Assembly: GCA_951640195.1 (NCBI GenBank)
Contig: OX621167.1
Span: 248,001 to 312,000, forward strand
Origin: Porpolomopsis calyptriformis
Taxonomy: Eukaryota > Basidiomycota > Agaricomycetes > Agaricales > Hygrophoraceae
Reading direction: 5' to 3'
Length of the DNA stretch: 64,000 bases
The notes under the pieces are model-generated. The model did not search any database and was not told where the DNA came from. It was given only the letters and a program-made list of their open reading frames with translations. Positions 1-64,000 of the stretch are shown piece after piece; position 1 is the stretch's first letter; the number at the start of each line of letters is the position of its first letter. The translations under genes were made by a program, and so were the position numbers.

Positions 1-552
1 TATGTGCAGCTTACTAGAGCTAGAGAGAACGCTGAAGAGTCTCTTCAAAAGACCGCTAACTCAATGAAGCTCTATGCCGATCGAAAATGTCAAAAGGAAC
101 CCACGTTTTACGAAGGACAAAGGGTCTGGCTTGATGCCAAGAATTTGAAAACTGGCTGGCCCGCAAAGAAACTGGATGTCCGCTGGCTCGGACCTTTTAT
201 AATTCTAAAACAAGTATCGCCTGTGGCTTACCAACTAAAGCTACCGCTGTTATGGAGGATTCATCCTGTGTTTCACGTTTCGCTACTCAAGGCTCTAGAA
301 GAGAATCTCGATCTCCACCCCCCGATCGGAGAAGATGACAATCTCCGACCACCTCCAGATGTGATCGAAGGAGAGCCCGAGTATGAAGTGGAACGTATTC
401 TCAATCACACCCCAGGAAAACAGAACCGACAATACCTAATCAAGTGGAAAGGCTACCCGATAGAGGCAGCCACCTGGGAACCACGATGGAACCTCAAGCA
501 TGCAAAAGATGTCTTAATGAATTATGAAAAGTCTATTCAAGCGGCGATTTAA
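1..552 (+). CDS. Gypsy Pol C-terminus (integrase tail and chromodomain), partial
   Basis: The frame is open from base 1. Residues about 20-100 are the integrase C-terminal region of gypsy Pol (VWLDAKNLKT, KLDVRWLGPF, WRIHPVFHVSLL). Residues about 125-165 form a chromodomain (EYEVERILNH, then YLIKWKGYPIEAATWEP) with the aromatic positions that bind methylated histone tails in this family. In chromoviruses this domain directs integration to heterochromatin. No stop interrupts the fragment, which ends with TAA at 550-552. Protease, RT and RNase H are outside the window. Confidence 0.93.
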   Translation, partial: YVQLTRARENAEESLQKTANSMKLYADRKCQKEPTFYEGQRVWLDAKNLKTGWPAKKLDVRWLGPFIILKQVSPVAYQLKLPLLWRIHPVFHVSLLKALEENLDLHPPIGEDDNLRPPPDVIEGEPEYEVERILNHTPGKQNRQYLIKWKGYPIEAATWEPRWNLKHAKDVLMNYEKSIQAAI

Positions 553-666
553 CTCTCTTTCACAAATACTACCGACATTACGATCGTTGAGCCTCTTTTT
601 CTCCTTTTCAATCTCCAATGATTATAAGGACTTCCCCTTCCCGACAATCATCAAAAGAAGCATGAA

Positions 667-1359
667 ATGCCCCGCCAAGTTCTTTATGCTCGCAAGTCAA
701 CTGGGAGGCGTCCACCTCGAGGGAATCCTACCGCTTCTACCTCCAACCTCCCCCCCAATTCTTCTTCCTCCTCTTCCTCGTCTGACAGTGTCTTGGTTAC
801 CCGACAGTTCAAGAAGCCGAAACGACGTACCGATACTATCGACAAGCTGGGACGAAACCGTAACTACCGAGGGCTCCCCTTTGCCAAGGTCGAGCACCTA
901 TCTGGGTGCCCCGAAACCTACGTCCCTTTTATCTCTGGAGCACGTCGATGCGAACTTAACTACGACCGTCACTGGTACACGTTCAACAAGGACAGCAACT
1001 TTGACGACAAGAAGAATCAACTCGAAGATTGGCTGGAGGCGTACCAAGTTGGGCGCCAACTTTTGATGGTTATACCGGACCAGGACGAATCCGACGTCAC
1101 CACCCCCACTATCCCCGAAGACCCCATCTCGCACCGCATCCATCATGTCGCCGACCGACTCTATGCTGCCCGAAACGGGTACCGCTCGATGATGGATGCC
1201 AAGTACGAAAGGATCCTTGACCTGGAGGAGAATGCTGTGATGTGTAGGGAGCTGGCTGAAACTTGGTTGCGACGTGCCCAGGAGTTGGATGGCCATTACC
1301 ACTGGTTTGACCCAGATGGACACCTGCTTCAACCCCCAGTTTATGATGGCGCGATCTAG
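667..1359 (+). CDS. Extra ORF downstream of gypsy pol, unknown function
   Basis: A 230-residue ORF lies between the pol stop and the 3' LTR, where retroviruses carry env. It starts with a basic, Ser-rich low-complexity region (residues 1-55, including a run of nine serines). A more ordered part follows, with a predicted helical, Glu/Arg-rich stretch near residues 170-215. I see no signal peptide or hydrophobic membrane segment, so nothing supports an envelope role. A coiled-coil ORF occupies the same position in the elements at 30, 36 and 38-39 kb, so it is a lineage feature and not chance. Function unknown. Confidence 0.65.
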   Translation: MPRQVLYARKSTGRRPPRGNPTASTSNLPPNSSSSSSSSDSVLVTRQFKKPKRRTDTIDKLGRNRNYRGLPFAKVEHLSGCPETYVPFISGARRCELNYDRHWYTFNKDSNFDDKKNQLEDWLEAYQVGRQLLMVIPDQDESDVTTPTIPEDPISHRIHHVADRLYAARNGYRSMMDAKYERILDLEENAVMCRELAETWLRRAQELDGHYHWFDPDGHLLQPPVYDGAI

Positions 1360-1606
1360 GGACCGGATGCTGTTTCCGAATGAACAGTATTCCTTACGCC
1401 TCCCTTCTGGATGTGTGGTTAGAGAAGGTGATATCTACTGGAGAGTTGAGGAAAAGTATACCTAGTGGATAGTCTTTGATCCAACAACTATCCACTCATC
1501 CCTCCTCTTCATCGCTCACCCATCTCATCACCCCTCTACCCACCTCTACCATCCCTTTACACCTCCCCTTGACACCCTTCCTTCGCTTCGAAGGGTCTTC
1601 TCAAAA

Positions 1607-1638
1607 TTCGGGACGAATTTCCTTTTTGTGGAGGTGAA
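1607..1638 (+). other. Polypurine tract region of the 3' LTR
   Basis: The sequence CGGGACGAATTTCC, a short T run and GTGGAGGTGAA lie directly before TGTCA. The same arrangement precedes the LTRs at 29967, 36121 and 38573 on the other strand. This is the expected site for priming plus-strand DNA. Confidence 0.6.
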
Positions 1639-1997
1639 TGTCAGAGATATATTTTTTCTTTTTCCTTTGCTCGTCTATTCCTATTTACATCAGACAGTTT
1701 ACATCAATAGCCACTTAGCCACCCAAGCTCCGCTTAGTAATAGAAGGTGACCAAGCCATATCTATATTTAGTCTACCATCACTCTCCTTATCTACATGAC
1801 TCATCCATAGTCGTTACGACTCACACGTAGTCAGTATGACTCATACTTAGCTAGTATATAAAGCCAGCAGTAGATAGACTTAGGATAAGTCTGTTTCTTT
1901 CGTTAACACCCCAATCAGTAGTCTTCCAACCCTTTAAAACCCTACACCCAGAGCCTGAAGTAAAACCTTGCGATCAACCCTAGACTGCCGTCTAACA
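1639..1997 (+). repeat. 3' LTR (about 359 bp)
   Basis: It starts with TGTCAGAG right after the priming tract and is taken to end at TCTAACA. It contains a TATA box (AGTATATAAAGC near 1854) preceded by several short repeats of the type GACTCA...TAGTC, probably promoter-proximal enhancer units. The left edge is firm. The right edge rests on the TG...CA rule and is less certain, because the 5' LTR is not in the window. Confidence 0.6.
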
Positions 1998-2915
1998 GAA
2001 GGCCACTACGGCATTGGAGGCAGAATACCGGAAGGCCATGACAGAGCAGTAGAAGGCCACTACGGCATTGGAGGTCAACAATATGGCTTTAAAACTTGAG
2101 CTAGAGAAGATGCAGGTGTCAATGAAGACTACAATGCAAGCCATTATGGGAGTCAGTAGTTTTCCAAATAGTGTCATATTTATTTATTTATTTACAGCTG
2201 CTTGCACATGGCTTGACACTTGTCCGGAGATTTAAAAAAAGAAAAGTCGACTTGTTCAATCTCTTAATGACATTGCTCGTCACCTTAATGGTACCACCCA
2301 ACAGTGTGCTTGATCCTGGTGACATTGAATCGTCTTCCGACAAGCTTGAAGCTGCCATTAAGCCTGATTTTGGTACAACAGAGTCGTGAACGGCAGCCTA
2401 AAAGTTGTATTTAAATGATTAATAATCAGTCATAACAGCGCTGAGTCGACTCTTTTCTTTTTTCTAATCCGCGGAAAAGTGTCAAGCTGTGTGCAAACAG
2501 CTGTAATAAAATCTGTTTATTTTTAGGATCGGATTGCGATCAACCAAATCCGCAATCGAGTGCTGTTGGATATAGGCCGGGATCAACTTGCCATGATATG
2601 TGGCTACAAGGATTGGAAAGATTGGAAGAACCATTTTGAAAGCAAGGACGAAATACTCAAATGTGCTTTGACACGGTTGGGCACTCCTAGTAACGATGTA
2701 CCACTACAGTGGAAGGCTTTAAGTAGCTGACCCACGACTCTGCGGAGGCTAATACTCCCCAATCCCGTGCGATCCCGAGGAGATATAGCTGCGCATGTCT
2801 CGGCACAGGGAGACATTGGAGAAAGTGTGTTGGCATTGAAGGAGGAATATGGAAGGAATGATATGATTCTTATTTATAAGGCCATTTACGGTCAAGAACC
2901 AACTCCAATCATGTA
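1998..2915 (+). pseudogene. Decayed fragment of an unidentified host gene
   Basis: Three stretches look like former exons. At 1998-2160 a helical Lys/Glu-rich frame (LKLELEKMQVSMKTTMQ) contains a 23-bp direct repeat (starts 1998 and 2053) and an in-frame TAG. Around 2300-2389 there is a short acidic frame. At about 2527-2915 there is a longer frame (ICGYKDWKDWKNHF, KEEYGRNDMILIYKAIYGQ) interrupted by one TGA at about 2728 where CGA would read through. I do not recognise the protein. It ends where TRAPPC11 sequence begins, so it is a breakpoint fragment. Positions 2161-2300 and 2400-2526 hold nothing I can name. Confidence 0.4.
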
Positions 2916-4893
2916 GGTCACAGCTGGCTCCTGTCATGTTGTCGCTGGCCTGGATATTCCCTCAGAGAAACAGCAGGATCAATTCACAGTTCTAACCCAT
3001 CGCCTTTGTGATGCTCTCCTTACTCGCTAGCCCGCAATATATCAGCCCGAAAAGTCCAAGTCTTTCCATGTCGTATTCGTTGACAAGTCCGTTCACTTTT
3101 CCCCGCGAAAACTCATCCCAGATGACCCGCAGTACCTTACGGCACACTCTCCCTTGTCTCCACTGACCCCTCTTCCCTGATGGCCCATTTGGATCCGCAC
3201 GCACACTACGCTGGTACCAAGCGTCTTTGTCCTTTTCCTTCGTATATTTGAGCTACCATCTGTTACTCCTCGTTCACCTCTTGACCCGCCAGATCCAGAC
3301 CGAGAACGCGAAAGGGCAGATGAGGAGCGGCGTAAGGACTCTGAACTCTGAGCGGAGATTGCCTTGCGCAAGAAGAGCACAAGTGAGTGTGGCATAAAGC
3401 TCACAGTTGTTCTTACTGCCACACGACGCATGCTAGGTGAGTTCCTGTTGCTTCTCTTCAATATATTCACCTCATTGCCAATAGACGACCGGTTACTGGA
3501 TGCACGTCTCACTTACATCCGGAGACAGAGCGTCACGCGCGGCGCTCTTTGTCCTCAGCCCAGTAAGCCCGTCAGAACTCGGTGATTTCGTACAGAGGTA
3601 CGCCTCTTTTCATTTGCAACCATCAATTATGCGACGAAAGTGCACTGTTTCCCTATCATGTCACCAGAACTTTTGCGTTTTTATTGTCGAACGATCAGTA
3701 CAAACCGTATTGTAGCTTGCAGCAGGCCTTGTACGAACCCGCACTGGAGTACTACACCAATCACTCGAAACGTGTACGCCGGAAACGAAACCGCCACGCA
3801 CAGGCAGGATCTAGCCATATCTCAAACTCACCTCTTGGGACAGCAATGCCGCTACGTCCTGAGGGGTGGACTGTGCGCTATGAGTACAAGATGGCATGCT
3901 TTGCAGAGTTTCGAGGCGAAGACGAGGTTGCACTCAAGTACGTGTTATCTTCTTGTTCCTTCTCTTCCCCCTTTACCGGAGTTCAGACATTACCAGGATG
4001 CATACGCAATGCTTATTGTCATGTTTGGCTCCACGGCGATTCTCCCACCTCGCACGAAACGTTGGGCGGAGGCCAAGGTACTTGCAGATTGTATTAACGT
4101 GAAGGTAAATCCCTCTATCTAGCAATCTCGGCCTAAAATTTAGAACGTCCTCGAAAATTCTCATCCGATCTCAGGTCTCAAAGCTCTATCTTTATAATAA
4201 CGAGCACACGCTTGCGCTCTCGCACCAAAATACCCACGTCCGCCGCTTTGCCGACTTTTCGCGTGGTTGGGGATTGGTGAAGAGACGTACGAGTTTTGGA
4301 GCTGGATGGAAAGACAGTTGCGTATCATCCTTTCCTTGTCACTCCTCAAGTTTCAAACAGTATTTTCGATACTCCAGATACCGTGTCTTTGCCGAATTAC
4401 TCGAGCAGGGCACGCAATCCACACTCACCATCCCATCTCATCTCCCCGCCCCTGTATCCTTATCCTCCACCTCACGCTCTTCCGTACCTTTGACCATCCA
4501 AGCCAACGCTGGGATAAATGCGAGTCATGCATTGCAACATCCTGGGTACTATTATCACATGGCAGCTCGGTACACTGAATTGAGAAGGGAACGTTTTCTG
4601 GCCGCTCTGAAGATGGAGGTAAGCATGCAAATATCGGACGATGTCTGGTTGATCTGATTATGGTGCGGGCCCTGCAGACCTCCCCCGGATTCGTGAACGA
4701 GAAGAAGGTGGATCATCTAACGATCATCTTGGAGGTCCGTATCATCCTCTTGGCCAACTCATTGCGCAGCCGGTTCAAAGACAATTGCCCCTGTTTTTTT
4801 CCTCGTTGTCAACTGCAGCTATACACAAAGTCATACGAGTTATTCAAAAAGTACAGTCCGATAAACGGGCAGAATCAGAGCCAAGGCCGGCTG
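2916..4893 (+). pseudogene. TRAPPC11 homologue (foie gras domain), N-terminal part, copy 1, broken
   Basis: TRAPPC11 is a subunit of the TRAPP tether that acts in ER-Golgi traffic. Exons read QLAPVM, VAGLDIPSEKQQDQFTVLTH, KSFHVVFVDKSVHFSP, YLTAHSPLSPLTP, WPIWIR, LVPSVFVLFLRIF, then the foie gras core (GWTVRYEYKMACFAEF, RWAEAKVLADCINVK, SKLYLYNNEHTLALS, EFWSWM) and GYYYHMAARYTELRRERF, TSPGFVNEKKVDHLTIILE, LYTKSYELFKKYS. GT-AG introns separate them. Defects: 1-nt loss after the first VM; TAG near 3030; TGA at about 3160 (shared with copy 2); another TGA near 3349; an 8-nt deletion near 3530; 1-nt loss near 4268. It stops at 4893 against an ERG24 fragment, so the C-terminal half is absent. Confidence 0.8.
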
Positions 4894-5072
4894 TGTTTGA
4901 GTGTCTCGAGTGGGAGGCGGGGTGGGCAGCCGCCTGAATGCTCTGAGCAGGCAAAGTAGAGGAAGTAGGTTGTGAAGGGGACGGAGAGGGTGACGAAAAG
5001 GGCGCCCGGAGGATTGAAGAATTCGTAGGATTTTGTGCGTTGATTGAGGAGAGGTTTGGAATTGGAAGACAT
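4890..5072 (-). pseudogene. ERG24 (C-14 sterol reductase) first-exon fragment, copy 1
   Basis: Reading from the ATG at 5072, the minus strand encodes about 60 residues resembling the start of fungal delta-14 sterol reductase: RTKSYEFFNPPGALF, then a hydrophobic first membrane segment (VTLSVPFTTYFLYFACSE) and HSGGCPP. This ER enzyme acts in ergosterol synthesis. Only the N-terminal exon is present; homology stops at the junction with TRAPPC11. It lies head to head with the histidine kinase start about 70 bp away, so the block may keep an old bidirectional promoter. The second copy is at 23650-23833. Confidence 0.7.
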
Positions 5073-5144
5073 GGTGAGAGATAAGATGAGGAAACGGTTC
5101 TGCACGTGTTGAGCTTATTACCCTCCTCCTCGCTGTCGTTGACG

Positions 5145-8100
5145 ATGACGTCGACAATCAATCACCATCGTCTTCAACCTTTCTCCCGTATCTTGTCGCT
5201 CTCTTGTCCATCTATGAGCTTGGTCCTTCGGCGGCTCCATTCCCCAGATACGATGGCCCCACAGATAAACAGATGGATATCATTCTCAGGTCGCTCAGTG
5301 CAATGGCGAGACAGATGTACACTGCAGAAGACACGCTTGCTTCCATTAAAGCGTCCGAGAGCTGGCAATTGAACGGACCAGATACAAAAAAGAGACGAAG
5401 TGTGGGTGATATACCCTCCTTCACCAACGAGCTTTCACCGCATTCTATCTATCATCACATCATCGCCAACGGTGAGTCCCATCCAAGCAACAATAATGGC
5501 ACCACCGAACAGGACGTCGAAATGGAACCACGAGATGACGACCATCCATCCACCATCTCCTGTCCACCCCCAAATGGCCGCCCGGAACATATCTCCCTCG
5601 AAAACCTCACAAGCTTTGCCCCAACCAAGCACACCCGATACCTTTACACCACAACGGCCTCCGCGCCGGCCTCTTCCCATGGACATCACTCCATCTGCCC
5701 GACCTGCGGGAGGGTCGCCACCGACGCCACCACCATGAGACATGTGTACACCGACCCTTCTGTCGGTTTGTCTTCCGTTGCGTTCGAGAGCGGGATGAGT
5801 GCCGTCGAGGAGCTGCGGTTGCTCAAGGCACAAGTCCAAGATGTCGCTCGTGTTTGTAACGCCGTCGCTAGGGGTGACTTATCTCAGAAGATAACCGTGC
5901 CAGTACAGGGCGTTGTCATGGTCCAACTCAAAGACGTTATCAATACTATGGTGCGAATTACTCTATCATAATTCCATTGTACGCTACCGTTATATTGTAC
6001 ATAGGTCAATAAATTGGGACAGTTCGCTAAGGAGGTTACTCGAGTCAGTCAATAGGTCGGCACAGAAGGGTAAGTGATCTTTTACCACCCCTCGTTGGCT
6101 GCAACATGCAGAATTACTATTTAGTAAACTCGGCGGACAAGCTCTTGTCCTCGACGTCGAAGGAACCTGGCGAGAACACACAGGCGTAGTCAACAACCTT
6201 GCCGCTAATCTCACTAGTCAAGTCCGGTCGATTGCAAAAGTCACCATGGCAGTCGCACTAGGAGACTTGTCCAAGCAGATCAAAGTGGATGCCCGCGGCG
6301 AGATCTTAGATTTGAAGAACACCGTGAACGGTATGGTCGTGCGACTCCGTGCGTTGGCGGCGGAAGTGACGAGGGTGACGCTGGAAGTAGGCAGTCAAGG
6401 GAAGCTCGGGGGGCAAGCGCATGTTCCAGACGTGGAAGGTGTTTGGTTCGAGCTTGTCAGGAATGTAAGTGTCTATTTTTGAGTTTTTGAGCGGATGTAC
6501 GGTTGCCTTATCTCATTCTTATAAAAGGTCAATCGAATGTGCTCAAGTTTAACCGATCAAGTTCGCTCGACTGCTCATGTCACCACCGCTGTAGCCAAGG
6601 GCGACCCTACACAGAAGATTGAGATACTTGTCGAGGGGGAGATGGCAACGCTCAAAGGAACTGTCAATTCTATGGTGGACCAGTTGAGTGCATTTGCGAG
6701 TGAGGTTACGAGGGTTGCTCTCGAGGTGGGGACTCAGGGAATACTCGGTGGTCAAGCTAGGGTCGAAGGGGTGCAGGGCACTTGGGCCGACCTGACGAGG
6801 AATGTTAATGTGCGTTTGTTCTACTTTCTTGTGATTCTGTAAACACACGCCCCCTTCCTTCTCCAGAAAATGGCAAGCAACTTAACGGATCAAGTGCGTT
6901 CCATCTCAGAAGTGACGAAAGCCGTGGCGCTGGGCGACCTCGGGAAACTTGTGAACGTCGATGTGCAGGGCGAGATGCTCGATCTGAAGATGACCGTGAA
7001 TTCCATGGTAGCCCAGCTGTCGACTCTCGCGAAGGAGGTGACTCGGGTATCACTAGAGGTGGGGACAGAGGGTATTTTAGGTGGGCAGGCGTTTGTTCCG
7101 GATGTACAGGGGACGTGGAAGGTGTGTTGTGTTCTGCGACTTTTTGTTCTCGCTCATTCTATCCCATAGGTTCTCACCGACAACGTGAACCTTATGGCGA
7201 TGAACTTGACGAATCAAGTGCGCTCAATCGCCGAGGTTACCAAGGCCGTTGCTGGAGGCGATTTGACGAAGAAGATCGAGGTAGATGTGAGGGGTGAAAT
7301 TTTGGGACTGAAGGAGACGGTTAATGGGATGACAGAGAGTTTGAGCCTATTTGCTGATGAGGTTACGCGTGTGGCGAGGGAGGTCGGGACCGAAGGGCGA
7401 TTAGGAGGGCAAGCCAGGGTTACAAATGTCGGTGGGACTTGGAAGGTGAGGACCCTACCTCTTGTTTCTCACGAGGGCACTGATGTTGTTGGGTAGGACT
7501 TGACAGACAACGTGAATGTTATGGCTAACAATGTGTGTTTTCTTGTTTCTTTATCACCGTATTCTGACATTTTCTTTCTGCTCTAGCTCACTTTGCAAGT
7601 CCGGACGATTGCCGTTGCGACTGTACGTCCATCCCACTTTGAGCATTCCATCATTGTCTTTAATGAGCCCATTTGCGCATTCCCTGTTCATATAGACCGC
7701 AGTAGCTCGTGGGGATCTCACCCAGAAGATCACTGGTGTGTCGGTCTCGGGCGAAATGTTAAGCCTCGTGAACACAATAAACGACATGATTGACCAACTG
7801 GCTATATTTGCTGCTGAGGTGAAGAAAGTAGCGCGCGAGGTCGGGACAGAAGGCAAGTTGGGAGTTCAGGCTGAGGTTGGGAACGTGCAGGGTATTTGGC
7901 AGGAGATCACGTACGACACCCGTCCCTGCGGTCCAAGTGGTACGTTTACTAATGGCTTCCGTGGTGGTATTTGGATCTGCAGATTATCTGTGAATACCAT
8001 GGCGGGGAATTTGACAACTCAGGTTCTCGGGTTCGCGCAGATATCGGCGGCGGCCATGGACGGCGATTTCACGCGGTTCATCACAGTTGAGGCGAGTGGG

Positions 8101-9028
8101 GAGATGGACTCGCTCAAGACGCAGATGGTTTACAATTTGAGGGATAGTATACAAAAGAATACCGCCGCGAGGGAGGCAGCTGAGTTGGCCAATAGGAGTA
8201 AGAGTGAGTTTTTGGCAAATATGTCGCATGAGATCAGGTTCGTGTGTCTTTCGTTCGTTTTAGTTCTGGCTCTGATGCGAAGGTGATACTAGGACCCCAA
8301 TGAATGGGATTATTGGGATGACAGAGTTGACGCTTGATAGTGACCTGAATCGATCGCAGCGGGAGAGCCTTTTGTTGGTTCATAGTCTCGCGAGATCGCT
8401 TCTGTTGATCATTGACGACATTCTTGATATATCGAAAAGTATGTCTCGATTTACCCTTCATTGTATGTTGCCCTTCCTGAATTGTCTTCTTTCCACCCCT
8501 AGTTGAGGCGGGTCGTATGACTATGGAGGCAGTATCCTATTCTCTGCGCCAGGCCGTTTTCGGTATCCTCAAGACGCTGGTCGTCCGTGCCTCACAGAAT
8601 AATCTGGATCTTACCTACGACGTTGAAGCCGACATTCCTGATCACCTTATTGGCGACTCCCTGAGGTTGCGACAGGTTATTACCCATCTGGTTGGGAATG
8701 CCATCAAGTTTACGCCACCATCCAAGGTTCGCAAGGGTCACGTCAATTTGAGCACGCGACTGCTGGCCCGGGATGACCAGAGTGTCACTCTGGAATTTTG
8801 TGTCACAGACACAGGGATTAGGATAGCCAAAGATAAGCTTAATTTGATATTTGACACATTCTGCCAGGCGGATGGGTCTACTACGAGGGTAAGTACACCG
8901 ATTCAGGTTGTTTTTGCAGGCTACGAGAACTCATTCACCTGGTAGGAGTACGGGGGTACTGGTTTGGACCTTTCCATCTCGAAGAGGTTGGTGTTGTTGA
9001 TGCAGGGCAACATGTGGGTGGAGAGTGA
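5145..9028 (+). pseudogene. Group III hybrid histidine kinase (Nik1/Os-1 type), copy 1, truncated
   Basis: Group III kinases sense osmotic and fungicide stress upstream of the HOG pathway. After an N-terminal region (GPTDKQMDIILRSLSAMAR), about seven HAMP units follow (for example [20 protein letters not shown]), split by short introns. Then come the H-box ([10 protein letters not shown] at about 8212-8236), [12 protein letters not shown], and part of the ATPase domain. Defects: a 7-nt deletion just after the start ATG shifts frame; TAG at 6053-6055 in HAMP 1; N-box Asn changed to His; G1 box reads DTGIRIA and G2 box reads GLDLS, each losing a glycine needed to bind ATP. It breaks off at 9028, so the receiver domain is gone. 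Confidence 0.92.
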
Positions 9029-9558
9029 GGCCCAGTGAAAAACCCGTTTATTTAGAACGAGTTGCAATGATGCAACAGATGGCTGGGTACCATTCCCCCA
9101 CTCTAAATCGACATATTTGTTGGGTTACTTTTTCAGATTGGCTCCAGACGGGGCTCGCGCCGTCTTGGTGCAAAGGATGGGTATGTCATTATCCTTGATT
9201 TTACATTCATAGATGCTTTTCATAAACCTCGAGCTTTTCCCATCATCTGATGTCCTCACCGTTATAGAGATTTATTGTCTCCATTTACCGTTAAAACTCT
9301 TGTCTTCATAGCAAACTGGTTTTTCCAAGTAACGGTCATCTTTGCATCGAATGCCCTTTGCCACAAAAATCTCAGAGTTGACACTATCAACAAGTCTCAC
9401 TCAGCTGGCGAGGCATCTTTTTTACAAGTGCGGATCTACACCGAATACAAGCCACCTTACCAGCAACAGGGCCCGCGGATATTGTAATAGCCACAGGGGG
9501 AGAGGTTGCCACGCACACCCTGAGCCGCGGGGGGATTTGCAGGGGCGGTATCGGTCAT
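9029..9558 (+). other. Unassigned sequence after the kinase breakpoint
   Basis: Sequence leaves the kinase abruptly at 9029. A short open stretch (KPVYLERVAMMQQMAGYHS) and a later one (HRIQATLPATGPADIVIATG near 9430-9490) look coding-like in composition but are in different frames and separated by stops. I cannot assign them to a family. They may be exons of another captured gene fragment. Confidence 0.3.
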
Positions 9559-9594
9559 GGGTGTGTGGGTGTGGGTGTGGGTGTGGGTGTGGGG
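9559..9594 (+). repeat. GGGTGT microsatellite
   Basis: About five tandem copies of a GTGGGT hexamer are followed by a G run. It resembles a simple-sequence tract and differs from the TTAGGG telomere repeat of most fungi. Confidence 0.85.
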
Positions 9595-9950
9595 GATAAT
9601 CCAGGTTTGGCACGTGGACCAGGGCGGATGATCGATCGATCGAGGGACATGTGCGTTCCGTCCCTTGCTCCGTTTCCCCAACAAGTCAATAAAAACTCAA
9701 GTGAGATCATCGATCCTGGGACCGATTCCAGCATCAGAAAGATCAATTCGATCACCGCTTACCACCACCACCCCACACGCACCCTTCTTCACTCCCTTTC
9801 CCAAGCACCGGCTCGGATTCACTTTTCAATTCTAAACGGCAATATACACATGTATAGCTATAATGTATATCAATAGAAGAACAAAGGGGAATCCGAAATT
9901 GTATTATCACCACGCACACGTAAGGTACCCATCACATTCTCACCAGCCAT
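9595..9950. other. Downstream flank of the MFS gene
   Basis: No gene is visible. A short GATC repeat (CGATCGATCGATCGA) lies near 9631-9645. The stretch is the 3' side of the minus-strand MFS gene and probably holds its polyadenylation region. Confidence 0.4.
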
Positions 9951-12052
9951 TCACCGACCGGTGTACCTTCTCGCCTTCCTTATCCGCTCTCCAAATATCC
10001 AGAGCAACCATGGTCTAGAGTGCAGGTAGGTTTATTGATCAACATCTGAATATGGCAAGAAGGAACCACGTACGCGGGACAGCCGATGACGATCCCAATG
10101 ACCGCTAAAACCGTATTGCCTTTTCCCGGTCCCAGTTTATGGTACATCGCAGGGGCGAAGAGCGGGAATGAAAATCCGGCGATGGAACGGAGACATCCGG
10201 TTGCAGCCAACGCTATCAAAGAATAAGGGGAAAGGAGGATACTTAGAGAGGTGGAACGTACCCGAGGCGGCATGTAATTGATACATATCGACCACGTATG
10301 TGGTCGTGCCCTGAAAAATTAACGTCACGCCGCTGCCGGTAATCGCCATACCCTTTTGCGAAGGTGAGTGTACGAAAACAAGAAAGGAAAGGAAGAGACA
10401 ATGTCTGCCACGATCCAATGAACTTTTTTCTCGGGTGCCCATCCGGCGATGAGAAGACCGATAGGAACGAGAATGGAGCCAGGGATCATGGACGCTAGCG
10501 AAAGCCGTTCAACGGGTTAGGATGATAAAAGAGGGATGGAACTGACGCAACCGAAACTCGGGTTTGCCCACACCCCCGTTCTTTTTCTTAAAATGACTAT
10601 AAGTGGAATCGAAATAGAGCGCGTTCAACTGGGAGGCGCCGATGAGACCGATTCCGAGGGCGAGGTAATGTAAACCGGCGATCCCCGGTCGTTCGCTGTA
10701 CGTGTCGCCGTAAATCTCAGGCATGGTGGTGAGGAAGACTGAGAAAAAGGTCAAGTTGAATTAAGGAACGATTGGGAATGACTTGCGGTAGAAAAGGCCG
10801 TAAACAAAGGCGGTGTATACAGCTATTAGTTGGAGGATGGGTTCTTGGGACAACATGAGGAAGGGTCGGGTGAGTGCATTTGCGAATAGATGTTTCCAGC
10901 TATGAATGGGATGAATAAAGATGAAGGGAAAGGAGAGCGAGTGGGCTCACTGTCGATCCTCGGTCTCGTAGATGGTGCGGATTTGGGTGGAGATTTTCTC
11001 GGGAGGTAGACTGGCGATGATCTTCTTCTTTTTTCTCTCCAACAAGGTTGGGGGATAAGCTGGGTAAGGTGAGTAGGGGTGGAGGATGAGTTGAATTGAC
11101 ATACTCTCTTGGAGATAGATGAAACCGAAGAGCTGGATGATGGCGTCGAGTATAGCGGTTGACCAAAACTATGTACGATTATGAAAGATGTAGGTAGGAA
11201 GGGGACGGGACATACTACCCAAGGCCAGGTTGAGTTTTCGACGATCCTGTGAGGGGATGAGTGGGAGGGATGGGAGGGATGGGAGGGAAGGTACCAAGCG
11301 CCGGCGACAGGGCCGAGTACGGGGCCGAGCCAGGGACCGATAGAGTATATGGCGACGGCCTGACCACGTTCTTCGAGAGACCAGCAGTCGCCAAGAATGC
11401 CTCCACTGATCTGGGGAATAGGGGGGGGGGGGGTGAGAGAAGGAGGGGGGAGGAGGGGAGGAACGGACGAAAAGAGCTGCGCTTCCGCCGATTCCGGCCA
11501 AAAAGCGGCAGACAATGAGTTGAGTTGGGTTTTTAGCAAACCCACAAGCCAAGTTCCAAACTGGATATGGTTAGGAATTGGGTGTTAATAGGAGGGGAGG
11601 GAGTACCGAAATAAAATAAGTTTGAGAGTCGGAGGACGCGAGAGCGTCCATAGAGTTCGGATAGGGGACCTAGGAAGAGTGGACCGATGGCTTTGGGGGG
11701 GAGTGAGAGGAAGAAGGGGAGGGAGGGGGGCACGGACCATAAGCAAGAATGAATACGGAAGTCATCATGGCGACGAGTACATTATTTGTGACACCGAACT
11801 GTCTTGCGATTTGATCGCTGGCGGGTGCGGTGATGGCGGAGGATACGGGGGATATGAATGTGAAGGAGGATACAATGATGGCTGTAACCCATTTTTGTCT
11901 ACGAGTCCAACTAGAGAAGTTGAGTAGGGAGTGAGGGGGGGTTGTGTGTGTGGAACGTACTTCAGAGGGTTTGTCGGGTCATCCTGGCCGTCCCAGTCGA
12001 CGATGATGGGGGAGGGGGGGCGATCGGGAAGGGGGGGGGAACGGTCGGGCAT
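9951..12052 (-). CDS. MFS multidrug/solute exporter, DHA1 type
   Basis: Proton-driven efflux transporter of the plasma membrane with about 12 transmembrane segments. Reading from the ATG at 12052: the family signature DWDGQDDPTNPL, a first membrane segment (WVTAIIVSSFTFISP), motif A-like GPLSELYGRSRVL, NPTQLIVCRFLAGIGGSAAL, GDCWSLEERGQAVAIYSIGP, motif C-like GPVLGPVAGAW, a cytoplasmic loop (LLERKKKKIIASLPPEKI), and the second half (MPEIYGDTYSERPGIAGLHY, GLLIAGWAPEKKVHW, GFSFPLFAPAMYHKLGPGKG), ending LWIFGERIRKA with TGA at 9951-9953. At least six GT-AG introns split it; the first runs from about 11970 to 11917. I found no internal stop or frameshift, so it is probably the only intact host gene here. 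Substrate unknown. Confidence 0.88.
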
Positions 12053-12655
12053 GGGTGGGAGGGAGTGGGAGGTGCGAAAGGAGTGAGTTGGGATGTATTA
12101 CATATTATAACAGCAAGGTACGTCGGGAAATACCGAGGTAGCCAGGAAGGGATTAGATGGGACGGTCCGGGTCATAGCTGTTCAAGTAAAGTCGACCGAT
12201 AGCCTTCTGCGGACATCGGAAAGGATGGAATATGGGGTGTCGACGGAGGGAATGAGATTAGACAAAAATGGGTTACAGCAGTCACCGTATCCTCCTTCAA
12301 GATAACCAAATGAAAGTCCGACGGTGAGTCCGACTCGAGTTGCTCACCTAATCATCAACGAGCAGTAGCATTGACAGACCGATACTGCATGGCCTCAACC
12401 TAGGTTTCCAAACCTGTCCCCTTCTCTTCATCGTCGATCAGTACGTCATTCCGATTAACTTTATTCCGTCATGTCTCCCTTCCTTCTCACAATCATCGCC
12501 TATTTGAATTCAATTCAACCCTCATTCTCGGTGGTAATTCTCTCTCTTTTCTTCCTATTCCAATCCTAATCCTCTTTCAGCTCCCAGTCATACTCAATTA
12601 GATCCCCTCATTCACTCCCCTCTTTTGCCTTCCTCTCTTCTCATCATCGTCTCCC
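12053..12655. promoter_or_regulatory. Divergent intergenic region between MFS and the 12.66-kb gene
   Basis: About 600 bp separates the MFS start on the minus strand from the next start on the plus strand, so it should hold both promoters. Pyrimidine-rich stretches (CTTCTCTTCATC, CTCTTTTCTTCC) precede 12656, as is common before fungal start sites. No coding sequence is seen. Confidence 0.5.
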
Positions 12656-13603
12656 ATGCCCCGCCTCAGCTCCCGTCCGACACTCTCCCCGCAGTCAGGA
12701 TCATCTCCCTCGCAGCGCCAGCCCAAGAACGCCGCAGCCATCCCCCTCGTAGACGCCCTCGAGCGCGCTGAACGTGTCGCCCGTGTCTGGAGATCCCACA
12801 GACTCCCTGGCATCCTCTACCTCTCCGATATCGACGACGGCGCCCTCTTCAAGTCAAAGTCCCCCATTCCCTCAGTCAACCCCGCTCAGCGTTCCTTTGA
12901 CGCCATATTCAATTTTCTCCCCTCAAACGTATCCGACAAGTCTCTCCTCAAACAGACCATCCTGCTCACCACCGTCGCCCACCCCTTCCTTTGCGAACCC
13001 TTCCCCACCCCCGCCGCCGCCTCTCAGCCTCGCAACAGGTGGTCCATATTCCATTTTGCCTCTTCCCCCCCCCAATACTCTCCCCCCGTCATCAAACAAC
13101 GCGCTCTCCTCGTGCACGTCCTCCCTCGCTCCCCCCATCACTACCACTCCCCCCCTTCTTCTCCACTCCAAAAAATCGCCAGCGGTCCCAACTCTTGCAA
13201 ACTCGTCGATTCCATCCATGCTTTCCTCCTCAATTTCGCTTATCCCTCCATTCCCTCTCCCATAGATGCCTTGACCATCGAACGTGCAGCCCCTTACGTC
13301 TTACCCGCCACATCTCTCGCTATCAGGATACAATATGCACATATTTCAGCTCCCGTTTCCCCAACAACACCCGATCACCCTACGCCCAATCAAAACACTC
13401 TATCCATTTCGGACATCATTCTTCTCGGCCTTCTTGACCCTCCTTCCTCCAAATCCCCCATCCTAAAACAGAAACAAAGGACGGATGGTACCCAACCCCG
13501 AACCTATCTCGACTCTCAAAACGACATTCTCATCCTCGTCCCAGATGACCCGCAGTACCTTACGGCACACTCTCCCTTGTCTCCACTGACCCCTCTTCCC
13601 TGA
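12656..13603 (+). CDS. Hypothetical protein N-terminus fused to a TRAPPC11 fragment
   Basis: Intronless 315-codon ORF from a good ATG context after a long pyrimidine-rich leader. Residues 1-295 are Pro/Ser-rich with ordered patches (LERAERVARVWRSHRLPGIL, SFDAIFNFLPSN, LLKQTILLTTVAHPFLCEPF, LVDSIHAFLLNFAYPSIPS). I do not recognise the family. From about 13541 the sequence switches to TRAPPC11 (DDPQYLTAHSPLSPLTPLP), also found at 3114-3162 next to true TRAPPC11 sequence. The ORF ends there at the TGA both TRAPPC11 copies share. The gene is therefore truncated at a rearrangement point, and its native C-terminus is missing. Confidence 0.6.
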   Translation: MPRLSSRPTLSPQSGSSPSQRQPKNAAAIPLVDALERAERVARVWRSHRLPGILYLSDIDDGALFKSKSPIPSVNPAQRSFDAIFNFLPSNVSDKSLLKQTILLTTVAHPFLCEPFPTPAAASQPRNRWSIFHFASSPPQYSPPVIKQRALLVHVLPRSPHHYHSPPSSPLQKIASGPNSCKLVDSIHAFLLNFAYPSIPSPIDALTIERAAPYVLPATSLAIRIQYAHISAPVSPTTPDHPTPNQNTLSISDIILLGLLDPPSSKSPILKQKQRTDGTQPRTYLDSQNDILILVPDDPQYLTAHSPLSPLTPLP

Positions 13604-14827
13604 TGGCCCATCTGGATCCGCAAGCACACTACGCTGGTACCAAGCGTCTTTGTCCTTTTCCTTCGTATATTTGGGCTACCATCTGTTACTCCTCGTTCAC
13701 CTCTTGACCCGCCAGATCCAGACCGAGAACGCGAAAGGGCAGATGAGGAGCGGCGTAAGGACTCTGAACTCTCAGCGGGCGCAAGAAGAGCACAAGTGAG
13801 CGTGGCATAAAGCTCACAGTTGTTCTTACTGCCACACGACGCATGCTAGGTGAGTTCCTGTTGCTTCTCTTCAATATATTCACCTCATTGCTAATAGACG
13901 ACCCGTTACTGGATGCACGTCTCACTTACATCCGGAGACAGAGCGGCCTTGTTTCACGCGCGGCGCTCTTTGTCCTGAGCCCAGTAAGCCCGTCAGAACT
14001 CGGTGATTTCGTACAGAGGTACGCCTCTTTTCATTTGCAACCATCAATTATGCGACGAAAGTGCACTGTTTCCCTATCATGTCACCAAAACTTTTGCGTT
14101 TTTATTGTCGGACGATCAGTACAAACCGTATTGTAGCTTGCAGCAGGCCTTGTACGAACCCGCACTGGAGTACTACACCAATCACTCGAAACGTGTACGC
14201 CGGAAACGAAACCGCCACGCACAGGCAGGGTCTAGCCATATCTCAAACTCACCTCTTGGGACAGCAATGCCGCTACGTCCTGGGGTGGACTGTGCGCTAT
14301 GAGTACAAGATGGCATGCTTTGCAGAGTTTCGAGGTGAAGACGAGGTTGCACTCAAGTATGTGTTATCTTCTTGTTCCTTCTCTTCCCCCTTTACCACAG
14401 TTCAGACATTACCAGGATGCATACGCAATGCTTATTGTCATGTTTAGCTCCACGGCGATTCTCCCACCTCGCACGAAAGGTTGGGCGGAGGCCAAGGTAC
14501 TTGCAGATTGTATTAATGTGAAGGTAAATCCCTCTATCTACCAATCTCGGCCTAAAATTTAGAACGTCCTCGAAAAATCTCATCCGATCTCAGGTCTCAA
14601 AGCTCTATCTTTATAATAACGAGCACACGCTTGCTCTCTCGCATCACAATACTCACGCCCGCCGCTTTGCCGACTTTTCGCGTGGTTGGGGGATTGGTGA
14701 AGAGACGTACGAGTTTTGGAGCTGGATGGCAAGACAGTTGCGTATCATCCTTTCCTTGTCACTCCTCAAGTTTCAAACAGTATTTTCGATACAGATACCG
14801 TGTCTTTGCCGAATTACTCGAGCAGGG
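13541..14827 (+). pseudogene. TRAPPC11 homologue fragment, copy 2 (first piece), broken
   Basis: Nearly identical to 3114-4405. It covers the linker before the foie gras domain and most of that domain up to FAELLEQG. Defects specific to this copy: an 11-nt deletion near 13778; loss of 2 nt near 14281, so RPEGWTV is out of frame; a 3-nt deletion at an intron end near 14790. The TGA at 13601-13603 is shared with copy 1, so it predates the duplication. Where copy 1 has an 8-nt deletion (near 3530) this copy keeps the frame (SGLVSRAALF), and it keeps the G that copy 1 lost near 4268. It ends abruptly at about 14827 against RPN7 sequence. Confidence 0.8.
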
Positions 14828-15975
14828 CAGGCAGAGAAGACGGAGGGCGAGTCAGAAATTTCAGATGCTTTAAAAGCTCGAGTGAACTACTTGACAAGAA
14901 TCGGAGACAAGGTCCGTCCTCAATCATGTTGGTTAGAGCTCGGCCACATTCATACCTGTACACTGCTCAGGACCGATCGATAGAAGCACAGAAACTTGCA
15001 CTAGAGAAGACCCTAGGCCTCGGTTCTCGGATAGACATCGTACTCACTCTTGTCAGAATCGGTTTTTTCTTCGGCGACCACGAACTTATCTCTACGCAAC
15101 TAAAACAAGCTGACAAGTGCGTTCTTACCTCTCAAAGTCCTCGAATACTTGATGGACTGTCTGTTTGTCACCACAGGTTAATCGAAGCAGGCGGTGACTG
15201 GGATCGACGTAATTGGCTCAAGGTCTACAACGGCCTTCACCTTCTTTCTATCCGCCAGTTCAAACGATGCGGCAAGCTTTTTATCGACACCCTCTCGACA
15301 TTCACCGCCACGGAGCTGCTTTCGTACAATGCATTTGTTGCTCTAACAGTCATTGCGAATACGCTGATGCTTGAAAGGGTTGATTTGAAGAAAAAGGTGA
15401 GAGGATGGGATTTCCCCTCACGAACATATTACCGATATCCCAAGCGAACGTAGATCATTGCTGCACCAGAAGTGACCCAAGCCCTCCCCGAACTCCCCAT
15501 CCTAGGTGACCTGGTCAAAAACCTGTATGACTGTCATTACGACAAGTTCTTTGTTGCACTCGGTGAGTTATTCTCTTTTCCCTCAGTCCCTTATCCTCAA
15601 ACGGTTACAATTTAGCCACACTCGAACAAACCCTGCTCTTACCTTCTCGCTCCTCTCCCCACACGCTCGCTACTACATACGCGAGATGCGTAGCCTCGCC
15701 TACAGCCAGCTGCTGGAATCCTATTGGAGTCTTACACTTGACAGTCTCAGCCGAGCGTTTGGTGTGAGCATAGAGTTTGTGGACAGGTGATTCCCTTTCT
15801 TCGGGTGATGATTCCCTCTCAAAAATTCACTTCCTTCAGTGAATTATCGCGGTTCATCGCAAACGGCCGATTACACTGCTCTATCGACAAAGTGTACGGC
15901 ATCGTGGAGACGACGCGACCGTCGTTGAAGAACGCACAATACGAGGTGGTGGTCAGACAGGGCGATGTTTTGCTA
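14828..15975 (+). pseudogene. RPN7 (26S proteasome lid subunit, PSMD6) fragment
   Basis: Rpn7 is a PCI-domain subunit of the 19S regulatory lid. Exons read EKTEGESEISDALKARVNYL, TRIGDK, RSIEAQKLALEKTLGLGSRI, VLTLVRIGFFFGDHELI, IEAGGDWDRRNWLKVYNGLH, LLSIRQFKRCGKLFIDTLST, FTATELLSYNAFVALTVIA, LPILGDLVKNLYDCHYDKFF, and the PCI part ([56 protein letters not shown]). Introns are GT-AG and mostly of 50-60 nt. The first third of the protein and the last few residues are absent, so both ends are breakpoints. I saw no internal stop. Confidence 0.93.
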
Positions 15976-16300
15976 AATTCGTTGGGCTTGTGCGGCTCCG
16001 AAAGCTGCCACTGTTTTCTGTTGGAGATATGTGAGGATGGTATAACGCGAGTGAAGTAATGGACGGGCCTGGAGGACATCGATGTTCACGGCGTTGATGT
16101 TCACCATGAGAGTGATGAGGGCGTAGGCGATCTGCGGTTGAGAATTCAGGATCGCGCGTGCCGATTCAGGTGTGGTTTTCTGGTGGATTGAACAGTTGGA
16201 TGGAGGTCAAGATATGGAATGGAACGTACCTTGAGCTGAAGGAGGAGCTCAAGCAACTGGTCCTCTGCTAGGTGGTGTGGATTTGGCATGAAGGAGAGCA
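15975..16300 (-). pseudogene. CstF-64/Rna15 hinge-like fragment
   Basis: On the minus strand the exons read MPNPHHLAEDQLLELLLQLK, then TTPESARAILNSQPQIAYAL and ITLMVNINAVNIDVLQ, then [14 protein letters not shown] and a TAG. This resembles the hinge of cleavage stimulation factor subunit 2 (Rna15), which binds its partner in mRNA 3'-end processing. The first intron is a clean 49-50 nt GTACGT...CAG. The second has GC where GT is expected, so it is a GC-AG intron or a decayed one. No RRM is present. It abuts the RPN7 fragment tail to tail. Assignment is from pattern memory and moderate. Confidence 0.5.
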
Positions 16301-16339
16301 TTGAAGGATTTTCTTTTAGGAGTGCTGCTTGTCGTGCTC

Positions 16340-19300
16340 GACGTGTGCCGCTTTAGAAATCCCTTCATTAGAAACACCTTCGTCTTTGAAGCCAGTTCAG
16401 AGTCGTTGTCCACCCAGGAACTCAAAGCTGGCTTGGAGAAGGGCACCGACGAAGTCAAGATTAACACCTTGCAGAAGATTCTCATCTCCACCATCAATGG
16501 AAACCCGCAGGTAAAGTCCCTTTTATTCGTTGGTTGCGGCCATTATGTTCAGTTGGTTGACCCCCGTTAGCCCACTCTCCTTATGCCAATTATTCAATAT
16601 GTCATGCCCTCACGGAACAAAAGGTTGAAAAGATTGCTCCATTTTTATTGGGAAGTATGCCCAAAGTATGACGAGAACGGCAAGCTCAAGCAAGAAATGA
16701 TTCTGGTTGTGTGTGTGTCTCTTCATGTTCTCCAAACTCGCTAGGCTAACTCTATCTGAAGTAATGCCATCCGTAATGACCTCGTGAGTGTTTCGAGTGG
16801 CCATCCATTTTCATCCTATGAAGACACCTTCAGCAACACCCTAATGAATACATTTGCGGCGCGACACTCCGCTTCCTACAAAAAATTTCCAAAGACGCAG
16901 AGCTTCTAGAACCTCTCGTTCCCACTTGTCGTTCATGCCTTGAGCACCGCCACTCGTATGTTCGAAAGAACGCCGTCTTTCCATCTACCGCGAGTTCGAA
17001 AATCTCATACCCGATGCGCCAGAGCTCATGCAGACCTTTCTCGCCGCCGAGACCGATGCAACCTGCAAACGTAACGCGTTCGTATTCCTTGCGCACTGCT
17101 CTATGCCGAAAGCTGTCGAATGGATCTTGAGTCTGTACGATCAGATCACTGGGCTCGAAGAATTGTTACAGATGAGCATCATTGAGGTAATCCGACTGGA
17201 TTGCAAGAACGACTCAGCACATCGGACACGTTATTTTCTCCTTTGAAGATCAGGTCTGACTGACTGAAATATTCTATCAGACTCGCTACATCCGCTGCAT
17301 ACTCGACCTTCTTGGCGCCTCCTCGCATGCTGTCAAGTATGAGGCGGCTACCACTCTCACCACACTCACACAAAATCCCGCGGCAGTGAAAGGTAAGTTC
17401 AACTACGTCTGCGATGGTGAGAAGGTTTACATTGATGTCACTTTAGCCGCTGCTTCATGTCTCGCCAACCTCGTCATCAAAGAGTCGGATAACAATGTTA
17501 AACTTATTGTCTTAGATCGTCTAGATGCGCTTCGTTCAAAACACAGCCCTGTGCTTGACAGTCTTATCATGGACGTCCTTCAGGTTCTCTCAAGGTTCAT
17601 TTTCCCCCCCATCTATTCTTCCAGGTATTCTAAATTGTATCGTTGAGTAGTGCCGACATGGAAGTCCGACTGAAAGCCATTAACATCGCCCTAACTATGA
17701 CTTCGAGTCGGAATGTCAAGGAAGTTGTACTATTCCTCAAGAAACAACTGCAGAAGACCCAGGAGCAGGACTTTGAGAAGGTAAGAGATGTCATCGTTCT
17801 CAGCAATGTACATCTCTAACCGTGTTTGGATGCTAGGCCCCCGAGTATAGGCAACTCCTCATCCAATCCATCCATGTTACTGCCATCAAGTTTTCCGAAG
17901 TAGCGGCGAGCGTTGTGCATGCGTTGATGGAGTTTCTAGGTGACTCAAGCAATCCTTCTGCGCTCGATGTGGTTGCGTTTGTCCGGTGCGTAAATAGCTA
18001 TCAAGTGCCATCACTGACTGAATTTTTTTTTCCCTCAAAAAAGCGAGGTAGTGGAAAGGTTCCCTCACCTACGACAGACAATCTGCGAAAAGTTACACCA
18101 AACCCTTGGAGAGATCAAGTCTGGCAAGGTCTTCCGCGGTGTGCTGTGGATCTTAGGCGAGTACATCGAGAGCGTTGCAGATATCCAGGTGGCAATGCAG
18201 GAGATTAGAAAGGTGTTGGGAGAGATCCCGATATTAGCGTCAGAGCAACGGTTGTTGGATGAAGCGGGTTAGGGTGGCGAGGAAGGCGAGGCTAGGGATG
18301 GAGAGAAGGACAAGGAAAAAACCAGAGCGGAGGGAGGGGGGGGGAGGCCGAGAGTCTTGGCGGATGGGACGTATGCAACTGAGACGGCCTTTACGAGCAC
18401 ATCTGCTGCGCGGTTGGAAGCAGTCAAGGCGGCCGCTAAGCCACCTCTGAGAAGTGAGTCGATCAGAGGTGTAGTATGTTGATCTAGTCCACTGAAATAA
18501 TTTCCCCCTATCCCTTCTTAGCGCTTATCTTGTGTGGAGATTTCTTCACTGGTGCTGTGTTGGCTGCGACGCTGACGAAAATGATTTTACGATTCGCCCG
18601 TCAGACGAAGGATCAGACTGCGGCGAACACGCTGCGTGCTGAAGTTTTTTTTTTTTTTTTGCAAGTTCTTTTTGGGAGGATGGGTGGGAACTGAATTATG
18701 GTCCGACAGGCGATGTTGGTCATGACATCTATCATTCATGTCGGACAGTCCAAGTTTGTGACCGCGCAAATTGACGAGGATTCGAACGAGCGTATCCTCA
18801 ATTGCATACAGACCCTGAGCGAGCTTGAAGAGTCCCCTTCCGTTCGCCAAATTTTCCTGAAGGACACAAAGGCTGCATACTCCAAGATGCTGACTGCACA
18901 GGAAGTTAGTGTACTTTTTCTCATCAACCTGCTTCTTTGCCTGATGCTGAAATTCGGTCGTAGAAGAAGGCGACAGAGAAGAAGGAGGCGGAGTCTACGA
19001 AGGCAGCCGTTGTGCAAGTTGACGACCTCTTGCTGTTGAGACAGTTCTCCAGGAAAACGGCAGATGAGGCGATCGATGTGATGAATTTCGTTCCAGATAC
19101 GAGATCGTCACTAATACGTCTAATTGTAGTACGACGAGGACGTCGGGAGGGCTACTGGGACAGGGGAATCCCACGAAGACTTCATTTCTAATCTCAGCCG
19201 TATTTCTCAGCTCACAGGTTCGTCTCGTTTATTAGTTAAGTAAACAGCCTTACTCAACTTTCTTGAATCAGGCTTTTCTGATCCTATATATGCTGAGGCG

Positions 19301-20253
19301 TACGTCAAGATGCATGGTTTTGATATCATGTTAGGTTGGTTAAGCGATTCGTCCTTTGTCGCTTCTCACGATCATTCTCGCCAGATGTTCTGCTTGTGAA
19401 TCAGACCCCGAATACTCTGCAGAATCTTTGTTTGGACTTTGCGACGTTGGGGGATTTAAAAATTGTTGAACGACCGTCGGTTTATACCATTGCCCCTCAT
19501 GGATTCCAGAGCATAAAAGCTACCATCAAGGTGCGCAAACACATGTCATTTTCTCTGCAAGGCGAAATATCTGATGATTGGTCGGTCTGCTCTGGACACT
19601 GTTTAGGTTTCATCGACCGAGACTGGCGTCATATTTGGCAGCATCCTCTGGGAGGGGAGCAACATGTCAGAAGCCTGCATCATTCTGAATGATATTCACA
19701 TAGACATCATGGACTATATCAAACCCGCGCACTGCAATGAAGCACAGGTAAGTGGAAATTACGTGCACCACATTCGTAAGCTCGAATGATGTTTTTGTCC
19801 ATTCAGTTCCGGAGTATGTGGACTGAATTTGAGTGGGAGAACAGAGTCAATGTGAATACCACGATATCGTGAGTCATTTTTTTTTTTCACCCCTCCGTGG
19901 GCCGTCCTCCGGCTCAGAGTTGTGTTTTGCTTCTCTAGGGATCCCCGAGATTACTTGAAGCATGTCATGAAGGCCACAAATATGTCCTGCTTGACACCGG
20001 AAGGCGCTACCTCGGGAAATTGTGATTTCCTATCGGCGAACATGTATGCACGCAGCTTATTTGGTGAGGTCCACTCTATTTTCTGGCTGCTATCCCTTTT
20101 TTGAATCATGGATGGTTTCTTGTTGCAGGCGAGGATGCTCTCGCGAATTTGAGTATCGAAAAGACGGAGATGGGGACCATCACTGGGCATGTCCGTATTC
20201 GGAGTAAAACGCAAGGAATTGCACTTTCATTGGGTGACCGTATTATGATGGGT
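16340..20253 (+). pseudogene. Beta-COP (coatomer subunit beta), almost complete but broken
   Basis: Beta-COP is a core adaptin-like subunit of the COPI coat for Golgi-ER vesicles. Exons run from STQELKAGLEKGTDEVKI through [94 protein letters not shown]-like and SGKVFRGVLWILGEYIES parts to the appendage ([75 protein letters not shown]). There are about 15 short introns. Defects: a 10-nt deletion near 16979 between two CCATCTAC repeats shifts frame; TAG at 18270-18272. A clear initiator Met is not visible, and the 3' end joins the HECT gene. Confidence 0.92.
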
Positions 20254-23200
20254 GAGGGTTTCAGTTTCCTTTCATATACAGGGCTCGTTGTGATTGATTT
20301 TTGGTTTCTCTCTTTGGAAGCACAAAAGGTTTTATCAAGCCACCTGCCTCTCTCCCTCTATAGTCGTTCGGAATCTTGGGCCCCTGGAACTTGGGATATG
20401 CAGTGAACTTACGAGGTATTTGCTTCACCGAAATCTGTACGAGTATCTAGCAACATCCATCACGGCCATCGTGAGTCGCCACTCTAGTTACCTTGGCTAG
20501 CTAATCTCGCATTCTTTCAGCCTTTGGCATCCAAATCATCCCAAAGTTTACCTTTGTTAATATCCCTCGTGACGTTGCCTCTGTTCACGTTTGTCGTATC
20601 GTCGCCAGATGTGTACCGTGAATGTTTAGAGGCAACGGGGTCAGCCGTTCTTACCGTTCTGTTGCTTCCAAACAGGCTCCCGCTTGCAACATTGACAGAA
20701 TTATCTTCTCGACTTCCCTTCCCCTCCTTGGATATCCTATTATCCTCAATCCCGATCATCAGAGACCGCTTATCAATAGAGTCAAAAATTTACCTCATCG
20801 CCAACCTTGTTACATTCGTGTCACCGCGATATTCAAAGCTATCGTCTTCTTCCTTTGATTCTTACCTCCAGCTCTTGACTGCTCCTCCATTCTCTTCCAC
20901 AAAATGCACTCGACCCACCGGAACCTCGCAGCTCCAGTGGTACTGAACGCTCATGGGTCGCGGACGATTCCGACTCCGAATCAGAGCCAGATTCTCGTGT
21001 AACTGTCTTAGCATCGGCTTCCTCTAGCCATGTATTACCGCCTCTAGATGCCCGAACTCGCAAACGCCTTGAGACTCTGCCATCCCCACCCCATCTAAAC
21101 ACCTTAATGACTGCCTGTCATCACCATCCCACGACGCAGGCAAGTTTAATTTCGTTTCTACTCGCGTTGAACACGAACTGGCCTGCACGAAAAGATGAGA
21201 TTTTGAGCACCGTATTGGTGTATACTAATGGGGGATTTGTGCGCGAGGTTTATCGCGGTTATGTACGAAGCCCACTTCTCGGTCAAGACGACAGCCACAA
21301 TACATCAATGGGTATGCTGTGTGCTAGTTCGTAACACCAAAAACATTTCTAACCGTTATCTAGATATTGCGTACGCCACCTCTTGGCCACCGATCTTGTT
21401 CCTCGCCGATTTATACACACAGTCTCTTCTCACCATGGGTGACGACGAATTTTTCTCTAACGCAGCGACTCCAACGGCGCCACGCAATCCGCTTACCCTG
21501 GATGAAGTCACATCTCTATCACGAAGGCTGTTGAATATCGCATTCACCTTGTATTGGCGAGAGGACCAGACAAATGTCCAGGAAGGTGGAGTGCCAGACA
21601 TTAACATTAAATGGGAAAGAGTGCGGGAGAAGGTAACTAAATTTTTATTGGCCATACACGCGAGAGAGTGAGCCTTATCACCTCGATGTCCTACGCCGGT
21701 TCAATGACGCGCGACTGGTTTTATAGCTCAAGGAGGCCGTTCACGCCATGAGGTCACTGGCTTGTCAGTTCACAAATCAACATGCAGTCTTTCATCGATG
21801 CTGCCGTGTTTGTTTCCTCATTTTTTTTCGAGCGTACCACAGTCGCTAAATTGAACGGTATCCAGTTTCGAAGAGCAACAGCTTTCCACCCCTACCGAAT
21901 CACGTCCCCTCTCGAAGCGACAAATACCCTACATGTCACCCCGGCTTGGAGTCCTCAATAATATTCCATTTGCTATTCCGTTCGAGATACGGGTATGAAT
22001 TTTCCGACATTTCGTTGTAAGCGATAGGGTTGGTCGAGGTACTATCCGAGACCATTTCTTTGGGGAAAAGACACGGGTGCGTGTGAGGAGGGGAAGTGTT
22101 GCTCAGGGTGGTTTCGATAAGCTAGGGGAGGTGAACTTGAAATTGCCTATAGAGATTACGTTCATCGACCAGTTCGGACAAGTGGAGTGAGTTTACCCGA
22201 TTTCCGTTTTTCGGGGCTGATACGAAATTATATTTAGGGCTGGAATTGATGGCGGAGGGGTGTTCAAGGAATTTTTCACATCGCTCTGCAAAGAAGTCTT
22301 TGATACCGATCGTGGGTTATGGCTTGCAACCCAAAAAAACGAGCTTTATCCAAATCCTCACGCATGTGCAAAAACGCAAGTGTCGTCCTTATCTTTCCCG
22401 TGTCCGAGTTACTGAACCTTGGTTGGTTTACAGTACACAGTCTTGATTGGTATCGCTTCATTGGTCGAATTCTGGGCAAAGCGCTTTACGAGGGAATCTT
22501 GGTTGACATTGCATTCGCAGGATTCTTTCTTGCCAAAGTACATTTCAATGTTGCGCGATATCGTCGTCACTTATGGCCTCACTGACATGATCCATTCCAG
22601 TGGCTGGAGAGACAGAGCTTCTTGGATGACCTGGCGTCACTTGATCCCAACTTGTACCAGGGCCTTGTTTTCTTGAAGCACTACGCCGGAAATCCCGAAG
22701 ACTTGTCTCTTAATTTTACTGTTGCTGTCGAAGGTATGCATATCAAATCTTTTTTTTAAAAAAGAAACATTGGCTGACGGTGTTTATGGAGAATTCGGAG
22801 TGGTAAAGACGTTGAACCTGATACCAGATGGCAGCAACATTGCTGTTACCCGCGACATTAGATTGCAGTACATCCATCTTATCTCACACTACCGTCTGAG
22901 CAGACAGATCAAATATCAATGCGAAGCATTCTTCAAAGGACTTTCAGAGATGATTGATCCAAAGTGGCTACGGTAAGCATTGCGCCAGAATGATGTTCAT
23001 CCTTGTCAGCCTCAAGTGGCCCGTTCTCTCAGGATGTTCAACCAACAGGAGGTCCAGATTTTACTTGGTGGTGTCAATTCGCCCGTTGATCTTGATGATC
23101 TGAGGAAATATACAGTTTACGGGGGTGTCTATGATGATGAAGAGCTCACCATCGTGTCCTTCTGGAATGTGAGTCGTATAGCAGAGTGTTCATTCTCGTA

Positions 23201-23430
23201 GTTTTTTGTTCAATCCTTGTGTAGGTTGTAAACACTTTCGATCATGGGCAACGACAAGCTTTATTGCGATTTGTTATGAGCTGTAGCCGGCCACCCCTTT
23301 TGTGAGTTTTCTGGCATAGATTGCGCGCTCTCTCCTTTGCCTCAGTACCATTGCCTCAGAGGTTTCAAGGAACTACTCCCGAATTTTGCCATCCGAGATG
23401 CAGGAAATGATGAACACCGTCTTCCAACAT
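20254..23430 (+). pseudogene. HUL5/UBE3C-type HECT ubiquitin ligase fragment
   Basis: HUL5/UBE3C extends ubiquitin chains on proteasome substrates. Sequence starts mid-protein ([31 protein letters not shown]), continues through NPLTLDEVTSLSRRLLNIAF and TLYWREDQTNVQEGGVPDI into the HECT domain (EITFIDQFGQVE, AGIDGGGVFKEFFTSLCKEV, WYRFIGRILGKALYEGILVD, IAFAGFFLAK, NPEDLSLNFTVAVE, CEAFFKGLSEMIDPKWLR, GGVNSPVDLDDLRKYTVYGG, FKELLPNFAIRDAGNDEHRL). It is cut right after LPTS, just before the position where HECT enzymes carry the catalytic Cys. The N-terminal third is missing too, and a frameshift occurs near 20880. It cannot encode an active ligase. Confidence 0.85.
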
Positions 23431-23655
23431 CCCTGCAGACCTCCCCCGGATTCGTGAACGAGAAGAAGGTGGATCATCTAACGATCATCTTGGAGGTCCG
23501 TATCATCCTCTTGGCCAACTCATTGCGCAGTCGGTTCAAAGACAATTGCCCCTGTTTTTGTCCTCGTTGTCAACTGCAGCTATACACAAAGTCATACGAG
23601 TTATTCAAAAAGTACAGTCCGATAAACGGGCAGAATCAGAGCCAAGGCCGGCTGT
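23431..23655 (+). pseudogene. TRAPPC11 fragment, copy 2 (second piece)
   Basis: Resumes TRAPPC11 at an intron end (CCCTGCAG) with exons TSPGFVNEKKVDHLTIILE and LYTKSYELFKKYSPING, matching 4671-4893 almost base for base. It is separated from the first piece (13541-14827) by the RPN7 to HUL5 block. Compared with copy 1, about 266 bp (4405-4671) are missing at the split. Confidence 0.8.
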
Positions 23656-23833
23656 GTTTAAGTGTCTCGAGTGGGAGGCGGGGTGGGCAACCGCCTGAAT
23701 GCTCTGAGCAGGCAAAGTAGAGGAAGTAGGTTGTGAAGGGGACGGAGAGGGTGACGAAAAGGGCGCCCGGAGGACCGAAGAATTCGTAGGATTTTGTGCG
23801 TTGATTGAGGAGAGGTTTGGAATTGGAAGACAC
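23650..23833 (-). pseudogene. ERG24 first-exon fragment, copy 2
   Basis: Same fragment as 4890-5072 (RTKSYEFFGPPGALF, FTTYFLYFACSEHSGGCPP). The start codon ATG of copy 1 is GTG here (CAC at 23831-23833 on the plus strand). Residue 21 or so is Gly-Pro-Pro as in typical sterol reductases, where copy 1 has Asn-Pro-Pro, so copy 2 keeps the ancestral motif. Confidence 0.68.
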
Positions 23834-23905
23834 GGTGAGAGATAAGATGAGGAAACGGTTCTGCACGTGTTGAGCTTATTACCCTCCTCCTCGCTGTCGT
23901 TGACG

Positions 23906-26900
23906 ATGACCAACATCGTCGACAATCAATCACCATCGTCTTCAACCTTTCTCCCGTATCTTGTCGTTCTCTTGTCCATCTATGAGCTTGGTCCTTCGGC
24001 GGCTCCAATCCCCAGATACGATGGCCCCACAGATAAACAGATGGATATCATCCTCAGGTCGCTCAGTGCAATGGCGAGACGGATGTACACTGCAGAAGAC
24101 ACGCTTGCTTCCATTAAAGCGTCCGAGAGCTGGCAATTGAACGGACCAGATACAAAAAAGAGTGTGGGTGATATACCCTCCTTCACCAACGAGCTTTCAC
24201 CGCATTCTATCTATCAGCCAACGGTGAGTCCCATCCAAGCAACAATAATGGCACCACCGAACAGGACGTCGAAATGGAACCACGAGATGACGACCATTCA
24301 TCCACCATCCCCTGTCCACCCCCAAATGGCCGCCCGGAACATATCTCCCTCGAAAATCTCACAAGCTTTGCCCCAACCAAGCACACCCGGTACCTTTACA
24401 CCACAACGGCCTCCGCGCCGGCCTCTTCCCATGGACATCACTCCACCTGCCCGACCTGCGGGAGGGTCACCACCGACGCCACCACCATGAGACATGTGTA
24501 CACCGACCCTTCTGTCGGTTTGTCTTCCGTTGCGTTCGAGAGCGGGATGAGTGCCGTCGAGGAGGTGCGGTTGCTCAATGCACAAGTCCAAGATGTCGCT
24601 CGTGTTTGTAACGCCGTCGCTAGGGGTGACTTATCTCAGAAGATAACCGTGCCAGTACAGGGCGTTGTCATGGTCCAACTCAAAGACGTTATCAATACTA
24701 TGGTGCGAATTACTCTATCATAATTCCATTGTACGCTACCGTTATATTGTACATAGGTCAATAAATTGGGACAGTTCGCTAAGGAGGTCACTCGAGTCAG
24801 TCAAGAGGTCGGCACAGAAGGGTAAGTGATCTTTTACCACCCCTCGTTGGCTGCAACATGCAGAATTACTATTTAGTAAACTCGGCGGACAAGCTCTTGT
24901 CCTCGACGTCGAAGGAACCTGGCGAGAACTCACAGGCGTAGTCAACAACCTTGCCGCTAATCTCAGTCAAGTCCGGTCGATTGCAAAAGTCACCAAGGCA
25001 GTCGCACAAGGAGACTTGTCCAAGCAGATCGAAGTGGATGCCCGCGGCGAGATCTTAGATTTGAAGAACACCGTGAACGGTATGGTCGTGCGACTCCGTG
25101 CGTTGGCGGCGGAAGTGACGAGGGTGACGCTGGAAGTAGGCAGTCAAGGGAAGCTCGGGGGGCAAGCGCATGTTCCAGACGTGGAAGGTGTTTGGTTCGA
25201 GCTTGTCAGGAATGTAAGTGTCTATTTTTGAGTTTTTGAGCGGATGTACGGTTGCCTTATCTCATTCTTATAAAAGGTCAATCGAATGTGCTCAAGTTTA
25301 ACCGATCAAGTTCGCTCGATTGCTCATGTCACCACCGCTGTAGCCAAGGGCGACCTTACACAGAAGATTGAGATACTTGTCGAGGGGGAGATGGCAACGC
25401 TCAAAGGAACTGTCAATTCTATGGTGGACCAGTTGAGTGCATTTGCGAGTGAGGTTACGAGGGTTGCTCTCGAGGTGGGGACTCAGGGAATACTCGGTGG
25501 TCAAGCTAGGGTCGAAGGGGTGCAGGGCACTTGGGCCGACCCGACGAGGAATGTTAATGTGCGTTTGTTCTACTTTCTTGTGATTCTGTAAACACACGCC
25601 CCATTCCTTCTCCAGAAAATGGCAAGCAACTTAACGGATCAAGTGCGTTCCATCTCAGAAGTGACGAAAGCCGTGGCGCTGGGCGACCTCGGGAAACTTG
25701 TGAACGTCGATGTGCAGGGCGAGATGCTCGATCTGAAGATGACTGTGAACTCCATGGTAGCCCAGCTGTCGACTCTCGCGAAGGAGGTGACTCGGGTATC
25801 ACTAGAGGTGGGGACAGAGGGTATTTTAGGTGGGCGGGCGTTTGTTCCGGATGTACAGGGGACGTGGAAGGTGTGTTGTGTTCTGCGACTTTTTTTTCTC
25901 GCTCATTCTATCCCATAGGTTCTCACCGACAACGTGAACCTTATGGCGATGAACTTGATGAATCAAGTGCGCTCAATCGCCGAGGTTACCAAGGCCGTTG
26001 CTGGAGGCAATTTGACGAAGAAGATCGAGGTAGATGTGAGGGGTGAGATTTTGGGACTGAAGGAGACGGTTAATGGGATGACAGAGAGTTTGAGCCTATT
26101 TGCTGATGAGGTTACGCGTGTGGCGAGGGAGGTCGGGACCGAAGGGCGATTAGGAGGGCAAGCCAGGGTTACGAATGTCGGTGGGACTCGGAAGGTGAGG
26201 ACCCTACCTCTTGTTTCTCACGAGGGCACTGATGTTGTTGGGTAGGACTTGACAGACAACGTGAATGTTATGGCTAACAATGTGTGTTTTCTTGTTTCTT
26301 TAGCACCGTATTCTGACATTTTCTTTCTGCTCTAGCTCACTTTGCAAGTCCGGACGATTGCCGTTGCGACCGTACGTCCATCCCACTTTGAGCATTCGAT
26401 CGTTGTCTTTAATGAGCCCATTTGCGCATTCCCTGCTCATATAGACCGCAGTAGCTCGTGGGGATCTCACGCAGAAGATCACTGGTGTGTCGGTCTCGGG
26501 CGAAATGTTAAGCCTCGTGAACACAATAAACGACATGATTGATCAACTGGCGATATTCACTGCTGAGGTGAAGAAAGTAGCGCGCGAGGTCGGGACAGAA
26601 GGGAAATTGGGAGTGCAGGCTGAGGTTGGGAACGTGCAGGGTATTTGGCAGGAGATCACGTACGACGCCCGTCCCTGTGGTCCAAGTGGTACGTTTACTA
26701 ATGGCTTCCGTGGTGGTATTTGGATCGGCAGATTATCTGTGAATACCATGGCGGGGAATTTGACAACTCAGGTTCGCGGGTTCGTGCAGATATCGGCGGC
26801 GGCCATGGACGGCGATTTCACGCGGTTCATCACAGTTAAGGCGAGTGGGGAGATGGACTCGCTCAAGACGCAGATGGTTTACAATTTGAGGGATAGTATA

Positions 26901-29052
26901 CAAAAGAATACCGCCGCGAGGGAGGCAGCTGAGTTGGCCAATAGGAGTAAGAGTGAGTTTTTGGCAAATATGTCGCATGAGATCAGGTTCGTGTGTCTTT
27001 CGTTCGTTTTAGTTCTGGCTCTGATGCGAAGGTGATACTAGGACCCCAATGAATGGGATTATTGGGATGACAGAGTTGACGCTTGATAGTGACCTGAATC
27101 GATCGCAGCGGGAGAGCCTTTTGTTGGTTCATAGTCTCGCGAGATCGCTTCTGTTGATCGTTGACGACATTCTTGATATATCGAAAAGTATGTCTCGGTT
27201 TACCCTTCATTGTATGTTGCCCTTCCTGAATTGTCTTCTTTCCACCCCTAGTTGAGGTAGGTCGTATGACTATGGAGGCAGTATCCTATTCTCTGCGCCA
27301 GACCGTTTTCGGTATCCTCAAGACGCTGGTCGTCCGTGCCTGACAGAATAATCTGGATCTTACCTACAACGTCGAAGCCGACATTCCTGATCACCTTATT
27401 GGCGACTCCCTGAGGCTGCGACAGGTTATTACCAATCTGGTTGGGAATGCCATCAAGTTTACGCCACCATCCAAGGTTCGCAAGTGTCACGTCAATTTGA
27501 GCACGCGACTGCTGGCCCGGGATGACCAGAGTGTCACTCTGGAATTTTGTGTCACAGACACAGGGATTGGGATAGCCAAAGATAAGCTTAATTTGATATT
27601 TGACACATTCTGCCAGGCGGATGGGTCTACTACGAGGGTAAGTACACCGATTCAGGTTGTTTTTGCGGGCTACGAGAACTCATTCACTTGGTAGGAGTAC
27701 GGGGGTACTGGTTTGGGCCTTTCCATCTCGAAGAGGTTGGTGTTGTTGATGCAGGGCAACATGTGGGTGGAGAGTGAGGTGTCGAAAGGGAGTAAATTCT
27801 TCTTCACTATCACATCACAGATCAGCCAGACCTCGATGGAGAGCACGTTGGCGAAGATGGCACCTTTCAACAAGCGTACGATCTTGTTTGTGGATACAGT
27901 GCGTGACACCACGGGAGTCTCGGATCGGATCCGGGAGTTATATTTGACACCATTCGTCGTACATGAAGTCAGCGACGTCGCGGATAAGGGTCGCTGTCCA
28001 CACATTGATACCATCGTACTGGACTTGCTCAACGTGGTATGTGTTTCTGCTAGTTGGGGTCACCCATCCTCACTGTGTGTGCCTTAGACGGAGTGTATAC
28101 AAGAGTATGAGCATCTGAGATATATCCCGATCGTACCACTAGCCCCGTCGATGCCTCGTCTGAACCGTGAGCTTTTATCGGCTCTAGAAGTGACAGTTTG
28201 ACTGACGGACCATCTTCTTATGCGCGATCCAGTCAAATGGTGCCTAGACAACAGCATCAGTTCGCAACTCACTACTCCTGTGAGCGGGCAAGACTTGTCT
28301 TCAGCCCTGATATCTGCACTCGAATCGAACACTGTCAGCCCAGTCTCTGTACCTAATAACATCGTGTTCGACATCTTGCTCGCCGAGGACAATTTGATGA
28401 ACCAGAAGTTGGCGGTAAAAATCTTGGAGAAATATGGACACACTGTAGAGATTGCTGAGAATGGGAGTTTGGCGCTGGATGCGTTTAAGGCGAGGGTGTG
28501 TCGGAATAAGCCGTTTGATATAATATTGGTGTGTTTCCGACTTGTCCTTAACTTGCATTCAAAACCATCCAACGAGCTCACGGGTTTGGGGTAGATGGAC
28601 GTATCAATGCCATTCATGGGAGGGATGGAAGCGACGGAGTTGATTCGAGCGTGGGAGGTACAAAGCAGATTAAAGCGGACACTGATCATTGCACTCACCG
28701 CTCATGCCAGTCCGTGTTAAGTTTCTCGGTTGTTTCCTTTCTAATTGCTTACTCAACATGCCTGTTTAGTGATTGGCGACCGGGAGCAATGTATACAGGC
28801 AGGAATGGTACACCCTTCATTTTGCCTCTCCGTGCGGCATTCTGACCGGTGAGTTTGTTTGGTAGGACGATCATATTACAAGTATGTGGATTGCCCTTTG
28901 CGTGTTCTCTGACATAATCCCATGTTATTTTCACAGAACCTCTCCGCCGTGGTGACCTTTTGAATGCTATCAATAAATTTGCAGGCGAAAAGGAGAGGAT
29001 GCTAAAACACCCACTGCTACACCGACCGTCTGCCAGAACCCTCATGTTTTGA
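23906..29052 (+). pseudogene. Group III hybrid histidine kinase (Nik1/Os-1 type), copy 2, full length but broken
   Basis: Start ATG at 23906 (MTNIVDNQSPSSSTFLP), intact here but frameshifted in copy 1. Order: N-terminal region, about seven HAMP units (24540-26870), dimerisation/phosphoacceptor H-box [21 protein letters not shown]-box [15 protein letters not shown]1 DTGIGIA, G2 [11 protein letters not shown] (all consensus), a degenerate receiver-like stretch ([14 protein letters not shown]), then a true receiver ([51 protein letters not shown]) ending TGA 29050-29052. Defects: a 10-nt deletion near 24215 shifts frame in the N-terminal region, and TGA at 27341-27343 replaces the Ser codon TCA of copy 1. 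It is likely non-functional unless one of these is a sequence error. Confidence 0.92.
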
Positions 29053-29569
29053 TTTCTTCTAGTTCAGTGCGCGAGCTGCATGCATCTTGACTCTGATACC
29101 CCCAATACCTGCCTAAACGGAATGGCATCCTTTTCTCGTCATCTATTTTGTTGATCCTTGTATGACTTAGTAAGTGATCTATACTTGTCTTCCTGTTCGT
29201 TAATAACCTTTGGTGTTCATTTGAGCTTGCTCGTAATTGTTCTTACCATTTTTCTTGGTTTTCTCTCTGCTTGACGTGTCTTTGTCCAATATGACTGGCA
29301 ACCATATGTATCAACGATATTCACATTTCTTGTATTGTACCAAAGACTAGGGAAAAGGGTTACTCACGCAGGCTTCACCTGATCATTCTGCTGTTCATCC
29401 CATGTCAAATAAATAAATTAACATCCATTTTTATTGATTATTATTGTTAGATTCAAAATGATTTTTAGTTACAAATGCCCAGTAAAGTGAGGCAAATGGA
29501 ACAGTGCTGGACTTGTGATGTAGCAGGCCCTTACTTCCTGACCACCATCTAGTGTAGCAAGTAGCTTAC
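29053..29569. other. Intergenic, kinase 3' flank to element A
   Basis: AT-rich sequence with no ORF of note. It carries the kinase 3' flank and ends at the left LTR of element A. Nothing else is recognised. Confidence 0.5.
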
Positions 29570-29967
29570 TGTTATAAACTGGTGGTTCAGAATGCGTTTT
29601 ACTTTGGGTGTTCTGTCCCAAGAGATAAAGGTATGGTTCTAAGTCCTTGTTATGAGTAGCTAATGAGGAATCAGACTTAAGGTCTGATATGTACAAGAGG
29701 TACTCTTTATATACTAACTACTTATCTGTGTGAGTCAGTGCGACATAACATGTGTCAAAGATAAGAATGAGTCATCATGATCAATGATGAATTATAAGGG
29801 GGTGAAACATAATGGAAATGAAATATATCTGCATACGGACAGAGTAGTGGGGAATCCTGGAGAAAGGCAATGGGGAATCCCAACAAAAGAATGTGGGGAA
29901 TCCCAAGATAAGATACAGGTTTGCATGAGATAAGATAAAGGAAAGGAGAAGAATTGCAACCGTGACA
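29570..29967 (-). repeat. LTR of element A (398 bp, 3' LTR)
   Basis: Read on the minus strand it runs TGTCACGG...TTATAACA. It has three copies of GGGGAATCC(C) (plus-strand reading), a TATA box, and the GAATCAGACTT sequence shared by all LTRs of this family. It is preceded internally by the priming tract GCCGAGGTGTA. Confidence 0.9.
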
Positions 29968-30002
29968 TACACCTCGGCTTCAAAGGAAATTCATCCCAAA
30001 TT

Positions 30003-30766
30003 TCAAACTTGGGCAGTGTCAGTCGTTTCATTCTCTGAGGCCTGAGTTGGGATTTCCTCAGTAGCGGGGGCCTCAATGGCCACTGAGAGGGAAGCAATGG
30101 GTTCAACTTCTGAAGTCACTTCAACTGGGGAAGGGGCTTGGACTGTCGTGACGTCGTTGTTGTCATCTGGGTATTCCAAATCAAGGTTGATGGGATATTC
30201 GACCGATTTCCTGTATTCAATCAACATCTCTCTCATTGCGAGATCCTCACAAGACAGACGGAAATCTTCTCTGGTGAGCTGTTCAGCTTGACGACAGTCT
30301 CCCAAAAGCTTGACAATGTGGGCGTGGGTAGTGACATTACTGCAGTTTACCCATGTTCGCTTCTTCTGTTGCTGGAGCTCCCAAAGTTTGAGCTTACTGT
30401 TGTCCCAATGGTCTTTCCAAAATTGAATGCTGTTTCATAACATTTTGTTCTCGGCTTGTAAGGCATCACATTCCTGATGGAGTTCTCAGTTCCACTGGCT
30501 GACGCTGTTGCTGTGAACTGTGAGATGAGAGATGGTGATGATGGGATCTTCAGGGGGAGGGGTGTGATTGTCTTTGAAGAAATCTTCTGCATGGGTGTGA
30601 GCTTGTCGACATAGTTGTCAAGAGGAGGAAGCAGTGGTGGAGGGACTGGGGGTGGGGGATCAGAGGTGGGATAAGGAGATTTGTCTAGCACATTGGATGG
30701 CAACTTGAGGGGAAGGGGATCATGTTGCAGGCATAATGAAATTGTCGTGAAGGAAAGTGGAGACAT
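30003..30766 (-). pseudogene. Post-pol coiled-coil ORF of element A, decayed
   Basis: Same position and sequence type as 38609-39475. Recognisable parts are a Pro/Ser-rich N-terminal half and an acidic C-terminal half (YPINLDLEYPDDNNDVTTV, PSPVEVTSEVEPI). Frameshifts and stops separate them. Confidence 0.6.
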
Positions 30767-30821
30767 CTTTGTAGTTTATAAGGAGTGATTCTAAAAATAG
30801 AGGTCAATTCTTGGTAGATGG

Positions 30822-31228
30822 TGTCAGGATTACCATTTCCATCCATTTCCACTCTTTTCCCTTATTAGGACTTATCCGTCTTACTATGTCTCAGACCTAT
30901 CTGTCTCGTAATAACTTGCCATGTCTTAGACTTATCTGTCTCATGATGACTTACTACATCTTAGACTTATGATAGCTTACCATGTCTTATACATGTCTCA
31001 GGACTGATCACCCTAGACATTCCGACACAGTCACATACATGTGACTACCCCTAATTATCCATTACTATATAAGACCAGTAGCTACCCCTGTATCTGTAGT
31101 TTTCGACTTACTCATCTGCATACCTGAACTTAGTATTGCAACAGCTTTCGTACTTATCCATTCGTTGTCCCTGTCAACAAGTTCATCCTTAGTCAGGCCT
31201 CAAGACCCGAACAAGCTCAGGTCCTGAT
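30822..31228 (+). repeat. Probable solo LTR inside element A
   Basis: About 405 bp interrupts element A between its post-pol ORF and pol; the sister elements run straight through this point. It begins TGTCAGGA, has a TATA box (ACTATATAAGACC near 31066) and is flanked by GATGG on both sides (30817-30821 and 31226-31230). Upstream of the TATA box are three to four imperfect tandem units of about 40 bp (CTTAGACTTATCTGTCTCATG type). The right edge is uncertain by a few bases. Confidence 0.55.
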
Positions 31229-31269
31229 GGTATGATAATGAACGAATGAATAGAATCAAGTCACTGTTT

Positions 31270-34200
31270 GAATTGAGTCTTCATATGTCTTCACAATTTC
31301 CTTGGCATGTTGTAAAATGTTTGATCGATCTTCCCAAGTGGCTTCTTCGATTGGATAGCCTTTCTATTTGACCAAATATTTTCGTCATCGTTTGGCTCCG
31401 GAATGTTGTAATATGGATTCAACCTTGTATTCTTCTTCATTTTCGATCAGATCAGGAGGAGGCCATGATGTATCGATGACATTGGGGTGGAGCGATTTAT
31501 TTCTGATGTTGGGTCTTAGGAGTGATACATGAAAGACTGGATGCAGTCTCCATGTTCCAGGGATGTCGATCAGATAAGCAAGGTCTGATATCTTCTTTAG
31601 AACCTTGAATGGTCTAGTCCATCAATTGTCAAGCTTCTTCAAAGGTTGCATGGTCTTGATGTTCTTGGTGTCCAACCAAACTAAGTCTCCTTCTTCATAG
31701 GAGGGCGAGAGTTTCTGTTTGCAATTAGCGTATTTCTTCATCAATTCTGTTGTCTTCAGTAAAGATTGTTCAGCATTTTGCTGTGCACATGTGAGTCATT
31801 CGTGAAAGGTATTGGCTGCTGGTACATTGCTTTAATCCAAAATGGTTGTTGGGAGGTGGGGATGACATCCGTATTCCATATAGAATGGTGATTGTGAAGT
31901 TGCAGAGTGTTGTCAGTTGTTGTAGGCAAATTTGGTAGAAGCGAGCCATTCTGACCAGTCATCCTGCATGAAGTTAGTGTAGAAACATAGATAGACTTCA
32001 AGTTCCTGATTGGTACATTCTGTTTGACTATCTGTTTGGGGATGGTATGCAGTGGAGAGACTGGAGATGATTCCTAAGGAGTTTTTGAGGGCTTCTGTGA
32101 ATTTTGATGCAAATAACCTTTTGGGGCTATCCATGATGTTTCCAGATGTGATTCCAAAAGAGTTTCACAGCACCTTCTGATGAGAGATTGGAAGTTGTCA
32201 GAATGAAATGGGCTCATTTAGTGAAGTGATCGATAATGACCATTACAGCATCATAGCCTTGTGACTTGGGGAGTTCAATGATTAGATTGATGGTGATCTC
32301 TTTCCATGGTTCCATGGAAGGGGGTATGGGTTGGAGCAATCCTGACAGCTTTGAGGGGAAGTTCTTGTTTTGTTGACAAGCTGGGTAGGATCGAATGTAA
32401 TTGGTAATGTCTTGTGGGGCACCATCCCAAGTAAAGTTACAAAGGATGAGTTCCTTCATCTTCTCAATGCCAGGGTGGCCAGTGTGGGGGTAGGCGTAGG
32501 ACAGTCATATAATGTCTGTGCACAGAGATACTTCCTCCGGCACCACTATTCAACCTTCAACATCGCATACAAGCCCATCTGCTTGGGTCCAAGTGAGTGA
32601 GGCATCCTCGAGTTTATCTTGGATCTTCTGTGGGAGTGGGATTTTGAAGCGTAACCTAGAAAGAAAACTTGGATTTGACAACTTGACAATTGAATTAATC
32701 CATTGATTGCGCACTATCAGAACTTCATTCTCCACATCAGCTTCGATGCCGGGCAAGTAATCTGGGTGTCTGGATAGGCTGTCGGCTTTATTCTTCCTCC
32801 CTGGAACATACTTGATTTTGAACCCAAACCTAGACAGATACTTAGACCAACAGGTCTGGCGATTCGACAGACAGAGATTTTTGGAGAAGTATCATAAAGC
32901 CAAACTGTCCATTCTGATGAGAATATTGTGTCTTGCTCCTTCAAGTAGGTGGTGCCATTGTTTAAAGGAATCAATGATTGCCAGGAGTTCCAGATTGTGA
33001 GTTAGGTAGTTCTTTTCAGTGGGGGAGGTGGATCTTGAGTGATAGCCAACAGGTTTCCAGTGTCCATCGTGAAGCTGAGAGAGTATTCCTGCAATCCCTA
33101 TAATGGAGGCATCGGTTTCTAGGTAATAAGGGAGATCTCGATCAGGGATGTGGAGGACAGGCGCATTTGTCAAGAGGGATTTGATGTTGTCAAAGGCTTC
33201 TTGTCTTTGGGGGGTCCATTCCTACACAGTTTCATTGTGCAAGAGTTTGTAGAGAGGAGTAGCGACCTTGAAAAAACCCTTGATGTATCTTTGCCAAAAG
33301 TTTGCGCTACCTAAGAAGGATTGGAGTTGTTTCACTGTTTCTGGAATAGGCCAAGATATGATGGCATTGACCTTCTTCGGATTGGTGGTGATTTATCCTT
33401 TGGATAGGACCACTCTGAGATAGATAACTTCCTCCTTCTCAAACTGGCACTTGACAGGTTTGCATGAGAGTCCATATCTTTTCATGATATCCAGAGTTTT
33501 GAAGGTCCAATATTGCAGTTCCTGTAAATCATCTCCACAGATGAGCACATTATCAATGTAGATGAAAACGTTTCCAGAGTCCAGGACTTCTGTGAATCTT
33601 GTGTCAATCATCTGTTGAAAGGTTGCTAGGGAGTTTCATAAACCAAAGAACATTACAGTAGGTTCGAAGGCACCTGCTTCAGTGATAAATGCAGCTTTTC
33701 ATTCATCACCTTCCTTGATCCTGATGTTGTTGAATCCCCATCAGATATCCATGACTATAAACAGGGATGCTGTCAGGAGTTTCAGTCATTGGAGTATTTG
33801 GTGAAGAAGGGGAAGGGGATAATGGTCAGGGACTGTATGTTCATTGAGGTAGCGATAGTCTTCGATAGGGCATAAGCCAGCACTTTTACCTTTAGCATTC
33901 ACTTCTTCAGCTTTCTTCCCAAAAAAGAATGGAGAGACTTGTTTCAACTTGGAAGTTCGTATTCATCCAGTGGATAGGTTTTCATTGATGAACTTGTATA
34001 GGTGATCCATCTCAAGAGGGGACATTGTGTATTTCGCGCCTTTGGTTGGTTTGAAAGTTTCATCTAATCCTATGGCATGGTCGAACTCCGAATGCAGTGG
34101 AAGGTGGTTGAAGGATTCTTTGGCAAAGATGCTAGAATAGTCTTTCCAGTATACCTCTGGTACAAACTTTCGCATATCTTCTTCCACTGTGCTGGCTCAG

Positions 34201-34835
34201 GATTCATCTGACTTTGATACACATTGATTCATGGCCAGCGTGACCAATTCCATTCCCAGTGACTCCACATCACTGACTATCCATCAATGGAGGATCTCTT
34301 TGCCATCTAGAGCCAGTGTTGCCTCTTTCCAATCAATGTTGGGGTTGTGCTTTTTGAGCCACGGGAAGCTGAGGATAATATCTGTCTTAGATCTGAGATT
34401 GGTCACTTCCAATCAGATCCATTCATTGTGTCCTCCAGGAGCCTCTAACCAAATATCAATATGGTTCTCAATGGGTCCACCTCAGTTTTCAGATCCATTG
34501 GCATTCTATATGGGGATTGGGGTTTCCAATCGTGTTAGAGTAAAATTGTGGCAAGTTGTGAAGGATTCGTCCATGAAATTTCCAGAGGCTCCACTATCAA
34601 CCAGAGAAGTGGCCGGAATATGTTGACCAGTGTCAGTAGCTTCAATCCAAACGTCCAAAATGAGTCCAAGATTGCCTTCATCAAGAGTACCAAGAATGCG
34701 AAATAGATTGCATGGAGTGGTGGTACATTCTTGAGTAGATACATCCGTAACGGCAGGCAAAATGTTTAGACCTTTCAAAAACCCTGTTCTTTCAGTTCCT
34801 TGATGAGCTGAGCTTTTCTCTCCTTCAGCCAGCAA
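31270..34835 (-). pseudogene. pol of element A, decayed
   Basis: Minus-strand protease (VDSGASGNFMDES), RT, RNase H, integrase (LSTAYHPQTDSQTECTNQE) and chromodomain remnants, about 85-90% like element C by eye. The RT active-site box reads YIDN instead of YIDD, so the enzyme would be dead even without the stops. CpG sites present in element C are mostly TpG or CpA here. Confidence 0.85.
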
Positions 34836-34879
34836 TCGATCCCACAGTTGTCCACCACTTGGATAATCTCCTCCGTAGT

Positions 34880-35720
34880 AGCTGGGGAAACCACCTCGTT
34901 GACTTGTTCCATCTCAATGCTTCATATGTTTCATCCTCGACCTTGTCCTGCATATGGTCTTCCTCATTTTCTGGCAGAGGCACTACTTGATGGGCGCACT
35001 GACAAAGAAGAGGTGAGAGAGGAATTGGGACACTTGTTCACCCAATGACCTAGTTCTCTGCAGCAATAGCAGTTGCCTCACAGAACTTACAATATTGATG
35101 ATGAGGAAGTTGTCTCCTGTTTGATAGGAGCAGAGGAGGGAGTTTGAGTTGCTGGTCGAGCCATGGTCTCCCTGGGAGTGTAGTAGTTACTCCAGGGAGC
35201 AGCACGATGCTCAAGTGTGAGTTCAAGATGTTGTCGGTTGAAGGTGGAAGCTCTTCTCTTCCATGCTTTAAGGGTGGTGGGGATGGGATCAAGGGCACAG
35301 ATTTTTTCAACAATCCTGGGATTAAGGCTGTTTCGGTAAAAAACTTTGAGTGCATCGTCATTGAATCCTGTTTCATCTGTGAGAGCTCTAAATCATATAT
35401 TATAATTGTCCACAGTTGAAAGTCCTTGAGTCACCTTTTGAATTTTAACCTGCACTGTTGCCTTAGCATCAACATCTCCAAAGATGTCCTTGAGTTCCTC
35501 CATGGAATCTTCATAATCAGCTCTGACCCATTGGTTACAATTGAATTCTTGAGTCTGCTGTTGGGCCCACGATTGAGCAACACCTATCTTCATAAACGAT
35601 AAGACATAGGTAATCTTCTATCTGTCAGACCACTAGCTGTTGTCAAGGACTAGATGACAAGCTTGGATGAAGTTAAGGCATTTGGCTGCAGACCCATCAT
35701 ATTCATTGGGTTTGGCTATC
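34880..35720 (-). pseudogene. gag of element A, C-terminal part
   Basis: Minus-strand Gag with remnants of the capsid-like region (IGVAQSWAQQQTQEFNCNQW, VKIQKVTQGLSTVDNYNI). It is cut at 35720 by the insertion of element B. The N-terminal Gln/Pro-rich part continues at 59243-59825. Confidence 0.8.
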
Positions 35721-36121
35721 TGTTATAAACCGGTTGTTCGGAATGCGTTTTACTTCGGGTGTTCTGTCCCAAGAGATATAGGGTATGGTTCCAAGTCCTT
35801 GTTATAAGTAGCTAATGAGGAATCAGACTTAAGGTCTGATATGTACAGAAGTACCCTTTATATACTGACTACTTATCTGTGTGAGTCAGTGTGACATAAA
35901 CATGTGTTAGAGATAAGGATGAGTCATCGTGATCGATGACGAATCATAAAGGGGTTGAAACAAGGATGGAAATGAAAGGTGTCCACATATAGGTAAAGTA
36001 GTGGGGAATCCCGGAGAAAGGTAATGGGGAATCCCAACGACAAGTGTGGGGAATCCCAAGATAAGAGATAGGTTTACATGTGATTAGATAAAGGAAAGAA
36101 AAGAAAATTCCGACCGTGACA
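35721..36121 (-). repeat. LTR of element B (401 bp, 3' LTR)
   Basis: Minus strand TGTCACGG...TTATAACA, with three GGGGAATCCC units. It pairs with 58831-59242, from which it differs by about ten substitutions (mostly C/T and G/A at CpG-type sites) and one 11-bp unit. Confidence 0.95.
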
Positions 36122-36156
36122 TACACCTCGGCTTCAAAGGAAATTCGTCCCGAATT

Positions 36157-36922
36157 TCAAACTTGGGTGGTGTCGGTCGTTTCATCCTCTGAGGCCTGGG
36201 TCTGGATTTCCTCGGTGGTGGGGGCCTCGACAGCCACTGAGGGAGAAGTGATGGGTTCGGCTTCCGAAGCTGCTTCGATGGGGGAAGGGGCTCGGACTGT
36301 TGCAACGTCGTCATCGTCGATCGGGTATTCCAAGTCGACGTTGATGGGATATTCAACCAATTTCCCGTATTCAATCAACGTCTCCGTCGTTGCGAGATCG
36401 CGTTGGGTTCGGAGGAAATCCTCCCTGGAGAGCCGTTCGGCTCGACGACTCTCTTCGACGAGTTTGACAATGATGGCGCAAGTGGTGACGTCGTAACAAT
36501 TTACCCATGTCCATTTCTTTTCTCGTTGAAGCTCCCAGACTCTGAGTTCGCTCTGGTCCCAGCGATCCTTCCAAAACAAGGCACTCTTTTCTGACGCCTT
36601 GAGCTCGGCTTGTAAAACATCGCGTTCTTGACGAAGTTCGCGATTCCAACTGCTGACACTATTGTAGCTGGCCGTGAGGCGAGAGATGGTAACTGCAGGA
36701 TCTTCAGGGGGAGGGGTCTGAGTGGGATATTCTTTGAAGAAATCTTCTGCACGTGCGCGAGCCTGTCGATGTAATTGTCGGGGGGAGGAAGTAGAAGTGG
36801 AGGGACCGGGAGTAGGGGAGTGGATGGTGGACGAGGGGATTCGTCCAGAATGCCGGATGGCGACCTGAGGGGAGGGGGATCATGTGGATCATGTGGCAGG
36901 CATAATGAAGTTGTTGCGACAT
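36157..36922 (-). pseudogene. Post-pol coiled-coil ORF of element B
   Basis: Collinear with the element C ORF at 38609-39475: Pro/Ser-rich and basic N-terminal part, a helical segment (MFWKDRWDQSELRVWELQRE), then an acidic tail (YPINVDLEYPIDDDDVATV). The N-terminal third lies in a different frame from 36157-36579, so at least one frameshift has occurred. Confidence 0.65.
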
Positions 36923-37111
36923 TTTGGCTCAGTGGTTATTGCAACAAGATCTTGAATCGTGAAGGAAAGAGGAGACGTTTCGTAGTTTATAAGGAGTGAA
37001 TCTAAAAATAGAGGTCAATTCTTGGCAGACGGGATAATGACAAATGAATGAATAGAATCAGGTCGCCATTTGAATTGAGTCTTCGTACATCTTCACAATT
37101 TCCTTGGCGTG

Positions 37112-38162
37112 TCATAAAATGTTCGATCGATCTTCCCAAGTGGCTTCTTCGATCAGATAGCCTTTCCATTTGACCAAGTATTTTCGTCGTCGTTTAGCTC
37201 CGGAATGTTGTAGTATAGATTCGACCTCATATTCTTCTTCGTTTTCGATCAGATCAGGGGGAGGCTGTGATGTGTCGATGACATTGGGGTGGAGCAATTC
37301 ATTTCCGACATTGGGTCTCTGGAGTGAAACGTGAAAGACTGGGTGTAGTCTCCATGTTCCGGGGATGTCGATCAGATAAGCAAGGTCCGATATCTTCTTC
37401 AAGACCTTGAATGGTCTGGTCCATCAGTTGTCGAGCTTCTTTGAGGGTCGTGTCGTCTTGATGTTCTTGGTGTCCAACCAGACTAGATCTCCTTCTTCGT
37501 AGGAGGGTGAAGGTTTCCGTTTATGATCAGCATATTTCTTCATTGACTCCATTGTCTTTGATAAGGATCGTTCGGCGTTTTGCTGTGTGCGTGTGAGGCG
37601 TTCGTGAAAGGTATTTGCTGCGGGCACATTGCTTTGATCCGGAATAGTTGTGGGAAGGTGGGGATGACGTCTGTATTCCATATAGAATGGTGATTGTGAG
37701 GTGGCAGAGTGTTGCCGATTGTTGTAGGTGAATTCCGCAGAAGCGAGCCATTCCGACCAGTCATCCTGCATAAAGTTGGTATAGAAACGTAAGTAGACTT
37801 CAAGTTCTTGATTAGTACGTTCCGTTTGACTATCTGTTTGGGGATGATACGCAGTAGAGAGACCGGAGATGATCCCTAAGGAGTTGTTGAGGGCTTCTGT
37901 GAATTTGGACGCAAATTGCACTCCACAATCGGATATAACCTTTTGGGGCCATCCATGATGTTTCCAGATATGATTCCGAAAGAGTTTCGCAGCACCTTCT
38001 GATGAGAGATTGGAAGTTGTCGGAATGAAATGAGCACGTTTGGTGAAGCGATCGACAACGACCATTACAGCATCATAGCCTTGTGACTTAGGGAGTTCGA
38101 CGATGAGATCGATGGTAATTTCCTTCCATGGTTCCGTAGAGGGGGGTATGGGTTGGAGTAGT
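37112..38162 (-). pseudogene. pol of element B, integrase C-terminus and chromodomain
   Basis: Minus-strand integrase core (VVVDRFTKRAHFIPTTSN, AYHPQTDSQTERTNQE) and chromodomain (EEYEVESILQHSGAKRRRKY, LVKWKGYLIEEATWED). A TGA near 37425 replaces an Arg codon present in element C. The right edge at 38162 is the insertion site of element C; pol resumes at 45050. Confidence 0.88.
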
Positions 38163-38573
38163 TGTTATAAACCGGTTGTTCGGAACGCGTTTTACTTCGG
38201 GTGTTCTGTCCCAAGAGATATAAAGGATGGTTCCAAGTCCTTGTTATGAGTAGGCTAACGAGGAATCAGACTTAAGGTCTGATACATACAGAAGTACTCT
38301 TTATATACTGACTACTTATCTGCGTGAGTCAGTGTGACATAACATGAGGTAGAGATAAGAATGAGTCATCGTGATCGATGACGAATCATAAAGGGGTTGA
38401 AACATAACGGAAATGAAGTGTATCTGCATATAGGTAAAGTAATGGGGAATCCCTGGGGAATCCTGGAGAAAGGCAATGGGGAATCCCGGTAATAAGTGGG
38501 GGGAATCCCAAGATAAGAGATAGGTTTGCATACGATAAGATAAAGAGAATGAAAGAAAATTACGACCGTGACA
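38163..38573 (-). repeat. LTR of element C (411 bp, 3' LTR)
   Basis: TGTCACGG...TTATAACA on the minus strand, with four GGGGAATCC-type units where its partner has three. It follows the priming tract GCCGAGGTGTA of the element interior. Confidence 0.96.
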
Positions 38574-38608
38574 TACACCTCGGCTTTTAAGGAAATTTGT
38601 CCCGAATT

Positions 38609-39475
38609 TCAAACTTGGGCAGTGTCGGTCGTTCCATCTTCCGAGGCCTGAGTCGGGATTTCCTCGGTGGCGGGGGCCTCGACGGCCACTGAGGGGGAAG
38701 CAATGAGCTCGACTTCCAAAGTCGTTTCGATGGGGGAGGGGGCTCGGACTGTTGCGACGTCGTCGTCGTCGATCGGGTATTCTAGGTTGACGTTAATGGG
38801 ATATTCGACCATTTTCCCGTACTCGATTAAAGTTTCTGTCGTCGCAAGGTCTCATTGGGCTCGGAGGAAATCTTCCCTGGTGAGCCGTTCAGACCGACAA
38901 CTTTCTTCTATGAGTTTGGCGATGATGGCGTGGGTGGTGACGTCGTAGCAGTCGACCCACGTTCGTCTCTTCTGACACTGGAGCTCCCAAACCTTTAACT
39001 CACTCTGATCCCAACGATTCTTCCAAAATAAAGCGCTTTTCTTCGACGCCTTGAGTTCGGCTTGCAAAATTTCGCATTCTTGACGAAGTTCACGGTTCCA
39101 GTTGCTAACGCTGTTGCTGTGGACCGTGAGGCGAGAGATGGTGACGGCAGGGTCTTCGGGGGGAGGGGTTTGAATAGTAAAGAAGTCTTCTGCGCGTGCG
39201 CGAGCTTGTCGACGTAATTGTCGAGGGGAGGAAGCAGAGGTGGAGGGACCAGGAGTAGGGGAGCGGATGGCGGACGAAGGGATTCGTCCAGAATGTCGGA
39301 TGGCGATTTGAGGGGAGGGGGATCGTGTGGATTGTGTAGCAGGCATGGCAAAGTTATTATGGCGTTTTGACTCAGTGGTCTTTGAGTTGTTGTTAAGAGG
39401 TGCGCAATTTGAATCGTGAAGGAAAGTAGAGACATCCGGCAGTTTATAAGGAGTGGTTCTAAAAATAGAGGTCAA
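38609..39475 (-). CDS. Post-pol coiled-coil ORF of element C
   Basis: About 288 codons in one frame with a single internal TGA near 38852, where element B has an Arg codon. Residues 1-80 are basic and Pro/Ser-rich (SPTPGPSTSASSPRQLRRQA). Residues about 115-185 are helical and likely coiled coil (SNWNRELRQECEILQAELKA, SKKSALFWKNRWDQSELKVW). The C-terminal 80 residues are acidic (YPINVNLEYPIDDDDVATV). No signal peptide, membrane segment or enzyme motif is seen. The ORF sits 3' of pol where env would be; no role is known to me. Confidence 0.7.
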
Positions 39476-39568
39476 TTCTTGGCAGACGGGATGATGACAA
39501 ACAAATGAATAGAATCAAGTCGCCGTTTGAATTGAGTCTTCGTACGTCTTCACAATTTCCTTGGCGTG

Positions 39569-42500
39569 TCATAAAATATTCGATCGATCTTCCCAAGTGG
39601 CTTCTTCAATCGGGTAGCCTTTCCATTTGACCAAATATTTTTGGCGTCGTTTAGCTCCAGAATGTTGTAGTATAGATTCGACCTCGTATTCTTCTTCGTT
39701 TTCGATCAGATCAGGGGGAGGCCGTGATGTGTCGATGACATCAGGGTGGAGTAATTCATTTCTGACGTTGGGTCTCTGGAGTGAAACGTGAAAGACTGGG
39801 TGCAGTCTCCATGTTCCGGGAATGTCGATCAGATAAGCAAGGTCCGATATCTTCTTCAAGACCTTGAATGGTCCGGTCCGTCGATTGTCGAGTTTCTTTG
39901 AGGGCCGTGTTGTCTTGATATTCTTGGTGTCCAACCAGACTAAATCTCCTTCTTCATAGGAGGGTGAAGGTTTCCGTTTACGATCGGCGTATTTCTTCAT
40001 TGACTCCGCTGTCTTTGATAAGGATCGCTCGGCATTTTGCTGTGCGCGTGTAAGGCGTTCGTGAAAGGTATTTGCTGTGGGCACATTGCTTTGATCCGGA
40101 ATAACTGTGGGAAGGTGAGGATGACGTCCATATTCCATATAGAACGGTGATTGTGAAGTAGCAGAGTGTTGTCGATTGTTGTAGGTGAATTCCGCAGAAG
40201 CGAGCCATTCTGACCAGTCATCCTGCATAAAGTTGGTATAGAAACGCAAGTAAACTTTGAGTTCTTGATTAGTACGTTCCGTTTGACCATCTGTTTGAGG
40301 ATGATACGCAGTGGAGAGGCCGGAGATGATTCCTAAGGAGTTATTGAGGGCTTCTGTGAATTTGGATGCAAATTGTACTGCACGATCGGATATAACCTTT
40401 TGGGGCCATCCATGATGTTTCCAGACGTGATTCCGAAAGAGTTTCGCAGCACCTTCTGATGAAAGATTGGAAGTTGTTGGAATGAAATGAGCACGTTTAG
40501 TGAAACGATCGACAACAACCATTACAGCATCATAGCCTTGTGACTTGGGGAGTTCGACGATGAGATCGACGGTAATTTCCTTCCATGGTTCCGTAGAGGG
40601 GGGTATGGGTTGGAGTAGTCCTGACGGCTTCGAGGGGAAGTTCTTGTTTTGTTGACAAGCGGGGCAGGATCGAACGTAGTTGGTGATGTCTTGTAAGGCA
40701 CCATCCCAAATAAAGTTACGAAGGATGAGTTCCTTCGTCTTCTCAATACCAGGGTGGCCAGCATGGGGGTAGGCATGGGACAGTCGTATAATGTCTGTGC
40801 GCAGAGATACTTCCTCCAGCACCACTATCCGACCTTCAACATCACGTACAAGCCCATCAGCTTGGGTCCAAGCGAGTGAGGCATCCTCGAGTTTATCTTG
40901 GATCTTCTGTGGGAGTGGGATTTTGAAGCGTAATCTAGAGAGAAGGCTTGAATTCGACAACTTGACAATCGAATTTATCCATCGGTCGCGCGCTATCAGA
41001 ACTTCGTTCTCCACATCGGCTTCGATGCCAGGCAAGTAATCCGGGCGTCTGGACAAGCCATCGGCTTTGTTCCTCCTTCCTGGAACGTATTCAATCTTGA
41101 ACCCGAATCTGGATAGATACTCAGACCAACGAGTTTGGCGGTTCGATAGGTGAAGGTTCTTGGAAAAGTATCGTAAAGCCAAACTGTCCGTCCTGATGAG
41201 AATATCATGTCTCGCTCCCTCGAGAAGATGACGCCATTGCTTAAAAGAATCAATGATCGCTAGGAGTTCCAGATCGTGGGTAGGGTAGTTCTTTTCGGCA
41301 GGAGAGGTAGATCTTGAGTGATAACTGACAGGTTTCCAATGTCCGTCATGAAGTTGGGAGAGTATTCCTGCGATTCCAATGATAGAGGCATCGGTTTCCA
41401 AGCAATAGGGGAGATCACGATCAGGAATATGAAGAACGGGCGTGTTCATTAAAAGGGATTTGATGTTGTTGAAGGCTTCTTGTCTCCGAGGAGTCCATTC
41501 CCATATAGTTTCATTGTGCAAGAGTTCATAGAGAGGGGTAGCAACTTTGGAGAAACCCTTGATATATCTTCGCCAAAAGTTCGCACTGCCCAAGAAGGAT
41601 TGGAGTTGTTTCACCGTTTCTGGAATAGGCCAAGACATGATAGTGTCGACTTTCTTCGGATTAGTGGTGATTCATCCTTTGGATAGGACGACTCCGAGAT
41701 AAATGACTTCTTCCTTCTCGAATTGGCATTTGACGGGTTTACACGAGAGTCCGTGTTTCTTCATGATATCTAGAGTCTTGAAGGTCCAGTATCGCAGTTC
41801 CTGTAAATCATCTCCACAAACAAGCACGTCATCGATATAAATGAAAACATTTCCAGAGTCCAGGACTTCTTTGAATCTTGTGTCGATCATCCGTTGAAAG
41901 GTGGCTGGTGAGTTCCGCAAACCAAAGAACATAACAGTGGGTTCAAAGGCACCTGCTTCAGTAATGAAAGCAGCTTTCCATTCATCGCCCTCCTTGATTC
42001 TGACGGTGTTGAATCCCCATCGGATATCCATGACCGTGAATAGAGACGCTGTTAGGAGTTTAGGTCGTTGGAGTATTTGATGAAGGAGAGGAAGGGGATA
42101 ATGGTCAGGAACCGTGTGTTCGTTGAGATAGCGATAATCCTCGATAGGGCGTAAACCAGCGTTCTTACCTTTAGCATTCACTTCTTCGGCTTTCTTTCCA
42201 AAGAAGAACGGAGAGACTTGTTTCGATTTGGAAATTCGTATTCGTCCAGTAGATAAGTTTTCATCGATGAACTTGTGTAAGTGATCCATCTCAAGAGGGG
42301 ACATTGCGTATTTCACGCCTTTGACTGGTTTGAAGGTTTCATCCAGTTCTATGGCGTGGTCGAATTCCGAATGTGGTGGAAGGCGGTCGAAGGATTCTTT
42401 GGCAAAGACACTAGTGTAGTCTTTCCAGTATACCTCCGGTACAAACTTTCACATATCTTCTTCCACCGTGCTGGCTCGGGATTCATCCGACTTCAATACG

Positions 42501-43252
42501 CGTCGATTCATGGCCAGCGTGACCAATTTCATTCCCAGTGACTCCGCATCGTTCACTATCCATCGTGGAAGAGGGAAATCTTTGCTATCCAGAGCCAGTG
42601 TTGCCTCTTTCCAATCAATGTTGGGGTTGTGCTTTTTGAGCCACGGGAAGCCGAGGATAATATCCGTCTTAGATCCGAGATCGGTCACTTCCAATCGGAT
42701 CCGTTCATTGTGTCCTCCAGGAGCCTCTAACCAAATGTCAATATCGTTCTTGATGGGTCCACCTCGGTTTTCAGATCCATCGGCATTCCGTACGGGGATT
42801 GGGGTTTCCAATCGTGTTAGAGTAAAATTGTGGTGAGTTGCGAAGGATTCGTCCACGAAATTTCCAGAGGCTCCACTATCAACCAGAGCAGTGGCCGGAA
42901 CACGTCGACCAGTGTCGGTAGCTTCAATCCAAACGTCCAAAATGAGTCCGAGATTGCCTTCTTCAAGAGTACCAAGAATTCGAAATAGATTGCATGGAGT
43001 GGTGGTACATTCTTGAGTAGATACGTCCGTAATGGTAGGCGAAGCGTTTGGACTCTTTAAAAACCCTGTTCTTTCAGTTCCTTGACGAGCTGAGCTTTCT
43101 TCTCCTTCGGCCAGCGATCGATCCCACAGTTGTCCACCACTCAAATAGTTTCTTCCGTAGTTGCTGGGGAAATCACCTCGTCGACTCGTTCCGTCTCGAT
43201 ACCTCGAATATTTCGTCCTCGACCTCGCCCTGTGGTTGGTCTTCCTCGTCAT
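39569..43252 (-). CDS. pol of element C (PR-RT-RH-IN-chromodomain)
   Basis: One minus-strand frame of about 1227 codons. Domain order: protease (ALVDSGASGNFVDES), RT with YIDD (FIYIDDVLVCGDD), RNase H (LETDASIIGIAGILSQLHDG), integrase zinc region (SCPACQQNK), core with Asp, Asp and Glu (TVDLIVELP, VISDRAVQF, DGQTERTNQE), and chromodomain (EEYEVESILQHS, KYLVKWKGYPIEEATWED). Two in-frame TGA codons (at 42447-42449 and 41672-41674) replace CGA codons still present in sister elements (46-47 kb and 63.9 kb). Its 5' end overlaps gag by 80 nt in the +1 frame. Confidence 0.95.
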
Positions 43253-44549
43253 TGTCCGGCAGGGGCACTACTCGATGGGCGCGCTGTCGAAGAAGAGGCG
43301 AGAGAGAGGAATTTGGACACTTGTTCACCCAATGACCTGGCTCTCCGCAGCGATAGCAGTTGCCTCGCGGAACGCGCGATATTGATGATGAGGAAGTTGT
43401 CTCCTGTTTGACAGGAGCAGAGGAGGGAGTTCGGGTCATCGTTCGAGCCACGGTCTCCCTGGGAGTATAGTAGTTACTCCGGGGAGCGGCACGACGCTCA
43501 AGTGCAAGTTCGAGACGTTGTCGATTGAAGACGGAAGCTTTTCGCTTCCAAGCGTTGAGGGTGGCAGGGATGGGATCAAGGGCATAGATTTTTTCGAGAA
43601 TTCCGGGATTGAGGCTGTTCCGGTAGAAAACTTTGAGCGCGTCGTCATTGAATCCAGTTTCGTCCGCAAGAGCTCCGAATCGTATGTTATAATTGTCCAC
43701 AGTAGAAAGTCCTTGGGTTACCTTTTGAATTTTGACCTGCGCTGTCGCTCTCGCATCAACGTCTCCAAAACATTCCTCCAGTTCTTCCATAAAATCCTCG
43801 TAATCGGCTCCAACCCATTGAGTATGTTTGAATTCTTGAGTCTGCTGTCGGGCCCATGATTGGGCGACACCGATCTTCATAAATGACAAGACATAAGTTA
43901 TTTTCTGTCTGTCAGACCATTGACTGTCGTCAAGGACTAGACGACAAGCTTGGATGAAGTTAAGACATTTGGCTGCAGACCCATCGTATTCATCGGGTTT
44001 GGCGATCTTGATGGAGGGGGGAGCAGGTTGTTGAGGCAAAGGAGGCTGTTGGTGTGGCGGAGGAGGTTGAGGTTGTTGTTGCTGGAGCTGGGTGATTAGC
44101 TGTTGTTGTTGGGTGATGGTTTGTTCAAGTTGGTGAACAGTGGCCACCAAGGTCGCAATATCAATGGTAGGGGGGTTGGTGGGGGCATTGGTGGACGTTC
44201 CTGACATATTGGTAGATGTCGGCTGTTGTGGGGTTGTTGGAGCTGTTGGTGTTGGTGTAGGTGTCACAGAGGAAAGTTGGGAGTAGAGAGAACCGTATCG
44301 TCCTGGTGGGGTAGCAGTTCGTTGATGAACTGGTCTTGTTGTTGGGGCTGAAGATGAAGAGAAGAGTCCTCTTGTTCTCGATCGAGTTCGTGGTCCTAGA
44401 GGAGCAGGAGCAGGGGTGGGAGTAGCTAATGTTTCTTCAAGAGCTGAAGAAAAGGATGGTTCTTGATCTCGAATTGTAGCTGAAAAAGTTGATCTTGAGA
44501 GAGGATCTTCGTATTGTTCTTCAACATCTGAGTTGTCGGTAGAAGCCAG
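43173..44549 (-). CDS. gag of element C
   Basis: From the first ATG (44207) Gag has 344 residues: a Gln/Pro-rich segment (QQQQLITQLQQQQPQPPPP), a capsid-like region (AKCLNFIQACRLVLDDSQWS, YVLSFMKIGVAQSWARQQTQ), and a zinc knuckle CYRCGEPGHWVNKC (CX2CX4HX4C). The same frame stays open upstream to about 44560 with protein-like sequence conserved in element F but without any ATG; the annotated start at 44549 is a CTG followed by G. Initiation at that CTG is an inference. It ends at 43173, overlapping pol. Confidence 0.85.
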   Translation of the reverse strand: MASTDNSDVEEQYEDPLSRSTFSATIRDQEPSFSSALEETLATPTPAPAPLGPRTRSRTRGLFSSSSAPTTRPVHQRTATPPGRYGSLYSQLSSVTPTPTPTAPTTPQQPTSTNMSGTSTNAPTNPPTIDIATLVATVHQLEQTITQQQQLITQLQQQQPQPPPPHQQPPLPQQPAPPSIKIAKPDEYDGSAAKCLNFIQACRLVLDDSQWSDRQKITYVLSFMKIGVAQSWARQQTQEFKHTQWVGADYEDFMEELEECFGDVDARATAQVKIQKVTQGLSTVDNYNIRFGALADETGFNDDALKVFYRNSLNPGILEKIYALDPIPATLNAWKRKASVFNRQRLELALERRAAPRSNYYTPRETVARTMTRTPSSAPVKQETTSSSSISRVPRGNCYRCGEPGHWVNKCPNSSLSPLLRQRAHRVVPLPDNDEEDQPQGEVEDEIFEVSRRNESTR

Positions 44550-44637
44550 GATGGAAGTGGGTAAGAGACAAAGAGGTGATGTCGATGATCACAGTGATGA
44601 GGATGTTTGGATAAGCAAGTGGGAGAGAACCAGAAGG

Positions 44638-44648
44638 AAGTCTGATTC
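44638..44648 (-). other. Primer-binding site of element C (self-priming type)
   Basis: Minus-strand GAATCAGACTT starts one base after the 5' LTR. It is the exact complement of AAGTCTGATTC inside the LTR (44750-44760 on the opposite reading), about 34 nt downstream of the TATA box. This is the Tf1/sushi self-priming geometry. Confidence 0.7.
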
Positions 44649-44649
44649 T

Positions 44650-45049
44650 TGTTATAAACCGGTTGTTCGGAACGCGTTTTACTTCGGGTGTTCTGTCCCA
44701 AGAGATATAAAGGATGGTTCCAAGTCCTTGTTATGAGTAGGCTAACGAGGAATCAGACTTAAGGTCTGATATGTACAGAAGTACTCTTTATATACTGACT
44801 ACTTATCTGCGTGAGTCAGTGCGACATAACATGAGGTAGAGATAAGAATGAGTCATTGTGATCGATGACGAATCATAAAGGGGTTGAAACATAACGGAAA
44901 TGAAGTGTATCCGCATATAGGTAAAGTAATGGGGAATCCCAGAGAAAGGCAATGGGGAATCCCGGTAATAAGTGGGGGGAATCCCAAGATAAGAGATAGG
45001 TTTGCATACGATAAGATAAAGAGAATGAAAGAAAATTACGACCGTGACA
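44650..45049 (-). repeat. LTR of element C (400 bp, 5' LTR)
   Basis: Minus strand TGTCACGG...TTATAACA. It contains the TATA box (CAGTATATAAAG), three GGGATTCCCC units upstream of it, and the expected RNA start (AAGTCTGATTC). Followed by the duplication GTAGT at 45050. Confidence 0.96.
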
Positions 45050-46949
45050 GTAGTCCTGACAGCTTCGAGGGGAAGTTTTTGTTCTGTTGACAAGCAGGGC
45101 AGGATCGAACGTAGTTGGTGATGTCTTGTGGGGCACCATCCCAAATAAAGTTACAAAGAACGAGTTCCTTCGTCTTCTCAATGCCAGGGTGGGCAGCGTG
45201 GGGGTAGGCGTGGGACAGTCGTATAATGTCTGTGCGCAAAGATACTTCCTCTGGCACCACTATCTGACCTTCAACATCGCATACAAGCCCATCAGCTTGG
45301 GTCCAAGTGAGTGAGGCATCCTCGAGTTTATCTTGGATCTTCTGTGGGAGCAGGATTTTAAAGCGTAATCTAGAAAGAAGACTTGAATTTGACAACTTGA
45401 CAATTGAATTAATCCATCGGTCACGCGCTATCAGAACTTCATTCTCCACGTTGGCCTTGACGTTGGGCAAATAATCGGGGCACCTGGACAGGCTGTCAGC
45501 TTTGTTCTTCCTACCTGGAATGTATTCGATTTTGAATCCGAACCTGGACAGATACTCAGACCAACGAGTTTGGTGATTCGATAGGCGAAGATTCTTGGAG
45601 AAGTACCACAAAGCCAAACTGTCCGTTCTAATGAGAATATCGTGTCTTGCTCCTTCAAGAAGATGGCGCCATTGCTTAAAGGAATCAATGATCACCAGGA
45701 GTTCCAGATCGTGGGTAGGGTAGTTCTTTTCAGCAGGGGAGGTAGATCTTGAGTGATAGCCAACAGGTTTCCAGTGTCCGTCGTGAAGCTGGGAGAGTAT
45801 TCCTGCGATTCCAATGATGGAAGCATCAGTTTCTAGGCAATAAGGGAGATCGCGGTCAGGAATATGAAGAACGGGTGTGTTCGTTAAGAGGGACTTGATG
45901 TTGTCGAAGGCTTCTTGTCTTCGAGGAGTCCATTCCCACACAGTTTCATTGTGCAAGAGTTCGTAGAGAGGGGTAGCGACTTTGGAGAAACCTTTGATAT
46001 ATCTTCGCCAAAAGTTTGCACTGCCTAAGAAGGATTGGAGTTGTTTCACCGTTTCTGGAATAGGCCAAGACATGATAGCGTCGACTTTCTTCGGATTAGT
46101 GATGATTCATCCTTTGGATAGGACGACTCCGAGATAAATGACTTCTTCTTTCTCGAATTGGCATTTGATGGGTTTACACGAGAGTCTGTGTTTCTTCATG
46201 ATATCTAGAGTTCTGAAGGTCCAGTGTCGCAATTCCTGTAAATCGTTTCCACAAACAAGCACGTCATCGATATAGATAAAAATGCTTCCAGAGTCCAGGA
46301 CTTCTTTGAATCTTGTGTCGATCATCCGTTGAAAGGTGGCTGGAGAGTTCCGCAAACCAAAGAACATGACGGTGGGCTCAAAGGCACCTGCTTCAGTGAT
46401 GAAAGCGGCTTTCCATTCGTCGCCTTCCTTGATCCTGACGTTGTTGAATCCCCATCGGATATCCATGACTGTGAACAGGGATGCTGTTAGGAGTTTAGGT
46501 CGTTGGAGTATTTGATGAAGGAGGGGAAGAGGATAGTGATCAGGGACCGTGTGTTCATTGAGGTAGCGATAGTCTTCGATAGGACGTAAACCAGCGTTCT
46601 TACCTTTAGCATTTACTTCTTCGGCTTTCTTTCCAAAGAAGAACGGAGAGACTTGTTTCAACTTAGAAGTTCGTATTCATCCAGTAGACAGGTTTTTGTC
46701 GATGAACTTGTGTAAATGATCCATTTCAAGAGGGGACATTGCGTATTTCGCGCCTTTGACTGGTCTGAAGGTTTCATCCAGTTCTATGGTGTGGTCGAAT
46801 TCCGAATGCGGTGGAAGGCGGTCGAAGGATTCTTTGGCAAAGACGCTAGAGTAGTCTTTCCAGTATACCTCCGGTACAAACTTTCGCATATCTTCTTCCA
46901 CCGTGCTAGCTCGGGATTCATCCGACTTCGATACACGTCGATTCATGGC
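45050..46949 (-). pseudogene. pol of element B, RT-RNase H-integrase N-terminus
   Basis: Minus-strand continuation of element B between insertions C and H. RT box YIDD is intact (FIYIDDVLVCGND). In-frame TGA codons at about 46107 and 46677 match CGA in other copies. It joins 37112-38162 on the left and 56680-57380 on the right. Confidence 0.9.
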
Positions 46950-46954
46950 TAGCG
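46950..46954. other. Target-site duplication of element H, left (TAGCG)
   Basis: TAGCG precedes the 5' LTR, and TAGTG at 56680-56684 follows the 3' LTR. The single difference is C to T in a CG dinucleotide. The uninterrupted site in sister elements reads GCCAGCGTGACCAA. Confidence 0.85.
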
Positions 46955-47149
46955 TGTAACAGATATGTTACATACAGCCACCATGCTGTGTTTGTACATA
47001 TTTGTACCGGATACCTTAAGTACCGGTTACGCTTAGGTAAACAATAAGTTTACATCCCACTCCCGCTTATACCAGATTGCCCCAATACATTGGTTCTGTG
47101 CATATCCTGGTATTGAGCAAAGTGTGATAACTTATCCCCACTCCTTACA
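46955..47149 (+). repeat. 5' LTR of element H (195 bp)
   Basis: TGTAACA...CTTACA. It differs from the 3' LTR at two positions only, both CpG in the 3' copy and CpA here. It opens with a hairpin (TGTAACA gata TGTTACA, 46955-46972) and holds GTAAAC aataa GTTTAC at 47037-47053, GTACA/TGTAC, and CCAAT ac ATTGG inside a wider ATACCAG/CTGGTAT pair. No clear TATA box. The 190 bp after it, up to the ATG at 47340, is leader, starting CTTTTTTGCAC; I see no complement of that in the LTR. Confidence 0.95.
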
Positions 47150-47339
47150 CTTTTTTGCACATCCACAAGAAATTGTGGAATATCTGTGTAAATCAACTTT
47201 GACTGAAAAAGCTTCCCTGTCGATGACACGGCCTCCGTCAATGACGAAGACCCACATGAAGACTTGAATCACGCGGGCCTCAACGGCGTGCAACTCGCAA
47301 GGCAAACCACCTGACGACGACGACCCAGGAACGGCGCAG

Positions 47340-50300
47340 ATGAGCGCCATCGCTGATTCTGGCATGCCACGTCACGACCTCAGCGACACTCAAAGACGGC
47401 CAGTGTCGGCCGTACATTCACCCCAGAGTGAACGAAGACATCGTGCCAACTTAGATGATGGCAGTTCCCAACTTACGGAAAGAGAGGAGTCATCGCCGAC
47501 GACAAGTCGGCGTGTAAGTATGACAATCGACCCAATGCTCAATACGTTAATACACACCCTCAATGAGGGTCAAACGAGGACAGGAGTCCCTTCCTCGTCA
47601 CGAAACCTGAATGAACGAGAATACGTTCATCAAATGTTAAATCTATTACAGCGCAATGAAATAGACGATCAATATGAGCGACGAGACCTGTCGCCCACAC
47701 CCAGTCAGATGTCGACTGTGACATGTACTAAGAGACGAAAAGAAAAGCACCCGCAGAACCGTGAGGCACTGAGCAAGACGCTCTCTGACGTAGTTGATAG
47801 GGTCAATGCACTCGTTCAGACGAGAATGGGCGGAATTAGTTGTGATGAATTCATGAGGCTAGCCAATGACCTTAACAAGGTTATGGTGCATAAGAATAGC
47901 GACAACACCTGTCGAAATAAGATGGATACAACCATTCGTCCAGATAGGGATGAGGAAGACGAACTTCTGCAACAAGCGGAAGCTGAGCTTCGCCATCCTC
48001 GACAAGAAGACGAGGCAAGTTCCGTCTATCAGAGACAGCGAGCCGCAGCTGATCGAGTCGATAAACATCGACATGGAAGTAAGAAAAGGAACGACCGGAA
48101 CAGATCATTTGAACAAGAAAACGAAGCAGCCTTGAGACCGGTAACTTTCACACTCAAGGATAGAGTGGCCATCCAAAGGTTGAGAAATGGCGACATCCGT
48201 GAAACCGGAAGATCCGGCCTGGACGATCAAGGCATCGCCTTCGACGCTTCTGGAGAAACCATAGATTTATGGGCAGAAGGACAAAATGAGTGGTCCAAAT
48301 GAGACCGCAGGCCGCCATCAGATAGAAGGCGGTATCACCAGTCAGATGACGGTGATTCAGACGACCCAGATCAAGGATCGTCTTCTGATGATGAGTCCGA
48401 TCGTAGCGAAACGACGGACACTGGAAGTGACCAGTCAAGGAATCGACCATCCGACGCTACCAGACATGGTAGTAGGAGAACGTCTAAACAGACGTCAAAA
48501 ACAACAAAATGACACAGAAGTTGTAGCCGTAAACCTCATAGATATGAGGGGAAAGATCGACGCTCTGATTACCTCAGAGATATTCATCATAAATATCATA
48601 AATTAATTGATGAACAAGTGGGCAAACCACTGAAAGGAAACCTATCCGGTCTCCAAACCTCATCTCCTAAACTGCCTACTCCAAAAGAGTATAGCGGTGA
48701 GGAGGACATCGAGAAATTCGATGGGTGGCTTCAATCATTCTTGAGATGGTTGAAATTGTCCAACTACACTGGACCCAATGCTGAGCCAGAGCGTATCGCT
48801 TTAACGGCTATTTATCTTGCGGACAAAGCAAGACAATGGTTCAACGACAATGTCGACAGCATGTCTAGGCAGAAACGCTGATGGACATTTAAAGAGGTCA
48901 TAACCGGATTGTACAACTGGTTCATTCATGAGGCATCCATACAGGATGCTACAACAAAATTCTATTCGAGAAAGTACACCACGGAAGGTGGTGTCTCAGG
49001 ATTCTTCTACGACCTTGAGAGGTACGCAGGTCATATGATACACGAGCCTGACTCGTATACGTTTAAAACCCAATTGCTATTGGGTCTACCTGCAAGGATA
49101 ACCGATGCAGTTGTCCAGAAAGGCGTTACCACTGAAACCTCGTCACTTGAGACGATCCTCAAAGTTGCTCGACGTGTTGAAGAGAGCATTCGAATAAAGC
49201 ATCGCTATGATGAGCGACGCAAGGCGACATCTGGAGTAACCAGTCAGCCGAAAGCAACCGCGAATATGCGGCCACTAACAAATCAGACGACGAATAAAGA
49301 GACGCTGTCATACTCGAAGCCAGTGTACAATAAGTACGCTAACAAAAGAGGTCCATACCGACCATATAGACCGACTGACAACCATCAGCCTTACAGACTA
49401 CCGCCAAATAGACCTAGCGGTTCTGGAAGTAAACCGACGCCACAGGCGCCGGCACATAATAGGAACCAGACGGGATCGTCTGGTGTGAAATGCTACGCAT
49501 GTGGCAAATTTGGCCATTATGCGACTGATCTGAAATGTCCCAATTTTGGGAAACCTCGAATGGCAGCAATCCAAGAAGGGGAGGATGCATTCAAAACGGT
49601 AGCAGAAGACGCTATTGACGAGAACGACCAAGAGGCAGACAAGCCTCACCACAACTACAGAATCGTAGTTGAGGAAGAAGAGGACGATCCTTTACAAGGA
49701 TCGCAGTATACATCACAAGGTGAAGAGTATCACCTCCAAGAATATGATGAGTATGAGGAGTACTCACAAGAGGAAGACGACAATAACATTGTCAATGAAC
49801 AGATATGTTCAATCCGAGAAACGAGTAACCATACTCGTGAATTGATAGCGTCTATAAACGACGAACAAGTGTTCAAAGAGGACACTCAACCCAAACCATG
49901 GATTCGTAAGTCCAGCAGACAGCAGGACCGCCCAGCGAAACTGAGCATGAAAGTAAGGCCTTTAGTGGCTCGCATGGAATTAAACGGCCTCATAGCTATT
50001 GTAATGTTCGATACAGGCAGCACTTCTGATGCCATTAGCCCAGAATTTGCGAGAGTCGCAAATTTGAAGATATATCAGTTGAAGGACCCTGTTCCGATCC
50101 AACTAGGATGCCGCGGTAGCAGATCGCAGATTAACTACGGTACTTACTGTCCCGTGCAATACGAAAGTATCGCTAAGAAATACTATTTTGATATTGTAAA
50201 TATCGACAGATTCGACGCTATAATTGGCATCGGATTCATGCGTGAATTCGAAATTATGCTAGAGCCTAGCGTGAACCAAATAATGGTCCGCAGGGTAGCC

Positions 50301-53300
50301 GCTCCTGCTCTAACTGAAGGGGAGGAAAATGATGAAATCATGCGCAGACAATCGCTGCGGCGAACTGAACAAAGGTCTGCTGAATGACTAGCAGACACAG
50401 AACCGAAAGGTTCTGCAGGGAAGACGTCCAGACAGGACGTCATAGAAACAGACAAACCAAAAGAGTTTGTTGAGGAGTTTTCAAGAAACAGGTGTTCAGA
50501 CGTGAACACAAAGAAAATAAAAGAGAGTACCCCTACCGGGTCTAATGAAAAGATGCTACTGAGTGTAGCTCGAATTGTTCAACCGAACGAAAGGACCAAA
50601 ACGTCCCTAACAAATGAGGACAGACCTCGCCTTCGAGCCAAATGGATCGAAGCGTGCCAAGATATTATGCACGGAGTACCTGAGGAATTACCTCCGGTAC
50701 GTGGTGTCAATCACCACATACCTCTTATCGACGAAGATAAGAAGTACAATTATTACCTTCCGAGATGTCCGGACTCGCTAAAGCCTCAGCTTATGGCGAA
50801 GATTGCACAGTACACGCGCACTGGATGGTGGGAATCGGTGCAAACCGATCAAGCAGCTCTGATGCTGTGCATTCCAAAGAAGAATGGCACTCTACGGATG
50901 CCAATTGATTGTCGTAAATGCAACGACAATACTTTGAAGGACATTACGCCCTTTCCTGACCAAGACCAGATCAGATATGATGTGGCCGGCGGAACAATAA
51001 GGTCAAAAATAGACCTATCAGATGCTTATGAGCAGGTACAGACAGTACCTGAAGGCGTGCATAAAAGCGCGTTTGCAACAATATATGGCACATACGTGAG
51101 CCATACAATGCAGATAGGAGACTGCAACACACCCGCTACGTTTCAGTGGGTAATGACAATGATCTTTCGAGACTTTATCGGCATATTCATGCATGCCTAT
51201 CTCGACGATCTATTCATCTATAGTGCTTCCGTCTCGGAGCACGAAAAACACTTGGGTCTCATGTTTGGTAAACTACGAGAATACAAGTTCTACCTCCAAG
51301 AGGAGAAGTGCGAACTGTACGCCGATGTGATCGACTGTCTAGGTCATAAGATAGACAACAAAGGGCTACACGCAGACGCCGACAAAATGGCGAGAATACG
51401 CAATTGGCGACAGCCGCGCAATTACAACGATGTCCAGAAATTTATAGGACTCGTGCAATATCTGGCGCATTTCCTGCCAGATATCTCAAGTTATACAGGG
51501 CCGTTAGCAGCCATGACAGCAAACAGGCAACCGTTCGTGTGGAGACCAATCCACGATAAATGCTTTGAAACAATAAAGCAGATATGCTGCTGGACACCTA
51601 TACTAGTGCCGATACGTCACAAGAAAGATGAACCCATATGGGTCATCTGCGATGCCTCAATACATGGCGTCGGCGCAATGTATGGACAAGGTCCTACCTG
51701 GCAAACCTGCAGACCAGCAGGATTTATGTCGCGAAAGTTCACGGATGCTCAACAGAATTACCGAACATTCGAGCATGAAACGATTGCGATACTCGAAGCC
51801 CTCCTTAAATGGGAGGACAAATTGATAGGATATCGGGTTCACGTTGTGACTGACCATCAAGCTCTTGAGTTCTTCAAGACGCAAAGATGCCTGTCTAGCT
51901 GACAAGCCCGTTGGATGGAATACCTGTCAAGATTTGACTTTGACATAACATATGTCAAAGGGCAACTGAATAAAGTTGCCGATGCATTATCACGTTATTA
52001 TGAAAGTGATACATGGTATGATGCTCATCCTATGAGTGAATACGTAGATGTAGATATACGTCTAGACCCAGAAAAGGATGATCTCCCTTGGGATCATCTA
52101 AACAAAATTAATACTGGAGCCATCGAAATGAAGGCTATCCAGGTCGTCGAAGACATTCAACGATGCCGAAGTAATCGTCTTCTCGAAAGAGAAGAAGATA
52201 GAGATGCGCAAGCGGCAGCGCTCGCGCTAGTTCCGATTCCAGAAATGGAACCAATGAAAAAATTGAGATCATCCCCGGACGATCCAACAATATTCCAATC
52301 CCGTAAACAGGGAGAGAACTTGCGCGCTCGTATAGAGCGTGATGAATCACTGACAGTAGCGATTTGCGGAGGATACATATCTGACGCATTATTCAGCAAG
52401 GTTCTTGAGAACCCTGATCACCATAAGGCATTCACTGTCTGTGAAGGCCTGATTTGGTCCAAGAATTTGGGGGGAGAGGAAGTACTATGTATCCCATCTG
52501 CAAAGATGGGGCAAGAATCAATCTTTGGCCTGATAATTGATCAAGCACACTCAATTGTGGGCCATTTTGGTCCGCAACGTACCACCGACTACGTAAGACG
52601 ATGGTACTGGTGGCCTAAGATATTTAGCCACATTAAACAATTCTGCAAGTCGTGTCAGACTTGTCAAACGTCGAAAGACAATATGCAGCGCCCGACAGGA
52701 CTGTTGCATTCATTACCCATACCCATGAAACCGTGGCAATCAATAGGAATGGACTTTATTGGTCCGTTTCCCGAAATTGACGGGTACAATTACCTTTGGG
52801 TAGTCATTTGTCGAATGACATCAATGATCCACCTAATTCCGGTGAATACTAAAACGAAAGTGTCAGAGCTTTCGTGGATCTACTTAAAAGAAGTAGTAAG
52901 GCTTCACGGCCTTCCCGAAAGTATAGTCTCAGACAGAGACTTGAAATTTACCTCCAAATGGTGGAGCGAACTTCACAGGCTCTTAGGAGCTAAACTATTG
53001 ATGTCTACATCTTTCCATCCTCAGACGGATGGCGCAACTGAACGAGCTAATCGTTCAATAGGTCAAATCCTCTGAGCAACCGTAAGCTCAGATCAACGAG
53101 ACTGGATCGCAAAGATCCTGATGACCAAATTCGCGATTAACGCGAGTATTAGTGAAGCTACAGGCTTCGCCCTGTTCGAGCTGAACGGAGCATATATGCC
53201 TGCTATGATTAAGCAGGTAGAAAATACTGCTGAGACACCGCCAGGTGTCCAAGCATTTGCTCAACAAGGGCTGCAGAATCTGGCAGCTGCTCACGACGCG

Positions 53301-53843
53301 ATCATTGCGCATCGCGTATTTCAAAGACACTACACTAATCAGCGTAGAAGGGAAGAACCGTCGATTAAAGTAAACGACTTCGTGTACCTATCGACTAAGA
53401 ACCTTAAACTACCGCAAGGTAGAGCAGGGAAACTACTGCCAAGGTTCATTGGGCCGTACAAAGTAGTACGGGCCTTTCCAAATGAATCCAACTATGAGTT
53501 GGAACTCCCCAACGAGCTCGCGAAGCGACAGATTCATCCGCGCTTTCACATAAATTTGCTGCGTCCGCACCATCCGAATGATGATGCGTTATTCCCTAAC
53601 CGAGTGTCAGTAGATGCTTACAACTTCAGTGAACCACTTAAAACCGAATGGTTAGTCGACGAAATAGTCGGCCATAGGTGGGACAACCGAAAACTCGAGT
53701 TGGAGGTTCGTTGGAACCTCGGAGACACGACTTGGGAGCCCATCTCATCGTGTAAAGAGCTTAGTGCTCTAGATAAATATCTAACCCTAATGGGTGTAGA
53801 TACCCCTCTTCAACTGCCGAGATGGCCAGTTAAGAGGCACTGA
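47340..53843 (+). CDS. gag-pol of element H, one frame with in-frame TGA codons
   Basis: About 2168 codons in a single frame from ATG 47340. Gag: charged N-terminal part, capsid-like region (48660-49200; YSGEEDIEKFDGWLQSFLRW), zinc knuckle CYACGKFGHYATDLKC (CX2CX4HX6C, an unusual last spacing). Pol: protease DTGS (50010-50021), RT YLDD (51198-51209), RNase H (ICDASIHGVGAMYGQ), integrase zinc region, Asp/Asp/Glu core with 35 residues between the last two (SDRDLKF ... DGATERAN), divergent chromodomain (EWLVDEIVGHRW, EVRWNLGDTTWEP). Six TGA codons interrupt it: 48300, 48510, 48879, 50385, 51900 and 53073. At 51900 and 53073 conserved motifs expect Arg, so CGA became TGA. No frameshift. Confidence 0.93.
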
Positions 53844-54082
53844 ATGCTGACTGCACTCAGAGCCTTGAGGTGTGCCGACAAGCACACCTCGTATGCGCGC
53901 TAAACTGAGCGCGACCAATAATTGCCTTAATCGGCAATCAATGGACCAGACATACCCGGTCCGGTGGCGGACTCACCCCAATTGGGGTAATTAGAGGCAC
54001 CAAAATGATGCCACAAGTCTAAGCGTGACTTGTATAAAAGCACGACAAACAAAAAACAACGGTAGAAAAATTTCTACCCCAT
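53844..54082 (+). promoter_or_regulatory. Inter-ORF hairpin ladder with a TATA box
   Basis: Non-coding gap between the two ORFs made almost wholly of successive inverted repeats: GAGGTGTGC/GCACACCTC (53867-53890), CGCGCT/AGCGCG (53896-53913), ATTGCC/GGCAAT (53931-53948), ACCCCAATTGGGGT (53975-53988), ACAAGTC/GACTTGT (54013-54033), GGTAGAAA/TTTCTACC (54061-54078). TATAAAA at 54033-54039 lies 44 nt before the second ATG, so a separate promoter for ORF2 is possible. Confidence 0.75.
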
Positions 54083-56344
54083 ATGATGATGTCGAACAAA
54101 AATAGCACGCCCACAAGCGTAAGAACAAGCCCCCACCCCGTAGACCCGAGACCACCGGAAATGGTGGGAGATGACAGGGATCAGCTAATGGCTCGTCCCG
54201 ACGAAGTCATCAGACCCCCACGCCAGACACGGCATGGGCCCTCTTCTGAAGGGGAGAGAGAGCACCGCTCTCGACAAAACACAAGTAACTCGTCAGAGTT
54301 ACCCCCGAAAACATGGGTGTGTAACAGCACCATCAACGTCGCGATACACTCCAGTCACCGGAGGTGTAAAGTCTGCAAAGACTATGTAATGCATGTTGTT
54401 GAAGACAGCGTGTACCAAGACGCCTCGTTGAAAGAGGCATTCAATGACTGCCGCAAGGCACATCAAGAGGAACTCATAGCAGAGATCCGAAACCTAACCG
54501 TCTCACTCGAGAAGGCTCAAGATGATGGTGATTACTATCGCGCTCATTATGAACAAACTCAAGACGAGCTTTATAAAGCCAATCAGCTTATAGCCAAGCT
54601 GAACAAGTCTAACGACACTAGCAAGGCTGAATTGCTAGGAAAGCGCAAGCGCTCCCGTACCGAGGGATCGCATTCGTGATCGTCAGAATACACAAGGGCG
54701 GCCAGCCCTGTGACCAAGAACCCCTCTGCCCAAGACAAGGGCAAGGAAAAAGAAACAGACGAGGAGGCTCGACGAAGAGCCGATATGGAACATTTCGATC
54801 TGTACTTGGACGACAAGTTGGCGGGCTGTGGCCCGATGTTCAGAGACCTCGACAAGGAGGATAACGCGTACATCAAGAGATGCTTCCCTCAAATCATTCG
54901 AGAGAATGAGGAACTGAAGGCTCGCCTTCAACCTACCTCGTATATCGAGTTCCCAAACCTCCCAGATCCAGGAGTGAATAATCAATCTGGCCCTAGTGGC
55001 GAGATGATCAAACGGCGCAAGAAGCGCTCGACCATTACTGCTTGGCCCAGCATCCCTGCTGGGGCCCACTACTCACCTGTTGACCAGACCGTCCGGGTTG
55101 GCGCTAGCGCTGAAGCAGCGCGACGAAACGAAGCGATGGGACTACCCCCTCCGCGTGGAACTCGATCTGCGGATGACTGCGGATACCCAGTCAACGCGTG
55201 CCAATGGCGCGCTCTATTCATTCAAGCCCAAGAATCGGGCAATAATGAGGCTCTCAAACTCGCGCGATCGTTCGTCACGACAGCGCAGGCAACTCCTCGA
55301 GAGAGCAGAATGGATGCTCAATGCGTCTCATTAATCCATTGGAGAGTTCCCGCCTGGGCTTCAGGTGACTCCACCGACGCACCTGTACAGGTGCCGACTT
55401 CTTCTGTGCCTGGACGGATTAACCCGTCTCAGCCAACCGCCACGAGTTCCCCGGAAGAGTGGGCTCGTTGGTTCTACATAAACCGCTGTGCCACGCACCC
55501 TGGAGTGCGCTTAGAACGAGATGGCAGCATTTCGCTGCGAAGCCTCTGTGGGATGCTTTTGGTTAGTCGACACAAACCAAAGTCACCTAAGACCCGTGCT
55601 CCCGCCAGATCATCGACAGACGCCGACCAAATACAGTCGCAATACATCAGAGCGGCGGCCCTCCTGTTTGGAATGCCTAGCCGCTATCACTCATTTGTGA
55701 CGGGATCGAACCTGTCCATTGCGGAACCCACCAGAGAACCAGCCCAGTACTCTGGATCATCCAATGTCACAGAACAATCCCTCGTTCCGTTCTTCGCCGG
55801 ACAAGGCGTTACGTTTGAACAGGCGGATGACGCCTTTGTCTATGCCTTCCAATGGCTCGAGGACACCCTCCAGGGTAATGTCTCAGACTTATCCTCCCTC
55901 GAGACGTACAGAGAGTCTGTACGTACTACACTGGCAAGGAATGGCATTCCTTCGTCACTTTGTGATGGAAATGTCACATGGTTCCCGGATGGACGTCCTC
56001 GCCGATGTCCCCAGTCTCATATCTCGTCTAATGACGAGTCTGTCACCCCATCCACGGGCCTGATCACCCAAGACGTGTTTGATGCATCTAACTCGTTCAC
56101 TCGGCGTGGACAAATCATGTACACGCTCACCGAGCGTGGACCACCCCATGGCTGGGACTCATCCCGCACGTCGCGACGCCGATCACGGCGTGATTCACAA
56201 GACAGCGCTGCGCCACCAGGTAGCGATAGCGAGCAAGTCTCACTTGGCTCGCCGATCCCTGAACCTGAGCCAGCTTCGCTTCAGGAACGTATTGATAGTA
56301 CGTCAGAGATACCTGACGTCCCGATGGACTACGGACGAATGTAG
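54083..56344 (+). CDS. Second long ORF of element H, unknown function
   Basis: 753 codons with one internal TGA at 54677-54679 (again where CGA would continue the frame), ending at TAG 56342-56344. The N-terminal 200 residues are basic and Pro-rich, then a Cys pair (CKVCKDYVMHVVEDSVYQD) and a long helical segment (EELIAEIRNLTVSLEKAQDD, YYRAHYEQTQDELYKANQLI) likely to be coiled coil. Next comes KRKRSR, nuclear-signal-like. The C-terminal 540 residues include an ordered region (WARWFYINRCATHPGVRLER, AALLFGMPSRYHSFVTGSNL, FVYAFQWLEDTLQGNVSDL). No membrane segment, so not env-like. I recognise no family. Confidence 0.75.
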
Positions 56345-56472
56345 TTGTCGCCACAGTTGTTTTACTACGGCGTTTATTTTCTATTTCTCTTAGTTCTTTC
56401 TATGTAGTTTATAGACTGTTTTATGTGTATTCTGCCTGGCTATCAGGCTTAACTTACCCCGGCAGTTAAGCC

Positions 56473-56484
56473 GAAGGGGGAGGA
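56473..56484 (+). other. Polypurine tract of element H
   Basis: GAAGGGGGAGGA directly precedes the 3' LTR, the expected plus-strand primer. Confidence 0.9.
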
Positions 56485-56679
56485 TGTAACAGATATGTTA
56501 CATACAGCCACCGTGCTGTGTTTGTACGTATTTGTACCGGATACCTTAAGTACCGGTTACGCTTAGGTAAACAATAAGTTTACATCCCACTCCCGCTTAT
56601 ACCAGATTGCCCCAATACATTGGTTCTGTGCATATCCTGGTATTGAGCAAAGTGTGATAACTTATCCCCACTCCTTACA
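56485..56679 (+). repeat. 3' LTR of element H (195 bp)
   Basis: Same as 46955-47149 apart from two CpG/CpA differences. Followed by TAGTG, the right target duplication. Confidence 0.95.
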
Positions 56680-57380
56680 TAGTGTGACCAATTCCATTCC
56701 CGGTGACTCCACATCGTTCACTATCCATCGTGGTAGAGGGAAATCTTTGCTATCCAGAGCCAGTGTTGCCTCTTTCCAATCGATGTTGGGGTTGTGCTTT
56801 TTGAGCCATGGGAAGCTGAGGATAATATCTGTCTTAGATCTGAGATCGGTCACTTCCAATTGGATCCGTTCATTGTGTCCTCCGGGAGCCTCTAACCAAA
56901 TATCAATATCATTCTCGATGGGTCCACCTCGGTTTTCAGATCTATCAGCATTCCATACGGGGATTGGAGCTTCCAATCGTGTTAGAGTAAAATTGTGGCG
57001 AGTTACGAAGGATTCATCCATGAAATTTCCAGAGGCTCCACTATCAACCAGAGCAGTGGCTGGAACACGTCGACCAGTGTCGGTAGCTTCAATCCAAACG
57101 TCCAAAATGAGTCTGAGATTGCCTTCTTCAAGAGTACCAAGAATTCGAAATAGATTGCATGGAGTGGTGGTACATTCTTGAGTAGATACGTCCGTAACGG
57201 TAGGCAAAGTGTTCAGACTCCCTAAAAACCCTGTTCTTTCAGTTCCTTGATGAGCTGAGCTTTTCTCTCCTTCGGCCAGCGATCGATCCCGCAGTTGTCC
57301 ACCACTCGAATAGTTTCCTCCATAGTGGCTGGGGAAACCACTTCATCGACTCGTTCCGTCTCGACACCTCAAATACTTCG
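56680..57380 (-). pseudogene. pol of element B, N-terminal part (protease)
   Basis: Minus-strand protease region (TDVSTQECTTTPCNLFRILG, ALVDSGASGNFMDES, GHNERIQLEVTDLRSKTDII). It ends on the left at the insertion point of element H and overlaps gag on the right, as in element C. Confidence 0.88.
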
Positions 57381-58560
57381 TCCTCGACCTCGTCCTGTGG
57401 TTGGTCTTCCTCCTCGTCGTCCGGCAGGGGCATTACTCGATGGACGCGCTGACAAAGAAGAGGTGTAAGAGGCATTTGGGCACTTGTTCACCCAATGACC
57501 TGGTTCTCCGCAGCAATAGCAGTTGCCTCGCGGAATGCGTGATATTGATGAAGAGGAAGTTGTCTCCTGTTTGACAGGAGCAGAGGAGGGAGTTCGGGTC
57601 TTCGTTCGAGCCATGGTCTCCCTGGGAGTGTAGTAGTTACTCCGGGGAGTGGCACGACGCTCAAGTGCGAGTTCGAGACATTGTCGATCGAAGATGGAAG
57701 CTTTTCGTTTCCAAGCGTTAAGAGTAGCGGGGATAGGATCGAGGGCATAGATTTTTTCGAGAATTCCGGGATTGAGGCTGTTTCAGTAGAAAACTTTGAG
57801 CGCGTCGTCGTTGAAACCAGTTTCATCCGCGAGAGCTCCAAATCGTACATTATAATTGTCCACAGTGGAAAGTCCTTGAGTTACCTTTTGAATCTTGACT
57901 TGTGCTATCACTCTCGCATCAACATCTCCAAAACATTCCTCAAGCTCCTCCATAAAATCCTCGTAGTCAGCTCCAACCCATAACGCACATTTGAATTCTT
58001 GAGTCTGCTGTCGAGCCCATGATTGGGCGACACTGATTTTCATGAATGACAAGACGTAAGTAATCTTTTGTCTGTCGGACCACTGGCTGTCGTCAAGGAC
58101 TAGACGACAAGCCTGGATGAAATTGAGACACTTGGCTGCAGACCCATCGTATTCATCAGGTTTTGCAATCTTGATGGAGGGAGGAGCGGGTTGTTGAGGC
58201 AAAGGAGGTTGTTGGGGTAGTTGAGGAGGTTGGGGAGGTTGAGGCTGTTGTTGTTGTTGTTGGAGCTGGGTGATCAGCTGTTGTTACTGGGTGATGGTTT
58301 GTTCAAGTTGACGAACGGTAGCCATCAAGGTAGTAAGATCCATGGTGGGGTTGGTGGGGGTGTTGGTAGACATTCCTGACATGTTGGTAGATGTTGCAGG
58401 TAAGGGGGTTGTTGGAGCTGTTGGTGTTGGTGTAGGTGTCGCAGAGGAAAGTTGGGAATAGAGAGAACCATATCGTCCTGGTGGGGTAGCAGTTCGTTGA
58501 TGAACTGGTCTTGTTGTTGGGGCTGAAGATAAAGGGAAGAGTCCTCTTGTTCTTGATCAA
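57239..58560 (-). pseudogene. gag of element B
   Basis: Minus-strand Gag with zinc knuckle CYCCGEPGHWVNKC, capsid-like region (AKCLNFIQACRLVLDDSQWS) and Gln/Pro-rich part. TGA codons near 57784 and 57673-57680 interrupt it, and the Gln run has a stop near 58287. The N-terminal extension upstream of the first ATG is also recognisable. Confidence 0.85.
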
Positions 58561-58818
58561 GTTCGCGGTCCTAGGAGAGCAGGAGCGGGAGTGGGGGTGG
58601 GAGCAGCTAATGTTTCTTCAAGAGCAGAAGAAAAGGATGGTTCTTGATCTCAAATTGTAGCTGAAAAGGTTGATCTTGAGAGAGGGTCTTCATATTGTTC
58701 TTCAACATCTGAATTGTCGGTAGAAGCCAGGATGAAAGTGGGTAAGAGACAAAGAGATGATGTCAATGATTACAGTGATGAGAGCGTTTGGATAAGCAAG
58801 TGGGAGAGAACCAGAAGG

Positions 58819-58829
58819 AAGTCTGATTC
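58819..58829 (-). other. Primer-binding site of element B (self-priming type)
   Basis: Minus-strand GAATCAGACTT one base after the 5' LTR; exact complement of AAGTCTGATTC in the LTR (58930-58940). Confidence 0.7.
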
Positions 58830-58830
58830 T

Positions 58831-59242
58831 TGTTATAAACCAGTTGTTCGGAACACGTTTTACTTCGGGTGTTCTGTCCCAAGAGATATAGGGTATGGTT
58901 CCAAGTCCTTGTTATGAGTAGCTAACGAGGAATCAGACTTAAGGTCTGATACGTACAGAAGTACCCTTTATATACTGACTACTTATCTGTGTGAGTCAGT
59001 GCGACATAAACATGTGTTAGAGATAAGGATGAGTCATCATGATCGATGACGAATCATAAAGGGGTTGAAACAAGGACGGAAATGAAAGGTGTCTGCATAT
59101 AGGTAAAGTAGTGGGGAATCCCTGGGGAATCCCGGAGAAAGGTAATGGGGAATCCCAACGACAAGTGTGGGGAATCCCAAGATAAGAGATAGGTTTACAT
59201 GTGATTAGATAAAGGAAAGAAAAGAAAATTCCGACCGTGACA
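58831..59242 (-). repeat. LTR of element B (412 bp, 5' LTR)
   Basis: Minus strand TGTCACGG...TTATAACA with four GGGGAATCCC units, one more than its partner at 35721-36121. It keeps CpG at several sites lost elsewhere in the family (for example GATACGTACAG). Confidence 0.95.
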
Positions 59243-59825
59243 CTATCTTGATGGGGGGGGAGCAGGTTGTTGAGGCAAGGGAGGTTGTTGAGGAGGTTGA
59301 GGCTGTTGTTGTTGAAGTTGAGTAATCAGCTAGGTCTGTTGAGCAATTGTCTACTCGAGTTGGCAAACTGTGGCTATTAAGGTCATGATATCTATGGAAG
59401 GGTTAGCAGGGGTATTGGTGGACATTCCTGACATGTTAGTAGATGTTGAGGGTAGTGGAGTTGTTGGAGCTGTTGGTGTTGGTGTCACAGAAGAAAGTTG
59501 GGAGTAAAGGGAACCATATCATCCTAGTGGGGTGGTAGCTCATTGATGAATTGGTCTTGTTGCTGAAGCTGAAGATGAAGAGAAAAGTCCTCTTATTCTT
59601 GATTGAGTTTGTGGTCCTAGGGGAGTAGGAGCAGGGGCAGGAGTAGGGACAGCTAGTGTTTCCTCAAGATCAGAGGAAAAGGAGGGTTCTTGATCTCAGA
59701 TGGCAGCTGAAAAGGTTGATCTCAAAAGAGGGTCTTCGTATTGTTCAGCATCTGAGTTGTCAGTGGAAGCCAGGATGGAAGTGGGTAAGAGTAAGAGGAG
59801 TGATGTTGATGATCACAGTGATGGA
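59243..59825 (-). pseudogene. gag of element A, N-terminal part and leader
   Basis: Continues element A after element B: Pro/Gln-rich gag coding (minus strand), then the ATG-less N-terminal extension and leader, corresponding to 44010-44610 in element C. It stops matching near 59825. Confidence 0.75.
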
Positions 59826-60618
59826 GTGGAGTAGATCATAATCATTAGTGATAGAGAGAACAGGAGTGGAGGTAATGATTGTTTTGAGGATGTCGAAAGT
59901 GTCCTGACATTGATCAGTCCATTTAAAGGGAGTGTTTCCAGTTAAGATATTAAGAGGGTGAGCGATCCCAGTAAAATGGTGAATGAAGTGACAGTAGAAA
60001 TTGCAGAAACTGAGGAAGGACTGAATGTCGCATTTGTAGGTTGGGGTTGGCCAATCAGTGATACCTTGGACCTTGATCAGATCCATCTTGACTTGGCCTT
60101 CAGAGACAACGACTCCAAGGTATTCCACTTGTTTTTGATTGAATTTGCACTTGTCGGGCTTAAGATAAAGCTTGTGTTTGCAAAGTAGGGACATGACTTC
60201 ATGGACATGCCAATGGTGCATCTCAAGATCCTTGTCGAAGATCAGTATATCATTAATATAAATCAAAACATAGCCTTGATGGATCTGAATGTGGAAAATG
60301 TTATTCATCATCATCTGAAAGGTTGCAGGTGAGTTCGTGAGTCCAAAGAACATGACCAAGGGTTTGAACAAGCCACAGTTGGTCCTGAATGCAGCTTTGT
60401 GTTCATCGCCTTCCTTGATGTGAACATTGTTGTAATCCCAGCGGATGTCCAGCTTGGTGAAATAGCAGGCATTCTGCAGAGTGTCGATGAGTTCAGTGAT
60501 CAAGGGGAGGGGGTAGCAGTTCTTGATAGTCATATCATTCAATTTCTGGTAATCCTGGATCAGGCATAATTGACTGTCTTTCTTCTTAATAAAGAAGAAG
60601 GGGGAGGCAATGGGAGAA
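59826..60618 (-). pseudogene. RT fragment of a different gypsy lineage
   Basis: Minus-strand RT: FFFIKKKDSQLCLIQDYQKL, NDMTIKNCYPLPLITELID, KLDIRWDYNNVHIKEGDEHK, FFGLTNSPATFQMMMN, then YINDILIF. The last box should read YIDD; the first Asp is Asn, so the enzyme is inactive. It continues into the RNase H linker (ITDWPTPTYKCDIQSFLSFC). Only this part of pol remains, between element A and the LTR of element F. Confidence 0.88.
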
Positions 60619-60994
60619 TGTCACAGTTGTAATTTTTCTTCTTTCCTTTATCTTATCGTATGCAAACCTGTATCTTATCTTGGGATTCCCCATTACCTTT
60701 CTCCAGGATTCCCCATTACTCTATCCATATGTGGACACCTTTCATTTCTGTTATGTTTCAACCCCTTATGATTCATCATCGGTTATGATAACTCATCCCT
60801 TATCTCTTACACATGTTATGTCGCACTGACTCACACAGATAAGTAGTCAGTATATAAAGGGTACCTTTGTACATATCAGACCTTAAGTCTGATTCCTTAT
60901 TAGCTACTCATAACAAGGACTTGGAACCATACCCTATATCTCTTGGGACAGAACACCCAAAGTAAAACGCATTCCAAACAACCGGTTTATAACA
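60619..60994 (+). repeat. 5' LTR of element F (376 bp)
   Basis: TGTCACAG...TTATAACA. Two GGATTCCCC units, TATA box at 60851-60857, predicted RNA start AAGTCTGATTC at 60885-60895. It is shorter than the others mainly through fewer repeat units and small deletions. Confidence 0.93.
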
Positions 60995-60995
60995 A

Positions 60996-61006
60996 GAATC
61001 AGACTT
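60996..61006 (+). other. Primer-binding site of element F (self-priming type)
   Basis: GAATCAGACTT one base after the LTR end is complementary over 11 nt to 60885-60895 in the LTR. Confidence 0.7.
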
Positions 61007-61104
61007 CCTTCTGGTTCTCTCCCACTTGCTTATCCAAACACCCTTCATCACTGTGATCATCAACATCACCCCTTCTACCCTCACCCACTTCCATCCTGGC
61101 TTCA

Positions 61105-62405
61105 ACTGACAACTCAGATGTTGAAGAATACGAAGATCCTCTCTCAGGATTAACCTTCTCAGCTACCATCTGAGGTCAAGAACCTTCTTTTTCCTCTGAT
61201 CTTGAAGAAACTTTAGCTGCTCCCACTCCTACTCCTGCTCCTGCTCCCTTAGGACTGCGAACTCAATCAAGAACAAGAGGACTCTTCTCTTTGTCTTCAG
61301 CCCCAACAACAAGACCAGTTCATCAATGAACTGCTACACCACCAGGACGATACAGTTCCCTTTACTCCCAACTTTCCTCTGCAACATCAACACCAACACC
61401 AACAGCTCCAACAACCCCACTACCTACGACATCTACCAACATGTCAGGAACATCCACTAATGCCCCTGTCAACCCCCCTACTATTGATATTATGACCTTA
61501 ATAGCCATAGTTCGCCAACTCGAGCAGACCATTGCTCAACAAACCCAGCTGATCACTCAGCTTCAACAACAACAACAGCCTCGGCCTCCCCAACCTCCTC
61601 AACCACCCGAACAACCTCCTTTGCCACAACTACCCACTCCTCCCCCCATCAAGATTGCAAAACCCAATGAATATGATGGGTCTGCAGCTAAGTGTCTCAA
61701 CTTTATCCAAGCTTGTCATCTAGTCCTTGATGACAGCCAGTGGTCCGATAGACAAAAGATTACCTACATCTTGTCATTCATGAAGATCAGTGTCACCCAA
61801 TCATGGGCTCAACAGCAGACTCAAGAATTCAATCGTACCCAATGGGTCGGAGCCGACTATGAGGATTTTATAGAAGAAATTGAGGATTGTTTTGGAGATG
61901 TTGATGCAAAGGTGACAGCGCAGGTCAAGATTCAAAAGGTAACTCAAGGACTTTCCACTGTGGACAATTATAATGTACGATTTGGAGCTCTCGCGGATGA
62001 AACTGGTTTCAACGATGACGCGCTCAAAGTTTTCTACTGAAACAGCCTGAATCCCGGAATCCTCGAAAAAATCTATGCCCTCAATCCCATCCCCACCACC
62101 CTTAACGCTTGGAAGAGAAAAGCTTCCACCTTCGACTGACAATGTCTTGAGCTCGCACTTGAGTGTCATGCCGCTCCCCAGAGTAACTACTATGCTCCCA
62201 GGGAAACCATGGCTCAACCAATGACCCGAATTCCCTCCTCTGCTCCTGTCAAACAGGAGACAACTTCCTCTTCATCAATATCGCGCGTTCCGCAAGGCAA
62301 CTGCTATTGCTGCGGAGAACCAGGTCATTGGGTGAACAAGTGTCCCAATTCCCCTCTCGCCTCTTCTTTGTCAGTGCGCCCATTGAGTAGTGCCCCTGCT
62401 GGATG
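61105..62405 (+). pseudogene. gag of element F
   Basis: First ATG at 61441 (MSGTSTNAPVNPPTID). The frame upstream (from about 61105) matches the ATG-less extension of element C apart from two TGA codons at former CGA. Gln/Pro-rich part, capsid-like region, knuckle CYCCGEPGHWVNKC. TGA at 62038-62040 and near 62138 interrupt it; the frame ends with two TGA codons near 62404. Confidence 0.85.
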
Positions 62406-64000
62406 ATGAGGAAGACCAAACACAGGGCAAGGTCAAGGATGGAACATACGAAATATCGAGATGGAATGAGTCAATGAGGTGGTTTCCCTGGCTACTATGG
62501 AGGAAACTATTCAAGTGGTGGACAACTGCGGGATCGATCACTGGCCAAAAGAGAGAAAAGCTCAGCTCATCAAGGAACTGAAAGAACAGGGTTTTTAAGG
62601 AGTCCGAACGTTTCGCCTGCCATTACGGACGTATCTACTCAAGAATGTATCATCACTCCATGCAATCTATTTCGAATTCTTGGTACTCTTGAAGAAGGCA
62701 ATCTTGGACTCATCTTGGACATTTGGATTGAAGCTACCGACACTGGTCGACATGTTCCAGCCACTGCTCTGGTTGATAGTGGAGCCTCTGGAAATTTCGT
62801 GGACGAATCTTTCGTAACTCGCCACAATTTTACTCTAACACAATTGGAAACCCCAATCCCCATATGAAATGCCGATGGATCTGAAAACTGAGGTGGACCC
62901 ATTGAGAATGATATTGATATTTGGTTAGAGGCTCCTGGAGGACACAATGAACAGATCCAATTGGAAGTGACCGATCTCAGATCTAAGATGGATATTATCC
63001 TCAGCTTCCTGTGGCTCAAAAGGCACAATCCCAACATCGATTGGAAAGAGGCAACACTGGCTCTGGATAGCAAAGAAATCCCTCTTCCACAATGGATAGT
63101 CGGCATATCAAAGTCAGATGAATCCCAAGCCAGCACGGTGGAAGAAGATATGCGAAAGTTTGTACCGGAGGTATACTGGAAAGACTATTCTAGTGTCTTT
63201 GCCAAAGAATCCTTTGACTGCCTTCCACTGCATTCGGAGTTTGACCATGCCATTAAACTAGACGAAACCTTCAAACCAACCAAAGGTGCGAAATATGCAA
63301 TGTCCCCTCTTGAGATGGATCACCTATACAAGTTCATCAATGAAAACTTGTCTACTGGACGAATACAAACTTCCAAGTTGAAACAAGTCTCTCCATTCTT
63401 CTTTGGGAAGAAAGCTGAATCAGTGAACGCTAAAGGCAAAAGCGCTGGCTTACGTCCTATCGAAGATTATCACTACCTTAATAAACACACAGTCCCTGAC
63501 CATTATCCCCTCCCCCTTCTTCACCAAATACTCTAACGACCAAAACTCCTAACAGCATCCTTATTTACAGTCATGGATATCCGATGGGGATTCAACAATG
63601 TCAGGATCAAGGAAGGTGATGAATGGAAAGCCGCTTTCATTACCGAAACAGGCGCCTTTGAACCCACCATAATGTTCTTTGGTTTGCAGAACTCTCCAGC
63701 CACCTTTCAATGGATGATTGACATGAGGTTCAAAGAAGTTCTGGATTCTGGAAACGTTTTTATCTATATTGACGATGTGCTAGTTTGTGGAGATGATTTA
63801 CAGGAACTGCGATACTGGACCTTCAAAACTCTGGATATCATGAAGAAACACGGACTTTCGTGTAAACCTGTCAAATGCCAGTTCAAGAAGGAAGAAGTTA
63901 TTTATCTTGGAGTCATTCTATCCAAAGGACGAATCACCACTAATCCAAAGAAAGTCAACATGATCATGTCCTGGCCTGTTCCAGAAATGTGAAACAACTC
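62380..64000 (+). pseudogene. pol of element F (protease and RT), partial
   Basis: Protease (ALVDSGASGNFVDESF), then RT with YIDD (FIYIDDVLVCGDD). Stops: TGA near 62865 and 62890, TAA at 63534-63536. The window ends just after MSWPVPEM, before RNase H. Confidence 0.88.

Follow-up and report, generated by a model that had tools for sequence, protein, structure and literature searches.

A multicopy Ty3/gypsy retrotransposon of Porpolomopsis calyptriformis with short hairpins along its whole length, probably reflecting selection on the structure of its sense RNA

Structure and Copy Number of Element H

The window analysed is a stretch of 64,000 nucleotides of P. calyptriformis contig OX621167.1. 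Element H occupies positions 46955–56679 on its forward strand, as defined by a direct repeat and by the hairpin profile, and is a Ty3/gypsy LTR retrotransposon that is hairpin-rich from end to end. Ty3/gypsy hallmarks include the 195-nt 5' LTR (46955–47149; TGTAAC...TTACA), a 3' LTR (56485–56679) which is 99% identical to it, the polypurine tract AAGGGGGAGGA (56474–56484) preceding the 3' LTR, and a target-site duplication of TAGCG on the left (46950–46954) and TAGTG on the right (56680–56684), which differ by a single C/T change. For a primer site after the 5' LTR, a search for LTR complements returned no more than an 8-nt match, roughly 30 nt inside, and tRNA complements were looked for by eye.

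All reading frames of the element are on the forward strand, and the order of Pfam matches is gag, protease, reverse transcriptase (RT), RNase H and integrase, as in Ty3/gypsy. ORF1 (47340–48302; 320 aa), which lies in the frame of gag-pol, has no match in a Pfam search. It is followed by gag with a zinc knuckle and the RVP_2 protease (48618–50387), by RT and RNase H (50502–51902; RVT_1 and RT_RNaseH, both 1.2e-22), and by an integrase with H2C2, rve and a Tf2-1-like SH3 end (51915–53843); the gag and integrase frames are interrupted in this copy, and the Ty3 capsid-like match of gag and the rve match of integrase are both below the curated cut-offs of Pfam. At the integrase end, where members of the chromovirus branch carry a chromodomain, no Chromo match was found at E 1e-3; the Tf2-1 SH3 domain was. 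An extra 3' reading frame (54083–56344) consists of two pieces, 54083–54679 and 54710–56344, neither of which matches Pfam; no homologue of the second piece scored in a protein search of the 7996 candidates sharing most words with it, and further copies of the frame are present in the same genome. An Rfam search gave no match at gathering thresholds.

The H family is multicopy in a genome of 33.5 Mb, with at least 40 LTR matches, including the two of H itself, and 93 matches to ORF1, pieces included. Metagenomes as well as named basidiomycetes contain protein relatives, of which the nearest share 76–77% identity. Scans of viral contigs with the RT protein and with an alignment found no relatives, and a scan of genome contigs found one relative at 32% (L056, in a Rhizonema record that is a metagenome bin), with a folding-energy excess (MFED; see below) of 7.8%.

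Excess of Short Hairpins

Across H, 104 perfect stems of at least 6 bp with loops of 2–12 nt are present, compared with 18.7±4.4 in 20 first-order Markov sequences; the corresponding numbers are 49 and 4.4±2.2 for stems of at least 7 bp, and 11 and 1.1±1.0 for those of at least 8 bp. The rate of the 6+ bp stems is thus one per 94 nt, against about one per 520 nt by chance. The sequence-only reading of this DNA had listed 20 inverted repeats; all were placed within 1 nt and 19 are perfect stems of at least 6 bp, whereas the repeat at 50676–50700 has an interior mismatch and a longest perfect run of 5, and two of the listed stems are 1 bp longer than had been stated. For the region 49465–49838, where at least seven stems had been counted, nine stems of 6+ bp (loop 2–12) are found against 0.75±0.70 expected.

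In the window, the excess is confined to H. The per-kb hairpin profile rises abruptly at 47 kb and drops again at 57 kb, and a control of 20 kb (1–20000) holds 53 stems with 45±6 expected. Ten other ORFs of the window are mostly near their own shuffles (30 each); the highest is the gag of the neighbouring gypsy element (43173–44267; 5 stems versus 1.4±1.1). Within H, none of the 20 bins of 500 nt lacks a hairpin of 6+ bp, which is the spread over a whole genome, as opposed to discrete elements, that characterizes the genome-wide ordered RNA structure (GORS) of RNA viruses.

Coding regions take part in this excess. Eight ORF pieces of H contain 61 stems, compared with 15.1±3.3 in 100 shuffles that preserve protein, codon and dinucleotide content (maximum 26), whereas stems with loops of 20–25 nt in the same pieces number 13 versus 9.9±3.0. 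Roughly three in four coding hairpins disappear on shuffling, and all five ORF pieces tested fold 13.5–30.1% more strongly in their native form than after codon- and dinucleotide-preserving shuffling (z −6.3 to −8.7), so the proposal that codon arrangement is bent towards local stems holds. The hairpins show no preference for codon phase (27, 22 and 18).

Stem and Loop Geometry

Loops in excess range from about 3 to 13 nt with a peak at 4–6, with little excess at 0–1 nt and none beyond about 20 nt; such a geometry is that of a single strand. There are 33 stems of exactly 7 bp versus 2.3 expected, and those of 8, 9 and 10 bp number four, three and one (a 9-bp hairpin lies in the RT region at 51458–51484 of the forward strand). 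The excess thus reaches 7 bp and then falls, extension past 7 bp being about at chance level, as judged from only eight stems of 8+ bp.

The loops are oriented, with a sense-strand bias towards G...A at their ends and towards GNNA among tetraloops. G...A ends occur in 34 of 165 loops in H versus 23 of 293 in control stems, and T...C ends, the antisense equivalent, in five of the 165; GNNA makes up 15 of 39 tetraloops in H versus four of 76 in the rest of the window. The loops are also A-rich (43% A versus 30% overall), and the 82 hairpins examined for loop motifs have no single one in common: GATA, GAAA and AGACA, the most frequent loops, occur three times each. In diverged, decayed relatives the G...A preference is not seen (14/179 versus 48/559 in their long-loop stems).

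Folding Energy

The MFED, the folding energy in excess of shuffled controls, is 24.4% for the sense strand of H (350 nt) and 19.8% for the antisense strand, so that both strands fold better than shuffles and sense is favoured; two other regions of the window give 0.3% and −0.1%. The value exceeds the 3% above which GORS is recognized (PMC3950689). Elsewhere in this genome, the seven gypsy loci tested show little or moderate excess (0.4 to 9.2%). Diverged pieces related to H (L051, L057, L058 and L053+L059) have MFED of 15–24% in sense and 9–20% in antisense; sense exceeds antisense in four of four by MFED and in three of four by z, the exception being L057 (z −2.46 antisense versus −2.08 sense).

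Conservation and Covariation of Hairpins in the Family

The hairpins are a property of the family. The 30 best RT loci of 93 matches, H included, contain 23–42 stems each with 4.4–8.7 expected, and in six segments of 62–84% identity 30 of 49 hairpins are retained with at most one non-Watson–Crick pair. Most differences between copies within the family are transitions due to C-to-T decay, which makes these copies poor material for covariation, for which diverged pieces from the same genome were used.

In H hairpins compared with these relatives, 40 of 130 changed pairs are double changes that restore pairing, versus 64 of 447 in long-loop control stems (p=5e-5); in the reverse direction the numbers are 36/107 and 93/693 (p=1.5e-6). 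These p values treat pairs as independent, whereas the relatives overlap and the counts are thus not fully independent. Among pairs changed on both sides, 40/50 still pair versus 64/84 in controls, and 36/41 versus 93/148 in the other direction; because the pairing share is hardly above controls in one direction, the signal is the frequency of joint two-sided change. One-sided transversion-type mismatches are depleted (10/130 versus 96/447).

Individual hairpins illustrate this. ACCAGACG-GGAT-CGTCTGGT (49465–49484) corresponds to ACCAGATA-GATA-TATCTGGT in L051, with two compensatory pairs, and TCTTGC-GGACAAA-GCAAGA (48815–48833) to arms CCTCAC/GTGAGG in L051, with three. In the L051 counterpart of CGATCCTT-TAC-AAGGATCG (49685–49703), both sides of four of the eight pairs have changed with pairing kept, one pair is A·C, and four of the six amino acids that the hairpin encodes differ (translation by eye). 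Nearer the 3' end, CACGCTC-ACC-GAGCGTG (56122–56138) is CATGCTT-GCT-AAGCATG in L025, with two compensatory pairs, and TCAGCTT-ATAGCC-AAGCTGA (54583–54602) has one in L053. All five are on the forward strand.

Mismatches in the stems show no G·U preference; relative to controls, those of the transition type are more frequent than those of the transversion type, whereas template switching would correct every class. Between relatives, one-sided changes have a G·T:A·C ratio only slightly higher than in controls (1.33 versus 0.89–0.95, and in reverse 0.80 versus 0.64–0.65). In stems with a single interior mismatch common to at least 70% of copies, this mismatch is A·C and G·T in 27 and 23 cases for 6-pair arms, 19 and 11 for 7-pair arms, and 14 and 3 for 8-pair arms. 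Shared A·C thus equals or outnumbers G·T, which speaks against selection on sense RNA, where G·U would be expected to be preferred; a possible cause is G-to-A pressure acting on a strand rich in A. This comparison does not single out a strand; loop composition and folding point to the sense strand.

Explanations for the Hairpins

The RNA shape seems itself to be under selection, because distant copies keep many hairpins through matched mutations. Selection on sense-RNA structure in the H family, acting on local hairpins along the full-length RNA, is the best explanation (probability roughly 75%), and the likeness to genome-wide ordered RNA structure drawn in the sequence-only reading is supported by the loop preferences, MFED and covariation. 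Lack of codon phase, the missing G...A loops in diverged relatives and the antisense z of L057 are counted against it.

The hairpins might instead be dispersed packaging signals, sequence-specific Gag binding sites along the RNA, as their presence in every 500-nt bin and their A-rich loops would allow; the absence of a common loop motif makes this rather unlikely, as does the confinement of Ty1 and Ty3 packaging signals to restricted regions of RNA. Mutational drive is unlikely too: if imperfect inverted repeats undergo template switching, be it in reverse transcription or in DNA synthesis, the arms would be equalized without selection, yielding perfect Watson–Crick stems without G·U preference and double changes as a natural product, and such a process is described for yeast coding DNA in the accessible text of PMC8604942. 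This source of palindromes, raised in the sequence-only reading, is not favoured, since loops are not inverted (identity 0.70 direct and 0.19 inverted over 212 loop bases in relatives), the two arms change equally (30 versus 32) and stems rarely exceed 7 bp; nor does it predict oriented G...A ends, GNNA loops or C-G closing. A DNA-level feature, either palindromes for dimeric proteins or hairpins in single-stranded cDNA, would fit the folding of both strands and the tolerance of A·C and G·T alike, and is improbable because loop lengths vary widely above a minimum near 3 nt, unlike those of a fixed-spacer site, and because folding and loop type both favour the sense strand. Chance, composition or low complexity accounts only for the ordinary background of about three stems per kb and can practically be dismissed, being refuted by the codon and dinucleotide shuffles, by the long-loop controls, and by comparison with the sequence around H and with two further gypsy loci.

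Under selection on sense-RNA structure, the full-length RNA would fold locally everywhere into short hairpins, typically with stems of 5–7 bp and loops of 3–8 nt, partly through synonymous codon choice. Stems of such length are too short for Dicer-type enzymes. The hairpins would form in the cell, where they may shield and compact the genomic RNA: they might keep it out of long sense–antisense duplexes and make it harder for guide RNAs to bind, and, strung together, they might make it compact for packaging. Given this selection, shielding from RNA silencing has not quite an even chance of being the benefit; packaging or compaction is a weaker candidate, and some other benefit is a minor one. 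Tentatively, H-family RNA might be an array of about 100 largely position-conserved hairpins capped near 7 bp, in places constraining sequence more than protein does, with folding maximal yet under the detection length of dsRNA enzymes.

Comparison with Known Systems

Like GORS, structure in H extends across the whole coding genome, with folding energy above that of sequence-order-shuffled controls. In the accessible text of PMC7642675, MFED is about 15% for SARS-CoV-2, 7.5–10.7% for HCV and 23.4% for a deltacoronavirus, given there as the top value on record for vertebrate RNA viruses; the 24.4% of H is only roughly comparable because it derives from our own dinucleotide shuffling. H resembles GORS in its workings yet is not classed under it, being an integrated fungal LTR retrotransposon and not a positive-strand RNA virus genome; it also differs in having discrete short hairpins with a length limit. 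A further trait associated with GORS is reduced recognition by host RNA sensors, or persistence. Hairpin positions are largely kept between H relatives, whereas those of coronavirus GORS are described as poorly conserved in the same text.

Yeast Ty3 is a relative with folded genomic RNA, and SHAPE assigns up to 30% of Ty1 and Ty3 RNA to stable structured regions; the accessible text of that study does not report perfect hairpins in excess of shuffled controls, and its main text does not mention covariation (PMC11381356). Mitochondrial genes of Nematomorpha likewise carry perfect inverted repeats with protein function kept, but these lie in mitochondrial DNA and are far longer, up to 284 bp (accessible part of PMC6649704). 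Template-switch homogenization in yeast also leaves perfect short inverted repeats in coding DNA, with spacer inversions (PMC8604942, as far as accessible), of which none were seen in H loops.

Significance

RNA viruses are known to have genome-wide RNA structure, the purpose of which is disputed. A literature search of titles and abstract openings, covering few subscription papers, found no report of such structure in an LTR retrotransposon. H has a folding excess of at least the order seen in RNA viruses and many copies per genome, and gypsy loci of low to moderate folding excess are found in the same genome, so that the role of pervasive local structure can be asked in a tractable fungus: whether it protects the RNA from silencing, helps packaging, or does something else.

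Hairpin excess in element H

All 20 inverted repeats listed by the sequence-only reading in element H (46955-56679, + strand) are present, 19 of them as perfect stems of at least 6 bp; the repeat at 50676-50700 has an interior mismatch. The high hairpin density claimed for the element is borne out: H holds 104 maximal perfect stems (loops of 2-12 nt), where 20 Markov sequences average 18.7±4.4; for stems of at least 7 bp the figures are 49 and 4.4±2.2. Stem counts per kb go up where H begins and down where it ends, and a 20-kb control stretch has about the number expected (53 stems; 45±6).

Codon choice had been suspected of being bent towards local stems. In the coding part, shuffles keeping protein, codons and dinucleotides yield 15.1±3.3 stems (6+ bp, loop 3-8; maximum 26 in 100 shuffles), far below the 61 observed; for loops of 20-25 nt the same comparison gives 13 against 9.9±3.0. 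Most of ten further ORFs in the window have counts close to those of their own shuffles; the highest is 5 against 1.4±1.1. Codon use or composition is not the source of the excess.

Folding energies behave similarly. Five ORF pieces of H exceed codon- and dinucleotide-preserving shuffles by 13.5-30.1% (z -6.3 to -8.7), and three control ORFs by -3.5, -0.4 and 8.4% (the last 43173-44267, z -2.5). In 350-nt fragments against dinucleotide shuffles, the folding-energy excess (MFED) of H is 24.4% for the sense and 19.8% for the antisense strand; two regions elsewhere in the window give 0.3 and -0.1%. In 100-nt windows the mean z in H is -2.00 (sense) and -1.72 (antisense), a difference of -0.28±0.09; in three further regions it stays close to 0.

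Enrichment extends over loops of about 3-13 nt; it is highest at 4-6 nt, slight at 0-1 and absent beyond about 20. By exact length (loop 3-8), observed and expected stems number 83 and 34.7 at 5 bp, 41 and 8.7 at 6 bp, and 33 and 2.3 at 7 bp; only 4, 3 and 1 stems have 8, 9 and 10 bp. Stems of 5-6 bp gain one more pair with probability 0.5, and 7-bp stems with probability 0.2 (0.25 by chance alone; numbers beyond 7 are tiny). From loop range and stem lengths together, therefore, the enriched class consists of hairpins that have the geometry of single strands and whose stems rarely exceed 7 bp.

Element H and its family

The LTRs of H are 195 nt each, with 99% identity between the two; the element is bordered by target-site duplicates TAGCG/TAGTG and has a polypurine tract. 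No clear primer-binding site was found near the 5' LTR; just inside this LTR, near the expected position of the site, is a hairpin (47162-47179) with a stem of 7 bp and the loop GAAA. Pfam domains run gag capsid (weak), zinc knuckle, protease, reverse transcriptase (RT), RNase H, integrase and a Tf2-1-like SH3 end, an order that marks H, by its predicted domains, as Ty3/gypsy. No Pfam match was obtained for the interrupted frame after integrase (54083-56344; 198 + 544 aa, one frame); its 544-aa piece had no protein match at E 1e-3 among 7996 candidates drawn from about 5.8 billion proteins. Peniophora, Pleurotus and Trametes are among the named sources of protein relatives, which makes it likely that the host is a basidiomycete.

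Because H is flanked by minus-strand ORFs of a gypsy element (45036-46073, RNase H and the integrase zinc-binding part, on the left; 56662-57207, protease, on the right), it is probably nested inside another element. A second copy of the flanking element, in opposite orientation, is suggested towards the right end of the window by long inverted repeats (for example 46052-46933 / 63106-63987).

An RT search of the genome (33.5-Mb assembly, 17 contigs) listed 93 matches, pieces counted. The closer ones, H itself aside, have 78-95% identity, and next come other families near 30%. The best 30 of the 93, H among them, carry 23-42 stems per locus, where 4.4-8.7 are expected.

Covariation among relatives

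Older pieces in the same genome (L051, L053+L059, the 3' part of L025, L057, L065, L063, L064 and L055) align to H at 62-86% identity; L054 also aligned and was excluded from the counts. Matched changes occur at identical alignment columns of H hairpins and relatives. In L051, four of eight pairs of hairpin 49685 are doubly changed and still pair, with one A·C, and 4/6 residues encoded within it differ from H. Hairpin 48815 has both sides changed in 3/6 pairs, and further matched changes lie at 49465 and 56122. Conservation is incomplete, several H hairpins being broken in a given relative; counted over six of the nine segments, 30/49 hairpins have lost no more than one pair.

Over nine segments, with some H columns counted more than once where relatives overlap, pairing-keeping double changes make up 40/130 changed stem pairs, 64/447 in control stems with distant arms (long-loop stems) and 1244/12132 among isolated pairs; the reverse direction gives 36/107 against 93/693. 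The signal is a high frequency of double changes (50/130 against 84/447): once both sides have changed, pairing is retained in 40/50 and 64/84, respectively (reverse direction, 36/41 and 93/148). One-sided transversion-type mismatches are depleted (10/130 against 96/447).

Sense and antisense MFEDs are 16.9 and 11.1% in L051, 23.8 and 20.2% in L058, 15.1 and 11.9% in L057, and 17.9 and 8.7% in L053+L059; in L057, z favours the antisense strand. L058 adjoins L051, lacks DNA alignment to H and contains a weak ORF1 match (34%).

Selection or template switching

Selection on the structure of the sense RNA is the best account, with a probability of roughly three in four. G...A loop ends, GNNA/GNRA tetraloops and C-G closing pairs stabilize RNA hairpins. 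In H, A makes up 43% of hairpin-loop bases; loops of stems of 5+ bp end in G...A in 34/165 (23/293 in long-loop stems). A...G ends occur 10 times, and T...C ends, which is how G...A reads on the antisense strand, 5 times. GNNA tetraloops number 15/39 and GNRA 9/39, against 4/76 and 3/76 elsewhere in the window, and the closing pair is C-G in 69 and G-C in 28 (80 and 54 in long-loop stems). These preferences point to the sense RNA as the folded strand. The G...A preference was not seen in the diverged, decayed relatives (14/179 against 48/559 in their long-loop stems).

Template switching could perfect inverted repeats and imitate covariation. Against it, loops show no inversion (identity 0.70 direct and 0.19 inverted over 212 loop bases), one-sided changes are equal between arms (30 and 32), stem length is limited at about 7 bp, and loop preferences are oriented. 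In its favour, or against selection on sense RNA, under which G·U should be the favoured mismatch, A·C is at least as frequent as G·T among mismatches common to most copies (27 and 23 in 6-pair arms, 19 and 11 in 7-pair arms, 14 and 3 in 8-pair arms). As a hypothesis, the A·C abundance may reflect G-to-A pressure on the sense strand, which is rich in A. In one-sided changes between relatives, G·T relative to A·C is slightly more frequent than in controls. Differences among family copies (L009-L038) are chiefly transitions, with C-to-T and G-to-A by far commonest at CpG, then CpA/TpG, as expected from methylation-linked or RIP-like decay, which adds both mismatch classes.

Comparison with other gypsy elements and GORS

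Other gypsy loci of the genome show no to moderate folding excess: MFEDs are 0.4% (L060), 4.6% (L061), 2.4-4.0% (L040, L041, L043) and 8.1-9.2% (L048, L049). L056, a gypsy contig from a different public record, has 7.8%. Stems number 70 against 35 expected in L039-L044 (about 2-fold) and 56 against 37 in L045-L050 (1.5-fold), where L046 includes part of a copy of H.

Of known phenomena, the genome-wide ordered RNA structure (GORS) of RNA viruses comes closest; H differs from it as a retrotransposon whose stem positions are largely kept. Published MFEDs are about 15% for SARS-CoV-2, 7.5-10.7% for HCV and 23.4% for a deltacoronavirus (PMC7642675), with which H compares only approximately as shuffling methods differ; the published GORS threshold is 3% (PMC3950689). 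The sense-strand MFEDs of L048, L049 and L056 (about 8-9%) exceed this threshold. Literature searched in excerpt form yielded no comparable structure for LTR retrotransposons.

The degree of RNA structure may differ by gypsy family. In H it might serve as a silencing shield: short stems would fall below the reach of Dicer-like enzymes, and would prevent long duplexes and keep guide RNAs off H RNA. Alternatively, the hairpins might compact the RNA for particles.
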